Source: Candidatus Daviesbacteria bacterium RIFCSPHIGHO2_12_FULL_37_16
GTDB lineage: Bacteria > Patescibacteriota > Microgenomatia > Daviesbacterales > UBA10151
Direction: 5' to 3'
Length of the DNA stretch: 35,497 nt
Assembly (NCBI GenBank): GCA_001776785.1
Contig: MFDF01000004.1
Coordinates: 9,339-44,835, forward strand
Shown here: in pieces, positions 1 through 35,497 of the stretch
Numbering within the stretch: position 1 is the first letter of the stretch
How the letters are laid out: each line of letters opens with the position of its first letter
Position numbers and translations under genes: made by a program
Notes under the pieces: generated by a model
Databases searched by the model: none
What the model saw: the letters and a program-made list of their open reading frames with translations, nothing else
Told to the model about the DNA's origin: nothing

Positions 1-181
1 CACAATTAATTTTTCAAAACAGGGCCAAGCTCCAGTAAAGCTCCACGGGGTCTTCTTGTCCAAGTATGGGAAGGCCGCATCTTCACAGCCATTGCAATTT
101 CACCGAGTCTATCCTCAAGACAGTCGCTAAGTCGTTCTACCATTCGTGCGGGTCTGAACTCACCAGACAAGGAATTTCGCT

Positions 182-579
182 CTTCCTTTTTTTTATGTTA
201 AATGTGGCTGAGTTAATTGCCACTTCTGCTAATCGCTTAGCAGTTCGGACTATATCTTCCTAATTCTTTAAGTTAAAAAGAGTAGGTCTGACGTATAGTC
301 TCTGAGGGTTCTACAGCGGTAGGCTGTAATCTTCCCTGCTGATTTACTCCACCGAACAGATTGTCACCATATTTGATGTGCGAAGTGTGCGATGGGAATG
401 TAGATTTAGAAATAGGATGTGGGACTAAAAAATCTCACCTCTCACTTCTTTTTTCCATCTTCTTACATCTAACTTCTCACTTCTAACTGGTACTGTCGGA
501 TACTGAGTTTTTCCAGCATATAGTCAGATTCAAAAATCACTAACACCAAAAACGTTTAACTCTCCTAAAGCAACGAATT
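182..579 (-). ncRNA. Group I intron in 23S at E. coli U1931/A1932, no ORF
   Basis: The exon reads CTATAAGAGTCCTATGGT up to base 580 and resumes as AGCGAAATTCC at 181. This is the known L1931 insertion site. The 5' exon ends in U and the intron ends in G (complement of base 182), as group I splicing requires. The P7 strands are visible: CAGAGACTATACG (about 293-309) and AAGATATAGTCC (247-258) pair through GACTATA/TATAGTC. No endonuclease is encoded. The intron's 5' half (about 430-487) is filled with GAAGTGAGA-type word repeats, so a peripheral loop has been colonised. P1 was not resolved. Confidence 0.85.
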
Positions 580-974
580 ACCATAGGACTCTTATAGTTA
601 AAGCCGCCGTTCACCAGAACTTAGACCAGAAACTCACTCATTGATTACTCTCAGAGGTCATCTCCAATTTTAATTTACTGGCACTGGGCAGGTGTCAGCC
701 CCTATACATCTCTTTTCAGATTAGCAGGGACCTGTGTTTTTGATAAACAGTCGCTCAGCGTCATTTATTGCAACCCGTATTTCTACGGGCAGGACATCTC
801 GCTAACTTACGTCCAGCTATATTGCCGAGTTCCTTAAGGATAGTTCTCTCGATAGCCTTTGTATACTCAACTCGCCCACCTGTGTTGGTTTTAGTACGGG
901 TTCTCTATGTTTCCATTACGAATCTTTTCCTGAAAACAGAAAAACTCTTTCTTCCGACATCACAACTTGTATTT

Positions 975-1041
975 TTTAGCTATCAGCTGAGCTGACTAAA
1001 GCCAGTCAAACTGATCACTAAAATCAGCGTAACTGACAGCT
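975..1041. repeat. CAGCT/CAGTC-type palindromic words inside 23S
   Basis: In a 23S stretch corresponding roughly to E. coli 1530-1600 there is an extra, self-complementary segment. It contains TAGCTATCAGCTGAGCTGAC and further CAGT/ACTG words. It resembles the repeat at about 23825-23885, which has TCAGCTATCAGCTTTCAGAC. It is probably an expansion-segment insertion that folds as a hairpin. The boundaries are approximate. Confidence 0.45.
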
Positions 1042-1420
1042 TGTAGAAGCGGATTTGCCTGCCTCCACTAACTTGTTGCTTGTACCAGCGTATAGCTGGC
1101 AAAGATTTTCCTACTCTGTTCATCCTTAATGGCTTCCTGATTTTGATTTCTCAAAACTTCAAAACTTGTCAAACATAAAAAAGTACAGGAATTTTAACCT
1201 GTTGTCCATCGGCTAATCCACTAACGTGGCCTGACCTTAGGACCGACTAACCCGACCCTGATTAACATGGGATCGGAAACCTTGGGCTTTCGGCTTGAAT
1301 GTTTCTCACATTCATACGTTACTCATACCGGCATTCTCACTTCTAAACGTTCCACCAAGCCTCACAGCTTAGCTTCATAACATTTAGAACGCTCCCCTAC
1401 CACCTCGCCTGCAAGGCGAG

Positions 1421-1537
1421 AATGTCCAATTTACAATTTTCAATTTACAATAAAATTTTAATTTCTTAATTTTCAAATGTTTGAAACATTTGAATTTTGA
1501 AAATTCATTGATAATTGGTACTTGATCATTGAAAATT
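1421..1537. repeat. AT-rich IVS-like insertion in 23S helix 45 region
   Basis: Between the strand following CCGAAGCTACG and the GGTAGGGGAGCG motif, E. coli has a short helix 45 tip. Here about 117 bp of AATTTTCAATTTACAA-type words is inserted, bounded by two small hairpins (CTTGTC..GACAAG at about 1538-1554 and CTCGCC..GGCGAG at 1403-1420). The insert forms a long imperfect hairpin around CAAATGTTTGAAACATTTG. Helix 45 is a classical site of intervening sequences that are cut out by RNase III without religation. Whether this one fragments the rRNA is not visible. Confidence 0.6.
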
Positions 1538-2244
1538 CTTGTCCTGCAGACAAGATTCGTAGCTTCGGTAGCAAGCTTAGCCCCGATACGTTGTCGGCGC
1601 TCAATTCCGTAGTAGACCAGCGAGCTGTTACGCTATCTTTAAAAGGTGGCTGCTTCTAAGCCAACTTCCTGGCTGTCTAAGGAACTAAACTTCCTTTAAC
1701 ACTTAGCTTGCATTTAGGGACCTTAACTGACGATCTGGGTTGTTTCCCTCAGGACCGCTCCGCTTAGCCGGATCGGACTGACTCCTGCTACAAAACATTG
1801 GTATTTGAAGTTTGATTGGAGTGACGACATTGCTGCCGCCAAATCCATCCAGAGCTCTACCCCCAATGTTATTACACAGGGCTATACCTAAATATATTTC
1901 GGGGAGAACCAGCTATCTCCGTGTTCGCTAGGCATATCACCTCTAACCACATGTCATCCCAACCTATTTCCACAGATACGGGTTCGGGCCTCCAACCGCC
2001 TTTCGGCGGCCTTCACCCTGCACATGGTTAGCTCACACGGTTTCGGGTCTATAAGTTATGACTAATCGCCCTTTTAAGGCTTGCTTTCACTACGGCTTCC
2101 CCGCCTTGACGGGTTAGCCTTGCCACAACAAATAACTCACCGGTTCATTCTTCAATAGGCACGCGATCATCCTCGATAAATCGGGACTTTCGCTGCTTGT
2201 CAGCATACGGTTTCAGGTACTATTTCACTGAGCGTTCCGCTCTT

Positions 2245-2284
<40 letters not shown>

Positions 2285-2776
2285 CGAAAGTATATTTAGT
2301 CTTAGCAGATGGTCCTGCCGGATTCACCCAGGATTACTCGTGTCCTGAGCTACTTGAGGGATCAACCACGCAAACTTAACTTTTACTTACAGGACTGTCA
2401 CCTTCTTTGGTCAAGCTTTCCAGCTTGTTCTGTTAGTTAAATTTGTCGCTACTGTTGCCTCACAACCCCATACGGGTCATTCGCTTGCGCGAATGCCTGG
2501 TGTATGGTTTAGACTGTTCCCATTTCGCTCGCCACTACTTAGGGAATAACTTTTGTTCTCTTTTCCTGTGCTTACTTAGATGTTTCAGTTCGGCACGTAC
2601 CCTCCGTTAACTTATGAATTCAGTTAACAGTCCCCGATAAATCGGGGGGATTACTCCATTCGGAATCTTGCGGATCAAAGCTTTTTGGCAGCTCCCCGCA
2701 AATTATCGCAGCCTAATACGTCCTTCTTCGGTACTTTCGACCAAGGCATCCACCGTACGCCTTATTGTTGAGTAAA

Positions 2777-3092
2777 TTTTGGCTCCAAATTTAATAATTT
2801 GGCCTTCCATTTATTAGAGATACTAGATTGTTAGATTCTAGATACTAGTTAAAAACTAACATCTTGCTATCTAGTTTCTAGCATCTCATTATTTGTCGTA
2901 TTCACATTTCAAAGTACAAATACTAGGATCTTGCACCTAGATAGTGAGTTTCAAATTAATTTTGAAAACCATTATCTATTTACTAATTCCTGCCTAAATT
3001 TTTAATTTTCAATTACAAATTTTTAATGAATTTTTAAAATTTAAATATTTTAATTTCATTTCAAATTGTAAATTTCGAATTTTAAATTAAAT
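2777..3092. repeat. Spacer upstream of 23S, filled with word repeats
   Basis: There is no gene here. Positions 2812-2890 form a long imperfect hairpin of CTAGATACTAG / CTAGTTTCTAG words. Positions 2995-3090 are AAATTTTTAATTTTCAA-type words. On the minus strand this is the leader between tRNA-Ala and 23S, and it probably contains one arm of the 23S processing stem. The partner arm lies outside the window. Confidence 0.6.
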
Positions 3093-3167
3093 TGGTGGAC
3101 CCGAGAGTTCTTTGCTTCGCAAAACATAGTGCCTTTCAGTTGCACTATGAACGAACCTCCGGATCTG
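3093..3167 (-). other. Displaced tRNA 3'-end fragment with hairpins
   Basis: Downstream of tRNA-Ala on the minus strand, GGGTCCAC recurs and here reads GGGTCCACCA, a tRNA 3' end with CCA. The intact tRNA-Ala ends GGGTCCACAG without CCA. Between the copies lie two hairpins: CATAGTGC..GCACTATG, and TTGC-GAA-GCAA followed by AGAACT. This could be an insertion that duplicated the tRNA terminus, or the remnant of a second tRNA. The AGAACT next to the GCGAAGC hairpin recalls the structured element at 20144-20219. Confidence 0.35.
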
Positions 3168-3240
3168 TGGACCCAAGGAGGATCGAACTCCTGACCTCCT
3201 CATTGCAAATGAGGCGCTCTACCAACTGAGCCATGGGCCC
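3168..3240 (-). tRNA. tRNA-Ala (anticodon TGC)
   Basis: A complete cloverleaf is visible on the minus strand: acceptor GGGCCCA / TGGGTCC, D-arm GCTC..GAGC, anticodon arm CCTCA-TTTGCAA-TGAGG, T-arm with GTTCGATC, and discriminator A. CCA is not encoded. It lies between promoter 3359-3387 and the 23S, as the second tRNA of the usual 16S-Ile-Ala-23S order. Confidence 0.95.
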
Positions 3241-3358
3241 AAACTTGACATATTAAATTTTAAATCTGAGGGATGCAACGCTTGTGTGCCGCCAGCTGGC
3301 GGACCAAGCTGGGGTTAATTATCGTCGTTGTTTCTCGCAATAATCATTCGTAAAAAGG

Positions 3359-3387
3359 ATTTTAGCAAAAGCGAGAGGCTATGTCAA
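3359..3387 (-). promoter_or_regulatory. Promoter of the tRNA-Ala / 23S unit
   Basis: On the minus strand there is TTGACA, a 17-bp spacer, then TAAAAT. The first part of the spacer (TAGCCTCT) nearly repeats that of the 16S promoter (CAGCCTCT), and both begin GGTTGACA. The -35 box overlaps the TGA stop of the upstream gene, again as in the 16S promoter. It fires toward tRNA-Ala, about 110 bp away. Confidence 0.8.
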
Positions 3388-3896
3388 CCAACTGCAAGAG
3401 GAACATTTGGCAGCTTATCATTTATAAAGGCATCATATTGAATTTGGGCAAAACCAATGTCCTGGACTACTTCTATCTCACCTTTTTTATTCAGCTGTCT
3501 GCCAAAAGAGCGTATATATTCAGTTTCTCCATAAATTCTTACGCCTTGGGGGTAAATTGTAGTACTAATAAGTCTGGTTAACATTTCTTCTCCCAAATCT
3601 CCCAGAGTAACTATAGCAAGAATGTCTGAATTGCCAGCAGATACTGCGTAAATTAAACCAGATTCTCTTTCCTCCTGCGGAAACTGCTGAAACTTCAACC
3701 AATTCCTCTGCTGGAAATTTACTGGTAAACGCTGAGAAAGAGATTCTGGAATAGTAGATAGACCTAATATGTGATCTTCACTTACATCAGCCGACCACAT
3801 GGTATCATCCTGCAATGTATCAATCCATTCATCTCTAATTTTTACTGCAGTTTCTGGAGATTTATAGTTTTTCAAATCAAGCTCATTTGCTGCCAT
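3384..3896 (-). CDS. Hypothetical protein, 170 aa
   Basis: I do not recognise this soluble, acidic protein. It has no signal peptide, membrane segment or cysteine cluster. Visible features are a Trp/Gln-rich centre (NWLKFQQFPQEERESG), a hydrophobic core strand (SDILAIVTLGDLGEEML) and a C-terminal stretch that alternates polar and hydrophobic residues. The start is supported by a good promoter upstream (TTGACA, 17 bp, TAGTAT) ending 11 bases before the ATG, so the leader is very short. Its stop codon overlaps the -35 box of the 23S promoter. It is divergent from the pilin-like cluster. Nothing in the context gives a function. Confidence 0.65.
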   Translation of the reverse strand: MAANELDLKNYKSPETAVKIRDEWIDTLQDDTMWSADVSEDHILGLSTIPESLSQRLPVNFQQRNWLKFQQFPQEERESGLIYAVSAGNSDILAIVTLGDLGEEMLTRLISTTIYPQGVRIYGETEYIRSFGRQLNKKGEIEVVQDIGFAQIQYDAFINDKLPNVPLAVG

Positions 3897-3907
3897 CTAT
3901 ATTCTGG

Positions 3908-3936
3908 ATACTAAACCAAGCTTTTTTATTTGTCAA
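3908..3936 (-). promoter_or_regulatory. Promoter for the 3384-3896 gene
   Basis: TTGACA (3931-3936), 17 bp, TAGTAT (3908-3913) on the minus strand. The -10 lies 11 bases from the start codon. Its -35 is 5 bp from the -35 of the divergent plus-strand promoter, so the two may compete or share regulation. Confidence 0.65.
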
Positions 3937-3941
3937 TCTGC

Positions 3942-3971
3942 TTGACACTGCTTCTATATATTTAATATTGT
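3942..3971 (+). promoter_or_regulatory. Promoter for the pilin-like cluster
   Basis: TTGACA (3942-3947), then an 18-bp spacer and TATTGT (3966-3971), seven bases before the ATG at 3979. An alternative -10 is TAATAT at 3963. The position implies a leaderless or nearly leaderless transcript. Confidence 0.5.
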
Positions 3972-3978
3972 TAAGGTA

Positions 3979-5856
3979 ATGCCCCAAATAATTTCAAATT
4001 TTAAATTTAAAATTTTAAATTCCCAGAATGGGTTCGTTCCTATTGCCCTACTCTTATTTTTAGTTGCTTCTATTGGACTTGGTACTTACTTAGTACAGCA
4101 AAGAACTAATATTTTACCTTTTGCTCTTGATGATAATAATTGTGAGAATGGTTATAGATTTTTAGGAGGAGATGCAGGTGATGATAATAACTGGGTCAGA
4201 GATGAGGAGTGTGATGACAGTAATGATGATTCAGATGATAGCAGTGATAATGAAGATAGATATGAAGGACCAGGATGTGATGGGAAAGATAGTGTTATTG
4301 GGGTCTGGGAAGGAGATAATCTGGTAGATGTCAAGGAAAATTTTGGCAGAGTTCCTGGAGAATGTGGCAATCCTAAAGAAGATTCAGGTGGTAGCGGTGG
4401 AGGAAAAGGAGGAGGGAATACCAAACCAGAAGGAGATTATGAGGGGCCTGGTTGCGATGGAAACCATTCAGTTATTGGAGTTTTTAAAGGAGAGGAACTT
4501 TTAGAAGTACGCGAGGATTTTGGAGTAATCGCTGGACAATGTGGGAATCCTAATGAGGATGGATCTCCAGGCAATACAGGAGCAACAAACCCTGATGAAT
4601 TTACTAGCAAGGACCCTGATTTTTATAATGAGGCTGTCTGTGATGAAAATAAAGTAAAAAGAGATGGGACTACTGTTGATAATTGTTCAGATTCTCCTCT
4701 AGGTTTTAGCTGTGTTGAAAAAAATGGTGGTGCAAAATGCGTCAAAAACAGCTCCACAAGCGGTGCTGAGGAGGAGGATACTACTACTTTAGCCTGCAAA
4801 GATAATCCTGATGGAGTGCTTAAACCTGAGGGCTATACCTGGATAGCTTTTTGCAGTTCTAACTGTTCTACCAATGAGCAGTGCAAAGGTAAAGCCCAAG
4901 TGAAAGGCAGTGTAAACCCTGAGACTGCTTATTGGTGCTATGGAGGTAAATGTTTGAATTTGGTTCCAAATGGAGATTCCCAGATTAGTGATAAAAAGAG
5001 AGTAGATGAAAATAAAAAAGCTACTGATGCAGGTGCAGCTATTGTTAAAAATGCCCCTGGGACTAGCTTAAATACTGATGATCAGAACCTGTCTCAATAT
5101 TTATCTGACATTAACAAAAATGTTCAGGATGCCAGGACTAGTGGGAAAAACACAACTGAATTGGAAACTGCTGCAGCCAGAGCTAAAAAGCTGGCCGAGG
5201 ATGCACAGACTGCAATTAAAAACTGTCTGGCACAATCTAACCAGCAAAGTTGTGAATCCCAGGTGCATGAGCTCTATAATCAGGCTAAAGTTGCATCCAG
5301 GCTAACTGCATACCAGACTGTCCAGGCTGGTGTACCAAACACTTGTGCCAAGATAGACTTTGGGATCCAGCCATTTATAACTGCAGGCAATGGTCAGAGA
5401 GAGTTTTTGTGCAATGATTCAACAAGTAAAAAAGTGTTGAGAACTTATGATCTGGCTGGCAATCCTACCCAAATCCAGGCTAGCTTTGACCTAAATAGTC
5501 CTGATAACTACCCTGACAATATTAAAAAGCATGTGTCTGATGCCAGGAAGCTGGTTTTGGGAAGCTCATCTGCAAGCAGTTCTCCAAGGGCATCCAGTTC
5601 TCCAACCTCTAACCCTGGTGCAATTTATACTACAGTTTCTGCAGCAAAGGATGCCTGCAAGAAACTGGTTAATACCAAATGGAATGACAGCACTAATAAA
5701 TGCCAGGTAGATTGTGGGACAGGATCAAGTACTACCTGGAATAAAGGTCAATGTGTGAGCAACTGTCCAAGTAATACTGACTCTGAAAATGTTTCTGGAG
5801 TTGGTAAGTACTGTACAACTGGTGGAATCTATCCATTTCCTATCTATCAGAAATGA
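3979..5856 (+). CDS. Large Cys-rich surface protein with pilin-like N-terminus
   Basis: 625 residues. A short Lys-containing leader ends QNG, followed by a hydrophobic helix (about residues 19-38), in the style of a type IV prepilin but lacking Glu at +5. After it comes GTYLVQQRTNILPFA, closely matching the N-terminus of the 10559-11746 protein, so both probably share an export or anchoring signal. The extracellular part starts with an acidic Asp/Ser tract and then two direct repeats of about 39 residues (95-133 and 154-192), each YEGPGCDG..SVIGV..C-GNP, with a Gly-rich linker. An Ala/Lys helical region (about 340-430) and a Ser/Pro-rich stretch precede a Cys-rich C-terminus. Many cysteines suggest disulphides. 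The leader codons come from AT-rich word repeats (3988-4024). It is translationally coupled to the next gene by ATGA. The function is unknown; adhesion or envelope decoration is a guess. Confidence 0.75.
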   Translation: MPQIISNFKFKILNSQNGFVPIALLLFLVASIGLGTYLVQQRTNILPFALDDNNCENGYRFLGGDAGDDNNWVRDEECDDSNDDSDDSSDNEDRYEGPGCDGKDSVIGVWEGDNLVDVKENFGRVPGECGNPKEDSGGSGGGKGGGNTKPEGDYEGPGCDGNHSVIGVFKGEELLEVREDFGVIAGQCGNPNEDGSPGNTGATNPDEFTSKDPDFYNEAVCDENKVKRDGTTVDNCSDSPLGFSCVEKNGGAKCVKNSSTSGAEEEDTTTLACKDNPDGVLKPEGYTWIAFCSSNCSTNEQCKGKAQVKGSVNPETAYWCYGGKCLNLVPNGDSQISDKKRVDENKKATDAGAAIVKNAPGTSLNTDDQNLSQYLSDINKNVQDARTSGKNTTELETAAARAKKLAEDAQTAIKNCLAQSNQQSCESQVHELYNQAKVASRLTAYQTVQAGVPNTCAKIDFGIQPFITAGNGQREFLCNDSTSKKVLRTYDLAGNPTQIQASFDLNSPDNYPDNIKKHVSDARKLVLGSSSASSSPRASSSPTSNPGAIYTTVSAAKDACKKLVNTKWNDSTNKCQVDCGTGSSTTWNKGQCVSNCPSNTDSENVSGVGKYCTTGGIYPFPIYQK

Positions 5857-6125
5857 TTAAACAAAAAGGAATAGCATCTATCTTAATAGTCATAATAGTA
5901 CTAATAGCTGCGGCGGCAATTGGCTATTTTATTTTTATGGCTAAACTCAATCTGGGGACCCGGACTGAGTCTTCCCCTACTTCATCAAATGAGTTAACTT
6001 TGCAGGATTACAGGGGGACGCAAAAAGACCCAAATGATAAAAGATATGATTTAGTAAAAGAAAAATATGATTTAACACCTGAGCAGCTGGAGATTTTATC
6101 CAGAGTTGCAGAAGGAGACAGATAG
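5853..6125 (+). CDS. Small pilin-like membrane protein, 90 aa
   Basis: MIKQKG is followed by a strongly hydrophobic helix (about residues 7-28) and then a polar tail of about 60 residues ending in a charged helix (YDLVKEKYDLTPEQLEILSR). The K-Q-K-G leader resembles the Q/K-x-G prepilin-type signal of its neighbours. The start overlaps the stop of the upstream gene (ATGA, 5853-5856), which fixes the start and implies coupling. It is probably a minor pilin-like or membrane-anchored partner of the large protein. I do not recognise a family. Confidence 0.65.
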   Translation: MIKQKGIASILIVIIVLIAAAAIGYFIFMAKLNLGTRTESSPTSSNELTLQDYRGTQKDPNDKRYDLVKEKYDLTPEQLEILSRVAEGDR

Positions 6126-6137
6126 GGAGAATGAACA

Positions 6138-6446
6138 ATGTCCAATGAACAATTATCAATTAAGAAAAAAATTGAACGTTCATCATTGATCATTGATCAT
6201 TCACAAAAGGGGTACTCAAGCATGTTAATACTTTTTTTTGTAGTTATCTTAATTTTTATAATTTGGGAAGTTTCCCAGTCAATCACCAGGTTTGCCCAAA
6301 GGGATAGTGAATTTTTTGATAAATTGTCCATAACAGGAAGGGCTGGCCAATCCCCAAACCCAACAAGCTGCCCTGGGGGGGCTGCAGATTGTGAAGACAG
6401 GTTTGATGTTTTCAGGACTAATGATGATGGGAGCAAGAGATTATGA
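6138..6446 (+). CDS. Small pilin-like membrane protein, 102 aa
   Basis: The leader of about 28 residues is unusually long and ends SQKG. It is followed by YSSMLILFFVVILIFIIW (membrane helix) and a polar tail with two Cys (TSCPGGAADCED). The leader codons are made of word repeats (CAATGAACAATTATCAATT and TTGATCATTGATCATTC, about 6131-6203), so the n-region of the signal is repeat-derived. A start nearer the helix is possible, but no better initiation codon is visible. It overlaps the next gene by ATGA. It belongs to the same operon as its neighbours; the role is unknown. Confidence 0.6.
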   Translation: MSNEQLSIKKKIERSSLIIDHSQKGYSSMLILFFVVILIFIIWEVSQSITRFAQRDSEFFDKLSITGRAGQSPNPTSCPGGAADCEDRFDVFRTNDDGSKRL

Positions 6447-7096
6447 GAATATTTGTATATTTTATACTGGCTTTAACTTTAACTTTTACTATATTTTTAG
6501 CATTCAAAACTCAGGCAGCTGAAGAATCCAAGTCTGCTAAAAGACTTAATGTAACACAAAAGTACTTAAAATCTTTAGATAGCTATAGGGATTTAAAGTC
6601 AGAGAAAGCTTTAAAGCTTTTAGAGACTGCAACAACCAGGCTGACCAAGGCTGTAGAAGCTGGCAGGAGGTGTCTGGTTGAGCCTGATGCAGACCTAAGA
6701 GAAGCCTGCAAAGATGTACTGGCTTCTGATTATAGCTATGCTAAACAGGTTTACAGGCTTATTAAATATTATGCAATTGCAGAGGGTAAAACTGTAATTT
6801 GTGTTAAAGCTGATTTGGGGGTAGGACAAGTTTTACTGGCTAAAGGGTTTAACTCTACTATTGCAGCAAGGGAGGCAACTCTGGGAGCAAATCCAAAAGA
6901 GACAGGAAGGACCAAGCCACTGCAGGTATTTTTATGCGCTGATTCCAAAGGGCAGAGAAAACTGAGGGTGCAGGATGGTTCAGGAACCTGGCTTCCCCTA
7001 TCCCCTGAAGATAAGATAAGGCCAGAACTGCAGATTAATAATTTGCCTGGAGATGAAAGAGTAAGTGAGCTAGAGACAAAAGTCGGGCTTAAGTAA
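6443..7096 (+). CDS. Secreted helical protein, 217 aa, hypothetical
   Basis: It has an N-terminal signal peptide (hydrophobic residues 4-20, cleavage likely after TQA at about 26). The mature part is a Lys/Ala-rich helical region (about 30-115) containing a Cys pair (CLVEPDADLREAC), then a domain with one Cys in ICVKADLG and one in FLCADSKGQRKLRV. The start overlaps the previous stop (ATGA), so it is coupled. The segment ending FLCADSKGQRKLRV echoes REFLCNDSTSKKVLR in the 625-residue protein, and both have a Lys/Ala helix before it, so the two may be related in their C-terminal halves. The role is unknown; it is presumably extracytoplasmic with the neighbouring proteins. Confidence 0.7.
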   Translation: MRIFVYFILALTLTFTIFLAFKTQAAEESKSAKRLNVTQKYLKSLDSYRDLKSEKALKLLETATTRLTKAVEAGRRCLVEPDADLREACKDVLASDYSYAKQVYRLIKYYAIAEGKTVICVKADLGVGQVLLAKGFNSTIAAREATLGANPKETGRTKPLQVFLCADSKGQRKLRVQDGSGTWLPLSPEDKIRPELQINNLPGDERVSELETKVGLK

Positions 7097-7123
7097 TTTA
7101 AAATTTGAAATTAAAAATTTTCA

Positions 7124-7438
7124 ATGAAAATTAAAAATTTAAAATTAAAAATTAATCAAAGAGGTATGCTGCCATTGGTCATGGTGCTTTTTGCTGGTTT
7201 TTGGATCCTTTTTTCCATTGGGTTTTTAGACAGATGGTATTTTAAGTTAAATAAACCATTTTTAGCATCTAATCCTGTGATAACTTCTGAATATTTAGCT
7301 TCACAAAATGATCCAATTGACTATACCTGCATTGATCAGGATGATGTGGACTGCGGGATTGATAATGAGGGCGAAGCCCTCTTGCTTCGCAATGAAGGAG
7401 ATGGAATCCAGTCAAACAATTTAGCAAGTGCAGAGTAG
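7124..7438 (+). CDS. Pilin-like membrane protein, 104 aa
   Basis: A basic leader (MKIKNLKLKINQRG) is followed by the hydrophobic stretch MLPLVMVLFAGFWILFSIGF and a short acidic tail with the Cys pair CIDQDDVDC. Leader and upstream spacer (7097-7160) are AAAATTAAAAATTTAAAATT-type repeats, so the positive n-region is encoded by intergenic repeat sequence. A small palindrome (GAGGGCGAAGCCCTC, then TTGCTTCGCAA, 7368-7392) also sits in frame near the C-terminus. It is probably a minor pilin-like component; no family recognised. Confidence 0.6.
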   Translation: MKIKNLKLKINQRGMLPLVMVLFAGFWILFSIGFLDRWYFKLNKPFLASNPVITSEYLASQNDPIDYTCIDQDDVDCGIDNEGEALLLRNEGDGIQSNNLASAE

Positions 7439-7446
7439 AATTAAGA

Positions 7447-7794
7447 ATGAAGAATTCAGAAATCAGAATGAAAAAGCAAATCAAAAAAACTCTTAACTCT
7501 GCACTCTTAACTCTGCAATCCCAACAGGGTGTTGTCCCTATTATTTTAATAATAGCAGGAGTAATAATTGCCTTAGCAGTCCTGGTAACCATTCTTAGAT
7601 TCAGTCTGGGAGGATCCAAAAAACCCTCTACAACTACCCAATCAACTTCCAAACCAACTGCTATTGCCCAGGCTAGTTCATCTCCTTTAGCTGAGATTGT
7701 TGACCCTGGTGATGAATGCGAAGCTTCTTGTGAAGAAGAGTTAGAGGGGGAAGGTGATGGAGTCAAAGCTTCAGATTTAGATGGAGAGAGTTAG
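7447..7794 (+). CDS. Pilin-like membrane protein, 115 aa
   Basis: The leader of about 34 residues contains NSALLTLQSQQG and is followed by VVPIILIIAGVIIALAVLV (membrane helix), a Ser/Thr-rich linker and a strongly acidic tail with CEASC. The first 25 codons consist of GAATT/CAGAA words and the repeated CTTAACTCTGCA (about 7439-7515), so again a repeat family supplies the leader. It is the last gene of the plus-strand run and overlaps the 3' end of alr by four bases, tail to tail. Function unknown; an envelope protein. Confidence 0.6.
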   Translation: MKNSEIRMKKQIKKTLNSALLTLQSQQGVVPIILIIAGVIIALAVLVTILRFSLGGSKKPSTTTQSTSKPTAIAQASSSPLAEIVDPGDECEASCEEELEGEGDGVKASDLDGES

Positions 7795-9002
7795 CCTACA
7801 ATCCTCTTTGTGCTTGGGTGGAGGTGGACTAAGAGTTCATAAGAGATTGTCTGGCAAATTGAAGCAGAATTAATAATAGAGTTTTTATCCTCTGGATTGT
7901 CTGAGAAAATTATTACTTCCTGACCAAGATATGGGTCTTTCACCTTTGAAATATCAACTACAGCCACATTCATACTAATAAGTCCCAGAATCTTACATCC
8001 GACTCCTTCGTCACCTCCGACCCTTACGACTCCTTTATTGCTAAGCCTCCTGTCCAGGCCGTCATTGTAGCCTAGGGGCAGGACTGCAATTTTTAAATCT
8101 TTTTGAGCTGTAAAAGTTGAGGAATAACCTATTTTATCTCCTTTTTTGATGTTTTTGATTTGAGCTATTTTTGATTTAAATGAAAGTACTGGATGTATCC
8201 CTTCGACTGCGCTCAGGGAAGAAGTTTTTTTTGCTGAACTTGTCGAAGCATTTCCTACCACTCCATAAAGAGCCTTGCCTACCCTTATTAAATTGCAGTC
8301 TTTGGGATTTAGATTTAAAAGTGCATATGAACCTCCCAGGTGGAACCATTTAGGTTTAAAACCTGCATTTTTAACTATCTCTTTAGCTTTTTTGAAGTTT
8401 TGAAACTGGATTTTATTTAGAGGGTTTTTGGGGTCATCTGCTACTGCCAGGTGAGACATCAGGCCTTCAATTTTAAGGTTCTTAAGTAACTTAAGTTGAC
8501 TTAAGAAGGTGCTAAGTTGATCAAGCCTAATCCCCTCCCTATTCATACCAGTGTCTACAAAGATATGAATTTTTGCTCCTTTTTGATATTTATCCAAAAC
8601 TTCTGCTGTTTCTAGGTCCCAAACTGCAAAAGAAAAGTTTAATTTTTTATGCTTTAAAGATTTTGGGTCTATATATCCTATGATTAGGATTTCAGACTTA
8701 ATTCCAGCTTTTCTAAGAATCAGGGCTTCATAAAGGGAGTCTACACAGATGAAAGGCATTCTGTCATTCCCGCCCCGGATCAAGTCCGGGGTAAACATCC
8801 GGCGGGAATCCAAAATCTTTCCTACTTCTGCTAAACCATGTCCATAAGCATTTGATTTTAGAACTGGAGCAATACTGATTTTAGGATTAATTTTAGAGAG
8901 AGTTTTGTAGTTTGAGAGAAGCCTATCTTTTGAAATAAAGATTGTGTTTAGAGGGTGAGAAGTCCTGCCTAAAATTCTCTGAATGAGCCTAACCATGAGC
9001 AA
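7791..9002 (-). CDS. alr: Alanine racemase with two in-frame repeat insertions
   Basis: PLP-dependent fold-III racemase making D-Ala for peptidoglycan in the cytoplasm. The PLP lysine is K49 in APVLKSNAYGHG. The second catalytic residue is probably Y293 in GYSSTFTA, and the ISMN..VVDIS motif lies near the end. At 403 residues it is some 30 longer than usual. The excess is explained by two palindromic repeats: residues about 65-83 (SRRMFTPDLIRGGNDRMP, from an ATTCCCGCC..GGCGGGAAT element) and about 252-269 (from a CTTCGACTGCGCTCAG..CTTGTCGAAG element). Both keep the frame and should sit in surface loops. It fits functionally with the D-Ala-D-Ala carboxypeptidase at 13875-14966. The start at 9002 has no clear Shine-Dalgarno. 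Confidence 0.93.
   Translation of the reverse strand: MLMVRLIQRILGRTSHPLNTIFISKDRLLSNYKTLSKINPKISIAPVLKSNAYGHGLAEVGKILDSRRMFTPDLIRGGNDRMPFICVDSLYEALILRKAGIKSEILIIGYIDPKSLKHKKLNFSFAVWDLETAEVLDKYQKGAKIHIFVDTGMNREGIRLDQLSTFLSQLKLLKNLKIEGLMSHLAVADDPKNPLNKIQFQNFKKAKEIVKNAGFKPKWFHLGGSYALLNLNPKDCNLIRVGKALYGVVGNASTSSAKKTSSLSAVEGIHPVLSFKSKIAQIKNIKKGDKIGYSSTFTAQKDLKIAVLPLGYNDGLDRRLSNKGVVRVGGDEGVGCKILGLISMNVAVVDISKVKDPYLGQEVIIFSDNPEDKNSIINSASICQTISYELLVHLHPSTKRIVG
8199..8250. repeat. CTTCGAC-type palindromic repeat inside alr
   Basis: The arms are CTTCGACTGCGCTCAG and CTGAACTTGTCGAAG, with a T-rich centre. Sequences of this kind recur as dispersed repeats in many bacterial genomes. Here the element is read in frame as NASTSSAKKTSSLSAVEG. 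Confidence 0.75.
8765..8811. repeat. ATTCCCGCC-type palindromic repeat inside alr
   Basis: The outer arms are ATTCCCGCC and GGCGGGAAT, and the inner hairpin is CCCCGGA..TCCGGGG. This GC-rich element is foreign to the AT-rich gene around it. It is read in frame between GKIL and the next conserved strand. Confidence 0.75.
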
Positions 9003-9042
9003 ATATTAGCACATTCTGTGCTTTGCAATGCAATAACATAAA

Positions 9043-10074
9043 TTACTTACTAATAGACTTCCCCACAGTTATTACCATCTCAATCAATCTGTTTGAATAT
9101 CCCCATTCATTGTCATACCAGGCAAAGACTTTGACCAGGTCTCCATCTACTATTTGGGTGAGGCCCAAATCTACTATGCAGGATTCAGACCTGCCTACTA
9201 TATCTGAGGAGACCAGGGGTTCTTCTGTCCAGGCTGCTATCCCCTGCCACCTGGGACTTCCTGCAGCATCTTTGATAGCCTGATTAACTTCTTCTACTGT
9301 AGTTTTTGCTTTTAGTAAAAAAGTGAAGTCTGAGAGAGAACCTACTATAGTTGGGACCCTGATAGACCTGCCATCAAACAAGCCTTTTAATTCAGGGATA
9401 GCCTCAGTTGTAGCTACGGCAGCTCCAGTTGTAGTGGGAATCATATTGACATAAGCAGCCCTGGCTCTTCTTAGGTCATTGGACTTTCCTCCTGGAGGTG
9501 GACCATCTACTAAGTTTTGCTCTGCAGTGACTGAGTGGATTGTGGTCATCAGAGCTTTTAAAACCCCAAATTTTTCATGCATAATAGCTGCCACTGGTGC
9601 AATACAGTTGGTGGTGCAGGAAGCATTATTTATTAGATATTGGCCCTCATACTTATCATGGTTGACCCCCATTAAAAAAGTTCCCACTCCTTCACCTTTG
9701 GCTGGGGCAGAGAGAACAACTTTGTGTGCACCTGCAACCAAGTGTTTCTGCATGCCCTCTAAATCTGTAAACCTGCCTGTAGATTCTATAACTACATCTA
9801 TACCCATGTCTTTCCAGGGAAGCTTCTCAGGCTCTAATTCTTTAAGAATAGGGATTTTTTTATTGTCTATTATTATATTTGTCTCATCTGAGGAGATATG
9901 CTTGTTCCAGATACCATAAGCTGAGTCATATTTTAGGAGGTGAGCCAAGACTTTAGGCTCAGTTAAGTCATTTATGGCTACAATTTCAAGAGTATCTGAA
10001 TGGTATTCTAATGCAGCTTTAAAGGCACTTCTTCCAATCCTACCAAAACCATTAATGGCAGCTTTAATGGGCAT
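9043..10074 (-). CDS. gap: Glyceraldehyde-3-phosphate dehydrogenase, type I
   Basis: Cytoplasmic glycolytic enzyme converting glyceraldehyde 3-phosphate, phosphate and NAD+ to 1,3-bisphosphoglycerate, the substrate of the pgk product encoded nearby. The Rossmann motif is INGFGRIGR (residues 7-15), and D36 after strand 2 (AINDL) suggests NAD use. The nucleophile is C153 in NASCTTNC with H180 in TTIHS. The C-terminal WYDNEWGYSNR is canonical. The length of 343 is normal. The start is well defined: an extended -10 (TGC-TATTAT) ends six bases before the ATG, so the mRNA is probably leaderless. Confidence 0.97.
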   Translation of the reverse strand: MPIKAAINGFGRIGRSAFKAALEYHSDTLEIVAINDLTEPKVLAHLLKYDSAYGIWNKHISSDETNIIIDNKKIPILKELEPEKLPWKDMGIDVVIESTGRFTDLEGMQKHLVAGAHKVVLSAPAKGEGVGTFLMGVNHDKYEGQYLINNASCTTNCIAPVAAIMHEKFGVLKALMTTIHSVTAEQNLVDGPPPGGKSNDLRRARAAYVNMIPTTTGAAVATTEAIPELKGLFDGRSIRVPTIVGSLSDFTFLLKAKTTVEEVNQAIKDAAGSPRWQGIAAWTEEPLVSSDIVGRSESCIVDLGLTQIVDGDLVKVFAWYDNEWGYSNRLIEMVITVGKSISK

Positions 10075-10080
10075 ATACTG

Positions 10081-10089
10081 ATAATAGCA
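10081..10089 (-). promoter_or_regulatory. Extended -10 of gap
   Basis: TGCTATTAT on the minus strand, six bases before the start codon. There is no good -35 at 16-18 bp; the TGn extension probably compensates. The same TGCTAT-box/ATG geometry is found before the genes at 27582 and 29570. Confidence 0.6.
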
Positions 10090-10115
10090 GTCCTTTGAAA
10101 ATCAAGCAAGAAAAA

Positions 10116-10553
10116 TTAATTTTTAACTACAATTGGATAAGCTCCTGAAGCTACATTAGTTGGAGATTTGTCTGAGTTTGAATAGACAAATATTTTTAAA
10201 AGGTGGTTGCCGTTCTCATATTTAGTACTGTCAATTGTTCCTCTTAAGATTATATTTTCTGAATTCTCATAGCTAATTTCTAAAGGTTCAGCCTTATATT
10301 CTCCTAATTTTACAACTGCTGAAAGATTCACCAAATCCTTTTCTATCCTGACTTTAGCATGAAGAGCTAAAGTGCCTTCTAATAATGAGTTTGACTGGGG
10401 TGAAATTAGCTCTATTGCAGAAACAGGAGCTGCCTGGGATTTGAAAACCTGAGATTTATTGAGGTTTTGGAGGTTAAAGACATTTGCAGCCATTGCTATT
10501 ACTAATCCTCCTACAATCAGCCCGGATATAATAGTCTTTTTTTTATCCTGCAT
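10116..10553 (-). CDS. Membrane-anchored Ig-like protein, 145 aa
   Basis: A short Lys-rich N-terminus and one hydrophobic helix (about residues 8-26) precede an extracytoplasmic domain of about 100 residues. The strand pattern (ELISPQSNSLLEGTLALHAKV... DSTKYENGNHLLKIFVYSN) is typical of bacterial Ig-like or Fn3-like folds. It is the second gene of an operon, starting 5 bp after the stop of the cohesin-like protein, so the two surface proteins are probably made together. The fold is inferred from pattern only; ligand and role are unknown. Confidence 0.65.
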   Translation of the reverse strand: MQDKKKTIISGLIVGGLVIAMAANVFNLQNLNKSQVFKSQAAPVSAIELISPQSNSLLEGTLALHAKVRIEKDLVNLSAVVKLGEYKAEPLEISYENSENIILRGTIDSTKYENGNHLLKIFVYSNSDKSPTNVASGAYPIVVKN

Positions 10554-10558
10554 GTCTT

Positions 10559-11746
10559 TTATAATGCCCTTCTTAGGAGAAATAAGTCAAGGTCATTTGC
10601 ACTTCTGTCTTGATTTAAATCTACCTCAGGATTTTTTAACTGAGGAAGATTGTAGTTTGAAAAGAGCTTTGAGATGAAATCTAAACTTTTTTGACTTTCG
10701 TTTAAGACTGCTGCTGAGGAGGATACTGATACAAAATCAGTACCTGCACTGAAGCCAAAGGGTCCGCTCAAGTCTGAAAAAGTCCTCTTTGATTTATCAA
10801 TACCCTGAAGTTCCAGCTGGAATATATTTTGGCTGGTTATTAATTGAAGAGGAAGGTTTGAGGAGGGCTGCCATAAAACCCTGCCTGTATTTTCTAAGCT
10901 TTTGCCTAAACTTGCATAAAGTCCTCCATTTAAATAAAGGTTAAGGTTTGTAACCTGGCTTATATTAGTTGGGTTCCAGGAAATTGACAGGGCTTTATAG
11001 TAGGAGTAGACTTCCCCTCCTGATGGGGTTTGAATTAGGGCAGAAATATTAGAATTTAGGTTTGGTTTTTCTATTAAAGGAGGAGCAGGTGTTGAGGCAG
11101 CAGAAAAATTAATATTTAAACCCAGGTCTTTTTTGTCTTTTAAGATATTTTGATTATCTGAGTTTCTATATATGGCTGCATAATCTAAAGTTATAGCAGT
11201 TTTTGCAGAACCCTTTGCCCTAAAAAAGAGTGTGGCTATAGTGAAGGTTTGGTTATTGGAAGTCTTAAGCCCTGGATTTGGGACTGCTCCTGTAAGCTTT
11301 GCAGTTCCTGTTAAGTTATCAAAATCAAGTTCAACCCATTTGGTGATTAAGCCTGAGTCAGTTGCAACTTTTACAACTTCCAGGTTTTGAGGAGGAAATT
11401 TTAACAAAACAGCAAATAAATTTGCCTCCATAGCATCTGATCTTACATTAACCCTGACAGGGAAGACAGCCCCATCTGAAAGGTTATTGTTGTCTGTTTC
11501 TAAATTTATGCTTTCTAATAGCTGCGGGGCCTCATTAGCAGCCTGAGGGAGAATATTAGTCCGCTTACTAACCAGGTAAACCCCAATTGGGATTGAAAGT
11601 ACTGTTATTGATAAAAATATGATCATGATCCAGGAGACAATTCCTCTCTTTTTTTCATCTATATAGATATGAGGCAAAGCCTCTCTCCCTTGGAGATGAG
11701 GAAGGGGTCCAGGAGGCTGAGGAGTATGGGATGGTGGTTCAGGCAT
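10559..11746 (-). CDS. Cohesin-like / dockerin-like surface protein
   Basis: 395 residues. A Pro-rich cytoplasmic tail (1-22) and basic stretch precede a membrane helix (about 35-58) and YLVSKRTNILPQA, matching the 625-residue protein at 3979. Residues about 75-215 (LSDGAVFPVRVNVRS... LLKFPPQNLEVVKV... IATLFFRAKG) look like a cohesin-type beta sandwich. Residues about 240-345 form another beta-rich domain (FN3/Ig-like). The C-terminus has VDLNQDRSANDLDLFLLRRAL, a dockerin-like calcium-binding repeat, of which only one copy is seen. Having both partner types in one polypeptide suggests self-assembly or attachment of other surface proteins. Part of the tail (LQGREALPH) is encoded by a small palindrome. 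Domain calls are by motif recognition. Confidence 0.7.
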   Translation of the reverse strand: MPEPPSHTPQPPGPLPHLQGREALPHIYIDEKKRGIVSWIMIIFLSITVLSIPIGVYLVSKRTNILPQAANEAPQLLESINLETDNNNLSDGAVFPVRVNVRSDAMEANLFAVLLKFPPQNLEVVKVATDSGLITKWVELDFDNLTGTAKLTGAVPNPGLKTSNNQTFTIATLFFRAKGSAKTAITLDYAAIYRNSDNQNILKDKKDLGLNINFSAASTPAPPLIEKPNLNSNISALIQTPSGGEVYSYYKALSISWNPTNISQVTNLNLYLNGGLYASLGKSLENTGRVLWQPSSNLPLQLITSQNIFQLELQGIDKSKRTFSDLSGPFGFSAGTDFVSVSSSAAVLNESQKSLDFISKLFSNYNLPQLKNPEVDLNQDRSANDLDLFLLRRAL

Positions 11747-11751
11747 AATAT

Positions 11752-11850
11752 TTAATTTTCAATTTACAATTTACAATTTTCAATGAATTTTCAATGGAAA
11801 ATTTTAAAATTAGAATTTTATTGTAAATTGGTATTTGATAACTGGAATTT
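11752..11850. repeat. AATTTTCAA word repeat between pgk and the cohesin-like gene
   Basis: About 100 bp made of AATTTTCAATTTACAA words that fold back on themselves (TTACAATAAAATT / AATTTTATTGTAA). The same words occur in the 23S insertion (1421-1537) and before the genes at 3979 and 7124. Confidence 0.7.
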
Positions 11851-11851
11851 T

Positions 11852-12820
11852 TCATTCTAACGCTTCTATACTTGGTAATGTCCCTTTGATTAAAAATTCT
11901 AACATTGCTCCCCCTCCTGTTGAAACAAAGGAAAATTTATTTAAAAGTCCTAATTCATCTACATAGGTAATTGTATCTCCGCCGCCAAGAATAGTTTTAG
12001 CATTTGAAGTGGTTATTATTTGCGCGATTTTGCGCGAATTTTGATACTTTTCATCCTCTACTCTACCCAATGGGCCGTTCCAGATAATTAGTCTGGCCCT
12101 CTCAATTAACGGCTGCCATGAATCAACAGTTTCATCTGCAATGTCTTCTTTGTCTTCAGTCAATTTTCCAACCATTACATTTGGGGGAACCTGGGTATTT
12201 TCTAATTTAATTTCATCAGCAATTTTCCCTCCAACTAAAACTGCATCTGCAATTTTGGCTAGGGCTAAAACTGCAGGAAGTTTATCTTCTATTTTTACCC
12301 CACCAATTATAGCTACAAAGGGTTTTTGAGGCCTTTCCCTTATTTCCTCTAAGGTATTTACTTCTTCTGCAAAGGTAAAGCCTGCCCCGTGGGGTAATAA
12401 TTTTGGTAAAAGAGTGGTTGAGGCTGATGGGTGGTGGGAAGCAAAGGCTTCATTTATAAAAACATCACCAAAACTGGCTAATTCTGAAGCAAATTTTTGG
12501 TCACAGTCATCTTCTCCAGCTTCAAATCTTAGGTTTTCCAGGATGTGCAGTTTGCCTTCAGGAAGTCTGATGTGGCCAAAGCCTTCTTCTAACCACTTAA
12601 CTATTGGTCTGACAGTTAAATCTGGGTCTTCACCCTGGGGTCTTCCAATGTGGCCCATGAGTATGACAGATTGTGCATGGTCTAAACAAAATCCTAAAGT
12701 TTCCATGCCTGCTAGAAGCCTGAAGTCATCAACTACCCTGCCATTTTCAATTGGGACATCAAGATCAAGCCTTAATAAAACTTTTTTACCAGAAATCAGG
12801 GCTTCATCCAAAAGTTTCAT
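11852..12820 (-). CDS. pgk: Phosphoglycerate kinase, short form
   Basis: Cytoplasmic glycolytic enzyme transferring phosphate from 1,3-bisphosphoglycerate to ADP. N-domain signatures include LLRLDLDVP (residues 15-23), RLLAGMETL, GHIGRPQG and LENLRFEAGE. The C-domain has IIGGVKIEDKL, VGGKIADEI, NGPLGRVE and the nucleotide-site GGGDTITYV with STGGGAMLEFL. At 322 residues it is much shorter than the usual 390-410, with trimmed loops between domains, as I would expect in reduced CPR genomes. An in-frame GCGCAAAAT repeat encodes part of SRKIAQIIT. A TAAAAT box lies seven bases before the ATG, so it may be leaderless. It is divergent from rpoD. Confidence 0.95.
   Translation of the reverse strand: MKLLDEALISGKKVLLRLDLDVPIENGRVVDDFRLLAGMETLGFCLDHAQSVILMGHIGRPQGEDPDLTVRPIVKWLEEGFGHIRLPEGKLHILENLRFEAGEDDCDQKFASELASFGDVFINEAFASHHPSASTTLLPKLLPHGAGFTFAEEVNTLEEIRERPQKPFVAIIGGVKIEDKLPAVLALAKIADAVLVGGKIADEIKLENTQVPPNVMVGKLTEDKEDIADETVDSWQPLIERARLIIWNGPLGRVEDEKYQNSRKIAQIITTSNAKTILGGGDTITYVDELGLLNKFSFVSTGGGAMLEFLIKGTLPSIEALE
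12018..12045. repeat. Tandem TGCGCGAATTT words inside pgk
   Basis: Two tandem copies of a TGCGCGA-TTT word of about 11 bp. Four related copies lie in the BtuF-like gene (17038-17085). In pgk they are read within a C-terminal helix. Confidence 0.55.
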
Positions 12821-12858
12821 TTAAACCATTTTAACACAATGCTGATTTGAGTCTTTGG

Positions 12859-12887
12859 TTGACTTATTAAAAATTTAGCTTTAAAAT
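12859..12887 (+). promoter_or_regulatory. Promoter of rpoD
   Basis: TTGACT (12859-12864), 17 bp, TAAAAT (12882-12887), seven bases before the ATG at 12895. Transcription should start at or next to the start codon. No Shine-Dalgarno is present. Confidence 0.7.
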
Positions 12888-12894
12888 CCTAAAA

Positions 12895-13878
12895 ATGGCT
12901 ATGATAGAAAAAAAAGGTAGGACTATATCTATTCCTCCAAGGGATCAAACTAAGACCAAGATGGACCTTGGAGATGACTCGACCATCTCAGATGGTACGC
13001 TTTTTTACCTTAATGAAATTGGATCGACTACTCTGCTTACTGCTGAGCAGGAGGTTGAGTTAGCAAAGAGAATTGAAGCAGGGAGATTTGCTAAAGATGA
13101 AAGGTTTTGCAAAGAGGAACTTTTGCCTAAAGCAGAAAAGCTTAGGTTAGTAAAAGCTGAGGAAGAAGGTGAAAGAGCCAGGGATGAACTTGCAGAAAAG
13201 AACCTTAAATTAGTGGTTTCTGTGGCTAGAAGGTATAAGGACCGGGGTTTACCTTTAGGAGACTTAATACAGAATGGTAATTTAGGGCTTCTGCGGGCAG
13301 TAGATAAGTTTGATTATACAAGAGGCTTTAGATTCTCCACCTATGCTACCTGGTGGATTAGACAGGCAGTAATGAGATCTCTTACTGACCATGCCAACAC
13401 AGTTAGAATTCCAGTACATATGAATGATGCCTTAACCAGATTAAACAATATGCTAGGCAACTTTATCCAGGAACATGGAAGAGAACCTGATATAGAAGAA
13501 TCAGCCAGGTTAATAGATATACACCCAGACACTCTAAGAGATGCCAGAAGAGTGCATACTATTTATTCTCTTGATATAAAAGTAAATGGTGAGGATAAGA
13601 ATATAACCTTAGGAGATTCTGTTGTAGATAAGGAGGCAGAAGACCCTGAAGAGATAGCTATTAGAGGGATGAGGCAAGAAAATATTAGAAGAGCTGTAGA
13701 AGACCTTCCAAGTAGAGAAAGAGAGGTTTTGCAGCTGAGGTATGGCTTAGTAGATGGAAGGGAAAGAACCTTAGAAGAAGTAGGTATAGAGTTCGGAGTA
13801 ACCAGAGAAAGGATTAGGCAATTAGAAGCAAAAGCAATTAATATATTTAGAAAAAAGTACAGCCCAAGAGATTTTTAG
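12895..13878 (+). CDS. rpoD: Primary sigma-70 factor
   Basis: Promoter-recognition subunit of RNA polymerase. It lacks region 1.1. Region 1.2 lies at about residues 30-62 (FYLNEIGSTTLLTAEQEVEL). A charged non-conserved stretch follows, then region 2 (101-165, NLKLVVSVARRY, GLLRAVDKFDY, FSTYATWWIRQA, the last being the -10 binding helix), region 3 (about 170-245) and region 4 with the -35 helix-turn-helix VTRERIRQLE (about 265-315). The 327 residues make it a compact primary sigma, probably the only one, consistent with the TTGACA/TATAAT-like boxes seen across the window. It overlaps the carboxypeptidase gene by four bases tail to tail. Confidence 0.95.
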   Translation: MAMIEKKGRTISIPPRDQTKTKMDLGDDSTISDGTLFYLNEIGSTTLLTAEQEVELAKRIEAGRFAKDERFCKEELLPKAEKLRLVKAEEEGERARDELAEKNLKLVVSVARRYKDRGLPLGDLIQNGNLGLLRAVDKFDYTRGFRFSTYATWWIRQAVMRSLTDHANTVRIPVHMNDALTRLNNMLGNFIQEHGREPDIEESARLIDIHPDTLRDARRVHTIYSLDIKVNGEDKNITLGDSVVDKEAEDPEEIAIRGMRQENIRRAVEDLPSREREVLQLRYGLVDGRERTLEEVGIEFGVTRERIRQLEAKAINIFRKKYSPRDF

Positions 13879-14966
13879 AAATATTTCCAGGTAGAGTATT
13901 TTTGTTTTAACTGTTCTTTTGTGATATTAACAGGCTCTATTCCAAAACTGCCAAATCCTAAATCTAAAAGCTTTGAGGCCCAGAGGTCCCTTTCCAATAC
14001 TCCTGGGGCTCCCAAGACAACTACCAGAATCCTTCTTTTATTGCGTGAAGCTCCATCAGGAGCGGAGTGGGATCTCTCAGCTAGAATTAAGGTAGTTTTT
14101 TTAGCATTTTCTGTATTGCCTATTTTTATTCCTTCAACCCCGGGATAAACTCCCAAAAGTCCATTCCAGTTATATAGATCTGCCTGTTTGTGGTTTCCAG
14201 TTTCTCTAAAAAATTGATAATCTTTTTTTACAATTTCACTAATTTGACTATAATTATCTATAGTAAAAGAGCTCATAATAGATAAATCTTCAACTGATGA
14301 AAAATTATTTGGGCTATCATATCCCTGGGGGTTGTCAAATTGAGTATTTTTTAATTTCAACTTTTGGGCTTTCAGGTTCATTGCACTAACAAAACTGCCT
14401 TCACCATATTCCCTGTCCACTTCTTCTTTGAGAGCCTGGGCTGCATCATTTGAGGAAGTAAGAAGCAGTGCGTTTAAGAGTTCATCCCTTTTCCAGGACT
14501 GTCCAGATATTAAACCCATGTTAGTTGGCTCAACCTGGGTCATCTTTTCAGTAATATGTATATCTCTATCATAAGATATCAAATCAATAGCTACTATAGC
14601 AGTCATAAGCTTGGTGATAGAAGCAATGGGAAGTCTTGTTTCCAGATTTTTTTCTGCAATTACTTCCCCATTATCCAGATCTACTACTGCATATGCACTT
14701 AAAGCCTCATAATCCTGGGAACCATGGGCTTTTGGGATAACTAAAGTTTTAGTTTTAAGGTTAAAGTCAGAGGGTTTAGTCTGTTCAAGTTTAGTTTTGA
14801 TTATTTCCAGATTATTTATTTTTTGAGGTGCAGGGTTTGCCAGATTAAACTCAGGTGTTTTAAAGCCCAGGTATGGCAAAGCAACCATGAAAAAACCCGC
14901 CAAAAAGGTTATTGCAAACACTTTCCAGCGGGCTTCAAGGACAGTTGCAATATCGTTTATGCTCAT
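13875..14966 (-). CDS. D-alanyl-D-alanine carboxypeptidase (PBP5-like)
   Basis: Membrane-anchored serine peptidase trimming peptidoglycan stem peptides. One membrane helix (about 15-34) is followed by the periplasmic domain. The catalytic tetrad motif is S116-I-T-K119. The SxN motif is S171-S-N173. The third motif, normally KTG, reads K281-I-G283 in VEGIKIGNT, an unusual substitution that could lower or alter activity. A palindrome-derived insert (SHSAPDGASRN, from GCTCCTGATGGAGC) follows TTLILAER in the strand after this motif. The usual C-terminal amphipathic anchor domain is short. It pairs functionally with alr. Confident of the family, less so of full activity. Confidence 0.9.
   Translation of the reverse strand: MSINDIATVLEARWKVFAITFLAGFFMVALPYLGFKTPEFNLANPAPQKINNLEIIKTKLEQTKPSDFNLKTKTLVIPKAHGSQDYEALSAYAVVDLDNGEVIAEKNLETRLPIASITKLMTAIVAIDLISYDRDIHITEKMTQVEPTNMGLISGQSWKRDELLNALLLTSSNDAAQALKEEVDREYGEGSFVSAMNLKAQKLKLKNTQFDNPQGYDSPNNFSSVEDLSIMSSFTIDNYSQISEIVKKDYQFFRETGNHKQADLYNWNGLLGVYPGVEGIKIGNTENAKKTTLILAERSHSAPDGASRNKRRILVVVLGAPGVLERDLWASKLLDLGFGSFGIEPVNITKEQLKQKYSTWKYF
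14045..14080. repeat. GCTCC..GGAGC palindrome inside the carboxypeptidase gene
   Basis: A GC-rich inverted repeat (AAGCTCCATCAGGAGC, then GGAGTGGGATC) in an AT-rich gene, read in frame as about 11 residues next to the third active-site motif. It is probably a third type of coding-sequence-invading palindrome. Confidence 0.5.
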
Positions 14967-15098
14967 AAAAATTTAGAATTCAAAATGCAAAATTCAAAAT
15001 TTTGGTATTTTCTCACTTTGTTCGAAAAATATTATATTTCTAAGTAAAAATGAGAAATTACATTACTTTTGACATTTAATTTTTGATTTTTAACTTAC
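14967..15098. repeat. Spacer with AAAATTCAAAATTT words
   Basis: An intergenic stretch between two minus-strand genes, containing AATTCAAAATGCAAAATTC words and an AT-rich tail. No gene is seen. It should hold the promoter of the carboxypeptidase gene, but no convincing boxes could be chosen in the repeat. Confidence 0.45.
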
Positions 15099-16430
15099 TT
15101 ATCTTATTTCTTTTGCTAAAACCGTATTATTTGCCAGATCTTTAAGACCAAATTTTTCTCTTAGTAAACTCCACATTTCAGTTTTTCCATCATCAAAACC
15201 TAACGCCCACATCCCTACCCCAGCTAACCCTTTTTCTTTGGCAAAGTCATACTTTAATCCTAAAGATTTTTGATCTTCTATAAAGATCATTCTCCAGGTA
15301 CCTAAACTTGGGACATAGTAGGCTTTATAGGAAACTTTTCCATATTCATCAAATCCTTCTGTGTAGTCAGTTATGTCATCTGAGTTTGGAGTTATATTAT
15401 TGGTGGCCAGGGTGTAAGTCTGAGCATAAGATTTATAGGGAATAAACTGACTGTAGGTCCTTTTACCTTTTTTATAGTAGGTATAATAGCCTTTTGAAGT
15501 AGCAGTTTTTATTTTGGGCTCTTCTACTGCATAGTTATAGCCATACCAGGGAACTCCTAAAATTAATTTATCAGAGGGCATCTTTGATAAAAAATGCTCA
15601 ACTGCAGTTGAGACATCATACCAGTACTTTCCTTCTTTATGGCCATACAGTGGTGAGGTAGGAATAGCATTACTTGATCCTGCAACTGCAAAGTCATAGG
15701 CCATCATAAAGATCCCATCTGAGGAGTCTGCCAGAGCTTTTATATCATAAATTTTTGGATCTTTAACTGAGCTTGCATAGACTGAGACAGTTACTTTTGA
15801 ATTTGGGATTTCCTGATGCATCCATTTGGTCATATTGTCAACAAATTTTGAGAATTTCTCCCTGTACTCTGATCCCGGGTTGCCTGTATATTCAAAATCT
15901 ATATTTACCCCATCTATTCCCCTGTTTTTAACTTCCTCAACAGCCTGAGTGATCACTCTGCTTTGGGCCTCTGGGTCATCCATCAGGGCCAGAATATTGG
16001 GATTGTTCATCTGGGTGAGAGTTAGAACTACCCTAGTTCCATAGTTATGTGCTTTTTTGAAGGTATCTGTGGCTTTGGGGGACATAAAGGTTTCATAACC
16101 CTTAGAAGATTTATCCAGGTTTCCATCTGCCCCAACCTCTACTCCAAAATAAGCCAGGGTGGTGAGAGTAGAAAAGTCTACATTGGAAAGTTTATTGAAG
16201 GTCCAGTATGGGGCAAAGCCAAAAACTTCATATCCAGGTTTGTCTTCTTTTAAAGTTTCCAGTCTCTGAAAAGGGATTAATGGGCTTATGAGCTTTTGCA
16301 AAGGTTTTGAACTATAGATAGTCAGTGCTGAAAGACTAAAAAAACTTAATAGCCCTAGAACTAAATACTTTTTTTCTATTAATCCCAAAAAATCCTTGGG
16401 GGTTTTAATTGAGCCTGGCAGCTGAAACAT
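15099..16430 (-). CDS. GH18-family (YaaH/chitinase-like) envelope protein
   Basis: 443 residues. One membrane helix (about 22-42) anchors an extracytoplasmic TIM-barrel. The family signature DGVNIDFE (D173-E180) holds the catalytic Glu, and FMMAYDF and GVPWYGY are the other expected strands. The closest match in style is the spore-germination YaaH/YdhD-type glycosidases that act on peptidoglycan or related glycans, but no LysM repeat is visible. It may serve in cell-wall remodelling along with alr and the carboxypeptidase. It has a strong promoter (16499-16527), a leader of about 60 bases and an AGGAAG ribosome site, in contrast to the leaderless genes nearby. Confidence 0.88.
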   Translation of the reverse strand: MFQLPGSIKTPKDFLGLIEKKYLVLGLLSFFSLSALTIYSSKPLQKLISPLIPFQRLETLKEDKPGYEVFGFAPYWTFNKLSNVDFSTLTTLAYFGVEVGADGNLDKSSKGYETFMSPKATDTFKKAHNYGTRVVLTLTQMNNPNILALMDDPEAQSRVITQAVEEVKNRGIDGVNIDFEYTGNPGSEYREKFSKFVDNMTKWMHQEIPNSKVTVSVYASSVKDPKIYDIKALADSSDGIFMMAYDFAVAGSSNAIPTSPLYGHKEGKYWYDVSTAVEHFLSKMPSDKLILGVPWYGYNYAVEEPKIKTATSKGYYTYYKKGKRTYSQFIPYKSYAQTYTLATNNITPNSDDITDYTEGFDEYGKVSYKAYYVPSLGTWRMIFIEDQKSLGLKYDFAKEKGLAGVGMWALGFDDGKTEMWSLLREKFGLKDLANNTVLAKEIR

Positions 16431-16498
16431 AGATTAACTTCCTATCTCAACCTAAATACTTGGGATGGACTAAAAAAGAGGGTTGAAACGGAGTGCGC

Positions 16499-16527
16499 AC
16501 TATAACAAATGAGTAAGTACCTGTCAA
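16499..16527 (-). promoter_or_regulatory. Promoter of the GH18 gene
   Basis: TTGACA (16522-16527), 17 bp, TATAGT (16499-16504) on the minus strand. The transcript would start near 16492 and has the palindrome GTGCGCAC at its 5' end. Confidence 0.7.
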
Positions 16528-16580
16528 ATAAGTAGTAAGATTAGGCAGGAAGTTTTATGAGAAAGGTGTAAGAGGTAATA

Positions 16581-17495
16581 TTATAGGGTTTGGAGCTTTT
16601 TAAGGCTCTGCCAATCTTTTTTTGTATGCTTTCTTTGCAAAATTTCAGGATGAATAATTTCTGAGAAGATCTCTACCCCATCTATTACTCTTGGACCAGG
16701 GCGGGTTAAAAAGGAGTTTCCATCCATGAGGTAAAATTCGGATTCATTAATCATTAATCGTAAATCATTAATCAATTTCTTTTCTTTTAAAGTCCTGGAA
16801 ATATCAAATCCACAGGGGGCAAAGATGATAATATCTGGTGAGAGTTTTTTAAGATCTTTTGGGGTTATATAAACAGATTTTTCTCCCTTATTAGATAAAA
16901 GACACTCTCCTCCTGCCAGTTCTACCATCTCTGGGACCCAGTGCCCTGCTATCATGACTGGATCAAGCCACTCTATTATCAAGACCTTAGGCTTGGGAGA
17001 AGTGTGAGGTGAGATGTGGGAAGCGAGAAAGTCAATTTTTTTGCGCAGTTTTTGCACTATTTTGCGTGATCTTGCGCGACTGTTAGTATAATCCCCTACT
17101 GTTTTAATGTTATCCAGGATATCTTCAACTGACTCTGGTTCTAAAGAAATTATTTTGACATCACTATCAAGAATTCTGGCAGCTTTCTTTACTTTATTAA
17201 AACCAACTGCACAGACTTCACAAAGCTCCTGGGTTAATATTAGATCTGGCTTTAATTTTCCTAAAACTTTTGAATTTATATGAAATATCCCTGGACCTTT
17301 ATGGGAGAGTTTTTTAACAGCTTTATCTATTTCCAGACTGCTCATTAAATTACTTACAGGGCTTGAGGTTACTTTTGGCAGAATCTTAACTTGAGCAGGA
17401 TAATCACATTCATGGGAAACTCCAACTAAGTTTTTTTCTAAACCTAAAAGAAAAATAATCTCAGTAGCTGCAGGGAGAAGGGAAAGAATCCTCAT
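16581..17495 (-). CDS. BtuF-like substrate-binding-protein homologue, no signal peptide
   Basis: 304 residues of the helical-backbone periplasmic-binding-protein class. RILSLLPAATEI at the N-terminus, GVSHECDYP (25-33), LILTQELCEVCAV and IEWLDPVMIAGHWVPEMVELAGG match solitary cobalamin-binding-like proteins. There is no signal peptide and no transporter gene nearby, so a cytoplasmic role or corrinoid sensing is more likely than import. Three repeat families are read in frame: ATTAATC words at 16738-16776 (KLINDLRLMINESEF), CTCACATC-type words at 16993-17028 (SHISPHTSP) and TGCGCAAAA words at 17038-17085 (NSRARSRKIVQKLRKKI). These inflate loops and helices. The family call is good; the ligand is uncertain. 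Confidence 0.8.
   Translation of the reverse strand: MRILSLLPAATEIIFLLGLEKNLVGVSHECDYPAQVKILPKVTSSPVSNLMSSLEIDKAVKKLSHKGPGIFHINSKVLGKLKPDLILTQELCEVCAVGFNKVKKAARILDSDVKIISLEPESVEDILDNIKTVGDYTNSRARSRKIVQKLRKKIDFLASHISPHTSPKPKVLIIEWLDPVMIAGHWVPEMVELAGGECLLSNKGEKSVYITPKDLKKLSPDIIIFAPCGFDISRTLKEKKLINDLRLMINESEFYLMDGNSFLTRPGPRVIDGVEIFSEIIHPEILQRKHTKKDWQSLKKLQTL
16738..16776. repeat. Tandem ATTAATC words inside the BtuF-like gene
   Basis: Tandem CATTAATCATTAATCGTAAA words read in frame. This is one of three different word families in this gene. Confidence 0.6.
16993..17085. repeat. Two adjacent word-repeat tracts inside the BtuF-like gene
   Basis: 16993-17028 carries GAAGTGTGAGGTGAGATGTG, the same word type as in the 23S group I intron (about 438-487). 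17038-17085 carries four imperfect TTTTTGCGCA-type words, related to those in pgk. Both are read in frame without stops. Confidence 0.6.
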
Positions 17496-17532
17496 TAAGA
17501 TGATTCTAACTTATTTGGGGATTAAATAATTG

Positions 17533-17561
17533 TTGACTTTAAGGCTATAAATAGATAGATT
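17533..17561 (+). promoter_or_regulatory. Promoter of the 17570 gene
   Basis: TTGACT, 17 bp, TAGATT, with eight bases from the -10 to the ATG. It implies a leaderless or nearly leaderless mRNA. Confidence 0.65.
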
Positions 17562-17569
17562 TAGCGTTA

Positions 17570-18154
17570 ATGATAGAACAACAAATAGGTTTTGAATTGC
17601 CAATAAGAGGCCAGGGTCAAACACTTGATATCTTAAATTTTCCATTCACAACTTCTAGTTCTTACATGGAGTGGAAGCCTAGCGAGAGGGGTAATGGCAG
17701 AAATTATGAACGCTTTACTCAAGTAGTTAGAGAAATATCTCCTGATTTCTCACCACCTACCCCCAAGCATGGGTCTAGATGGAGGAAGGTTACATTTAAT
17801 AAGCCTGGTTGGGAAAATATTTTGGACTTACCTGACCATATACAGGCTATTAATGGAAGTGAATATCATGATCCCCAAACTTTAATTTTGGAATCCCACA
17901 CAATTGAGGGATTTCAGGCCTTTGGACTAAGAAATTTTAGAGGACTTTTTAATGGTGAATCTCCTTTTGACTATGCAGTAAAGTATTTTTATTTGAATTT
18001 TGGTATTTTTGGGTTTCATTATCCTTATGGCTCAAGAGATTTCAAAGATGATTGGCAAACTGTAGTACAAATAGAGCCTAAGAGAGTAGTTTTGGCTTCT
18101 AAGGATACATTGGTGGGTAATGTGACTAGGGACTTTCTGATACAGATGGCGTGA
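17570..18154 (+). CDS. Hypothetical protein, 194 aa
   Basis: I do not recognise this soluble protein. It is rich in Phe/Tyr/Trp and Gly, has no Cys, no signal peptide and no membrane helix. Notable segments are SSYMEWKPSERGNGRNYERF, HGSRWRKVTF and FGIFGFHYPYGSRDF. The mix of aromatic and basic residues suggests ligand or nucleic-acid binding, but that is a guess. The start is fixed by a TTGACT/TAGATT promoter eight bases upstream. It is a single gene, transcribed away from the BtuF-like gene. Nothing in the context points to a pathway. Confidence 0.7.
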   Translation: MIEQQIGFELPIRGQGQTLDILNFPFTTSSSYMEWKPSERGNGRNYERFTQVVREISPDFSPPTPKHGSRWRKVTFNKPGWENILDLPDHIQAINGSEYHDPQTLILESHTIEGFQAFGLRNFRGLFNGESPFDYAVKYFYLNFGIFGFHYPYGSRDFKDDWQTVVQIEPKRVVLASKDTLVGNVTRDFLIQMA

Positions 18155-18513
18155 ATCGTTGCTTAATTTGGTTAATAAACTTTGATTAATTTCATTTAGT
18201 AAAAGCTCATTAATGATAAAAATAAAACAAATATAGGATGTAAAAAAGATTCCGCTGCTTTGGACTAAGAGGCACTTGAAATAATATTCACCTACTCTTA
18301 GATAAGTGCTTGAAGAAAAAATACTCTTAGAGAAGAGTTAATATAAGAATGATAAGATGATAGATTTTTAATGAATAATCAATACAAATGACTATTCACT
18401 ATCATCTTTCTCACTATAATCCTGATTTATGGAGCCTGACCAAGACACATGGCCTCTCACCCCCTAACTCCCTTTAGTGTAGACCTTCAAAATAATAGAA
18501 GTCAAATAAAAAG
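18155..18513. other. Non-coding spacer downstream of tRNA-Ile
   Basis: No gene was found. It holds imperfect dyads (GATAAGATGATAG / CTATCATC at 18352-18412 with TGAATAATCAATACAAATGA words between) and a pyrimidine-rich stretch near 18455-18475. It may carry the tRNA-Ile 3' trailer; no T-tailed terminator was identified. Confidence 0.4.
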
Positions 18514-18588
18514 TGGTGGGCGGTAATGGTGTCGAACCATTGGCCTCGTCTTTATCAGAGACGCGCTCTACCGCTGAGCTAACCGCCC
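18514..18588 (-). tRNA. tRNA-Ile (anticodon GAT)
   Basis: The acceptor arms pair as GGGCGGT / ACCGCCC, with discriminator A and encoded CCA. The anticodon arm is CGTCT-CTGATAA-AGACG, and the T-arm is ATGGTTCGACACCAT. It sits on the rRNA strand between the 16S unit and the tRNA-Ala/23S unit, where the spacer tRNA-Ile of a normal rrn operon would be, but 14 kb from tRNA-Ala. Confidence 0.95.
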
Positions 18589-18639
18589 ATCTACCTCTTC
18601 TTTAAGAGAACAGAGTCTGTTATTGAAACAAAGATTTCA

Positions 18640-18786
18640 ATAACAAGCGCCGTTCTCGCAAGCTCTGCTTATCAGAGAAGCGTTCTATCCTGGGTTACTT
18701 TGTATTATAGTTCTCCTTCAGAGATAAATTGTATGTAACCCGTTGAATTGTCATTTAGACAATTCAACCCACTGAACTACCAGCCC
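18640..18786 (-). pseudogene. tRNA-Ile-like pseudogene with a D-loop insertion
   Basis: The minus strand begins GGGCTGGTAGTTCAGTGG, a convincing tRNA 5' half. Within the D-loop about 80 bp is inserted (18692-18770). The sequence then resumes GATAGAACGCTTCTCTGATAA, giving the D-stem GTTC/GAAC and a GAT anticodon loop. After that it degenerates: the 3' side of the anticodon stem is mismatched and no T-arm or CCAGCCC acceptor strand follows. A duplicate of tRNA-Ile damaged by insertion is the simplest reading. Confidence 0.45.
18692..18770 (-). ncRNA. Structured element, copy B
   Basis: On the minus strand there is a hairpin (GTTGAATTGTC..GACAATTCAAC), then a stem GGGTTAC..GTAACCC enclosing AATTTATCTC-TGAAG-GAGAACTATAATA. 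Copy A at 20144-20219 has the same plan and the same unpaired bases, but different paired bases. Candidate new RNA or mobile palindrome; function unknown. Confidence 0.5.
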
Positions 18787-18847
18787 AAATTTTACTTTAA
18801 CAAACTGAGATATTTTAGCATGTGTGGGGGTTTGAATCCACTTTTAG

Positions 18848-19789
18848 TTAAGCTAAAGCAGCCTGCGGAGATAAAATTTCTCTCAATCTTACAGCTAGGG
18901 CTGCTTTTCTATCTGCCAGACTTCCCCTGAGTTCCCTAATCTCAGTCATAACAGCCTCAAGGGAAATTACATCTAACTTTTTTCCTAAAAGCCTTTGGAT
19001 TAAAGTGCCAGGGCCGCAGTCTAAAAGGTCAGAGTCACCAATACTTGCTTTAAGTTCATTAATTCTTTTTATAATATCTTCTAAATTCACAGGCTGCCAT
19101 AGAGCTTTTATGACTGCATCTTTTAATACCCTACCATCAGTGCTTATTTCTGCGTCAGTTGGGGTAATAATTGGATTTCTTGAGTCTTTAAAATCTATAT
19201 GCTGAATAGCTTGTTCCATTTTTATACTAACCTCTTGCATTAACGGGCAATGGTATCCTGCATTTATGCTTTCTAAAATATTTACTCTTGATCCAGACTG
19301 GGAGGAAAGTACTTCTAAAAACTGCCTGTCTCCTGCTAATACAAAAAGATTTCCATACTCATTTGAGATATAAATTTCAGGAATTCTACCCAGGCCCTCT
19401 GCTATGAATTTAAATTCTTCTGAATTTGGGTCTATCATAGCCTCAACTTTAGCCCTATCCCTTATTAAGACTGAAGCCATGGCTGTCCTTCCCAGGCCCG
19501 CAGCCTCTCTTTTTGCTTCATTTTCCTGGACTATTTCATATCTTATTATGACCAGTTCTTCTGCCTGTTTAGATGTAACAACCTCATTTGCTGCTAGTGT
19601 GGCAAAATAGCCAAAGCTTAAAGGTGAGGCTGCTTTAATCCTTTTAGCAATAGAGCTATCTGAGGTGAGCATTTCAAAGTTCTCTATAGCTTCCCTGTGC
19701 TGGGCTAATTCAGGTATTTGGGCATTTGGGTAATCTTTTGCAGCTTGACCTGCAAAGGTGACTATAAAAGATTTTTCTGTATCTATCAT
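18848..19789 (-). CDS. Orphan FabD-like acyltransferase fold protein
   Basis: 313 residues with the layout of malonyl-CoA:ACP transacylase: IVTFAGQ at the start (residues 9-15), a PLSFGYFATLAANEVVTS segment (56-73) where GHSLGEYAAL is expected, VLIRDRA, AGYHCPLM (177-184, normally G-x-H-S-x-x-M) and DCGPGTLIQRLLG near 255-267. The nucleophile position keeps Ser (S58) and the catalytic His is kept (H180), but the surrounding GHS-x-GE is lost. No other fatty-acid synthesis gene is in the window. It may be a repurposed acyltransferase or a non-catalytic relative. It lies alone between the 16S unit and tRNA-Ile, same strand. Confidence 0.75.
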   Translation of the reverse strand: MIDTEKSFIVTFAGQAAKDYPNAQIPELAQHREAIENFEMLTSDSSIAKRIKAASPLSFGYFATLAANEVVTSKQAEELVIIRYEIVQENEAKREAAGLGRTAMASVLIRDRAKVEAMIDPNSEEFKFIAEGLGRIPEIYISNEYGNLFVLAGDRQFLEVLSSQSGSRVNILESINAGYHCPLMQEVSIKMEQAIQHIDFKDSRNPIITPTDAEISTDGRVLKDAVIKALWQPVNLEDIIKRINELKASIGDSDLLDCGPGTLIQRLLGKKLDVISLEAVMTEIRELRGSLADRKAALAVRLREILSPQAALA

Positions 19790-19951
19790 ATCTTAGTAGA
19801 TAACACTATCTTAATTTTACAACTAAGTCTGTAATGTTGACTACACTAGACTGTATTATAACTTATAGTAAGTAGTATTTCAATTAAAACTATGAGGTAT
19901 GTTATTAGCCTCCCCTATTTGGTATGATAAACAGGTGTAAGCCCTTGTTAT

Positions 19952-20023
19952 GGCCTGGTAGCCAAGTGGTAAGGCAGGAGTCTGCAAAACTCTTATGCAT
20001 CGGTTCAATTCCGATCCAGGCCT
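19952..20023 (+). tRNA. tRNA-Cys (anticodon GCA)
   Basis: Acceptor GGCCTGG / CCAGGCC with discriminator T, the known Cys identity base. Anticodon loop CTGCAAA, T-arm TCGGTTCAATTCCGA. CCA is not encoded. It is the only tRNA on the plus strand and interrupts the 16S - tRNA-Ile order. Confidence 0.95.
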
Positions 20024-20080
20024 CCTTATTCCCTATTACTCAATATTAATCATTTAGCTTGAATTAGTAGTCTATCCAGC

Positions 20081-20102
20081 AAAAAACTCCCTAAATAGGG
20101 AG
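20081..20102 (-). terminator. Intrinsic terminator of the 16S unit
   Basis: On the minus strand CTCCCTATTTAGGGAG is followed by six T. It lies about 310 bp beyond the 16S 3' end, so the 16S transcript ends without reaching any tRNA or 23S. Confidence 0.8.
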
Positions 20103-20143
20103 AAGCTACTCATACTAAATTTCTATAGAAATTTAAAGGAATA

Positions 20144-20219
20144 GGGTTAAGATCATTTATTAATAGTTCTGCTTCGCAGATAAAATGTGCTTAACCCGTT
20201 TAAAGCTTCGCTTTAAACC
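20144..20219 (-). ncRNA. Structured element, copy A
   Basis: On the minus strand the hairpin GTTTAAAGC-GAA-GCTTTAAAC is followed by the stem GGGTTAAG..CTTAACCC enclosing ATTTTATCTG-CGAAG-CAGAACTATTAATA. It lies between the 16S processing stalk and the 16S terminator. Compared with copy B, all three stems differ in sequence yet stay paired. Confidence 0.55.
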
Positions 20220-20222
20220 AAG

Positions 20223-20236
20223 AAAAGTGGTGGGAA
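20223..20236 (-). promoter_or_regulatory. 16S processing stalk, 3' arm
   Basis: The minus strand reads TTCCCACCACTTTT, the exact complement of AAAAGTGGTGGGAA in the 16S leader (23624-23637). The 14-bp duplex would enclose the whole 16S precursor including both introns, a typical RNase III substrate. Confidence 0.8.
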
Positions 20237-20452
20237 TAACCGATTTTAAGCGGGAAAGTTTTTTAGAGAAGACTTTCAACTTCTTACCACCATTTCAACA
20301 AACTGCGCTTGCGCTTAGCTTGTTAAAGCGTGAAGGTGATCGTGGATCAAACAGTGGCTATCATCCCTTGCGGGTTTATGAAATCCATCAGTTTGACCGG
20401 TTCTCCAGAAAGGAGGTGATCCATCCCCAGCTTCGGCTAGGGATACCTTGTT

Positions 20453-21168
20453 CATGTTACTCCACTCATTACTGAGGGCATGGACTATATCTTCATCCTA
20501 TAAATAGGAGTTGGCATATAATGAAAGTTTAATTCTGGATTATCCAGTACCTTCCATATAAGTCTCTACAGGTGATGAATTCAGAAAGACTCTGAATAAC
20601 TCAGACTGTCTGAGTATCAGAGGACCGGAAAGTTCCTCCAGATTGCCAATGACTGCATAGAGAGTTAATTCTTTTTGACAAAACTTTATATTTATCTGCT
20701 AATCTTTTAGCCTCAAAAGATAAGTTTGGTTGAACAATTGCAATCATCCTAAGATGAGTTATTACCTCATCACTAGAACCTATTGCAATCTTTAAGAATC
20801 TTTTAAACTCTTTTTCTGAGGATCGTTTTGCAAATCCTTCAGCTATATTTGCAGCTATTGATTTACCAGCTCGTCTAACCTGAAGTACCAAATCATATTC
20901 TGATTTAGCCAATCTTCTAGATAGACTATAAATTTCTGGTAATAATCTTAAAGCTTCTTGGTAAACTTCTAAGTCAGAAACGTCTTTGATCATAATTTAA
21001 TATTATCAGATCTTCTGATATTCTGAATATCTGGTTTACCGAGTCTTTCCGAGTTATTCTGAAAACACCTTCCCTCGATATTACCCATAAAATATGGGTT
21101 TCATCGATATTAGCCAATTTTTTCTATGTTTTTACAAACATAGGTCGCATCTTGTGCAGATTGCACTG
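20453..21168 (-). ncRNA. Group I intron in 16S at U1498/A1499, with ORF
   Basis: 716 bp between AAGTCGT and AACAAGGTA. The exon ends in U and the intron ends in G (complement of base 20453). The guide GCGAC (21144-21148) pairs with exon GTCGT with a U-G wobble at the splice site. The P7 strands are AGAGACTTATATGG (about 20554-20567) and AAGATATAGTCC (20482-20493). It encodes a four-helix S23/IVP protein rather than a homing endonuclease. It interrupts the 1492R priming site. Confidence 0.9.
20601..20993 (-). CDS. Four-helix-bundle S23/IVP protein encoded in a 16S group I intron
   Basis: 130 residues of the 23S intervening-sequence protein family (four-helix bundle). The start DVSDLEVYQEALRL, the middle QVRRAGKSIAANIAEGF and the end LRMIAIVQPNL..EAKRLADKY are characteristic. 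Members are usually encoded in intervening sequences of 23S genes, where their role is unclear; RNA or ribosome binding has been suggested. Here the gene lies inside a group I intron of 16S, where a homing endonuclease would be expected. It may act as a maturase-like or stabilising factor (inference). The last 15 or so residues run into the ribozyme core upstream of P7, so this tail is probably constrained by the RNA. Confidence 0.88.
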   Translation of the reverse strand: MIKDVSDLEVYQEALRLLPEIYSLSRRLAKSEYDLVLQVRRAGKSIAANIAEGFAKRSSEKEFKRFLKIAIGSSDEVITHLRMIAIVQPNLSFEAKRLADKYKVLSKRINSLCSHWQSGGTFRSSDTQTV

Positions 21169-21254
21169 ACGACTTAAGCCTCATCGCTGGTTTCACCTTC
21201 TACCCCTGTAGGGATATTCGGGTGCCCCCAACTTTGCTGCCTTGACGGGCGGTG

Positions 21255-22087
21255 ATCGGGATAAGAAACCTTTCCCTCCCCACTATACGTGCGCTTCTAA
21301 CGCATATAGCGAGTCTTCATGCTTTAAAGCCTTTCTTAAAGAACGGATTTCTTCAATCCCTTCTTCGGTAATATGCTTTTTCAAATCCATCATATCTGCT
21401 ACTTTGCAGAATATTTCAAATTGAAATCTTTTCTTAGCTAGAGGAGGATATTTTTTAAAGAAAGGTATTACTTTTTCTTTAATATCCTTGAATGAACCTA
21501 CTTGATATTTTACATGCGGTCTCCATTTTTTATACCGTTCATATTCTAAACGATAAATGGAACCACAATCTAAAGTTTTTTGAATCTCTTTCAAGATTAG
21601 TTCATCATCTTCTCTAAGTTCAATCTCAAATTTAAGCCGTACTTCTGGTACTCTGAATCGTCTTTTAGAAATGGTTATTGAAAAACAACCCTCTCCATCA
21701 ACAAATCCAGTAACATAATGTGGATTTAACATAAAGTTCATCCCTTCGGTAATTATTTGGGCTATCTATACTTTATTAAGTTTAGATAAACTTGTCAATT
21801 ACCTACTATGGACTCAGCTGACTTCCTAAGGCCTATTATTGTTCTGATGCCTTAGGATCTCCCTGGGTCATTTAAAAAACTGTTTCCGACATTCCTTGCG
21901 ACTTATTTTTTGTAACTTCTCTATCGTACACTGATAGATCGTCACAGTCTTTTTGCAAAGGCTGCCTTTTGTATATGGGACCCTTCAGACATTCTGTTAC
22001 CAGAGATGTCCTGTCCGCAACTATGCCACTTTCGTGGCAGATGGATTTACACCACCTAGTTTATTAAACTGCCAGGCGCATTTATTT
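21255..22087 (-). ncRNA. Group II intron in 16S at A1396/C1397, with LAGLIDADG ORF
   Basis: 833 bp between CTTGTACA and CACCGCCC. The 3' end carries domain V (about 21314-21278). It has a CGC triad pairing with GTG, the stem CTATA/TATAG, the two-base CG bulge, and the upper stem TGCG/CGCA. Domain VI follows as GGGA-AAG..CTT-A-TCCC. The bulged A is eight bases from the 3' end, and the intron ends GAT, so AY. The 5' end has six extra bases (AAATAA) before ATGCG, the likely counterpart of GUGYG. Domain I-like hairpins follow. LAGLIDADG-bearing group II introns with 5' additions are known from fungal mitochondrial rRNA genes. Confidence 0.82.
21283..21741 (-). CDS. LAGLIDADG homing endonuclease within a group II intron
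   Basis: 152 residues with one LAGLIDADG-type motif (YVTGFVDGEGCFSI, residues 9-22; the acidic catalytic residue is in GFVDGEG), so it should act as a homodimer. LKEIQKTLDCGSIY and KIDI-like strand patterns fit the family's single-motif members. It would cut intronless 16S alleles at the A1396/C1397 site to drive homing. The last codons (DSLYALEAHV-stop) are the same bases that form domain V of the ribozyme, so protein and RNA are locked together at the 3' end. No reverse transcriptase is present, unlike normal mobile group II introns. Confidence 0.9.
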   Translation of the reverse strand: MNFMLNPHYVTGFVDGEGCFSITISKRRFRVPEVRLKFEIELREDDELILKEIQKTLDCGSIYRLEYERYKKWRPHVKYQVGSFKDIKEKVIPFFKKYPPLAKKRFQFEIFCKVADMMDLKKHITEEGIEEIRSLRKALKHEDSLYALEAHV

Positions 22088-22997
22088 TGTACAAGAGGCG
22101 AGAACGTATTCACCGCGACCTGCTGATTCGCGATTACTAGCAATTCCGACTTCATGGGGGCGAATTGCAGCCCCCAATCTGAACTGAGGCGAAATTTCAG
22201 AGATTTGCTTCCTGTTACCAGGTTGCAGCTCGTTGTTTTTCGCCATTGTAGGGTGTTTGTAGCCCAGGGTGTAAGAGCCGTGCTGACTTGACGTCATCCG
22301 CTCCTTCCTTCCTAAAAATTAGGACTGTCCCGTATGAACTATTTAACATACGGCGCGGGTTTCGTTCGTTTGCCCACTTAAGGGGACAGCTCACGCCACG
22401 AACTTACGACAGCCATGCAGCATCTGTGTAGAACCCTCGAAGGAGGCCTACTTTCATAGGCTTAGCATCTACATGTCAAACCCTGGTGAGGTTTTTCGCT
22501 TTGTATCGAATTAAACAACACGCTCCACTGCTTGTGCGCCTCCCCGTCAATTCCTTTGAGTTTTAATCTTGCGATCGTACTCCCCAGGCGGGATGCTTAA
22601 CGGGTTACCTTGCGTCACCCAAAAAAATCGGGTAACTAGCATCCATCGTTTACGGCTTGGACTACGCAGGTCTCTAATCTGCTTCGCTCCCCAAGCTTTC
22701 GTGCCTCAGCGTCATGGGTTTCCCAGGTACCTGCCTACGCCTTTGGTGTTCCAGATCATATCAACGCATTTCACTGCTACACGATCTGTTCCAGTACCCT
22801 CTTAAACCATCAAGTTTACTCATTTCTTGCCCGAAACTATGGTTAGGCCATAGCCTTTCAAACAAGATGCAGTAAACCGCCTACGCAACACTTTACGCCC
22901 AATGAATCCGGATAACGCTTGCACCCTACGTATTACCGAGGCTTCTGGCACGTAGTTAGCAGGTGCTTATTCGCAAGGTACCGTCATAATCTTCCCT

Positions 22998-23028
<31 letters not shown>

Positions 23029-23362
23029 AATCCTCCACGCGGCGTCGCTCGGTCAGGCTTTCGCCCATTGCCGAAGATTCCCAGTTGCTGCCATCCGTAG
23101 ATGTATAGGCCGTGTCTCAGTCCTATTGTGGCTGACCATCCTCTCAGACCAGCTACCCGTCGTTGCCTTGGTAGGCCATTACCCCACCAACAAGCTGATA
23201 GGACGCAGGCTCATCTTAAAGCGATAAATCTTTAATCTTGCGATCACATACAGTATTACCCAACCTTTCGGCTGGCTATCCTATACTTTAAGGTAGATTC
23301 CCACGTATTCCTCACCCGTCCGCCGGTTGCGCATTACTGCGCCCCCTTGACTTGCATGCTTA

Positions 23363-23405
<43 letters not shown>

Positions 23406-23429
23406 AGATAAAGAATGTCTACCGCTTTC

Positions 23430-23480
23430 AGACTACCGACTACCGCAGTTGCGGAAGACGGAAGACTGTAGACTGTAAGC
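23430..23480. repeat. GACTACCGACTAC words in the 16S leader
   Basis: Hairpin-forming words (GACTACCGACTACCGCAG and GGAAGACTGTAGACTGTAAG) just upstream of mature 16S. The same family, with words in another order, occupies the N-terminal codons of the SpoU gene at 32965-33030. Confidence 0.65.
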
Positions 23481-23623
23481 ATTCTTAAAATCCTGAACAG
23501 AAATTACGCTAACTTTTTACTAAAAAAATTTGCGAATTCATTGTTTTTGGAATTGACCCCACTATGCATAAATGCTTCGCGGGGTAAACAAGGAGACATT
23601 TTATTCAAATGCTCTTGTATTTT

Positions 23624-23637
23624 TTCCCACCACTTTT
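23624..23637 (-). promoter_or_regulatory. 16S processing stalk, 5' arm
   Basis: AAAAGTGGTGGGAA on the minus strand pairs perfectly with 20223-20236 across the whole 16S precursor. Confidence 0.8.
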
Positions 23638-23662
23638 CCGGGTTCAAATTACTCAATTCAGA

Positions 23663-23700
23663 GCAATAAAAAACCGAAGAGTGATGTTTATTCTTCGGTT
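23663..23700 (-). terminator. Terminator-like hairpin in the 16S leader
   Basis: On the minus strand AACCGAAGA..TCTTCGGTT is followed by TTTTTTATTGC. It lies between the 16S promoter (23939-23968) and the 16S gene. It could be an attenuator, the real end of a read-through transcript from the Crp-like gene, or be overridden by antitermination (TGCTCTGAA downstream resembles a boxA). Confidence 0.65.
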
Positions 23701-23721
23701 GTTAAGGTGCATTAATAGTTA

Positions 23722-23890
23722 TGTGTACGCTACGCTTGTAGTTATTAGTTCCTCGATTTCTTGCGATTTCTATGAACTATGAACTCATAACTAATAACAT
23801 ATTCAACTGTTGAGTAGTTTTCTTTTACAGCTTTCAGACTTCAGCTATCAGCTTTCAGACAAATGTCTGACGACTGATGACTTAGTACTG
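23722..23890. repeat. Two word-repeat hairpins in the 16S leader
   Basis: 23722-23800 carries GTTATTAGTT and, inverted, AACTATGAACTCATAACTAA words. 23822-23885 carries TCAGCTATCAGCTTTCAGAC and its partial inverse GTCTGACGACTGATGAC. Each tract folds on itself. No gene is present in the 260 bp between the promoter and the terminator-like hairpin. Confidence 0.6.
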
Positions 23891-23938
23891 AAGACTTTCT
23901 TTGAACTTTCTCCAGTCTGTCTTTTTGAGACAATAGCT

Positions 23939-23968
23939 ATTCTAACCTATTCGCAGAGGCTGTGTCAA
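23939..23968 (-). promoter_or_regulatory. 16S rRNA promoter
   Basis: TTGACA (23963-23968), 18 bp, TAGAAT (23939-23944) on the minus strand. GGTTGACA-CAGCCTCT nearly matches the 23S-unit promoter, and here too the -35 overlaps the TGA stop of the upstream gene. Confidence 0.8.
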
Positions 23969-24663
23969 CCAAGCTTAACTTTAGCAGAAGAAGAATTTAG
24001 CATTGCAGCATGTTTTACCTTAGGAAGGCTGCAAACAGTTAGCTGCCTGCCGGTGTGGGTTATTATCCCCTCACGCTCAAGCTTTTTCATTTCAATTGAG
24101 ACTGTTTCCCTGGTTAAGCCTGTAAGTGAGGCAATATCTTTATGGGTTAAGGGAAGTGGAATATGGATTGAATTGTCTTCCTGCTTTTTGCCAAACCTTT
24201 GGGCTGAAAGAGACAGGACCATAGCTACCTTATTATATGCATTACCAAAAACCAGATGCTCCATTCTCTCCAGCAGACCTTCAAATCTTAGTAAAATCCT
24301 GGAAGTTAACTCATAGGCTAAGTCTACATTCTCTTTTAAGAAAGCTAAGAACTCTTTTCTGGGTGCAATACCAAGTTCAGTATTTGTCAGGGCTTCCAGG
24401 TAATATATATTAGGGGTCTGGTTGATTGTCCACATAAAAGGAAAGAAGTCATTGGGCTTATAAATAATCATGGTCAGATCCTCTCCTTCCTGAGAGACTG
24501 AGTAGAGCCTTGTATAGCCACGCTTTAAAAAGTAAACTCCGGGAGGAACTTGCCCCGGACTTAAAATAATGTCACCTCTTTTATAATTTACAGTTTTAAA
24601 TTGTGAATAAAAGCTAAATAGTTTTTTGAATGAATCTTCGGCCATAATCTTAGCCTTAAACAT
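23965..24663 (-). CDS. Crp/Fnr-family transcription regulator
   Basis: 232 residues. An N-terminal cyclic-nucleotide-binding-like beta barrel (about 20-120, KRGDIILSPGQVPPGVYFLKRGYTRLY) is followed by the long dimer helix (about 125-150) and a C-terminal winged helix with recognition segment SLTGLTRETVSIEMKKLEREG (about 175-198). It lacks the Fnr-type N-terminal cysteine cluster, and the cAMP-binding R/E motif is not evident, so the ligand is unknown. A start at MAEDS, six codons in, is possible. A TATTAT box lies five bases upstream of the first ATG. A dyad (TTGTGAATATTATGAATAA) there could be an autoregulatory site. Confidence 0.9.
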   Translation of the reverse strand: MFKAKIMAEDSFKKLFSFYSQFKTVNYKRGDIILSPGQVPPGVYFLKRGYTRLYSVSQEGEDLTMIIYKPNDFFPFMWTINQTPNIYYLEALTNTELGIAPRKEFLAFLKENVDLAYELTSRILLRFEGLLERMEHLVFGNAYNKVAMVLSLSAQRFGKKQEDNSIHIPLPLTHKDIASLTGLTRETVSIEMKKLEREGIITHTGRQLTVCSLPKVKHAAMLNSSSAKVKLG

Positions 24664-24789
24664 TATTCATAATATTCACAATTTATAGTTACCTCTTGAT
24701 TTTACCACAGCATTACTTTGAAGGTAATGCTTTGTAATTTAAATTACTGAATATTAACAAAAATATGCTTAATATCAACAGGTAAACTT

Positions 24790-25146
24790 ATGCAAGTATC
24801 AATTTTAACATCAGACAATAATATGTTTGACAAATTTAAAGACAATTTATTGCGCCAACAAGACCAGGTTGAAGCTAAAATAGCCTCAATTGATCTTGAA
24901 GAATCATCAATTGATGATTCTATACCTGAATCATCAGAATTAGGTACAGCTTCATGGCAGGAAGATGTAAGAACTTCCAGACAAGCTGTGAAGGGTGAGC
25001 TTTTAAGGCTGTCCAAGCAGATTAAAAATTCAATTTCAAAAATGAATTCCGGGACTTATGGCAAATGTGAGAAGTGCAAAAAACAGATTGAATTATCAAG
25101 ACTTACACTTCTGCCAACTGCTACCCTCTGCATAGCCTGCATGTAG
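24790..25146 (+). CDS. DksA/TraR-type zinc-finger protein
   Basis: 118 residues: an acidic coiled-coil N-terminal part (about 10-85) and a C-terminal C4 zinc finger with C93, C96, C114, C117 (YGKCEKC...CIACM). This is the plan of short DksA/TraR proteins that enter the RNA polymerase secondary channel and adjust rRNA and stress transcription. A coiled-coil-tip acidic motif is plausible at DLEESSIDDS. It lies upstream of prs on the same strand but is separated by its own promoter. AGGT seven bases before the ATG is a weak ribosome site. Its role in rRNA control is inference. Confidence 0.88.
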   Translation: MQVSILTSDNNMFDKFKDNLLRQQDQVEAKIASIDLEESSIDDSIPESSELGTASWQEDVRTSRQAVKGELLRLSKQIKNSISKMNSGTYGKCEKCKKQIELSRLTLLPTATLCIACM

Positions 25147-25156
25147 CAGATACTAT

Positions 25157-25185
25157 TTGACTTTTCTAAACACTCTGAATAAACT
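25157..25185 (+). promoter_or_regulatory. Promoter of prs
   Basis: TTGACT (25157-25162), 17 bp, TAAACT (25180-25185). The leader is about 14 bases long with no Shine-Dalgarno. Confidence 0.55.
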
Positions 25186-25205
25186 CATTACTAATCCCAT
25201 AAGCT

Positions 25206-26165
25206 ATGGCTTCACAGATAGATTATGTTTTACTCTCTGGCACTGCTAATCCTCAATTATCTTTCCAGGTTGGGAAAATTTTAAAAACAAAAGTTTATGA
25301 GCCTGTTACCAGGTTTGCAGACGGAGAAGTCAGGATCCAAATCCCTGTCAACATAAGAAGAAGGAGTGTGATTATTATCCAGCCTACCTGCCCGCCCCAG
25401 GTTGACCAGAGCATAATGGAGCTTATTTTAATGATTGATGCTGCCAAGAGGGCATCTGCATCTGAGATAATTGCCATCATTCCATATTTTGGATATGCCA
25501 GGCAAGACAGGAAGGATCGGCCAAGGGTCCCTATCTCTTCATCTGTTGTAGCAAGACTTATAGAGCATGCAGGGGCAAACAGGATCTGCACCGTAGATAT
25601 CCATTCTGACCAGGAACAGGGTTTTGTATCTACTCCCTGGGATAATTTGTATGCAAGTTTTTGCCTGGTCCCTAAGATTAAGAAATTAAAACTTAAGAAT
25701 TTAGTAGTTGCTTCCCCTGATAAAGGAGGGGTTCCTATGGCAACTGCTTTTGCTAAAAGGTTAAAAGCAACCGGGCTGGCCATAGTTTATAAAGAAAGGG
25801 ATGTGCATTTAAATGATTCAGCAGCGTCTCTGGATATGATTGGGGATGTAAAAGGAAAAACAGTTTTAATGGTTGATGATTTAGTTTCTACAGCAAGTAC
25901 GCTTTGCAATGGCGCAGATTTAATTAAATTAAGGGGAGCAAAAAATATTCTTGCTGCAATTACCCATGGAATTTTTTCCCAGGATGCACTGGAGAGGATT
26001 GCCTCCTCCCCTATTGATAAATTATTTATAACAAATACTGTTCCTCAAAGAGAAGAGGTTTTAAAAAGCAAAAAAATAGAAATAGTTTCAGTTGCTCCAC
26101 TGATTGCAGAAGCCATAAAAAGGATAGAAACTGGTGAATCTATTTCTGAAAAATTAATCCTTTAA
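25206..26165 (+). CDS. prs: Ribose-phosphate pyrophosphokinase
   Basis: Cytoplasmic enzyme making PRPP from ribose 5-phosphate and ATP for nucleotide synthesis. FADGEVRIQI, PYFGYARQDRKDRPR, the TVDIHSDQEQGF metal/ATP loop (usually DLHxxQIQGFF) and the PRPP loop VLMVDDLVSTAST are present. 319 residues is standard. Its last 13 codons, TGESISEKLIL-stop, lie in a 40-bp segment that recurs at 28001-28040, on the other side of a two-gene cassette. Before that insertion the gene probably met the minus-strand gene now at 28027-29349 tail to tail. Confidence 0.96.
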   Translation: MASQIDYVLLSGTANPQLSFQVGKILKTKVYEPVTRFADGEVRIQIPVNIRRRSVIIIQPTCPPQVDQSIMELILMIDAAKRASASEIIAIIPYFGYARQDRKDRPRVPISSSVVARLIEHAGANRICTVDIHSDQEQGFVSTPWDNLYASFCLVPKIKKLKLKNLVVASPDKGGVPMATAFAKRLKATGLAIVYKERDVHLNDSAASLDMIGDVKGKTVLMVDDLVSTASTLCNGADLIKLRGAKNILAAITHGIFSQDALERIASSPIDKLFITNTVPQREEVLKSKKIEIVSVAPLIAEAIKRIETGESISEKLIL

Positions 26166-26167
26166 CA
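26128..26167. repeat. Direct repeat, left copy, at the prs 3' end
   Basis: 40 bp including the prs stop codon, matching 28001-28040 at 39 of 40 positions. The cassette's asnB-like gene ends 10 bp to its right. Confidence 0.9.
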
Positions 26168-26176
26168 CTTCTATTT

Positions 26177-27289
26177 TTATTGGCTCCTTCTATATTGATT
26201 TTCAGGATAGCTTTTTTGAAATAAGAAGCGATTTTCTTGATTTACAGGATACCCTCCACAAGTTTGACAATGATGTCTATTTTCTAAAACTCCTCCTCCA
26301 CACCAAGAGCAAGAATATTGACCAATTTCTGGGGGTTGTGGTTCTAAGCCTAATTCTTTATAAATTAAGTACAACTTACCATGATATTTGCTCCAAAAAC
26401 TTTTACCGCTTCTTCTCATTTCCCTTATCTCTTGTCTGGTTACCGACTCTTCAAGGATAGATTCCATAATATCAGTCCCTGACCCAAATTCAAGATCAGT
26501 TTTAGTTCTCCAAACAATTTCATTAGGGAGTAATCCATAGGCTGAGACGCGAAGGATGATTTTCCCCCAGGTGTTCAATCTAGATAATTCTGGGTTTAAT
26601 AATTGGGCATAATCACCGGGTCTTCCAAGCTCTAATGGCCTAATAAGGTCTGATCTCTGCATTTTTTGTGCTGAATCTAGGACTTCTTGATAAAGATACG
26701 GATAAGTTATTTGTAAACCCATTGACCTGGCAATTCTCGAAGAGGATAATCTAATATTTGGAATTAAATCTCTAACCCATTGTTCGAGATTTAAATTCGG
26801 CTGATGCAAATAGCTATATCCTGCAAACAACCCATCGGCTGCATCACCAGTCCTAACAATTCTATGACCTAATGACGCCGAATAACGTAAACCCTCATAA
26901 ATTGGAATATCATTTTTAACAGCTGGATCATAACTTCCTGTTAATCTAATAACTTCTCTTATATCGTCTAAAGCGCGGGCTTGATTAATCTCGACAGAAT
27001 ACCATGGGGTACCAAGATATTCGGTTACCTGCTGAGCATGTCTTAAATCACTTCCATGACCTTCTAATACTACAGTAATTGCAGGAATTTTTGGATCAAT
27101 GGCAGCTAGAATTGACGAATCTACCCCACCTGAAAGTAAGAGTGAATCAGCGGGGTTAGTTGTAATAGCACTTCTTAAGGCATAGCGTAATTGCTGAGCC
27201 TTATCTGCTAATTCTCCATGTACAATAATTATACCTCTATCTATTGGAAACATAGAAGATATAATAACATTTAAAACTATGGGATTCAA
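26177..27289 (-). CDS. AsnB-like PP-loop ATPase with C-terminal zinc ribbon
   Basis: 370 residues homologous to the synthetase domain of asparagine synthase B: PP-loop LLSGGVDSS (51-59), TGDAADGLFAGYSY (family G-x-GADELF-GY), and ELGRPGDYAQLLNPELSRLNTWGKI. The N-terminal glutaminase domain and its Cys are absent, so ammonia or another amine donor, or another adenylation chemistry, is likely. The C-terminus adds a zinc ribbon (C327, C330, C341, C344), which is not typical of AsnB and may bind a carrier or nucleic acid. The start could be the Met at residue 13. It is cassette cargo, flanked by the prs direct repeats and divergent from the 27582 gene. Substrate unknown. Confidence 0.8.
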   Translation of the reverse strand: MNPIVLNVIISSMFPIDRGIIIVHGELADKAQQLRYALRSAITTNPADSLLLSGGVDSSILAAIDPKIPAITVVLEGHGSDLRHAQQVTEYLGTPWYSVEINQARALDDIREVIRLTGSYDPAVKNDIPIYEGLRYSASLGHRIVRTGDAADGLFAGYSYLHQPNLNLEQWVRDLIPNIRLSSSRIARSMGLQITYPYLYQEVLDSAQKMQRSDLIRPLELGRPGDYAQLLNPELSRLNTWGKIILRVSAYGLLPNEIVWRTKTDLEFGSGTDIMESILEESVTRQEIREMRRSGKSFWSKYHGKLYLIYKELGLEPQPPEIGQYSCSWCGGGVLENRHHCQTCGGYPVNQENRFLFQKSYPENQYRRSQ

Positions 27290-27310
27290 TCTAAAAGTTA
27301 ATAATGTACT

Positions 27311-27493
27311 CTATATGGGTTTTTTAAACCTAAACCTATACCCGACACTTCTTATTACGTCAATTGTTTCTGTAGGACTAGGCAATCCTCTCTCTTTAAA
27401 TAGTTGTATTATAGATTTACCTTCAGGATGTGCCTCTTTGGTTGAGATTTCATTTTGTTTTCCTAAAACCCTAATAGATTCCTTTTCTGGCAT
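27311..27493 (-). CDS. Small protein resembling the end of a winged-helix domain
   Basis: 60 residues. The C-terminal part (LPSPTETIDVIRSVGYRFRF) resembles the last strand-hairpin of OmpR-type DNA-binding domains (usually V-R-G-x-GYRF). The rest is too short for a complete domain, so this is either a relic or a small regulator. It is 21 bp upstream of the asnB-like start on the same strand. No ribosome site is visible. Low confidence that it is expressed. Confidence 0.4.
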   Translation of the reverse strand: MPEKESIRVLGKQNEISTKEAHPEGKSIIQLFKERGLPSPTETIDVIRSVGYRFRFKKPI

Positions 27494-27562
27494 AGTTTTA
27501 TGATAATTAACTTTATTATTATACTACTTATACTCAAATTATACTCAAACTTTACCTTTTAG

Positions 27563-27571
27563 TGCTATAAT
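27563..27571 (+). promoter_or_regulatory. Extended -10 of the 27582 gene
   Basis: TGCTATAAT ends ten bases before the ATG. There is no good -35. The transcript would have almost no leader. Confidence 0.6.
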
Positions 27572-27581
27572 TAAGGACCCA

Positions 27582-28001
27582 ATGGCAGAGAATGTCTTAA
27601 ATATAAGAAGCAATGAAAGGTTCTTAACCTCTTTAAGAATCGTTATACCTTTTTTAGCCCAAGTTCCTGATCCTATATATTATCAGCTTGATAGCTCACA
27701 ATTTGTTCTCCCTAAAGGTAATATCGCAAGGTTAAGAGTAATGTTAGAAGATGAAATTGGACATTTTGTCATGACTTATAGAGCAGATACATTTAATTTG
27801 ACAATTCCTTTAGAAAGACATTTATGCGCAGTCCTGGCAGGAGCTGAGTTAACTGCTGAACAAATAACCCTTCTTCAACATTATGAAGCGAGGACGAAAC
27901 CTAACGGGATAAGTCTAGTTGTTTATAAAAGACCGCTTGAACTAATAAATTCTAGAGAGAGCTGGCTTTTTGAGAATTATCAAAAAAGAGGATTACTTTA
28001 A
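27582..28001 (+). CDS. Hypothetical protein, 139 aa, cassette cargo
   Basis: I do not recognise it. It is a soluble alpha/beta protein with RLRVMLEDEIGHFVMTYRADTFNLTIPLER in the centre, a pattern of alternating charged and hydrophobic strands faintly reminiscent of CYTH-type tunnels. The match is too weak to name. It has no Cys. It is divergent from the asnB-like gene, and its TAA stop ends at the first base of the right-hand direct repeat, so it fills the cassette to the edge. An extended -10 lies ten bases upstream of the ATG. Confidence 0.65.
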   Translation: MAENVLNIRSNERFLTSLRIVIPFLAQVPDPIYYQLDSSQFVLPKGNIARLRVMLEDEIGHFVMTYRADTFNLTIPLERHLCAVLAGAELTAEQITLLQHYEARTKPNGISLVVYKRPLELINSRESWLFENYQKRGLL

Positions 28002-28040
28002 AACAGGTGAATCTATTTCTGAAAAATTAATCCTTTAACA
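28001..28040. repeat. Direct repeat, right copy
   Basis: A duplicate of the prs 3' end (39/40). On the minus strand the same bases supply the last codons and stop (LLKD-stop) of the 28027-29349 gene, so one 40-bp sequence serves two genes on opposite strands. Confidence 0.9.
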
Positions 28041-29349
28041 AAGGCTCTAGCAATAAATCCTGAGTATCTAAATGAAACTTAGGAGTAAATACTAGAGCTT
28101 GCTCGCCCATACCTGAATCTTCTTCATTAAGAGGACCTACTGGTGACTGTATGCTTTCTGAATTCTGCATAACTTGGTCATATTGTTCAATTATCCTTAC
28201 AGGTGCAGCTTTTGTGCTTAATTCTTCCTGAGCTATAACAATTTCTTCTTCAGCAAAAGAGCTGAAACCATGAATCTTTATTAACTCTTCCTGAGTAAGC
28301 TTTTCCCCCTCACCCCACATTCCTGGTCTATTATTATAATTAGATTTATGGATTGCATTTATGGCTTTTTCGGGATCTACAATTCCAGCTAACAATCCAA
28401 ACATAAATCCAACCCTTGAGCCATCCTCTTTGTGGCGCTTTCTTAAAAGGGAGCTCTTGGTTGCATCAGTTAAATCTACTTTGTCATGAACCATTTGAGT
28501 GTCTACAAGGGCACTGCCAGTCTCAGGGTCTTTAGTTGTTAACTTTCTAACCAGAGAAATTGCATCTAGTAATCTCTGCCTGGCTGTATCAGCATCAAAA
28601 ACAGGAGTAAATCTTGTTTCACTAAAATCTGACTCAGCTATTTTTCTTCGTAATACTCTTCTCCTTGTAAGAAGTTGTGTTTGAGGCTCTGGATTGATTA
28701 ATTGTGGTACTGTAACAACTTTTAAGCTTTCATTAGCAGAATTTTGGGGTTTTGTTTGCAGGGCATTCTGGGTTAAAGTTTCAGCTTGAGGAGCAGTCAT
28801 TAATTTTTGCTCAACCAACCTATCAAATCTGGCGCGAACAGTTTGAGCAAAAGCCATCTCAGAGGTCGAACGAGTTTGAGGCCTTAGGACTCTTATAACT
28901 GGCTTTACTTCAGCTTTAGGCTTTAGGGCTTCATTAACCTGCAGCCTTGGAGTTTCCAGTCTAGTGGTTGGTGAGGGTTGGTTAACTTTAAACATCCTAA
29001 CTTTTTGGGCTGGGTTATAGAAATCAGGTTTACCCAATTTAATATCAGAAGTATCAAGGCTTCTGAAATTTCCTAAATTAAAGCTTCTGCCTCTCTCTAG
29101 TGCTTGTTTAAAAATTTGGACTCTGGGATTTGGTCTTGATTCTATTGGAGGGTTGCCAATTTTAACCATGCCTCTTAATGGCTCCATTCTGGCTGGGCCC
29201 TCATTAACTATTGGAGATGGAGATAATCTTGTGAAATTAGGTGAAGAAAAACGACCTAGTATGCCCGGAGATCGGGCTGCTTCTGCCCCTCTTGATGGAC
29301 TGGTTAGTGCCGGTCCGGCTGATTTGATGGCTGCTCCTACTCTTTCCAT
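28027..29349 (-). CDS. Hypothetical protein, 440 aa, disordered N-terminal half
   Basis: Residues 1-240 are Pro/Ser/Arg/Gln-rich, basic and apparently disordered (APALTSPSRGAEAARS, RPNPRVQIFKQALERG). Residues about 245-390 look folded and helical (DADTARQRLLDAISLVRKLT, GSRVGFMFGLLAGIVDPEKAINAIHKS, KLTQEELIKIHGFSSFAEE). The acidic C-terminus ends in bases of the prs-type repeat. No signal peptide or membrane helix is present. A TATAAT box near 29390 and an AAAGG site before the ATG support the start. A CTGTAA-TC-TTACAG dyad (29368-29381) could be an operator. Family and role are unknown; a scaffold or nucleoid-associated protein is a guess. Confidence 0.65.
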   Translation of the reverse strand: MERVGAAIKSAGPALTSPSRGAEAARSPGILGRFSSPNFTRLSPSPIVNEGPARMEPLRGMVKIGNPPIESRPNPRVQIFKQALERGRSFNLGNFRSLDTSDIKLGKPDFYNPAQKVRMFKVNQPSPTTRLETPRLQVNEALKPKAEVKPVIRVLRPQTRSTSEMAFAQTVRARFDRLVEQKLMTAPQAETLTQNALQTKPQNSANESLKVVTVPQLINPEPQTQLLTRRRVLRRKIAESDFSETRFTPVFDADTARQRLLDAISLVRKLTTKDPETGSALVDTQMVHDKVDLTDATKSSLLRKRHKEDGSRVGFMFGLLAGIVDPEKAINAIHKSNYNNRPGMWGEGEKLTQEELIKIHGFSSFAEEEIVIAQEELSTKAAPVRIIEQYDQVMQNSESIQSPVGPLNEEDSGMGEQALVFTPKFHLDTQDLLLEPLLKD

Positions 29350-29434
29350 CGTCTAGCCTTTCTGTAACCTGTAAGATTACAGCTATATTATATGCCTATT
29401 TTAGTCTAAATGCAAATCTTATAGTATTTATCTT

Positions 29435-29535
29435 CTATATCTTTGAGGAATTTTCTAGCACTTGGTAAAGCACAATTCCTAAAGAAACCATGACATTTAA
29501 AGAGCTGTTTGTGCCATACATTGGGATTTCAATCC
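29435..29535 (-). pseudogene. Remnant of a SpoU methylase 3' end
   Basis: The minus strand encodes EIPMYGTNSSLNVMVSLGIV and LYQVLE, nearly identical to the end of the intact SpoU gene at 32504-33055, while the DNA differs at roughly one base in seven by eye. Nothing upstream of EIPMYG matches. It is thus a separated, diverged copy of the 3' end, left on the far side of the 29570-32451 cassette. Confidence 0.85.
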
Positions 29536-29557
29536 TTTTTTGGACTAGAAAATATGC

Positions 29558-29563
29558 TATTAT
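29558..29563 (+). promoter_or_regulatory. -10 box of the NUDIX gene
   Basis: TATTAT preceded by TGC (extended -10), six bases before the ATG at 29570. Same arrangement as for gap. Confidence 0.55.
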
Positions 29564-29569
29564 GTCAGC

Positions 29570-30073
29570 ATGAAAAAAGAACAAATTGCTTGTGAAACCC
29601 AGGATGGAAATATTAGCTGGGCAGACACTGATAATATTCAACTCCGAACAAGTGCTTACGGAATACTTGCTGATAATTCTGGGAGATTACTCGTAATACA
29701 GGCTCACCTGCCTCTTTGGGAATTTCCTGGAGGAACTCCTGAAAATGGAGAAACTATTAGTCAGGCTGTCGAAAGAGAATTTGAAGAAGAAACCGGTATA
29801 AAGATCAGGCCAAAGGAATTAATCCTTCTGCGGGAATCATTTTACCAGACTCCTGGCAAACAAGTTTATCATTCACTCCAACATTTTTTTATAGTAGAAA
29901 AAATAGGAGGAAACATTAATTTTTCTAAGGATAACTTGACACAGGCGACATGGAATGAGACTTTAGATCTATCCCAAGACAATATGAACAGAGGAGCATT
30001 CGAAGCTCTTAAAGCTTACCTCGAATATCCTCAAGGGAAATTTAGGTTTTTAAACCCAGCACAGAACGGCTAA
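29570..30073 (+). CDS. NUDIX hydrolase
   Basis: 167 residues, cytoplasmic pyrophosphohydrolase fold. The Nudix box is complete: GGTPENGETISQAVEREFEEETGI (about residues 59-82, matching GX5EX7REUXEEXGU), giving the Mg-binding Glu residues. The substrate (nucleoside diphosphate linked to X, or an oxidised nucleotide) cannot be read. It is the first gene of the cassette, four bp before a TTG-started P-loop kinase, so the two form an operon. The start is fixed by a TGC-TATTAT box six bases upstream. Confidence 0.88.
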   Translation: MKKEQIACETQDGNISWADTDNIQLRTSAYGILADNSGRLLVIQAHLPLWEFPGGTPENGETISQAVEREFEEETGIKIRPKELILLRESFYQTPGKQVYHSLQHFFIVEKIGGNINFSKDNLTQATWNETLDLSQDNMNRGAFEALKAYLEYPQGKFRFLNPAQNG

Positions 30074-30077
30074 GTCA

Positions 30078-30665
30078 TTGGACAACGAGCATAATTTATT
30101 TCTGATCGCAGTAGGAGGAATTAGAGGTGTCGGTAAAAGCTCAACCTTAGATAGAGCTCTGCAGTTATTTCCTAAGATCGAAGTAATTCATGTAGGTGAC
30201 AGATTGAAAGAATTCTCTGTCGCCCAAACTGGTATATATTTTTTTGATCATGCTGATTCAACAAAAGATATTATTAGGGAAAGTTTCAGTATAAGTTTAT
30301 TAGAATCACTTTTAGGAGGAATCCCAACTTTTCTAGATTTGCATTTTACTGATATTGACGAAGAACCAGAAAAATCTCTTCAACCTAACATATTCGTTAA
30401 AGAATTCCGTCATTTTATTCTTTTGGATGCTTCAGATTCTACAATTCTTGAGCGAAGAAGACTCGATTTATCGAGGGAAAGACATATGACCGTTAATTCA
30501 ATAAGACATGAGAGGGATTCTGAATTTAAAGCTATTCAAAATGCCGCACATATGCACAAAAAAACCCTAACCTTGATAGACACTGAGATGGATATAGACA
30601 CTGTTGCAGTTAGAATTTTGGACAGCATTGGAATCTTGACTCAACCAGACAAGAGTGATGAATAA
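30078..30665 (+). CDS. P-loop kinase-like NTPase, TTG start
   Basis: 195 residues. Walker A is GGIRGVGKSST (residues 13-23) near the N-terminus, then VGDRLKEFSV and FLDLHFTDIDEEPE (Walker B-like Asp), and ILLDASDSTILERRRLDLSRERH, a lid-like Arg-rich segment as in nucleoside or nucleotide kinases. This is the plan of the adenylate-kinase-like small-molecule kinase group. Initiation at TTG (30078) gives a complete P-loop strand. Its stop is two bases from the stop of the convergent radical SAM gene. With the NUDIX protein it suggests metabolism of a phosphorylated or nucleotide-linked compound. Substrate unknown. Confidence 0.8.
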   Translation: MDNEHNLFLIAVGGIRGVGKSSTLDRALQLFPKIEVIHVGDRLKEFSVAQTGIYFFDHADSTKDIIRESFSISLLESLLGGIPTFLDLHFTDIDEEPEKSLQPNIFVKEFRHFILLDASDSTILERRRLDLSRERHMTVNSIRHERDSEFKAIQNAAHMHKKTLTLIDTEMDIDTVAVRILDSIGILTQPDKSDE

Positions 30666-30666
30666 A

Positions 30667-32451
30667 TTATTGTGAAAGTCCCGGCAGAAGTTTTTGTAAG
30701 TTTCCTTCCTCTATATTTACTCTCGTAAGAGGAATTCCCTCTAAAGTAAATTTGGGTAAATTTTCTCCTTCAACCGTTACTTCTGAGAGGTTTCGGGTAT
30801 CTAGTTGAGATATTGATATACCAGAAGTAGTTGTGGGAGTGTTTTTTCTACCTCGATTCGCTGTGGATATATTTTCCAAGTTAATATCATTAGGACTTGG
30901 TGCCCACCGCCATACTCTTCCTCTCATAGAAGAAATGCTTAAATTTCCAAAACCTCTTTCCTCCCTCGGGGTTACGGGTATATCCATCCCAGAAACTAAT
31001 CCTTTGAATTCAAAAATAGCCCTTCCTTGATTTACAATTTGACCTGTATCGATCGTAAAATTTCTACTAAAAAAGTACGCGGGCGGGTAGCCAGCTAATC
31101 TCAAAGACTGATAATAGGCCTCTACCATTGGGATAACCTCTTCTAGAATGTGTATTGCCCCCTTTCTATCGAACCTAATCCTATCTGTCGCGTCAGCACC
31201 CAATTGCGTTATCACTTCATCAGCATGATGCCAAGCAGCATCTGAAAATTCATCTCGCCTAGCTAATCCTCTTTTTTGTTTTGCACTCAAAAGCGTATTT
31301 AATAGATATCTCTCAGAATCCATATAGCCACTCTTCTGGCGTTTATCTGTTTTTGGATAGAAATGCTTAGCTCTAAAGAAACCTTCCTTCTGAAAATCTG
31401 GATCAACAGCATAGTAAGGACCATCTGAATTCTCGAATTTATACATAACAACTTTCTGAACGTGGATATCTCCAGAATTCATATCTAATGGATCTTTGCC
31501 TTTACTTAGATAATTTATAGTCGTTTCGGCTAGATTCTTCCAGTCAGTATCCTCAATATATTTATTAGAAATTATCATGAAATATTCTATCGACGATTGG
31601 CTAAATACAGGATTCCCATTGTTTATGTATGAAATAGCCGTCAAAGGGAGGGGCGTGGATTCTTCGCTACCTACAAGAAGGTATGGGCCAGAACTTACAC
31701 AATGATACCTTTTTATAACTTGATCCCCAAGATCATCGTCGAAAGAAACCGCTAAAGGACGGGTTCTAAACTCAACGCAGGCAGTCTCTTTACCCACGCC
31801 TAAATAATCTACTAACGGTCTATATGTCTCCAGAGCATTGGAAAAATCTTCAATATACTCTGACGGATTATTCACCCATCCATGAGTGTAGGGTGTAAAA
31901 GAAAAACGTACTCCTGCAAACCCTTGTTTTAAATCTTCATTTATTCTTTCATGCATTGTCTGTAGAAGATTATTGTGTCTTGAATAACCAACCGTTGAAA
32001 CCCTTACTTTTGCTCTAAGGTCTTCCATTGTATATTTGGTGAATTCATAGAGGAGAGGATAGGAGAAAATATCATTATCCATATATGGAAAAATTACCCC
32101 TGGTCTATGCCCTGTCCTCTCAGCTCCTACTAAAGGTGTCCCTGTTTCTCCTTGTTGTTCGTCTATCTCAGTAGCTACTGTTTTGATAGCCGAAAATAAA
32201 TTTTTTAAATTGGATTGGTCTAATTGCCAAGTATTGTTTCCAGCACTTTGGCTGCAAAAACCACATCGATTTAAGCAACCAATTTGGGGTTGAAGAAACT
32301 GCATTCTGGTTATTGCCTCAGTTGGTATTGCCCTAATTTGAGCGATCAGATTTGATCGCTCCTCTAAGGTACCGGCCGTAAGGGACTCCATATCTCCCTC
32401 GCTTTCTAGTGGAAGAACAGAGTTCCCTTTTTTAGCTTCATTTGAAGACAT
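30667..32451 (-). CDS. Radical SAM protein, about 594 aa
   Basis: The 4Fe-4S cluster motif C-x3-C-x2-C is seen in QIGCLNRCGFCSQSAG (about residues 59-66 from the ATG at 32451). It is followed by TIM-barrel-like segments (GVIFPYMDNDIFSYPLL, KVRVSTVGYSRH, GVRFSFTPYTHG). The C-terminal third (VEAYYQSLRLAGYPPAYFFSR, then low-similarity beta repeats such as NLSEVTVEGENLPKFTLEG) has no recognised accessory domain and no extra Cys cluster. The ATG start (MSSNEAKK) is preferred to a TTG four codons upstream. It is cassette cargo, flanked by the two SpoU 3' ends. The substrate is unknown. Confidence 0.85.
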   Translation of the reverse strand: MSSNEAKKGNSVLPLESEGDMESLTAGTLEERSNLIAQIRAIPTEAITRMQFLQPQIGCLNRCGFCSQSAGNNTWQLDQSNLKNLFSAIKTVATEIDEQQGETGTPLVGAERTGHRPGVIFPYMDNDIFSYPLLYEFTKYTMEDLRAKVRVSTVGYSRHNNLLQTMHERINEDLKQGFAGVRFSFTPYTHGWVNNPSEYIEDFSNALETYRPLVDYLGVGKETACVEFRTRPLAVSFDDDLGDQVIKRYHCVSSGPYLLVGSEESTPLPLTAISYINNGNPVFSQSSIEYFMIISNKYIEDTDWKNLAETTINYLSKGKDPLDMNSGDIHVQKVVMYKFENSDGPYYAVDPDFQKEGFFRAKHFYPKTDKRQKSGYMDSERYLLNTLLSAKQKRGLARRDEFSDAAWHHADEVITQLGADATDRIRFDRKGAIHILEEVIPMVEAYYQSLRLAGYPPAYFFSRNFTIDTGQIVNQGRAIFEFKGLVSGMDIPVTPREERGFGNLSISSMRGRVWRWAPSPNDINLENISTANRGRKNTPTTTSGISISQLDTRNLSEVTVEGENLPKFTLEGIPLTRVNIEEGNLQKLLPGLSQ

Positions 32452-32503
32452 ATTGTGGGGCAAAAGTAACAGATTTGATTATTGAAGTCAAATTAGCTTA
32501 ATT

Positions 32504-33055
32504 TTAAGTTTGAATTTTTTCTAGCACTTGGTAAAGGACAATCCCCAAAGAGACCATGACATTTAAACTGATATTTACTCCATACATTGGCAGTTCTACT
32601 ACCCCATCACAAAGATTTAAAACTTCTTTTGAAATACCCTCTGTTTCATGTCCTGCAACAAGTGCAATTGGTAAGCTGTAATTATACTGATCATATGGTA
32701 TTGAGTCTTTTTGTTGTTCAACTGCAATTATAGAAATATTGGAGATTTTTTCCCTTAACTCAGAGATTGCATCTTCAGTTTTGTCAAAATATTCCCAATC
32801 AACTACTTCAGTTGTATTAATAGAGGCTTTTTTAATCCTTGGATTTGGAGGTGCTTCTGTCCCTCCGCAAAGAAAGATTTTTTTGGCAGCAACTGCATCA
32901 GCCAGCCTAAAGATTGCACCTATATTATATGTATCCAAGACATTGTCTAAGATAATGTAAATTGCATTCCGTCTTCCGTCTACAGTCTTGCGTAAGCTCT
33001 GTAGTCGGTAGTCTGTAGACTGTAAGCTTCTTAACTGTTTTGCATTTAGTTTCAT
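32504..33055 (-). CDS. SpoU/TrmH-family RNA 2'-O-methyltransferase
   Basis: 183 residues of the SPOUT knot fold. Motif 1 is LDNVLDTYNIGAIFRLADA (about 36-54, Asn and Arg catalytic), motif 2 is ALVAGHETEGIS (about 131-142) and motif 3 is LPMYGVNISLNVMVSLGIVL (about 154-173). SAM-dependent ribose methylation of tRNA or rRNA; the target is not predictable. The first 30 or so codons (LQSTDYRLQSLRKTVDGRR) come from the GACTACCGACTAC word repeat also found in the 16S leader, so the N-terminus is extended by repeat. A diverged duplicate of its 3' end lies at 29435-29535. Confidence 0.93.
   Translation of the reverse strand: MKLNAKQLRSLQSTDYRLQSLRKTVDGRRNAIYIILDNVLDTYNIGAIFRLADAVAAKKIFLCGGTEAPPNPRIKKASINTTEVVDWEYFDKTEDAISELREKISNISIIAVEQQKDSIPYDQYNYSLPIALVAGHETEGISKEVLNLCDGVVELPMYGVNISLNVMVSLGIVLYQVLEKIQT
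32965..33030. repeat. GTCTTCCGTCTACAGTC words in the SpoU N-terminal codons
   Basis: Words GTCTTCCGTCTACAGTC and GTAGTCGGTAGTCTGTAGAC form a hairpin. The family matches 23430-23480 with the words permuted. It is read in frame upstream of the conserved SPOUT core. Confidence 0.65.
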
Positions 33056-33113
33056 GTTTAAAATTTAAGTAGAAAATTTTAGCATAAAAATTTATTTATA
33101 ACAAAAGAGCAGG

Positions 33114-34220
33114 TTATGTTTTAAATAAATTAATCTTTTCTTTACAGAAATCTTTATACTCAGGATCAACTTCTAGACAAAAATATTTGATAAAATTTAA
33201 GAAGTCCTCAGAAGTACTTAAAGTATAAGAGATAATAAAGTTAATACATTCTTTGTATTTAGCCTCTGAATCTTTGTAATATTGGCAGAAATTTATATCA
33301 GATTCCTTTGTATTAATAGAATTTGCTAAAGAAGTTGAGAGAGAACCTACGCCATTTAAATAACAAGTATCTTTATTTGTGGAAGCTTTTATGCATGAAT
33401 TATATATTGACTGGCTATCACTATAGAAATGAGAATACATCTCCCCCATTGTCTGCCAGCAGGCACTAGCTGCAACTCCCGAAAAGTTAGCGCAAATTTC
33501 TTCATTTTTTGTTAAATCTTCTGCTGTAATTTTATATCCGGAAGGGCTCAGGCCATGGGCTTCTAAATTTGTTTTTTGGTAATTTTCCATAAAAACTCCA
33601 ATATAACAATATTTTTTTAGATTTCCAGATACACCATCACAGACTTGGGCAGCTTTTTTAACATCTGCAGTTTCCTGCACCAAAAGGATATGCCCTAGCG
33701 CATGGACACAGTTTCTAAGGTAAGCACTTTTATCAGGTTCAATTTTATTGCTTGAAATCTGACTGCACAGATCATCAATACTTTGGGAGGTGATTGTGAA
33801 ATTACCATCAACCCTTGAATGGCCTTCAAAAATCCCATGAAAATAGCCTCTGGAGCAAGCATCAATATCAACTTTTGATAAAAGATTAATCCAGTCGGAG
33901 GAGTTTTTAGAGACCTCTTCAATGGAAATAACATGGGCTAAGTTATGACAGTACCTAAGCTGGGGATCAAGTTTTTGGATATCCTTGACCACAGAAGCAG
34001 AGAAAAAAAGGTCTTTGTCTTTTGTTAAAACTTTAAACTGATCTTTATAACAAGTTTCTTTATCCTGCCTTAAAGAGCATTGCTTAAATATTTTGGAAGC
34101 AAATTTTTCTTTTGATGAGGTTAGGGTGTTTTCTAAAAATATTCCCAAAAAGGTAGCAATGATTAGGATCCCTAATATCAGGCCTAAGGTTTTGTTATTT
34201 CTTAATAACTTCCTAAGCAT
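33114..34220 (-). CDS. Membrane-anchored Cys/His-rich protein, paralogue 1
   Basis: 368 residues with one N-terminal membrane helix (about 11-29) and an extracytoplasmic helical domain. Recurrent motifs are CHNLAHVIS (91-99), CSRGYFHGIFEGHSR (122-136), C-x-HALGHILL, CYIGVFMEN, CWQTMGEMY and CYLNGVG. At least a dozen Cys and conserved His in HxxxH-like spacing suggest disulphide-stabilised helical repeats and possibly metal or heme binding. No CxxCH is present. It is related throughout to the upstream gene, with which it overlaps by 19 bp. I do not know the family or role. Confidence 0.75.
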   Translation of the reverse strand: MLRKLLRNNKTLGLILGILIIATFLGIFLENTLTSSKEKFASKIFKQCSLRQDKETCYKDQFKVLTKDKDLFFSASVVKDIQKLDPQLRYCHNLAHVISIEEVSKNSSDWINLLSKVDIDACSRGYFHGIFEGHSRVDGNFTITSQSIDDLCSQISSNKIEPDKSAYLRNCVHALGHILLVQETADVKKAAQVCDGVSGNLKKYCYIGVFMENYQKTNLEAHGLSPSGYKITAEDLTKNEEICANFSGVAASACWQTMGEMYSHFYSDSQSIYNSCIKASTNKDTCYLNGVGSLSTSLANSINTKESDINFCQYYKDSEAKYKECINFIISYTLSTSEDFLNFIKYFCLEVDPEYKDFCKEKINLFKT

Positions 34221-35404
34221 ATATCCTTAAATTGTTGTGGAACTTCCTGACAAAGTTCCCTTACTTTTGCTCTATCTTTGACATTTTTCAATTTCTGACC
34301 AATTCTTTGAAAACAATAATCCCGATAAATTCCTTCCTGAACCTGGCAAAATGCAGAAGCTTCAGTTATTAAACTTAGAGAGCTACCCAATATAGGCTGG
34401 ATAATCCTTGATATACAGCTTTTTATGTTCTTATCATCCCCTTTAAAATTTTGACAGTAAACTGCTAAATCATTATCAGAGGCTTTGTCACTCAAAACCA
34501 TTAAATTGAGGGCATGAAAGTAACATTCCCTGGCTTCATCTTTATTTGGTGAAGCCTGACAGTATTTATAAACTCTCTGGGGATCATTTGTAATCAAGGT
34601 ATAGATATGAGAAAGCTCCCTGTAGCATGCCCCTCTGGCGTCTACTTCAAAGGTTGGACAAATAGAAGCTATTTGACGGGCTGAATCATCAGTTTTTGGC
34701 AGGGGTTTGGCGACTTCATGGACAATTAAATTTTCCCTAAGTATATTTTCCATAAATATCCCCTGGTAACAGGAAATTTTGTAAGTTTTTTCAACACCTG
34801 AGCATTCCTGGACTGCTTTATCAACATTCCCGCCAACTTCAGCGAGAAGAATATGACCCATGATGTGAGCACAGGCATCATCTGAACCATTTGTTTTACC
34901 AAGTCTTTGGTTAATCCTTTCCTCTATTGCCTGGCAAGTTGCTGGAATTACTGAAGCTTTGATTTCAAAATCAGGATCAAATCTGGCCCTACCTTCCATA
35001 ACTCCATGGATGTAGCCATTATTACAGGTAGTTTGGTCTACCAGATTAAAAACATCCAGCCATTTATCAGGGGCTTTTTCTACCTCTGAGGAAGATATAA
35101 AATGGGCAATAAAGTGGCAATCATTTACTTTAGGTTCAATTTTTTGAATCTCTTTTAGGATTACAAGAGTTTCTTTAAGAGCATGGTCTTTGTTAAAAGC
35201 AGCCAGCTGCTCCCCAAAGCACCTTCTCCAGTCTTTATTTTGTAAGCAGAATTCCTTGATTCCTAAAGCCTGTTTTGGAAAATTTTCAGCTATCAAAATT
35301 TTAACTGGAAATTGCATGAAGTAAAATGCTCCTAATACTAAAATCAATACCAGTCCTAAAAAAATGAAGATATTTTTCCTCTTTCTAACTAACTTTTTCC
35401 CCAT
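34202..35404 (-). CDS. Membrane-anchored Cys/His-rich protein, paralogue 2
   Basis: 400 residues, same plan as its neighbour: membrane helix (about 11-30), then CHFIAHFIS (96-104), CNNGYIHGVMEGRARF, CAHIMGHILL, CYQGIFMEN, CYRELSHIY and CYFHALN. The conserved set CHxxAHxIS / C-x2-GYxHGxxEGxxR / HxxGHILL / CxxGxFMEN in both proteins marks the functional core. Its 3' end overlaps the start of paralogue 1, so the pair is co-translated and probably acts together. The promoter TTGGCT, 17 bp, TAAAAT ends six bases before the ATG, implying a leaderless mRNA. Confidence 0.75.
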   Translation of the reverse strand: MGKKLVRKRKNIFIFLGLVLILVLGAFYFMQFPVKILIAENFPKQALGIKEFCLQNKDWRRCFGEQLAAFNKDHALKETLVILKEIQKIEPKVNDCHFIAHFISSSEVEKAPDKWLDVFNLVDQTTCNNGYIHGVMEGRARFDPDFEIKASVIPATCQAIEERINQRLGKTNGSDDACAHIMGHILLAEVGGNVDKAVQECSGVEKTYKISCYQGIFMENILRENLIVHEVAKPLPKTDDSARQIASICPTFEVDARGACYRELSHIYTLITNDPQRVYKYCQASPNKDEARECYFHALNLMVLSDKASDNDLAVYCQNFKGDDKNIKSCISRIIQPILGSSLSLITEASAFCQVQEGIYRDYCFQRIGQKLKNVKDRAKVRELCQEVPQQFKDICLGSY

Positions 35405-35410
35405 CTTTTT

Positions 35411-35439
35411 ATTTTAACCTCAAAGCGGTTTAAAGCCAA
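35411..35439 (-). promoter_or_regulatory. Promoter of the Cys/His-rich pair
   Basis: TTGGCT (35434-35439), 17 bp, TAAAAT (35411-35416) on the minus strand, six bases before the start codon. Bases 35440-35497 show nothing recognisable. Confidence 0.6.
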
Positions 35440-35497
35440 ACTTTAGTAATGCAAAAGACGAGATACATCGGTAACACTCCTGAGGTAGAATTTTTAC

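Follow-up and report, generated by a model that had tools for sequence, protein, structure and literature searches.

Mobile elements of the IS200/IS605 type carry hairpins at their ends, insert 3' of a fixed short target without duplication, and are mobilised by a Y1 transposase. REP elements and BIMEs, which are mobilised by RAYTs, are described as short extragenic palindromes that are often found downstream of genes, bear an unpaired G-rich tag at one hairpin end and are thought to be miniature transposons (PMC3733652, PMC2817692). A REP palindrome is 20-40 bp long (PMC3733652), and its copy number is usually more than 100 per genome (PMC2817692). Repetitive hairpin elements, consisting of single or double hairpins, are also dispersed in the intergenic regions and rRNA of sponge mitochondria, where stems are conserved and loops vary (PMC2800124). 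Finally, work on Archaea reports disrupted, split and permuted tRNA genes (PMC4033280, PMC3978253).

The DNA examined in this study (hereafter the window) is a 35.5-kb stretch of contig C4 in the 1.0-Mb genome of a Candidatus Daviesbacteria bacterium (G000), and it contains two copies, A and B, of an element that is a new form of dispersed palindromic repeat. Like REPs and BIMEs, this element is an extragenic palindrome, and the G-rich TGG at its left flank may correspond to their unpaired tag. However, at approximately 75-90 bp it is longer than the 20-40 bp of a REP; it is made of a pair of adjoining hairpins, has a conserved internal loop and ends in AGGA; and it lies mostly in the D-loops of tRNA 5' halves. 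A REP hairpin has a GTAG-like tag at its foot; here the left flank is TGG in 35 of 46 aligned rows, frequently as GTGG, and GTAG itself was not seen. The 45 genomes of the family contain 0 to 8 matches each, compared to the much higher copy number of REPs. The sponge mitochondrial elements differ in the opposite distribution of constraint, since here it is the unpaired core that is conserved, whereas the stems covary. By description, the element also resembles MITE-type derivatives of IS200/IS605 in having end hairpins and in lying directly 3' of a short motif. The left flank is a fixed TGG, but no parent insertion sequence, no link to an enzyme and no empty-site pair were found, the element is only about 80 bp long, and such an origin leaves the tRNA half unexplained. 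The archaeal split tRNAs are similar in that tRNA genes are interrupted or halved; in the present case, however, there is an additional, intact tRNA, and the half itself appears to be non-functional. A survey of open-licence papers turned up no description of the element, nor of comparable tRNA halves in CPR.

Structure of the two copies

Both copies are on the minus strand, with copy A at 18692-18768 and copy B at 20144-20218. A first-pass annotation, made by inspection of the letters, had described a hairpin followed by a GGGTTA..TAACCC stem enclosing a small hairpin, and this arrangement was found in both copies, where a first hairpin (HP1) and a second (HP2) abut with zero linker. In copy A, HP1 (18742-18768) reads GTTGAATTGTC-TAAAT-GACAATTCAAC and forms a perfect 11-bp stem with a TAAAT loop, while HP2 (18692-18741) has the outer stem GGGTTAC/GTAACCC, the conserved internal loop and the inner stem TCTCT/GGAGA. 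HP1 of copy B (20198-20218) reads GTTTAAAGC-GAA-GCTTTAAAC and is followed by HP2 at 20144-20197. The layout of HP2 is an outer stem, GGGTTA..TAACCC, leading to an asymmetric internal loop (ACA.TTTA against AACTAT) and then to an inner hairpin. The same annotation was also right that the unpaired bases are common to A and B (TTTATCT and AGAACTAT occur in both) and that the stems differ in sequence yet pair in each copy.

Searches of the G000 genome identified no copies besides A and B. At the gathering score, the Rfam 15 matches in the window were limited to rRNA, tRNA and a group I intron, with copies A and B unmatched, and the below-threshold matches at copy A were at chance level. A self-cleaving ribozyme or riboswitch was rejected on the zero Rfam matches together with the lack of a common downstream function.

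Family, covariation and distribution

Copies A and B alone were used to build a covariance model (R1) that covers the 54-nt HP2 core and leaves HP1 out. R1 returned 21 more matches, distributed over 12 further genomes of the GTDB family to which G000 belongs, with a best E-value of 9.7e-9 per genome (model E-values rest on a short calibration) and with significant matches extending to other genera. Although HP1 was absent from the model, it precedes HP2 in the aligned matches; it occurs in nearly all homologues and itself covaries. Across the 23 aligned matches of the core, 98.8% of the pairs are standard and the covariation score is 0.417, compared to 0.106 for shuffles and at most 0.047 for slid structures. 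For 20 copies, 96% of the 24 proposed pairs are standard, 18 of the 24 show double-sided changes, and the score is 0.568, compared to 0.164 shuffled and at most 0.080 slid; these control figures are not probabilities, and the effect lies far outside both of them.

A second covariance model that included HP1 (R2) found 55 matches in 25 of the 45 genomes of the family and zero matches in 252 genomes from other families of the class. A GTDB-wide scan with a specific pattern gave five true matches, all of them in Daviesbacteria, and the related records that bear the element carry the name Candidatus Daviesbacteria; three matches outside Daviesbacteria were without the structure and were rejected as chance. 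A pattern search of the phylum gave 0 of 379, but it is weak, since its pattern fits a short HP2 only and also misses known family copies, and the covariance search of the class is the better guide. Copies A and B belong to a real family of approximately 80-base structured repeats that is restricted to one bacterial family. A wider search with a covariance model of both copies, along with a look for supported covariation, had been suggested when the copies were first noticed; what it produced was the additional copies and the strong covariation given above, clearly not an isolated pair of hairpins without covariation. Chance resemblance or an assembly artefact is so improbable that it can be set aside. 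Hairpins of the GCGAAGC type are common and G000 has only two copies, but the element is found in independent assemblies of many genera, its covariation is far above that of shuffles, and the family-wide search already refutes the idea.

Several sub-types are distinguished by the interior of HP2 (GGGTTAAC..TTTATC.., GGGATAACTACAAAC..TCCGC.., GGGTTGCTTCC.. and plain hairpins), and they mostly retain AGGA, a GTT..AAC foot on HP1 and GGG..CCC within HP2. The bases of the internal loop are conserved at least as well as the stems, with TTTA and C, for example, being invariant; the excess of unpaired over paired conservation is suggestive only (p = 0.07). A TATAAT in the 3' internal loop, considered as a portable promoter, has no -35 and is not kept in all copies.

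Copies in tRNA 5' halves

A strict structural scan of the fetched loci gave 43 distinct copies once spurious rows were removed. An intact tRNA is located 11-79 nt downstream of 30 of the 43, always in sense, a fraction that is biased slightly upward because a few loci were fetched via tRNA searches. These 30 comprise 27 direct cases and three (L056, L059 and L091) in which the nearest tRNA is upstream but another follows; the tRNA neighbourhood tallies for G000, G057 and G058 cover most, not all, tRNAs. In nearly all of the tRNA-linked copies the element comes directly after the D-loop G18G19 of a truncated tRNA 5' copy, which resumes after AGGA with the 3' strand of the D-stem and ends around the anticodon loop. 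The left flank is TGG or CGG in 42 of 46 rows and the right flank is NGGA or NGGG in 44 of 46 (three spurious rows included in both counts), and the TGG left flank and AGGA right end define the boundaries of insertion. By simple match scores, 41 of the 202 tRNAs in the fetched loci have a 5' half upstream and 23 have a 3' half downstream; no shuffled control reached these scores, and the loci were partly selected for the element.

The 5' part of the truncated tRNA-Ile copy at copy A (nt 1-19 region; 18769-18786, minus strand) ends in the D-loop GG directly before the element and matches the genome's own tRNA-Ile at 14 of 18 positions. Its continuation after the element (18668-18691, minus strand) reads AGGA-TAGAACGCTTCTCTGATAAG, running from the D-stem 3' strand to the anticodon loop, and is identical at 18 of 18 positions to the intact tRNA-Ile of a relative over AGAACGCTTCTCTGATAA. 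This tRNA-Ile(GAT) 5' half is identical at 30 of 36 positions to the adjacent intact tRNA-Ile(GAT), downstream at 18514-18588 (minus strand), and at 33 of 36 to the intact tRNA-Ile of genome G010, which agrees with the earlier remark that one copy sits in a tRNA-like D-loop. The truncated tRNA copy beside the intact tRNA was missed at that stage and is the most surprising part of the finding. Removal of the insert does not yield a complete tRNA in these cases, as the copies stop near the anticodon loop and an intact tRNA of the same kind follows. At one locus upstream of tRNA-Thr (L109, genome G049), a further hairpin insert is nested in the D-stem of the element-bearing half.

The arrangement is also what might be expected of a cis-acting structured RNA. 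The half together with HP1-HP2 would then be transcribed as the 5' leader of the tRNA, would form a three-way junction with the D-stem as its closing helix, and would regulate tRNA folding, processing or dosage, for instance by presenting the 3' half of the tRNA with a competing 5' acceptor/D-arm. The uniform sense orientation and close spacing of the strict tRNA-linked copies point in this direction, as do the conservation of the unpaired core with its invariant TTTA and C, the compensatory changes in the stems, and a promoter-like TAAAAT ahead of most halves. In addition, the flanks can form the closing stem in 24 of 46 rows, compared to 10.7 for shuffled pairs, and half and hairpins are retained at tRNA-Thr across several genera even though the type of hairpin changes between genomes. 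Folding predictions for several leaders pair the half with the 3' acceptor strand of the tRNA, and the half could replace the tRNA's own 5' half. However, the half and the intact tRNA often differ at acceptor positions 5-7, and four close relatives (G052, G055, G047 and G050) have the same tRNA without the element.

tRNA 3' halves and nested tRNAs

A possible weaker relative of the element had been placed at 3093-3160, beside tRNA-Ala. This feature is instead a tRNA-Ala 3' half (3094-3165, minus strand) with two hairpins in its T-loop (3125-3149 and 3111-3124), next to the intact tRNA-Ala(TGC) at 3167-3240 (minus strand); it is related in kind but is a different element. Inserts of another sort are carried in the T-loop by 3' halves at other loci, and the tRNA-Ala half is of the same general kind. 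Three genomes (G000, G041 and G042) have a conserved T-loop insert type (..GATCTTTGATCTGGTTCG-hairpin-GTGTATTATCC) after tRNA terminators. Ten copies were read in G041 and G042; each lies in sense behind an intact tRNA, nine of them at a distance of 60-67 nt. Seven pattern matches to this type were counted in G000, where the loci are L148, L149, L152, L162, L166, L168, L170 and L171. Two tRNA-Lys 3' halves (L148 and L203) have a hairpin in the anticodon loop (ACTCTTGC-hairpin-GGGTGTATTATC).

At least five loci (L061, L175, L086, L018 and L119) have an outer 5' half that can pair with an outer 3' half at 7 of 7 positions (G.U allowed) but whose acceptor is unlike the one in the intact tRNA enclosed between them. 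Judging from these sequences, the intact tRNA therefore appears to sit inside the anticodon loop of a tRNA that is older and split. For tRNA-Ile, one allele is the outer one in one genome and the inner one in another. A counter-case is L067, where the 5' half of L061 is present without a visible 3' partner.

Copies at other sites

Approximately one-third of the copies are located away from tRNAs. Some of these directly follow an intrinsic terminator and precede an unrelated gene (rplC, trpE-like or tgt-like), and some lie between convergent genes; rpoD-like is a further unrelated neighbour. Copy B, which had been noted as trailing 16S, does so closely: it starts 3 nt past the 3' arm (20222-20239, minus strand) of a processing-stem-like inverted repeat that brackets 16S, with the 5' arm upstream of the gene at 23621-23638 (minus strand). 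At this 3' arm, copy B and a copy in G048 follow in sense, while the copy in the same place in G042 is reversed. No clear target-site duplication was seen at the non-tRNA copies. Decayed copies occur at L078 and L094 and insertion-bearing copies at L097 and L086, and L117 is a half without hairpins, as expected of a deletion between two CAG motifs.

The orientation of the element is set by its site and not by downstream function. The share of copies not at tRNAs, some of them between convergent genes, the failure of orientation at 16S to be kept between genomes, and the existence of decayed copies all count against a leader RNA acting on the tRNA. Such a leader is the main rival explanation, although we consider it rather improbable; if the leader does act as RNA, it would represent a novel kind of leader linked to tRNAs. 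The first-pass annotation had left the choice between a functional RNA and a mobile structured palindrome, and of these the palindrome is now better supported, while the functional RNA is weakened by the unrelated neighbours, the orientation at 16S and the decay.

Origin of the element

It is also possible to explain the repeats by passive turnover of palindromes. Recombination would make partial tRNA duplicates (pseudo-halves) whose loops gather hairpins, and the perfect, varying stems would result from template-switch repair of quasi-palindromes, not from selection or transposition. The standard pairs are almost all Watson-Crick, with 4 G.U in 455 paired cells, which fits this explanation, as do the hairpin inserts in the T-loops and anticodon loops of other halves and the loss of hairpins by CAG-CAG deletion at L117. 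However, the G.U share of approximately 2%, compared to 3% in tRNA acceptor stems, is a moderate deficit, and the scarcity of G.U was dropped as proof of a DNA-level process on that account. In addition, the unpaired core bases are conserved, and a specific sequence (the TAAAT loop, TTTATC, AATATAAT and AGGA) recurs at unrelated loci and in different genera. Passive turnover is quite unlikely, and it is the weaker rival because local palindrome repair cannot copy an element to new sites.

A small mobile repeat is favoured over a dedicated cis-acting RNA by the presence of one sequence at unrelated sites, its patchy distribution, the two near-identical copies at different tRNAs (Thr and His) in G010, the decay of copies, and the orientation set by the site. 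The occurrence of different hairpin types at one tRNA-Thr locus in different genomes points the same way. We give about even credence to the more specific proposal that copies A and B represent a lineage-specific, low-copy dispersed DNA repeat (TGG^-HP1-HP2-AGGA) that spreads, or once spread, in the manner of a small mobile element, non-autonomous and recognised through the fold of its single strand. Recognition of a folded strand is suggested by the combination of conserved unpaired bases and covarying stems, and the strand could be single-stranded DNA during transposition, or RNA. The element would insert after TGG, at hairpin loops or at their ends, with the D-loop of a tRNA gene as the commonest target; the other targets would be positions that follow intrinsic terminators or the stem flanking 16S. 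Insertion into the sole copy of a tRNA would presumably be lethal, so that survivors would be those with another intact tRNA, either already there or newly arriving, and the 3' part, no longer used, would be lost. The configuration that survives is a truncated, element-bearing 5' half adjoining an intact tRNA of its own kind; at some loci this tRNA is apparently nested between both halves of the older tRNA. Simple insertion by itself leaves the cut of the tRNA copy near the anticodon loop unexplained. The low copy number, at most 8 per genome, also counts against mobility, and the conserved internal loop and all-sense tRNA-linked copies fit a cis-acting RNA as well.

No mobilising enzyme was found linked to the element. 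Whereas a RAYT (Y1) gene is flanked by REPs, no Y1 transposase gene occurs in G042 (7 matches, 97% complete) or in G011 (2 matches, 100% complete), and the Y1 genes of G000 are on contigs C8 and C16, with copies A and B on C4. Mobilisation by RAYT/Y1 is not supported, as there is no association by genome or by locus. The search for carriage of the element by phages or plasmids gave no match; 11 viral matches of a loose pattern were chance coding matches, as was one match of the T-loop type.

Should the element be mobile, it would show how very small repeats can turn tRNA genes to use as safe sites. Patescibacteria have small genomes with few tRNA genes, and elements that repeatedly hit these genes and leave halves around an intact copy would therefore be an unusual evolutionary force. 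A broader proposal, possible but on the doubtful side, is that Daviesbacteria-type CPR harbour a system that invades tRNA genes, in which structure-recognised hairpin elements specific to tRNA loops (D-loop, T-loop and possibly anticodon loop) would break a tRNA gene and leave, nested between the halves, an intact tRNA of matching kind that is in many cases a different allele. Such splitting of tRNA genes would be novel if shown, and the system would amount to a mobile-element strategy that relies on splitting tRNA genes and supplying them anew.

Other features of the window

The window contains part of 23S with tRNA-Ala alongside, and 16S with tRNA-Ile at a distance of approximately 1.8 kb. 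The rRNA operon is fragmented (2777-20407), such that tRNA-Ile is near 16S, tRNA-Ala is near 23S, and about 17 kb of other genes lie between. A group I intron is located within the 23S gene at 226-586 (Rfam RF00028, 55.5 bits). The 16S gene (20407-23411) is split by ORF-bearing inserts; by eye, the ORF at 21283-21741 looks like a LAGLIDADG endonuclease and the ORF at 20601-20993 resembles four-helix-bundle rRNA-insert proteins. Two direct duplications at gene ends each resemble a 3' gene fragment copied nearby, one of 80 nt (29451-29530 and 32517-32596, 84% identical) and one of 40 nt (26128-26167 and 28001-28040, 98%).

Follow-up and report, generated by a model that had tools for sequence, protein, structure and literature searches.

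An S23/IVP gene within a 16S rRNA group I intron of a Daviesbacteria genome probably belongs to a nested palindromic element

The 35,497-nt stretch of a Candidatus Daviesbacteria genome analysed here (the window) contains a minus-strand rRNA operon whose 16S gene is split near its 3' end, at E. coli position 1498, by a group I intron, and an open reading frame (ORF) for an S23/IVP protein lies inside this intron. We consider it likely, with a probability of roughly 0.7, that this ORF is the gene of a nested mobile palindromic element of the intervening sequence (IVS) type and not the intron's own gene, and that the S23 protein acts on the arms of its own element. The cassette formed by the ORF and its arms is a recurring unit with relatives at the classic IVS site and in intergenic DNA, its arms pair in silico, its arm type follows the S23 lineage, and the S23 protein is under purifying selection. 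The coordinates of the features are listed in Table 1.

Table 1. Features of the position-1498 intron and of the cassette in its P6 loop (window coordinates)
Feature	Position	Strand	Remarks
Group I intron in 16S	20453..21168	-	716 nt; E. coli position 1498; from junctions, empty sites and covariation
P1, 5' exon strand GUCGU	21169..21173	-	partner internal guide GCGAC at 21144..21148; U.G at splice site
P2 hairpin CUAUGUU/AACAUAG	21124..21143	-	both-sided changes in 5/7 pairs
P3, 5' strand UUGGC	21113..21117	-	3' strand GCCAA at 20511..20515; 4/5 pairs covary
P4 (UCGAU/AUCGA) and P5 (CCCAUA/UAUGGG)	21075..21107	-	J4/5 GAAA
P6	20570..21070	-	AGGUG 21066..21070 / CACCU 20570..20574; loop contains S23 cassette; read by eye
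P7	within 20483..20564	-	GACU 20561..20564 / AGUC 20483..20486
P7.1	20551..20557/20521..20527	-	
P7.2	20535..20547	-	
P3' and P8	P8 at 20495..20510	-	within block 20483..20564
P9 hairpin and terminal omega-G	20453..20476	-	hairpin 20465..20476; omega-G 20453
IVS-type S23 cassette	20580..21063	-	484 nt; arms TTCAGAATAACTC... / ...GAGTCTTTCTGAA; in P6 loop
5' palindromic arm	20994..21063	-	70 nt
3' palindromic arm	20580..20621	-	42 nt; overlaps final ORF codons
S23/IVP ORF	20601..20993	-	130 aa; PF05635, TIGR02436

The initial annotation had named a group I intron at these coordinates, which are exact: the minus-strand exon junctions read ..TTAAGTCGT / 716-nt intron 21168..20453 / AACAAGGTATCC.., and two relatives without the intron (L092 and L101) show the contiguous empty site TTAAGTCGT/AACAAGG. 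The P1 U.G pair, P7 and terminal G on which it relied are all present, the last intron base being G20453, and covariation and the empty sites agree with the assignment. Covariation was counted over nine introns at position 1498 from the family, with the ORF inserts cut out and the helices placed by hand (P1-P5, P7, P7.1, P7.2, P8 and P9), while P6 was excluded because its columns align poorly. The hand-set structure contains 97.7% standard pairs and 49 both-sided changes, compared to 13.6 in shuffles, and sliding the partners out of register lowers the pairing to 30-47%. The best covariation is found in P2 and P3. P1, including the U.G pair at the 5' splice site, and P7 are unchanged across the nine introns and are thus neutral in this respect. 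The generic group I model of Rfam (RF00028) scores the intron at 29 bits, below its gathering score of 50, which is a practical and not a biological criterion; the score is low because the ORF splits P6 and the core. The homologous intron of the genome G005 scores 34 bits with the same model. Since the Rfam alignment of the sub-threshold match misplaces the 5' half, the helices were placed manually, after which covariation served as the test. P7.1 and P7.2 lie between P7 and P3', which we take to be the subgroup IA architecture. The intron is thus a group I intron of subgroup IA-like type with a covariation-supported core, and covariation together with the empty sites in relatives rules out a chance look-alike. 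Such an intron probably self-splices.

Two further insertions were observed in the 23S gene within the window. A group I intron (226..586, minus strand; 55.5 bits) lies at 23S position ~1931, with a purine-rich palindromic insert that lacks an ORF in one of its peripheral loops, and an ORF-less A+T-rich palindromic insert (1402..1557, minus strand) occupies the classic helix 45 IVS site.

The ORF within the 1498 intron had been read as an S23/IVP four-helix protein and not a homing endonuclease, and the domain matches and the structure model confirm this reading. It matches PF05635 (1.7e-23, 83.3 bits, cut-off 33.8) and TIGR02436 (5.3e-24, 84.5 bits, cut-off 24), and the domain scan gave PF05635 only, with no LAGLIDADG, GIY-YIG or HNH domain. 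Structure prediction gives the protein a four-helix bundle (mean pLDDT 90), and its 12-residue tail (residues 119-130), which is mostly encoded by arm sequence, is predicted to be disordered. The closest folds are two members of the S23 family (2gsc, Z 18.3; 2rld, Z 16.4), followed by the Avd protein of a diversity-generating retroelement (DGR) in its complex with reverse transcriptase (RT) and RNA (8ube, Z 13.8). Unrelated helical bundles also reach Z 13, and the likeness to Avd may serve as a lead for RNA binding by S23 but is no proof, as the helix arrangement alone gives such a score. The nearest homologues, 78% and 76% identical in amino acid sequence, lie in 23S introns at positions ~2600 (G041, L014) and 2656 (G005, L015). 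The dN/dS values of the window S23 against these two are 0.12 and 0.17, and seven close S23 pairs give 0.05-0.17, indicating purifying selection on the protein. A scan of genome contigs with a narrow S23 alignment returned just the two known close homologues, one of them labelled Candidatus Daviesbacteria. A viral source of the S23 clade was also considered and dropped, as the one scan of viral contigs returned no relative of it.

The flanks of the ORF show that it is part of a separate palindromic unit within the intron. The DNA match between the window intron and L014 extends over 487 nt at 80% identity and covers only intron bases 106-592, namely the ORF and its two arms, and it starts and stops at the cassette ends (TTCAGAATAACTC...GAGTCTTTCTGAA). 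The L014 cassette also lies within P6 of its intron. The arm duplex of the window cassette is predicted in silico at -37.1 kcal/mol (z -7.8), and the arms of L014, L015 and L165 pair likewise in silico. Thus, the part of the initial annotation that placed the S23 ORF inside the intron holds, while the part that made it the intron's ORF probably does not, since the ORF belongs to the cassette. An IVS has been described as an S23-bearing stem-loop that replaces a terminal loop (PMC4990558). The window cassette likewise has an S23 ORF between complementary stem-forming arms, but it lies in P6 of a 16S intron and not in the terminal loop of a 23S helix (9, 25 or 45).

Other introns at the same position carry different inserts. 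Among the nine family introns at 1498, a LAGLIDADG ORF is found in P6 in four and in P8 in two, one is ORF-less, and two carry S23, the window's in P6 and that of G005 in P8; two endonuclease ORFs from 1498 introns that were scanned are LAGLIDADG_2 and LAGLIDADG_3. The S23 of G005 at this site is only 42% identical to the window's and has different arms. At the class level, two further 1498 introns carry S23 (G054 in P6 and G370 in P8), with yet other arms. S23 is thus not absent from the other introns at this site, and its presence there in other cassettes points to repeated insertion: on the best reading, S23 ORFs reached position 1498 more than once and settled in loops where endonuclease genes are also found. 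The genome of the window (G000) and G005 share the final 46 nt of their 1498 introns without a mismatch. In a side-by-side comparison of the two genera, L031:1924-2019 and window 20403-20498 are identical over these 46 nt and the next 50 exon nt; the intron bodies differ, and the identical 3' part suggests exchange.

S23 cassettes were also found at other sites. The genomes searched contain at least 12 group I introns with an S23 ORF, among them, besides those at 1498 and the two 23S introns with the window cassette's kin, further 16S introns (G008, G042 and G043) and 23S introns (G016, G002 and G323). The 23S ~2600 intron of G041 is also present in its congener G038 (90% identity in the 3' part), where P6 contains LAGLIDADG_1 in place of the S23 cassette. 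Another cassette is common to a 16S group I intron (L021), a 23S group I intron (L032) and L177 (82% identity over ~490 nt); L177 is an insert at 16S position 1400 and runs collinear with the group II intron of the window. Rfam gives no group II assignment for the L177 insert, and we treat it as putatively group II-like on account of its site and its collinear similarity to the window intron. That window intron (21240..22088, minus strand) is the second insert in the window's 16S gene, located at ~1400, and it has features of group II (D1-D4 34 bits and domain V 29.7 bits, both below cut-off); it is of a known CPR type and contains a 152-aa LAGLIDADG_1 ORF (21283..21741) and no reverse transcriptase. 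Relatives of the window S23 are also found in classic IVSs in 23S helix 45 (L018 and L019). Outside rRNA, an intergenic cassette (L026) matches the cassette in P6 of a 23S intron (L024) at 79-85% identity, and the homology stops at the loop tip. G041 carries an intergenic cassette behind polA, and its congeners G039 and G031 have contiguous empty sites there. In addition, the junction between polA and a convergent gene (L187 to L199) is an insertion hotspot in one genus and contains an S23 cassette, unrelated small genes of various kinds, or no insert at all.

The census shows that most S23 genes lie outside rRNA. PF05635 genes occur in 36 of the 45 family genomes, with ~160 matches, of which 11 lie in rRNA genes (nine in group I introns and two in IVSs; coordinates compared by eye) in a set of assemblies many of which lack rRNA. 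The presence of S23 in group I introns, to which the initial annotation had drawn attention, is thus no one-off, whereas its statement that the family is normally found in 23S IVSs does not apply here, as more than 90% of the family's S23 genes lie outside rRNA. The 11 of ~160 in rRNA exceed the share expected by length, but this does not show a preference for rRNA because rRNA introns make up a sizeable part of the scarce non-coding DNA. In a tree of 105 S23 proteins, whose sampling leaned to relatives of the window protein, a single clade of 39 rows takes in all 15 that reside in rRNA, and at least five changes of location are seen. This single clade could reflect a real taste for rRNA introns and not mere tolerance.

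The S23 genes outside rRNA were also compared with control ORFs for inverted repeats in their flanks. The median score is 24 for 78 S23 genes, a set that is not random because 60 added loci were hand-picked from the list, versus 17 for 309 control ORFs (Mann-Whitney p 1e-17), and 34 of the 78 lie above the control 95th percentile. The high score of L152 was rejected as an artefact of N runs, and some S23 genes, such as L001, L105 and L115, show no detectable inverted repeat. Protein similarity and arm k-mer similarity correlate for pairs at different sites (r 0.36; 0/2000 permutations), a correlation that is expected from transport as one unit, with or without recognition of the arms by the protein.

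The window's arm type also occurs in elements without an ORF and in S23 cassettes between genes, including those of the nearest intergenic S23 relatives. A 126-bp TCAGA-type palindrome with the same ends lies in frame in rplA of the same genome (L002:2541-2666, C5), where it forms residues ~69-111 of L1, a variable linker that relatives fill differently. A DNA search of this genome returned three ORF-less copies of the TCAGA palindrome, and a fold census covering 410 kb of it found only one such palindrome among the 27 strongest hairpins, indicating that the element is low-copy there. Similar ORF-less palindromes occur in 12 of the 45 family genomes, with ten in G013, and the copies looked at lie mostly inside open reading frames.

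According to the reading that we prefer, a separate 484-nt element would have inserted in the P6 loop of the 1498 intron, and its arms would pair in the rRNA precursor as a long hairpin stacked on P6. Self-splicing would then remove the element along with the intron, so the host rRNA would not be left cut, unlike with a classic 23S IVS. S23 may bind the paired arms of its own element, either as an RNA stem or as a DNA hairpin, and may thereby serve the persistence or spread of that element. It would not act as a group I splicing factor, and it has no recognisable nuclease domain. The element would occupy the LAGLIDADG slot of sister introns because the endonuclease loops of P6 and P8 are tolerated insertion sites. 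No recombinase or nuclease for the movement of the S23 element was identified in this analysis.

S23 might instead be a maturase-like or maintenance protein that binds the intron RNA, aids its folding or splicing and has taken the place of the homing endonuclease; the initial annotation had likewise suggested a role in rRNA binding, in helping splicing or in maintaining the intron. S23 ORFs do recur in the group I introns of several rRNA sites, in loops that sister introns use for LAGLIDADG ORFs; purifying selection acts on the protein, and its nearest fold relatives of known role, the DGR Avd proteins, work in an RNA-protein complex. However, same-site introns with LAGLIDADG or with no ORF are common, one S23 cassette is common to group I introns and a group II-like intron, most S23 genes lie outside rRNA and many of these have palindromic flanks, and it is the arms that move along with the protein and not the ribozyme core. 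The identical last 46 intron nt also argue against this role, since in G005 they accompany a different S23 in another loop. We therefore regard a maturase-like function as improbable, and the case for S23 as a group I-specific factor is weakened by the same-site introns that lack S23 and by the group II-like case.

The cassette could also be inert baggage, with S23 taking no part in its spread and copies arising via rRNA-operon recombination or intron homing. The Coxiella S23, reported as not made and decaying (PMC4990558), would fit this explanation, as would the tolerance of intron terminal loops for inserts and the tract exchange between lineages suggested by the shared 46 nt of G000 and G005. 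We give it the same low standing as the maturase-like function, since the dN/dS values indicate that the protein is selected, and the intergenic copies with empty sites in congeners exclude an origin by intron homing or rRNA recombination, neither of which can yield such copies. Slightly less probable still is that S23 acts in trans as an Avd-like accessory of an RT that copies palindromic RNA into new hairpin loops or DNA sites. The S23 model aligns to DGR Avd, after the two S23 structures, and the genome has a DGR with bAvd and RT, but this DGR already has its Avd, the S23 cassettes have no linked RT, and a common four-helix fold that unrelated bundles share at Z 13 shows no function. The DGR itself, comprising bAvd, variable-repeat-like ORFs and RT, is split over two contig ends, L077 (C17) and L078 (C1).

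Among known systems, the helix 45 IVS of Coxiella burnetii (428 nt, compared to 484 nt for the window cassette) is alike in that an S23/IVP ORF between complementary arms replaces a terminal hairpin loop (PMC4990558). Unlike it, the window element lies in the loop of a presumably self-splicing 16S intron, so its removal should occur by splicing with ligation and not by RNase III fragmentation; in addition, the window cassette has kin outside rRNA, and its S23 is under purifying selection, whereas that of Coxiella is decaying (PMC4990558). In CPR genomes, the main text of Tsurumaki et al. (2024; PMC11270868) reports 23S_rRNA_IVP ORFs in 16S and 23S insertions as well as group I introns; it also places LAGLIDADG proteins at 1498 and, at 1400, group II introns that carry LAGLIDADG. 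This main text describes no palindromic cassette, P6/P8 nesting, intergenic copies or LAGLIDADG swap. Judged against it, IVP ORFs in CPR rRNA insertions are already known, and the nesting and the cassettes outside rRNA are apparently new. The literature searched, which is thin in subscription papers, gave no account of S23 cassettes that are nested in the loops of introns or lie outside rRNA, and nothing on S23/IVP with group I introns or palindromic elements beyond these two papers and one DGR paper.

Dispersed palindromes in other bacteria offer further comparisons. By description, the Rickettsia palindromic elements resemble the ORF-less TCAGA-type copies inside reading frames, but the palindrome here also has a protein-coding version. 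REP/RAYT systems likewise combine dispersed palindromes with a protein partner, and here the arm sequence follows the protein lineage; S23, however, is a small four-helix bundle and not a Y1 transposase, and mobilisation driven by S23 is a conjecture. The DGR Avd proteins (bAvd, PF22296) have the same four-helix fold (Z 13.2-13.8) at ~8% sequence identity, whereas the window ORF matches PF05635 and the DGR of the same genome has its separate bAvd.

A wider reading, which we put forward tentatively and as somewhat less than an even bet, is that a large class of mobile palindromic elements may be dispersed over CPR genomes, with the S23/IVP proteins as its dedicated partners. The rRNA IVSs and the intron-nested copies would be only the rRNA-resident part of this class, ORF-less miniatures would be scattered and would even extend protein genes, and each S23 lineage would recognise its own arms.

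S23/IVP proteins have been known from rRNA IVSs for decades and, to our knowledge, have no assigned function. That S23 travels with its arms across group I introns, a group II-like intron, 23S loops and intergenic DNA is a clue to its partner, and the question of its function becomes a binding question, namely whether it recognises its own arms. The 1498 intron would also present one mobile element nested in another, in the slot usual for a homing endonuclease, and it warns against assigning an ORF to an intron just because it lies inside it.

Follow-up and report, generated by a model that had tools for sequence, protein, structure and literature searches.

A LAGLIDADG-encoding group II intron in the 16S rRNA gene of a CPR bacterium, with a reading frame that extends into domain V

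The window analysed here, a 35,497-nt stretch of DNA from Candidatus Daviesbacteria bacterium RIFCSPHIGHO2_12_FULL_37_16, contains a 16S rRNA gene interrupted by a group II intron that encodes a LAGLIDADG homing endonuclease (LHE). The observation of such an intron in a CPR 16S gene is real, and the endonuclease reading frame continues into domain V of the ribozyme. Our main reading, to which we assign a probability of roughly 0.85, is that the intron is a CPR member of the LHE-encoding group II family at 16S site 1396, and that its reading frame has run into domain V by core creep. Overall, the overlap of frame and domain V recurs among related introns, and the peptide encoded there is not conserved.

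From what is known of the family, the RNA would fold and remove itself from the 16S precursor by splicing. The endonuclease would cut 16S genes that lack the intron, and repair would then copy the intron in. The reading frame runs into domain V until it reaches a stop codon made by domain V's own base pairs, and translating ribosomes and folding of the ribozyme would be expected to exclude one another.

Anatomy and identification of the intron

The 16S gene lies on the minus strand between 23411 and about 20410, and two inserts interrupt it. For the insert under study, the 5' exon (...CTTGTACA) extends up to 22088 and the 3' exon (CACCGCCC) begins at 21254, and the exons around it are continuous as in E. 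coli 16S. This continuity, the EBS1/IBS1 complementarity and homology to related introns suggest that the intron is spliced at this junction. The coordinates and anatomy given in the initial annotation were correct (Table 1). Domain V at 21313-21279 has the CGC triad and two-nucleotide bulge described there; A21262, the bulged A of domain VI, indeed lies 8 nt from the 3' end; the intron ends in ..GAT, in agreement with the terminal AT; and the six extra bases before the GUGYG-like 5' end are a real and conserved linker, after which the window intron reads AUGCG, compared with GUGYG. The loop GUGUAC, the complement of the exon end GUACA, was taken as EBS1. Placement in subclass IIC is presumptive and follows Liu 2026 (PMC13190283).

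Table 1. Features of the intron and its reading frame, in window coordinates
Feature	Position	Strand	Remarks
Group II intron	21255..22087	-	833 nt; within the 16S rRNA gene at E. coli 1396/1397
IBS1 (GUACA), final bases of the 5' exon	22088..22092	-	complementary to the EBS1 loop
5' linker AAATAA before AUGCGCC (GUGYG-like)	22082..22087	-	AAATAA or AATTAA in most relatives of type 1, L061 of Thiotrichaceae among them
EBS1 hairpin CUAUC-AGUGUAC-GAUAG	21921..21937	-	EBS1 = GUGUAC at 21931-21926
Domain III region	21741..21854	-	Rfam group-II-D1D4-1, 34.3 bits vs gathering 35
LAGLIDADG_1 homing endonuclease ORF	21283..21741	-	152 aa, single motif (GFVDGEG); start codon predicted
Domain IV stem, 5' strand CUUUAUG	21730..21736	-	holds an in-frame AUG
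Domain IV stem, 3' strand CAUGAAG	21315..21321	-	codes the C-terminus just before domain V
Domain V, catalytic hairpin	21279..21313	-	includes the nine final sense codons of the ORF and its stop
Domain VI	21258..21276	-	bulged branch-point A at 21262

The initial annotation had proposed a covariance check with Rfam. At the gathering threshold, no group II intron was detected at 21255-22087. With relaxed thresholds there were group II matches, each of them under its gathering score: RF01998 (domain III/IV) reached 34.3 of 35, RF00029 (domain V/VI) 29.7 of 40, and RF02003, a weak match near the 5' end, 22.7 of 49. Because every match fell below the gathering score, comparison with relatives was needed to identify the intron.

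We collected relatives in two ways. A scan for the 5'-junction pattern in an 84,980-species genome collection gave 37 loci, nearly all of them in CPR. A covariance model of domain V, domain VI and the 3' exon gave matches in 28 of the 380 genomes of a phylum sample and in 37 of the 374 of a class sample; most matches are flanked by the 3' exon, with the 16S setting not confirmed for every weak one. The introns were then divided into types, which are our own labels based on domain V sequence and the 3' end, and a few members are borderline. Several types share the 16S site, and the window intron belongs to type 1.

In an alignment of 17 relatives, 97.4% of the cells in the helices of domains V and VI were paired, compared with 29-48% when the helices were slid along the alignment, and 10 pairs had changed on both sides. 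None of 500 shuffles matched the observed paired percentage and covariation score. For domain V alone, 98.3% of the cells were paired and four pairs had changed on both sides; domain VI contributed six covarying pairs, and its bulged A is an invariant column. The EBS1 loop GUGUAC is near-universal in type-1 introns and sits on a covarying stem (0 of 2000 shuffles). The covariation, EBS1 and the D1D4 and gpII matches from Rfam uphold the original call of a group II intron.

Two rival explanations concern the identity and state of the insert. That a group I intron was misread as group II is suggested by the company it keeps, since LAGLIDADG ORFs are usually found in group I introns and the neighbouring insert of the 16S gene, like the insert in the window's 23S gene, is group I. 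However, Intron_gpI gave no match inside 21255-22087 even at E values up to 10, the group I matches falling in the next insert, and domains V and VI covary; we rejected this explanation and regard its chance as negligible. Alternatively, the insert could be dead, either as an intron that no longer splices or as part of a 16S pseudogene. We consider this very improbable: the flanking exons follow the E. coli arrangement, compensatory changes keep domains V and VI paired, the LAGLIDADG motif and the ORF are intact, and the genome holds one copy of the intron.

The rRNA genes of the window have other features of note. The second 16S insert (21168-20453, minus strand; E. coli 1498) is a group I intron, matched by RF00028 in its 3' part (29 bits); it codes for a 23S_rRNA_IVP protein (20601-20993; PF05635, 1.7e-23) and not for a homing endonuclease. 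The 23S gene contains a group I intron at 586-226 on the minus strand (RF00028, 55.5 bits). The rRNA genes are also split (2777-23411): some 15 kb with protein genes on either strand lie between the 16S gene with tRNA-Ile and tRNA-Ala with the 23S gene.

The reading frame in domains IV and V

The ORF product is a LAGLIDADG protein and not a reverse transcriptase (RT), as had been proposed: a Pfam search gave LAGLIDADG_1 (E 5.8e-24) as the sole domain and found no RT or maturase. I-OnuI-type PDB structures matched the product at 4e-41, with matches ending at about residue 136-141. The AlphaFold model has a pLDDT of 88.8, and past residue 140 the values fall from 93 to 64 and 43. The predicted fold thus ends near residue 140, and both the PDB match ends and the modelled tail suggest that the tail would be dispensable for the endonuclease. 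Upstream of the ORF, a GAAGGG motif closes the domain III region and, judging from its spacing, is a possible Shine-Dalgarno sequence.

The ORF takes up the whole of domain IV, whose stem is therefore built from the opening and closing codons of the frame. Among the relatives, the strands of this stem are mostly both coding. The segment that follows domain III pairs with the one that precedes domain V; the mean duplex energy was -13.5 kcal/mol, compared with -6.7 kcal/mol when the 3' strand was shuffled, and in each of three types none of 5000 partner permutations was as good. In 25 of 43 introns the 5' strand contains an AUG in frame, typically some 9 nt past the GAAGG motif.

Beyond the stem, the frame enters domain V and stops at TAG (21285-21283) in its 3' strand. 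An overlap that includes the stop had been noted correctly; counted from the first pair (C21313), it comprises nine sense codons rather than the ten first given, a number that depends on where the base of the hairpin is drawn. The stop itself arises by a compensatory change in the base pairs of domain V: where relatives have CUGGA/UCCAG, the window intron has CUAUA/UAUAG. One sequence is therefore both catalytic core and C-terminal coding sequence in its geometry, as the initial annotation had it, but the peptide is not conserved as protein. The initial annotation had suggested checking whether the C-terminal overlap is conserved; among the relatives, frames and stops vary, and introns without an ORF have the same codons.

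How widespread is the overlap? Among 48 related introns with intact ORFs, the frame enters domain V or passes beyond it in 30. The remaining 18 have no domain V overlap: the distance from stop to domain V is 2-3 nt in 15 of them, 7 nt in two and 26 nt in one. Mapped on the protein tree, the overlap state has switched 10 times or more and the frame 6 times or more, and all three frames are used among the overlapping introns. A 39-nt indel distinguishes the window intron from a relative (L002) and accounts for the stop of L002 lying before domain V; in another relative, L042, the stop lies in domain VI. The two usable RT-type comparator introns have their stops 2 and 13 nt before domain V, so ending near domain V is not in itself unusual; the unusual feature is reading through it. 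In four introns (L010, L107, L077 and L078), the endonuclease frame is still open at the 3' splice site and carries on in the 16S exon. A Berkelbacteria intron (L059:1333-1450, minus strand) has an insertion at the base of domain V.

Because the overlap recurs, the peptide is unconserved and the fold ends near residue 140, we read the tail as the product of passive core creep. On the comparative data, the overlap is thus a recurrent passive phenomenon and not a conserved dual-function tail, and the residues coded by domain V are most likely a by-product. Two explanations that give the overlap a function have to be weighed against this. The tail (DSLDALDAHVQWG in type 1) might be a functional part of the protein, for example by contacting the intron in the manner of a maturase. 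The tail does have the same frame and peptide in type-1 introns of Gottesmanbacteria, Kazan, Saccharibacteria and Berkelbacteria, with a close variant in Levybacteria. Nevertheless, the frame-2 peptide of type 1, DSLDALDAHVQW, is identical in introns that have no ORF or an ORF that stops earlier, so the open frame in type 1 follows from the RNA sequence. Other intron types use other frames or stop earlier, and AlphaFold confidence in the tail is low. A conserved functional tail was rejected on these grounds, and we consider a role of the tail in the protein unlikely.

The overlap could also be a selected switch, in which pairing of the start and end of the ORF and a frame through domain V would make translation and splicing exclusive and so time endonuclease synthesis. 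The covarying domain IV stem with its in-frame AUGs is consistent with this, as are the recurrence of the overlap in many lineages and the precedent of the T4 td intron, in which translation of I-TevI is sequestered and splicing is impaired when ribosomes occupy the core (PMC3073962). On the other hand, the 18 introns that avoid domain V, the unconserved frame and stop position, and the fact that a domain IV stem is expected for the ribozyme anyway all speak against selection, and we hold a selected switch to be possible and clearly less probable than passive creep. With similar reserve, we offer the tentative wider idea that in the 16S introns of CPR, endonuclease genes have repeatedly been fused with a group II ribozyme, the ends of the ORF building domain IV and the frame crossing domain V; a ribosome would then have to melt the active site, and the RNA would make a timed choice between message and ribozyme. 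The natural series of introns with a stop before, inside or after domain V would make the conflict between translation and splicing testable.

Hosts and spread of the relatives

The type-1 relative L061 comes from Thiotrichaceae, and its 16S sequence is gammaproteobacterial (86.5% identity to E. coli over 318 nt). It shares the site, linker and EBS1 with the window intron, and 2 nt separate the stop of its ORF from domain V. In the protein tree, one supported group unites the LHEs of types 1, 2 and 4 with that of L061. Another locus, L099, has a type-1 ribozyme together with an endonuclease that belongs to the other main protein clade, which looks like a swap of modules at a single insertion site. 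A Methylobacter host was rejected for the locus filed under that name (L038): its 16S is CPR-like, with about 80% identity to CPR and 72.6% to E. coli, and the contig is probably mis-binned.

RF00029 was rejected as a census tool, being over its cut-off in 0 of 59 genomes, and the Rfam gathering threshold misses most of these introns. An RT or maturase domain was over its cut-off in 0 of 145 CPR genomes. In one CPR genome (L125), a weak maturase match adjoins a group II domain V that scores well (55 bits), a possible rare RT-type intron in CPR. Because the CPR sample is almost without RT/maturase group II introns, DNA-level homing is the likely mode for the CPR introns, as Tsurumaki 2024 proposed (PMC11270868).

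Relation to known systems

LHE-encoding group II introns at the 16S 1396 site are an already known class, including in CPR, and the idea of a missing bacterial counterpart to the fungal introns is not supported, such introns having been described both in CPR (PMC11270868) and in Thiotrichaceae (PMC13190283). In the parts of Tsurumaki 2024 that cover them (PMC11270868), 53 group II-like inserts at 16S position ~1400 in CPR are described from Rfam matches at E 1e-5, and 39 encode LAGLIDADG proteins. These 16IS9 inserts share with the window intron the CPR host, the position, the group II features, and a LAGLIDADG_1 ORF with no RT; the ORF/domain V overlap and the domain IV stem are shown here, and we found no discussion of them in those parts of that paper. 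The rns-1396 group IIC-LHE family of Liu 2026 (PMC13190283, which cites Salman 2012) is likewise inserted after 16S 1396, with a single-motif LHE in domain IV and a 5' linker in all members. The bacterial hosts listed there are four Thiotrichaceae genera only. Beyond that description, the window ORF overlaps domain V as well as domain IV. The CPR introns are here linked with rns-1396, which the 2026 survey treated as the sole bacterial family.

Fungal mitochondrial introns also combine a group II ribozyme with an LHE in rRNA genes, some with 5' additions (Toor and Zimmerly 2002 and Mullineux 2010, as reviewed in PMC4424553 and PMC13190283). They are mostly IIB1, mostly have double-motif LHEs and lie at other sites, whereas the window LHE has a single motif. 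In the fungal introns a 5' addition often goes together with a missing branch A; the window intron retains this A.

In the papers searched, we found no earlier group II report of a repeated overlap between ORF and domain V or of a domain IV stem with coding strands, although a mention in Salman 2012, Mullineux 2010 or Toor 2002 is possible. The closest precedent is the core creep of group I introns reviewed by Edgell 2011 (PMC3073962), in which variable extensions were predicted and considered probably dispensable. As in T4 td with I-TevI, the homing endonuclease ORF of the window intron extends into the ribozyme core. That review described core creep with group I examples and placed the coding sequences of bacterial group II proteins wholly inside loops; the window intron, by contrast, is group II. 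Its relatives show the variable extensions that were predicted. Core creep, proposed for group I in 2011, would thus have occurred many times independently in group II introns, where it reaches the most conserved catalytic element.

Follow-up and report, generated by a model that had tools for sequence, protein, structure and literature searches.

A gene-end repeat around an asnB-like cassette in a Candidatus Daviesbacteria genome as a probable scar of gene-anchored recombination

In the genome of Candidatus Daviesbacteria bacterium RIFCSPHIGHO2_12_FULL_37_16, a short direct repeat of the 3′ end of prs encloses a small cassette of genes, which raises the question of whether the repeat is an attachment site, a duplicated target or the trace of some other way of inserting DNA next to a housekeeping gene that stays intact. 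The window analysed here, 35,497 nucleotides in full, is a part of contig 4 of the 1.02-Mb draft genome (27 contigs), hereafter G000. The genomes used for comparison were the groundwater Candidatus Daviesbacteria genome G033, which belongs to the same family, G031 from the same genus as G033, and G022, G011, G026 and G012, the last of these a single-contig genome.

The 40-bp repeat consists of the last 11 codons and the stop codon of prs and lies exactly at the coordinates given in the earlier note (Table 1). Some 3e-11 exact 35-mer pairs within 5 kb would be expected by chance genome-wide, which places the repeat far above chance, and no third copy with up to three mismatches is present in the 1.02-Mb genome minus the 72 kb masked on contig C6. 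The left copy lies about 10 bp from the stop codon of the asnB-like gene, while the first base of the right copy overlaps the stop codon of p139. As the open reading frame map bears out, the right copy also contains the last codons and the stop of a convergent 440-aa frame, p440. At the prs junction the sequence AAAC is shared and is a candidate microhomology. The proposal that both host genes had been kept whole holds for prs, whereas the host status of p440 is uncertain, as the protein has no match in Pfam, NCBIfam or PHROGs and no convincing relative. A 538-aa protein beside prs in G011 was considered as a relative of p440 and rejected, the two having only weak local similarity (E=0.02).

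Table 1 Features at the prs–trmH interval, in positions of the window.
Feature	Position	Strand	Evidence or remark
prs, ribose-phosphate diphosphokinase, intact, 319 aa	25206..26165	+	ORF; Pribosyltran_N 4e-39; PRK01259 2e-108
Repeat copy 1, 3′ end of intact prs	26128..26167	+	39/40 match; unique pair in genome
AsnB-like ATP-dependent ligase, 370 aa, TTG start	26177..27289	-	PF00733 9.5e-27; PDB 1ct9 1.8e-16
60-aa ORF	27311..27493	-	ORF; judged by eye alone, end is like that of an OmpR-type winged helix
p139, lineage-specific protein of unknown fold, 139 aa	27582..28001	+	Only relative in G033, 53% identical
Repeat copy 2, orphan prs 3′-end remnant	28001..28040	+	Single difference, synonymous, in a Thr codon
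p440, 440-aa ORF convergent with the prs remnant	28027..29349	-	ORF; last codons and stop inside the remnant
Orphan trmH 3′-end remnant, 80 nt, 84% identical	29451..29530	-	Second scar, same kind as the prs scar
Cargo 2: NUDIX hydrolase	29570..30073	+	PF00293 2.7e-16
Cargo 2: small P-loop kinase-like protein	30078..30665	+	PF13207 1.6e-6
Cargo 2: 598-aa protein with CxxxCxxC, radical-SAM-like by eye	30667..32463	-	Sequence
trmH-type RNA methyltransferase, intact	32504..33055	-	ORF; name from sequence; 32517-32596 is the other repeat copy

The cassette was described earlier as a two-gene cargo with both stop codons abutting the repeats, and this is confirmed for the two stops, but an additional 60-aa frame lies between the genes; it has no Pfam match of weight and is missing from the copy of the cassette in G033. 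The larger protein belongs to the asparagine synthetase B / beta-lactam synthetase family, with which it shares the PP-loop (SGGVDSS) and the similarity over the synthetase domain, scoring 95 bits against a gathering score of 21 for PF00733. It differs from the family in the absence of the glutaminase domain, in a C-terminal CxxC...CxxC arrangement that looks zinc-ribbon-like from the sequence, and in its divergent partner p139. Because the glutaminase domain is absent, it reaches only 93 bits against the cut-off of 499 for the AsnB equivalog PRK09431, the match beginning at profile position 214. For p139, searches of Pfam, NCBIfam, PADLOC, PHROGs and PDB were negative, its own genome was the only one to carry it among 379 genomes of the phylum, and no relatives were found among phages and plasmids. 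Likewise, no relatives of the AsnB-like protein were found in IMG/VR, and a search of the cassette with PADLOC and PHROGs returned nothing except an AsnB-like phrog with function unassigned. The cargo may act as an AsnB-type ATP-dependent amide-forming enzyme that has dispensed with the glutaminase domain and works together with p139. Consistent with the earlier note, profile searches (Pfam, NCBIfam, PADLOC, PHROGs) found no integrase or transposase in the cassette or at its ends, and a repeat search found no terminal inverted repeats there.

The AsnB-like protein and p139 occur together in one other searched genome, G033, where the divergent pair sits between metG and tatD and has no flanking repeat. 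Its orientation is reversed, with p139 rather than asnB facing the metG end and the p139 stop about 5 bp from it, and the G033 asnB has lost the N-terminal part including the PP-loop. In G031, metG and tatD are about 75 bp apart and the cassette is absent. The AsnB proteins of G000 and G033 are 77% identical although the identity is 50% for metG and 55% for tatD, which makes horizontal transfer likely; p139, at 53%, is not above the other genes. The cassette was therefore probably acquired horizontally, and since in G033 it occupies an unrelated site without a repeat, it is not tied to the 40-bp sequence. Of the suggestion that a compact cargo unit moves by site-specific or homologous exchange, the horizontal compact cargo, the lack of an integrase, the position at convergent gene ends and the option of homologous exchange stand. 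The repeat as a part of the moving unit or as its attachment site is not supported, because a related genome has the same genes at an unrelated site, in the other orientation and without repeats, which speaks against a repeat-bounded unit.

The 6.3 kb between prs and trmH in the window contain a second repeat, missed in the earlier note, in which the 3′ end of trmH is duplicated on the far side of a different cargo. The 598-aa protein of this cargo has no family match in Pfam, NCBIfam, PADLOC or PHROGs. In G022 trmH adjoins prs, and the two genes are directly convergent with one prs end, the G022 prs being only 59% identical; a true empty site was not seen among the compared genomes, all of which come from other genera. 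In G031 and G011 trmH is likewise near prs, separated from it by other cargo genes. The interval is thus an insertion hotspot. G031 has a repeat of the trmH 5′ end instead (172 nt, 88%), and a PIN/AbrB-like toxin-antitoxin pair lies between this remnant and the intact trmH (L049:5887-7405).

Similar remnants recur elsewhere. An initial test on the first, middle and last 30 residues of all open reading frames was dominated by paralogues, and a scan for orphan peptides was used instead, covering in-frame peptide duplicates no more than 8 kb apart and outside paralogous genes in all stretches of G000 and in 400-kb samples of G026 and G012. About eight orphan gene-end remnants were found in G000, with more in three related genomes (G031, G026 and G012), while the inverted-orientation control gave one orphan in total across the three scanned genomes (G000, G026 and G012). 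The clear cases in G000 are prs, trmH, rpsO (twice), rpsN, the 5′ ends of ruvX, uvrA and ychF, and a gene-end fragment on contig C2. The remnants involve both 3′ and 5′ ends of different genes and range from 24 to 171 nt. At rpsO (L090:4130-4480, that is, contig C1:44130-44480) two successive recoded 3′-end tails each follow a hairpin of about 65 nt, and all tails encode the same peptide; simple unequal crossing-over was rejected here because the hairpins are not alike and the tails have been recoded. The rpsN remnant is also accompanied by a hairpin, the ychF 5′ remnant adjoins a gene for an NYN-domain protein, and at C2 the cargo within the repeat encodes a methyltransferase and a 432-aa protein. 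Of the two C2 copies the longer is possibly a fragment too, and TTAAA is shared at the junction, again as a candidate microhomology. Both G026 and G012 have rpoD 3′ tails in the 400-kb samples, and G012 has a lepA 5′ remnant. In G026 (L153:17300 to L154:2060) the 3′ end of a membrane-protein gene is repeated over 75 nt with three synonymous changes, and beside this tail lies a 4.6-kb group of YcaO, nitroreductase, M16 peptidase and methyltransferase genes, by its gene content a predicted peptide-modification cluster.

The hairpins belong to a family of the form TTGCGA-stem...stem-TCTTAAA, with 12 loose matches compared to one in the reversed sequence, and the contig stretch with the rpsO hairpins has no match in Rfam. 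Members are located at L090:4252, L074:14319 and L074:13507, and on the minus strand of the window at about 18607-18661, where the copy is seemingly placed just before a tRNA. Two other direct repeats of G000 were also observed. One, of 84 bp and 96% identity, surrounds an AbiEii/DUF6922 toxin-antitoxin pair and a 200-aa gene to the left of the window (L050:5899-7701, contig C4), and the other, a perfect repeat of 91 bp with mirrored ends, surrounds a radical SAM/CutA1 gene group (L052:14794-16653, contig C1).

The differences between the repeat copies provide a clue to their origin. A decaying target duplication would give mainly nonsynonymous changes, with only about 22% synonymous expected under neutral decay. 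The five remnants that had been found by nucleotide or tblastn search (rpsO, rpsN, C2, G031 trmH and G000 trmH) sum to about 47 synonymous and 19 nonsynonymous differences; remnants found through identical peptides are biased to synonymous differences and were excluded from the sum. The individual ratios are 10:0 for rpsO, 6:0 for rpsN, about 13:4 for C2 and 12:8 for G031 trmH. For trmH in G000 the ratio is 6.5:6.5 (P=0.057) when averaged over mutational paths, at which the excess is marginal, and 9:4 (P=0.0005) by the most favourable path. The 5′ remnants of ychF and uvrA give no quantitative support for an excess, and the uvrA alignment, off by one codon, was not used. The synonymous excess therefore points to copies that evolved as working genes, and in most scars the two copies appear to have evolved in different genomes and to have been joined by transfer rather than to descend from a decayed target duplication. 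At prs the single synonymous difference cannot decide the matter: it is compatible with duplication in situ, and any donor must have been nearly identical in prs.

A further regularity is found at the junctions. In seven scars of G000, G026 and G012 the remnant starts right at a TAA, compared to about 11% expected in a random 6-nt window. It is the stop codon of the last cargo gene at prs, C2 and the G026 cluster, and the end of the short insert at rpsO (twice), rpsN and the G012 rpoD. Selection for a stop codon accounts for part of this, and a preference of the joining step possibly contributes.

The reading that best accommodates these observations, at a probability of roughly 0.6, is that asnB and p139 are foreign DNA integrated at prs by one-sided, gene-anchored recombination in a probably naturally competent cell. 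The incoming DNA would have consisted of prs, or the 3′ part of it, with the cassette behind, and homologous recombination would have taken place inside prs, while the far end was joined illegitimately within the recipient prs, 40 bp before its stop. An equivalent route would be circularisation of the fragment by end-joining followed by single-crossover integration. Either would yield, in this order, the intact prs, the cassette and an orphan tail left from the second prs copy, and the repeat would record an exchange of alleles rather than serve as an attachment site. The trmH scar a few kilobases away would have arisen in the same way, as would the others in G000 and its relatives. Uptake by transformation, the order of events and the assignment of donor and recipient copies are what we infer from this arrangement. 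By gene presence, G000 has the competence genes comEC and dprA; natural competence that requires ComEC has been demonstrated in another Patescibacterium (PMC10633639), and for groundwater Patescibacteria competence is regarded as one of the ways in which genes are gained (PMC12455944). In E. coli, DNA homologous on one side gave mostly partial target duplications of 109-950 bp, which were explained by recircularisation and a single crossover, true one-sided illegitimate events being rare (PMC3240628). By analogy, such an outcome of one-sided homology would explain the anatomy at prs with no need for a dedicated enzyme.

Other explanations account for parts of the pattern. A transposition-like process could have copied 40 bp of the target on insertion, the copies then drifting apart, and both the near identity of the prs copies and a hairpin family with defined ends between the duplicates at rpsO and rpsN would suit it. 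This is doubtful, given that transposase and terminal inverted repeats are absent and that the synonymous excess at rpsO, rpsN, C2 and G031 trmH indicates two copies that evolved as functional genes. If the 40 bp were instead attL and attR of an integrase-free, CIME- or satellite-like element at the prs 3′ end, served by a tyrosine recombinase in trans, this would fit a direct repeat that coincides with the 3′ end of a gene and leaves the genes to either side whole, and the genome does encode one Xer-like tyrosine recombinase. That gene, the sole one of its kind, is far away on another contig, however, no integrase lies in or near the cassette, the same cassette occupies an unrelated site in G033 without the repeat, and the other scars also involve 5′ ends and lengths from 24 to 171 nt, all of which makes an attachment site quite unlikely. 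An integron cassette was set aside, there being no integron integrase in the genome.

The junction TAA in the seven scars is unpredicted by random illegitimate joining, and it leaves a more specific mechanism some, if low, probability. Homing-type elements that carry a recoded target 3′ end and restore the gene after insertion are known from fungal mitochondrial atp6. An element of this sort would fit remnants that are recoded with the peptide unchanged, as well as the TAA that, in the seven scars, closes the cargo or hairpin and abuts the remnant exactly, but no homing endonuclease was recognised, the target genes and cargos are many and different, and prs has one change only; this explanation is very improbable. 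Also unlikely is a dedicated integrase-free process of Patescibacteria that inserts cassettes where housekeeping genes begin or end, supplies a recoded gene end by which the target is restored, and joins the cargo at a TAA abutting the displaced remnant; if true, its cargos would include hairpins of 65 nt at one extreme and entire YcaO peptide-modification clusters at the other. An assembly or binning artefact could be suspected in a draft genome of 27 contigs, yet the 40-bp repeat is shorter than a sequencing read, one base distinguishes its copies, and the single-contig genome G012 shows this pattern too, so that an artefact is extremely improbable.

Patescibacteria acquire many genes, which raises the matter of how DNA free of mobile elements enters their compact genomes. 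Gene-end remnants of this sort are found repeatedly next to foreign genes, in G000 as well as in related genomes, and suggest that DNA often enters these bacteria through a match with a single host gene, the other end being joined roughly and no mobile-element enzyme taking part. Orphan, synonymously diverged gene ends are simple to search for and show where an insertion took place, which gene served as anchor and what the cargo was. The route by which genes are gained can thereby be tested in thousands of genomes, and the present scars point to the AsnB/p139 pair, the YcaO cluster and toxin-antitoxin pairs as cargo that moves by it.

Among known systems, a transposon differs from the prs cassette in having terminal inverted repeats and a transposase, both absent here. 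CIMEs and other integrase-less att-flanked islands have direct repeats at a gene 3′ end and no recombinase; unlike in these, the repeat is not common to both sites of the cassette, and a related integrative element was not found. Homology-facilitated illegitimate recombination, together with single-crossover integration of recircularised fragments, would have in common with the prs scar a single homologous anchor, an illegitimate junction and the partial target duplication, although there it was obtained in designed E. coli crosses, whereas here it is inferred from natural scars that are usually shorter (24 to 171 nt versus 109-950; PMC3240628). Insertion with long target duplication is known from Helicobacter pylori (Nobusato et al. 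2000; PMC1643837, PMC3031569), where, as at prs, a cassette lies within a direct repeat of host sequence that is long and variable. The 40-nt prs repeat is, as in that system, longer than the usual transposon duplications, neither case needs a transposase, and the H. pylori system comes from a naturally transformable organism. The cargo differs, with restriction-modification genes in H. pylori and AsnB/p139, NUDIX/kinase, methyltransferase, YcaO and PIN cassettes and small hairpins here. The copies described here also often differ synonymously, which points to a foreign gene copy; the divergence at rpsO, rpsN, C2 and G031 trmH fits this, while prs has one difference only. Overall, the prs repeat is best seen as a recombination scar; its kind is known, the setting is new, and the pattern merits a survey.
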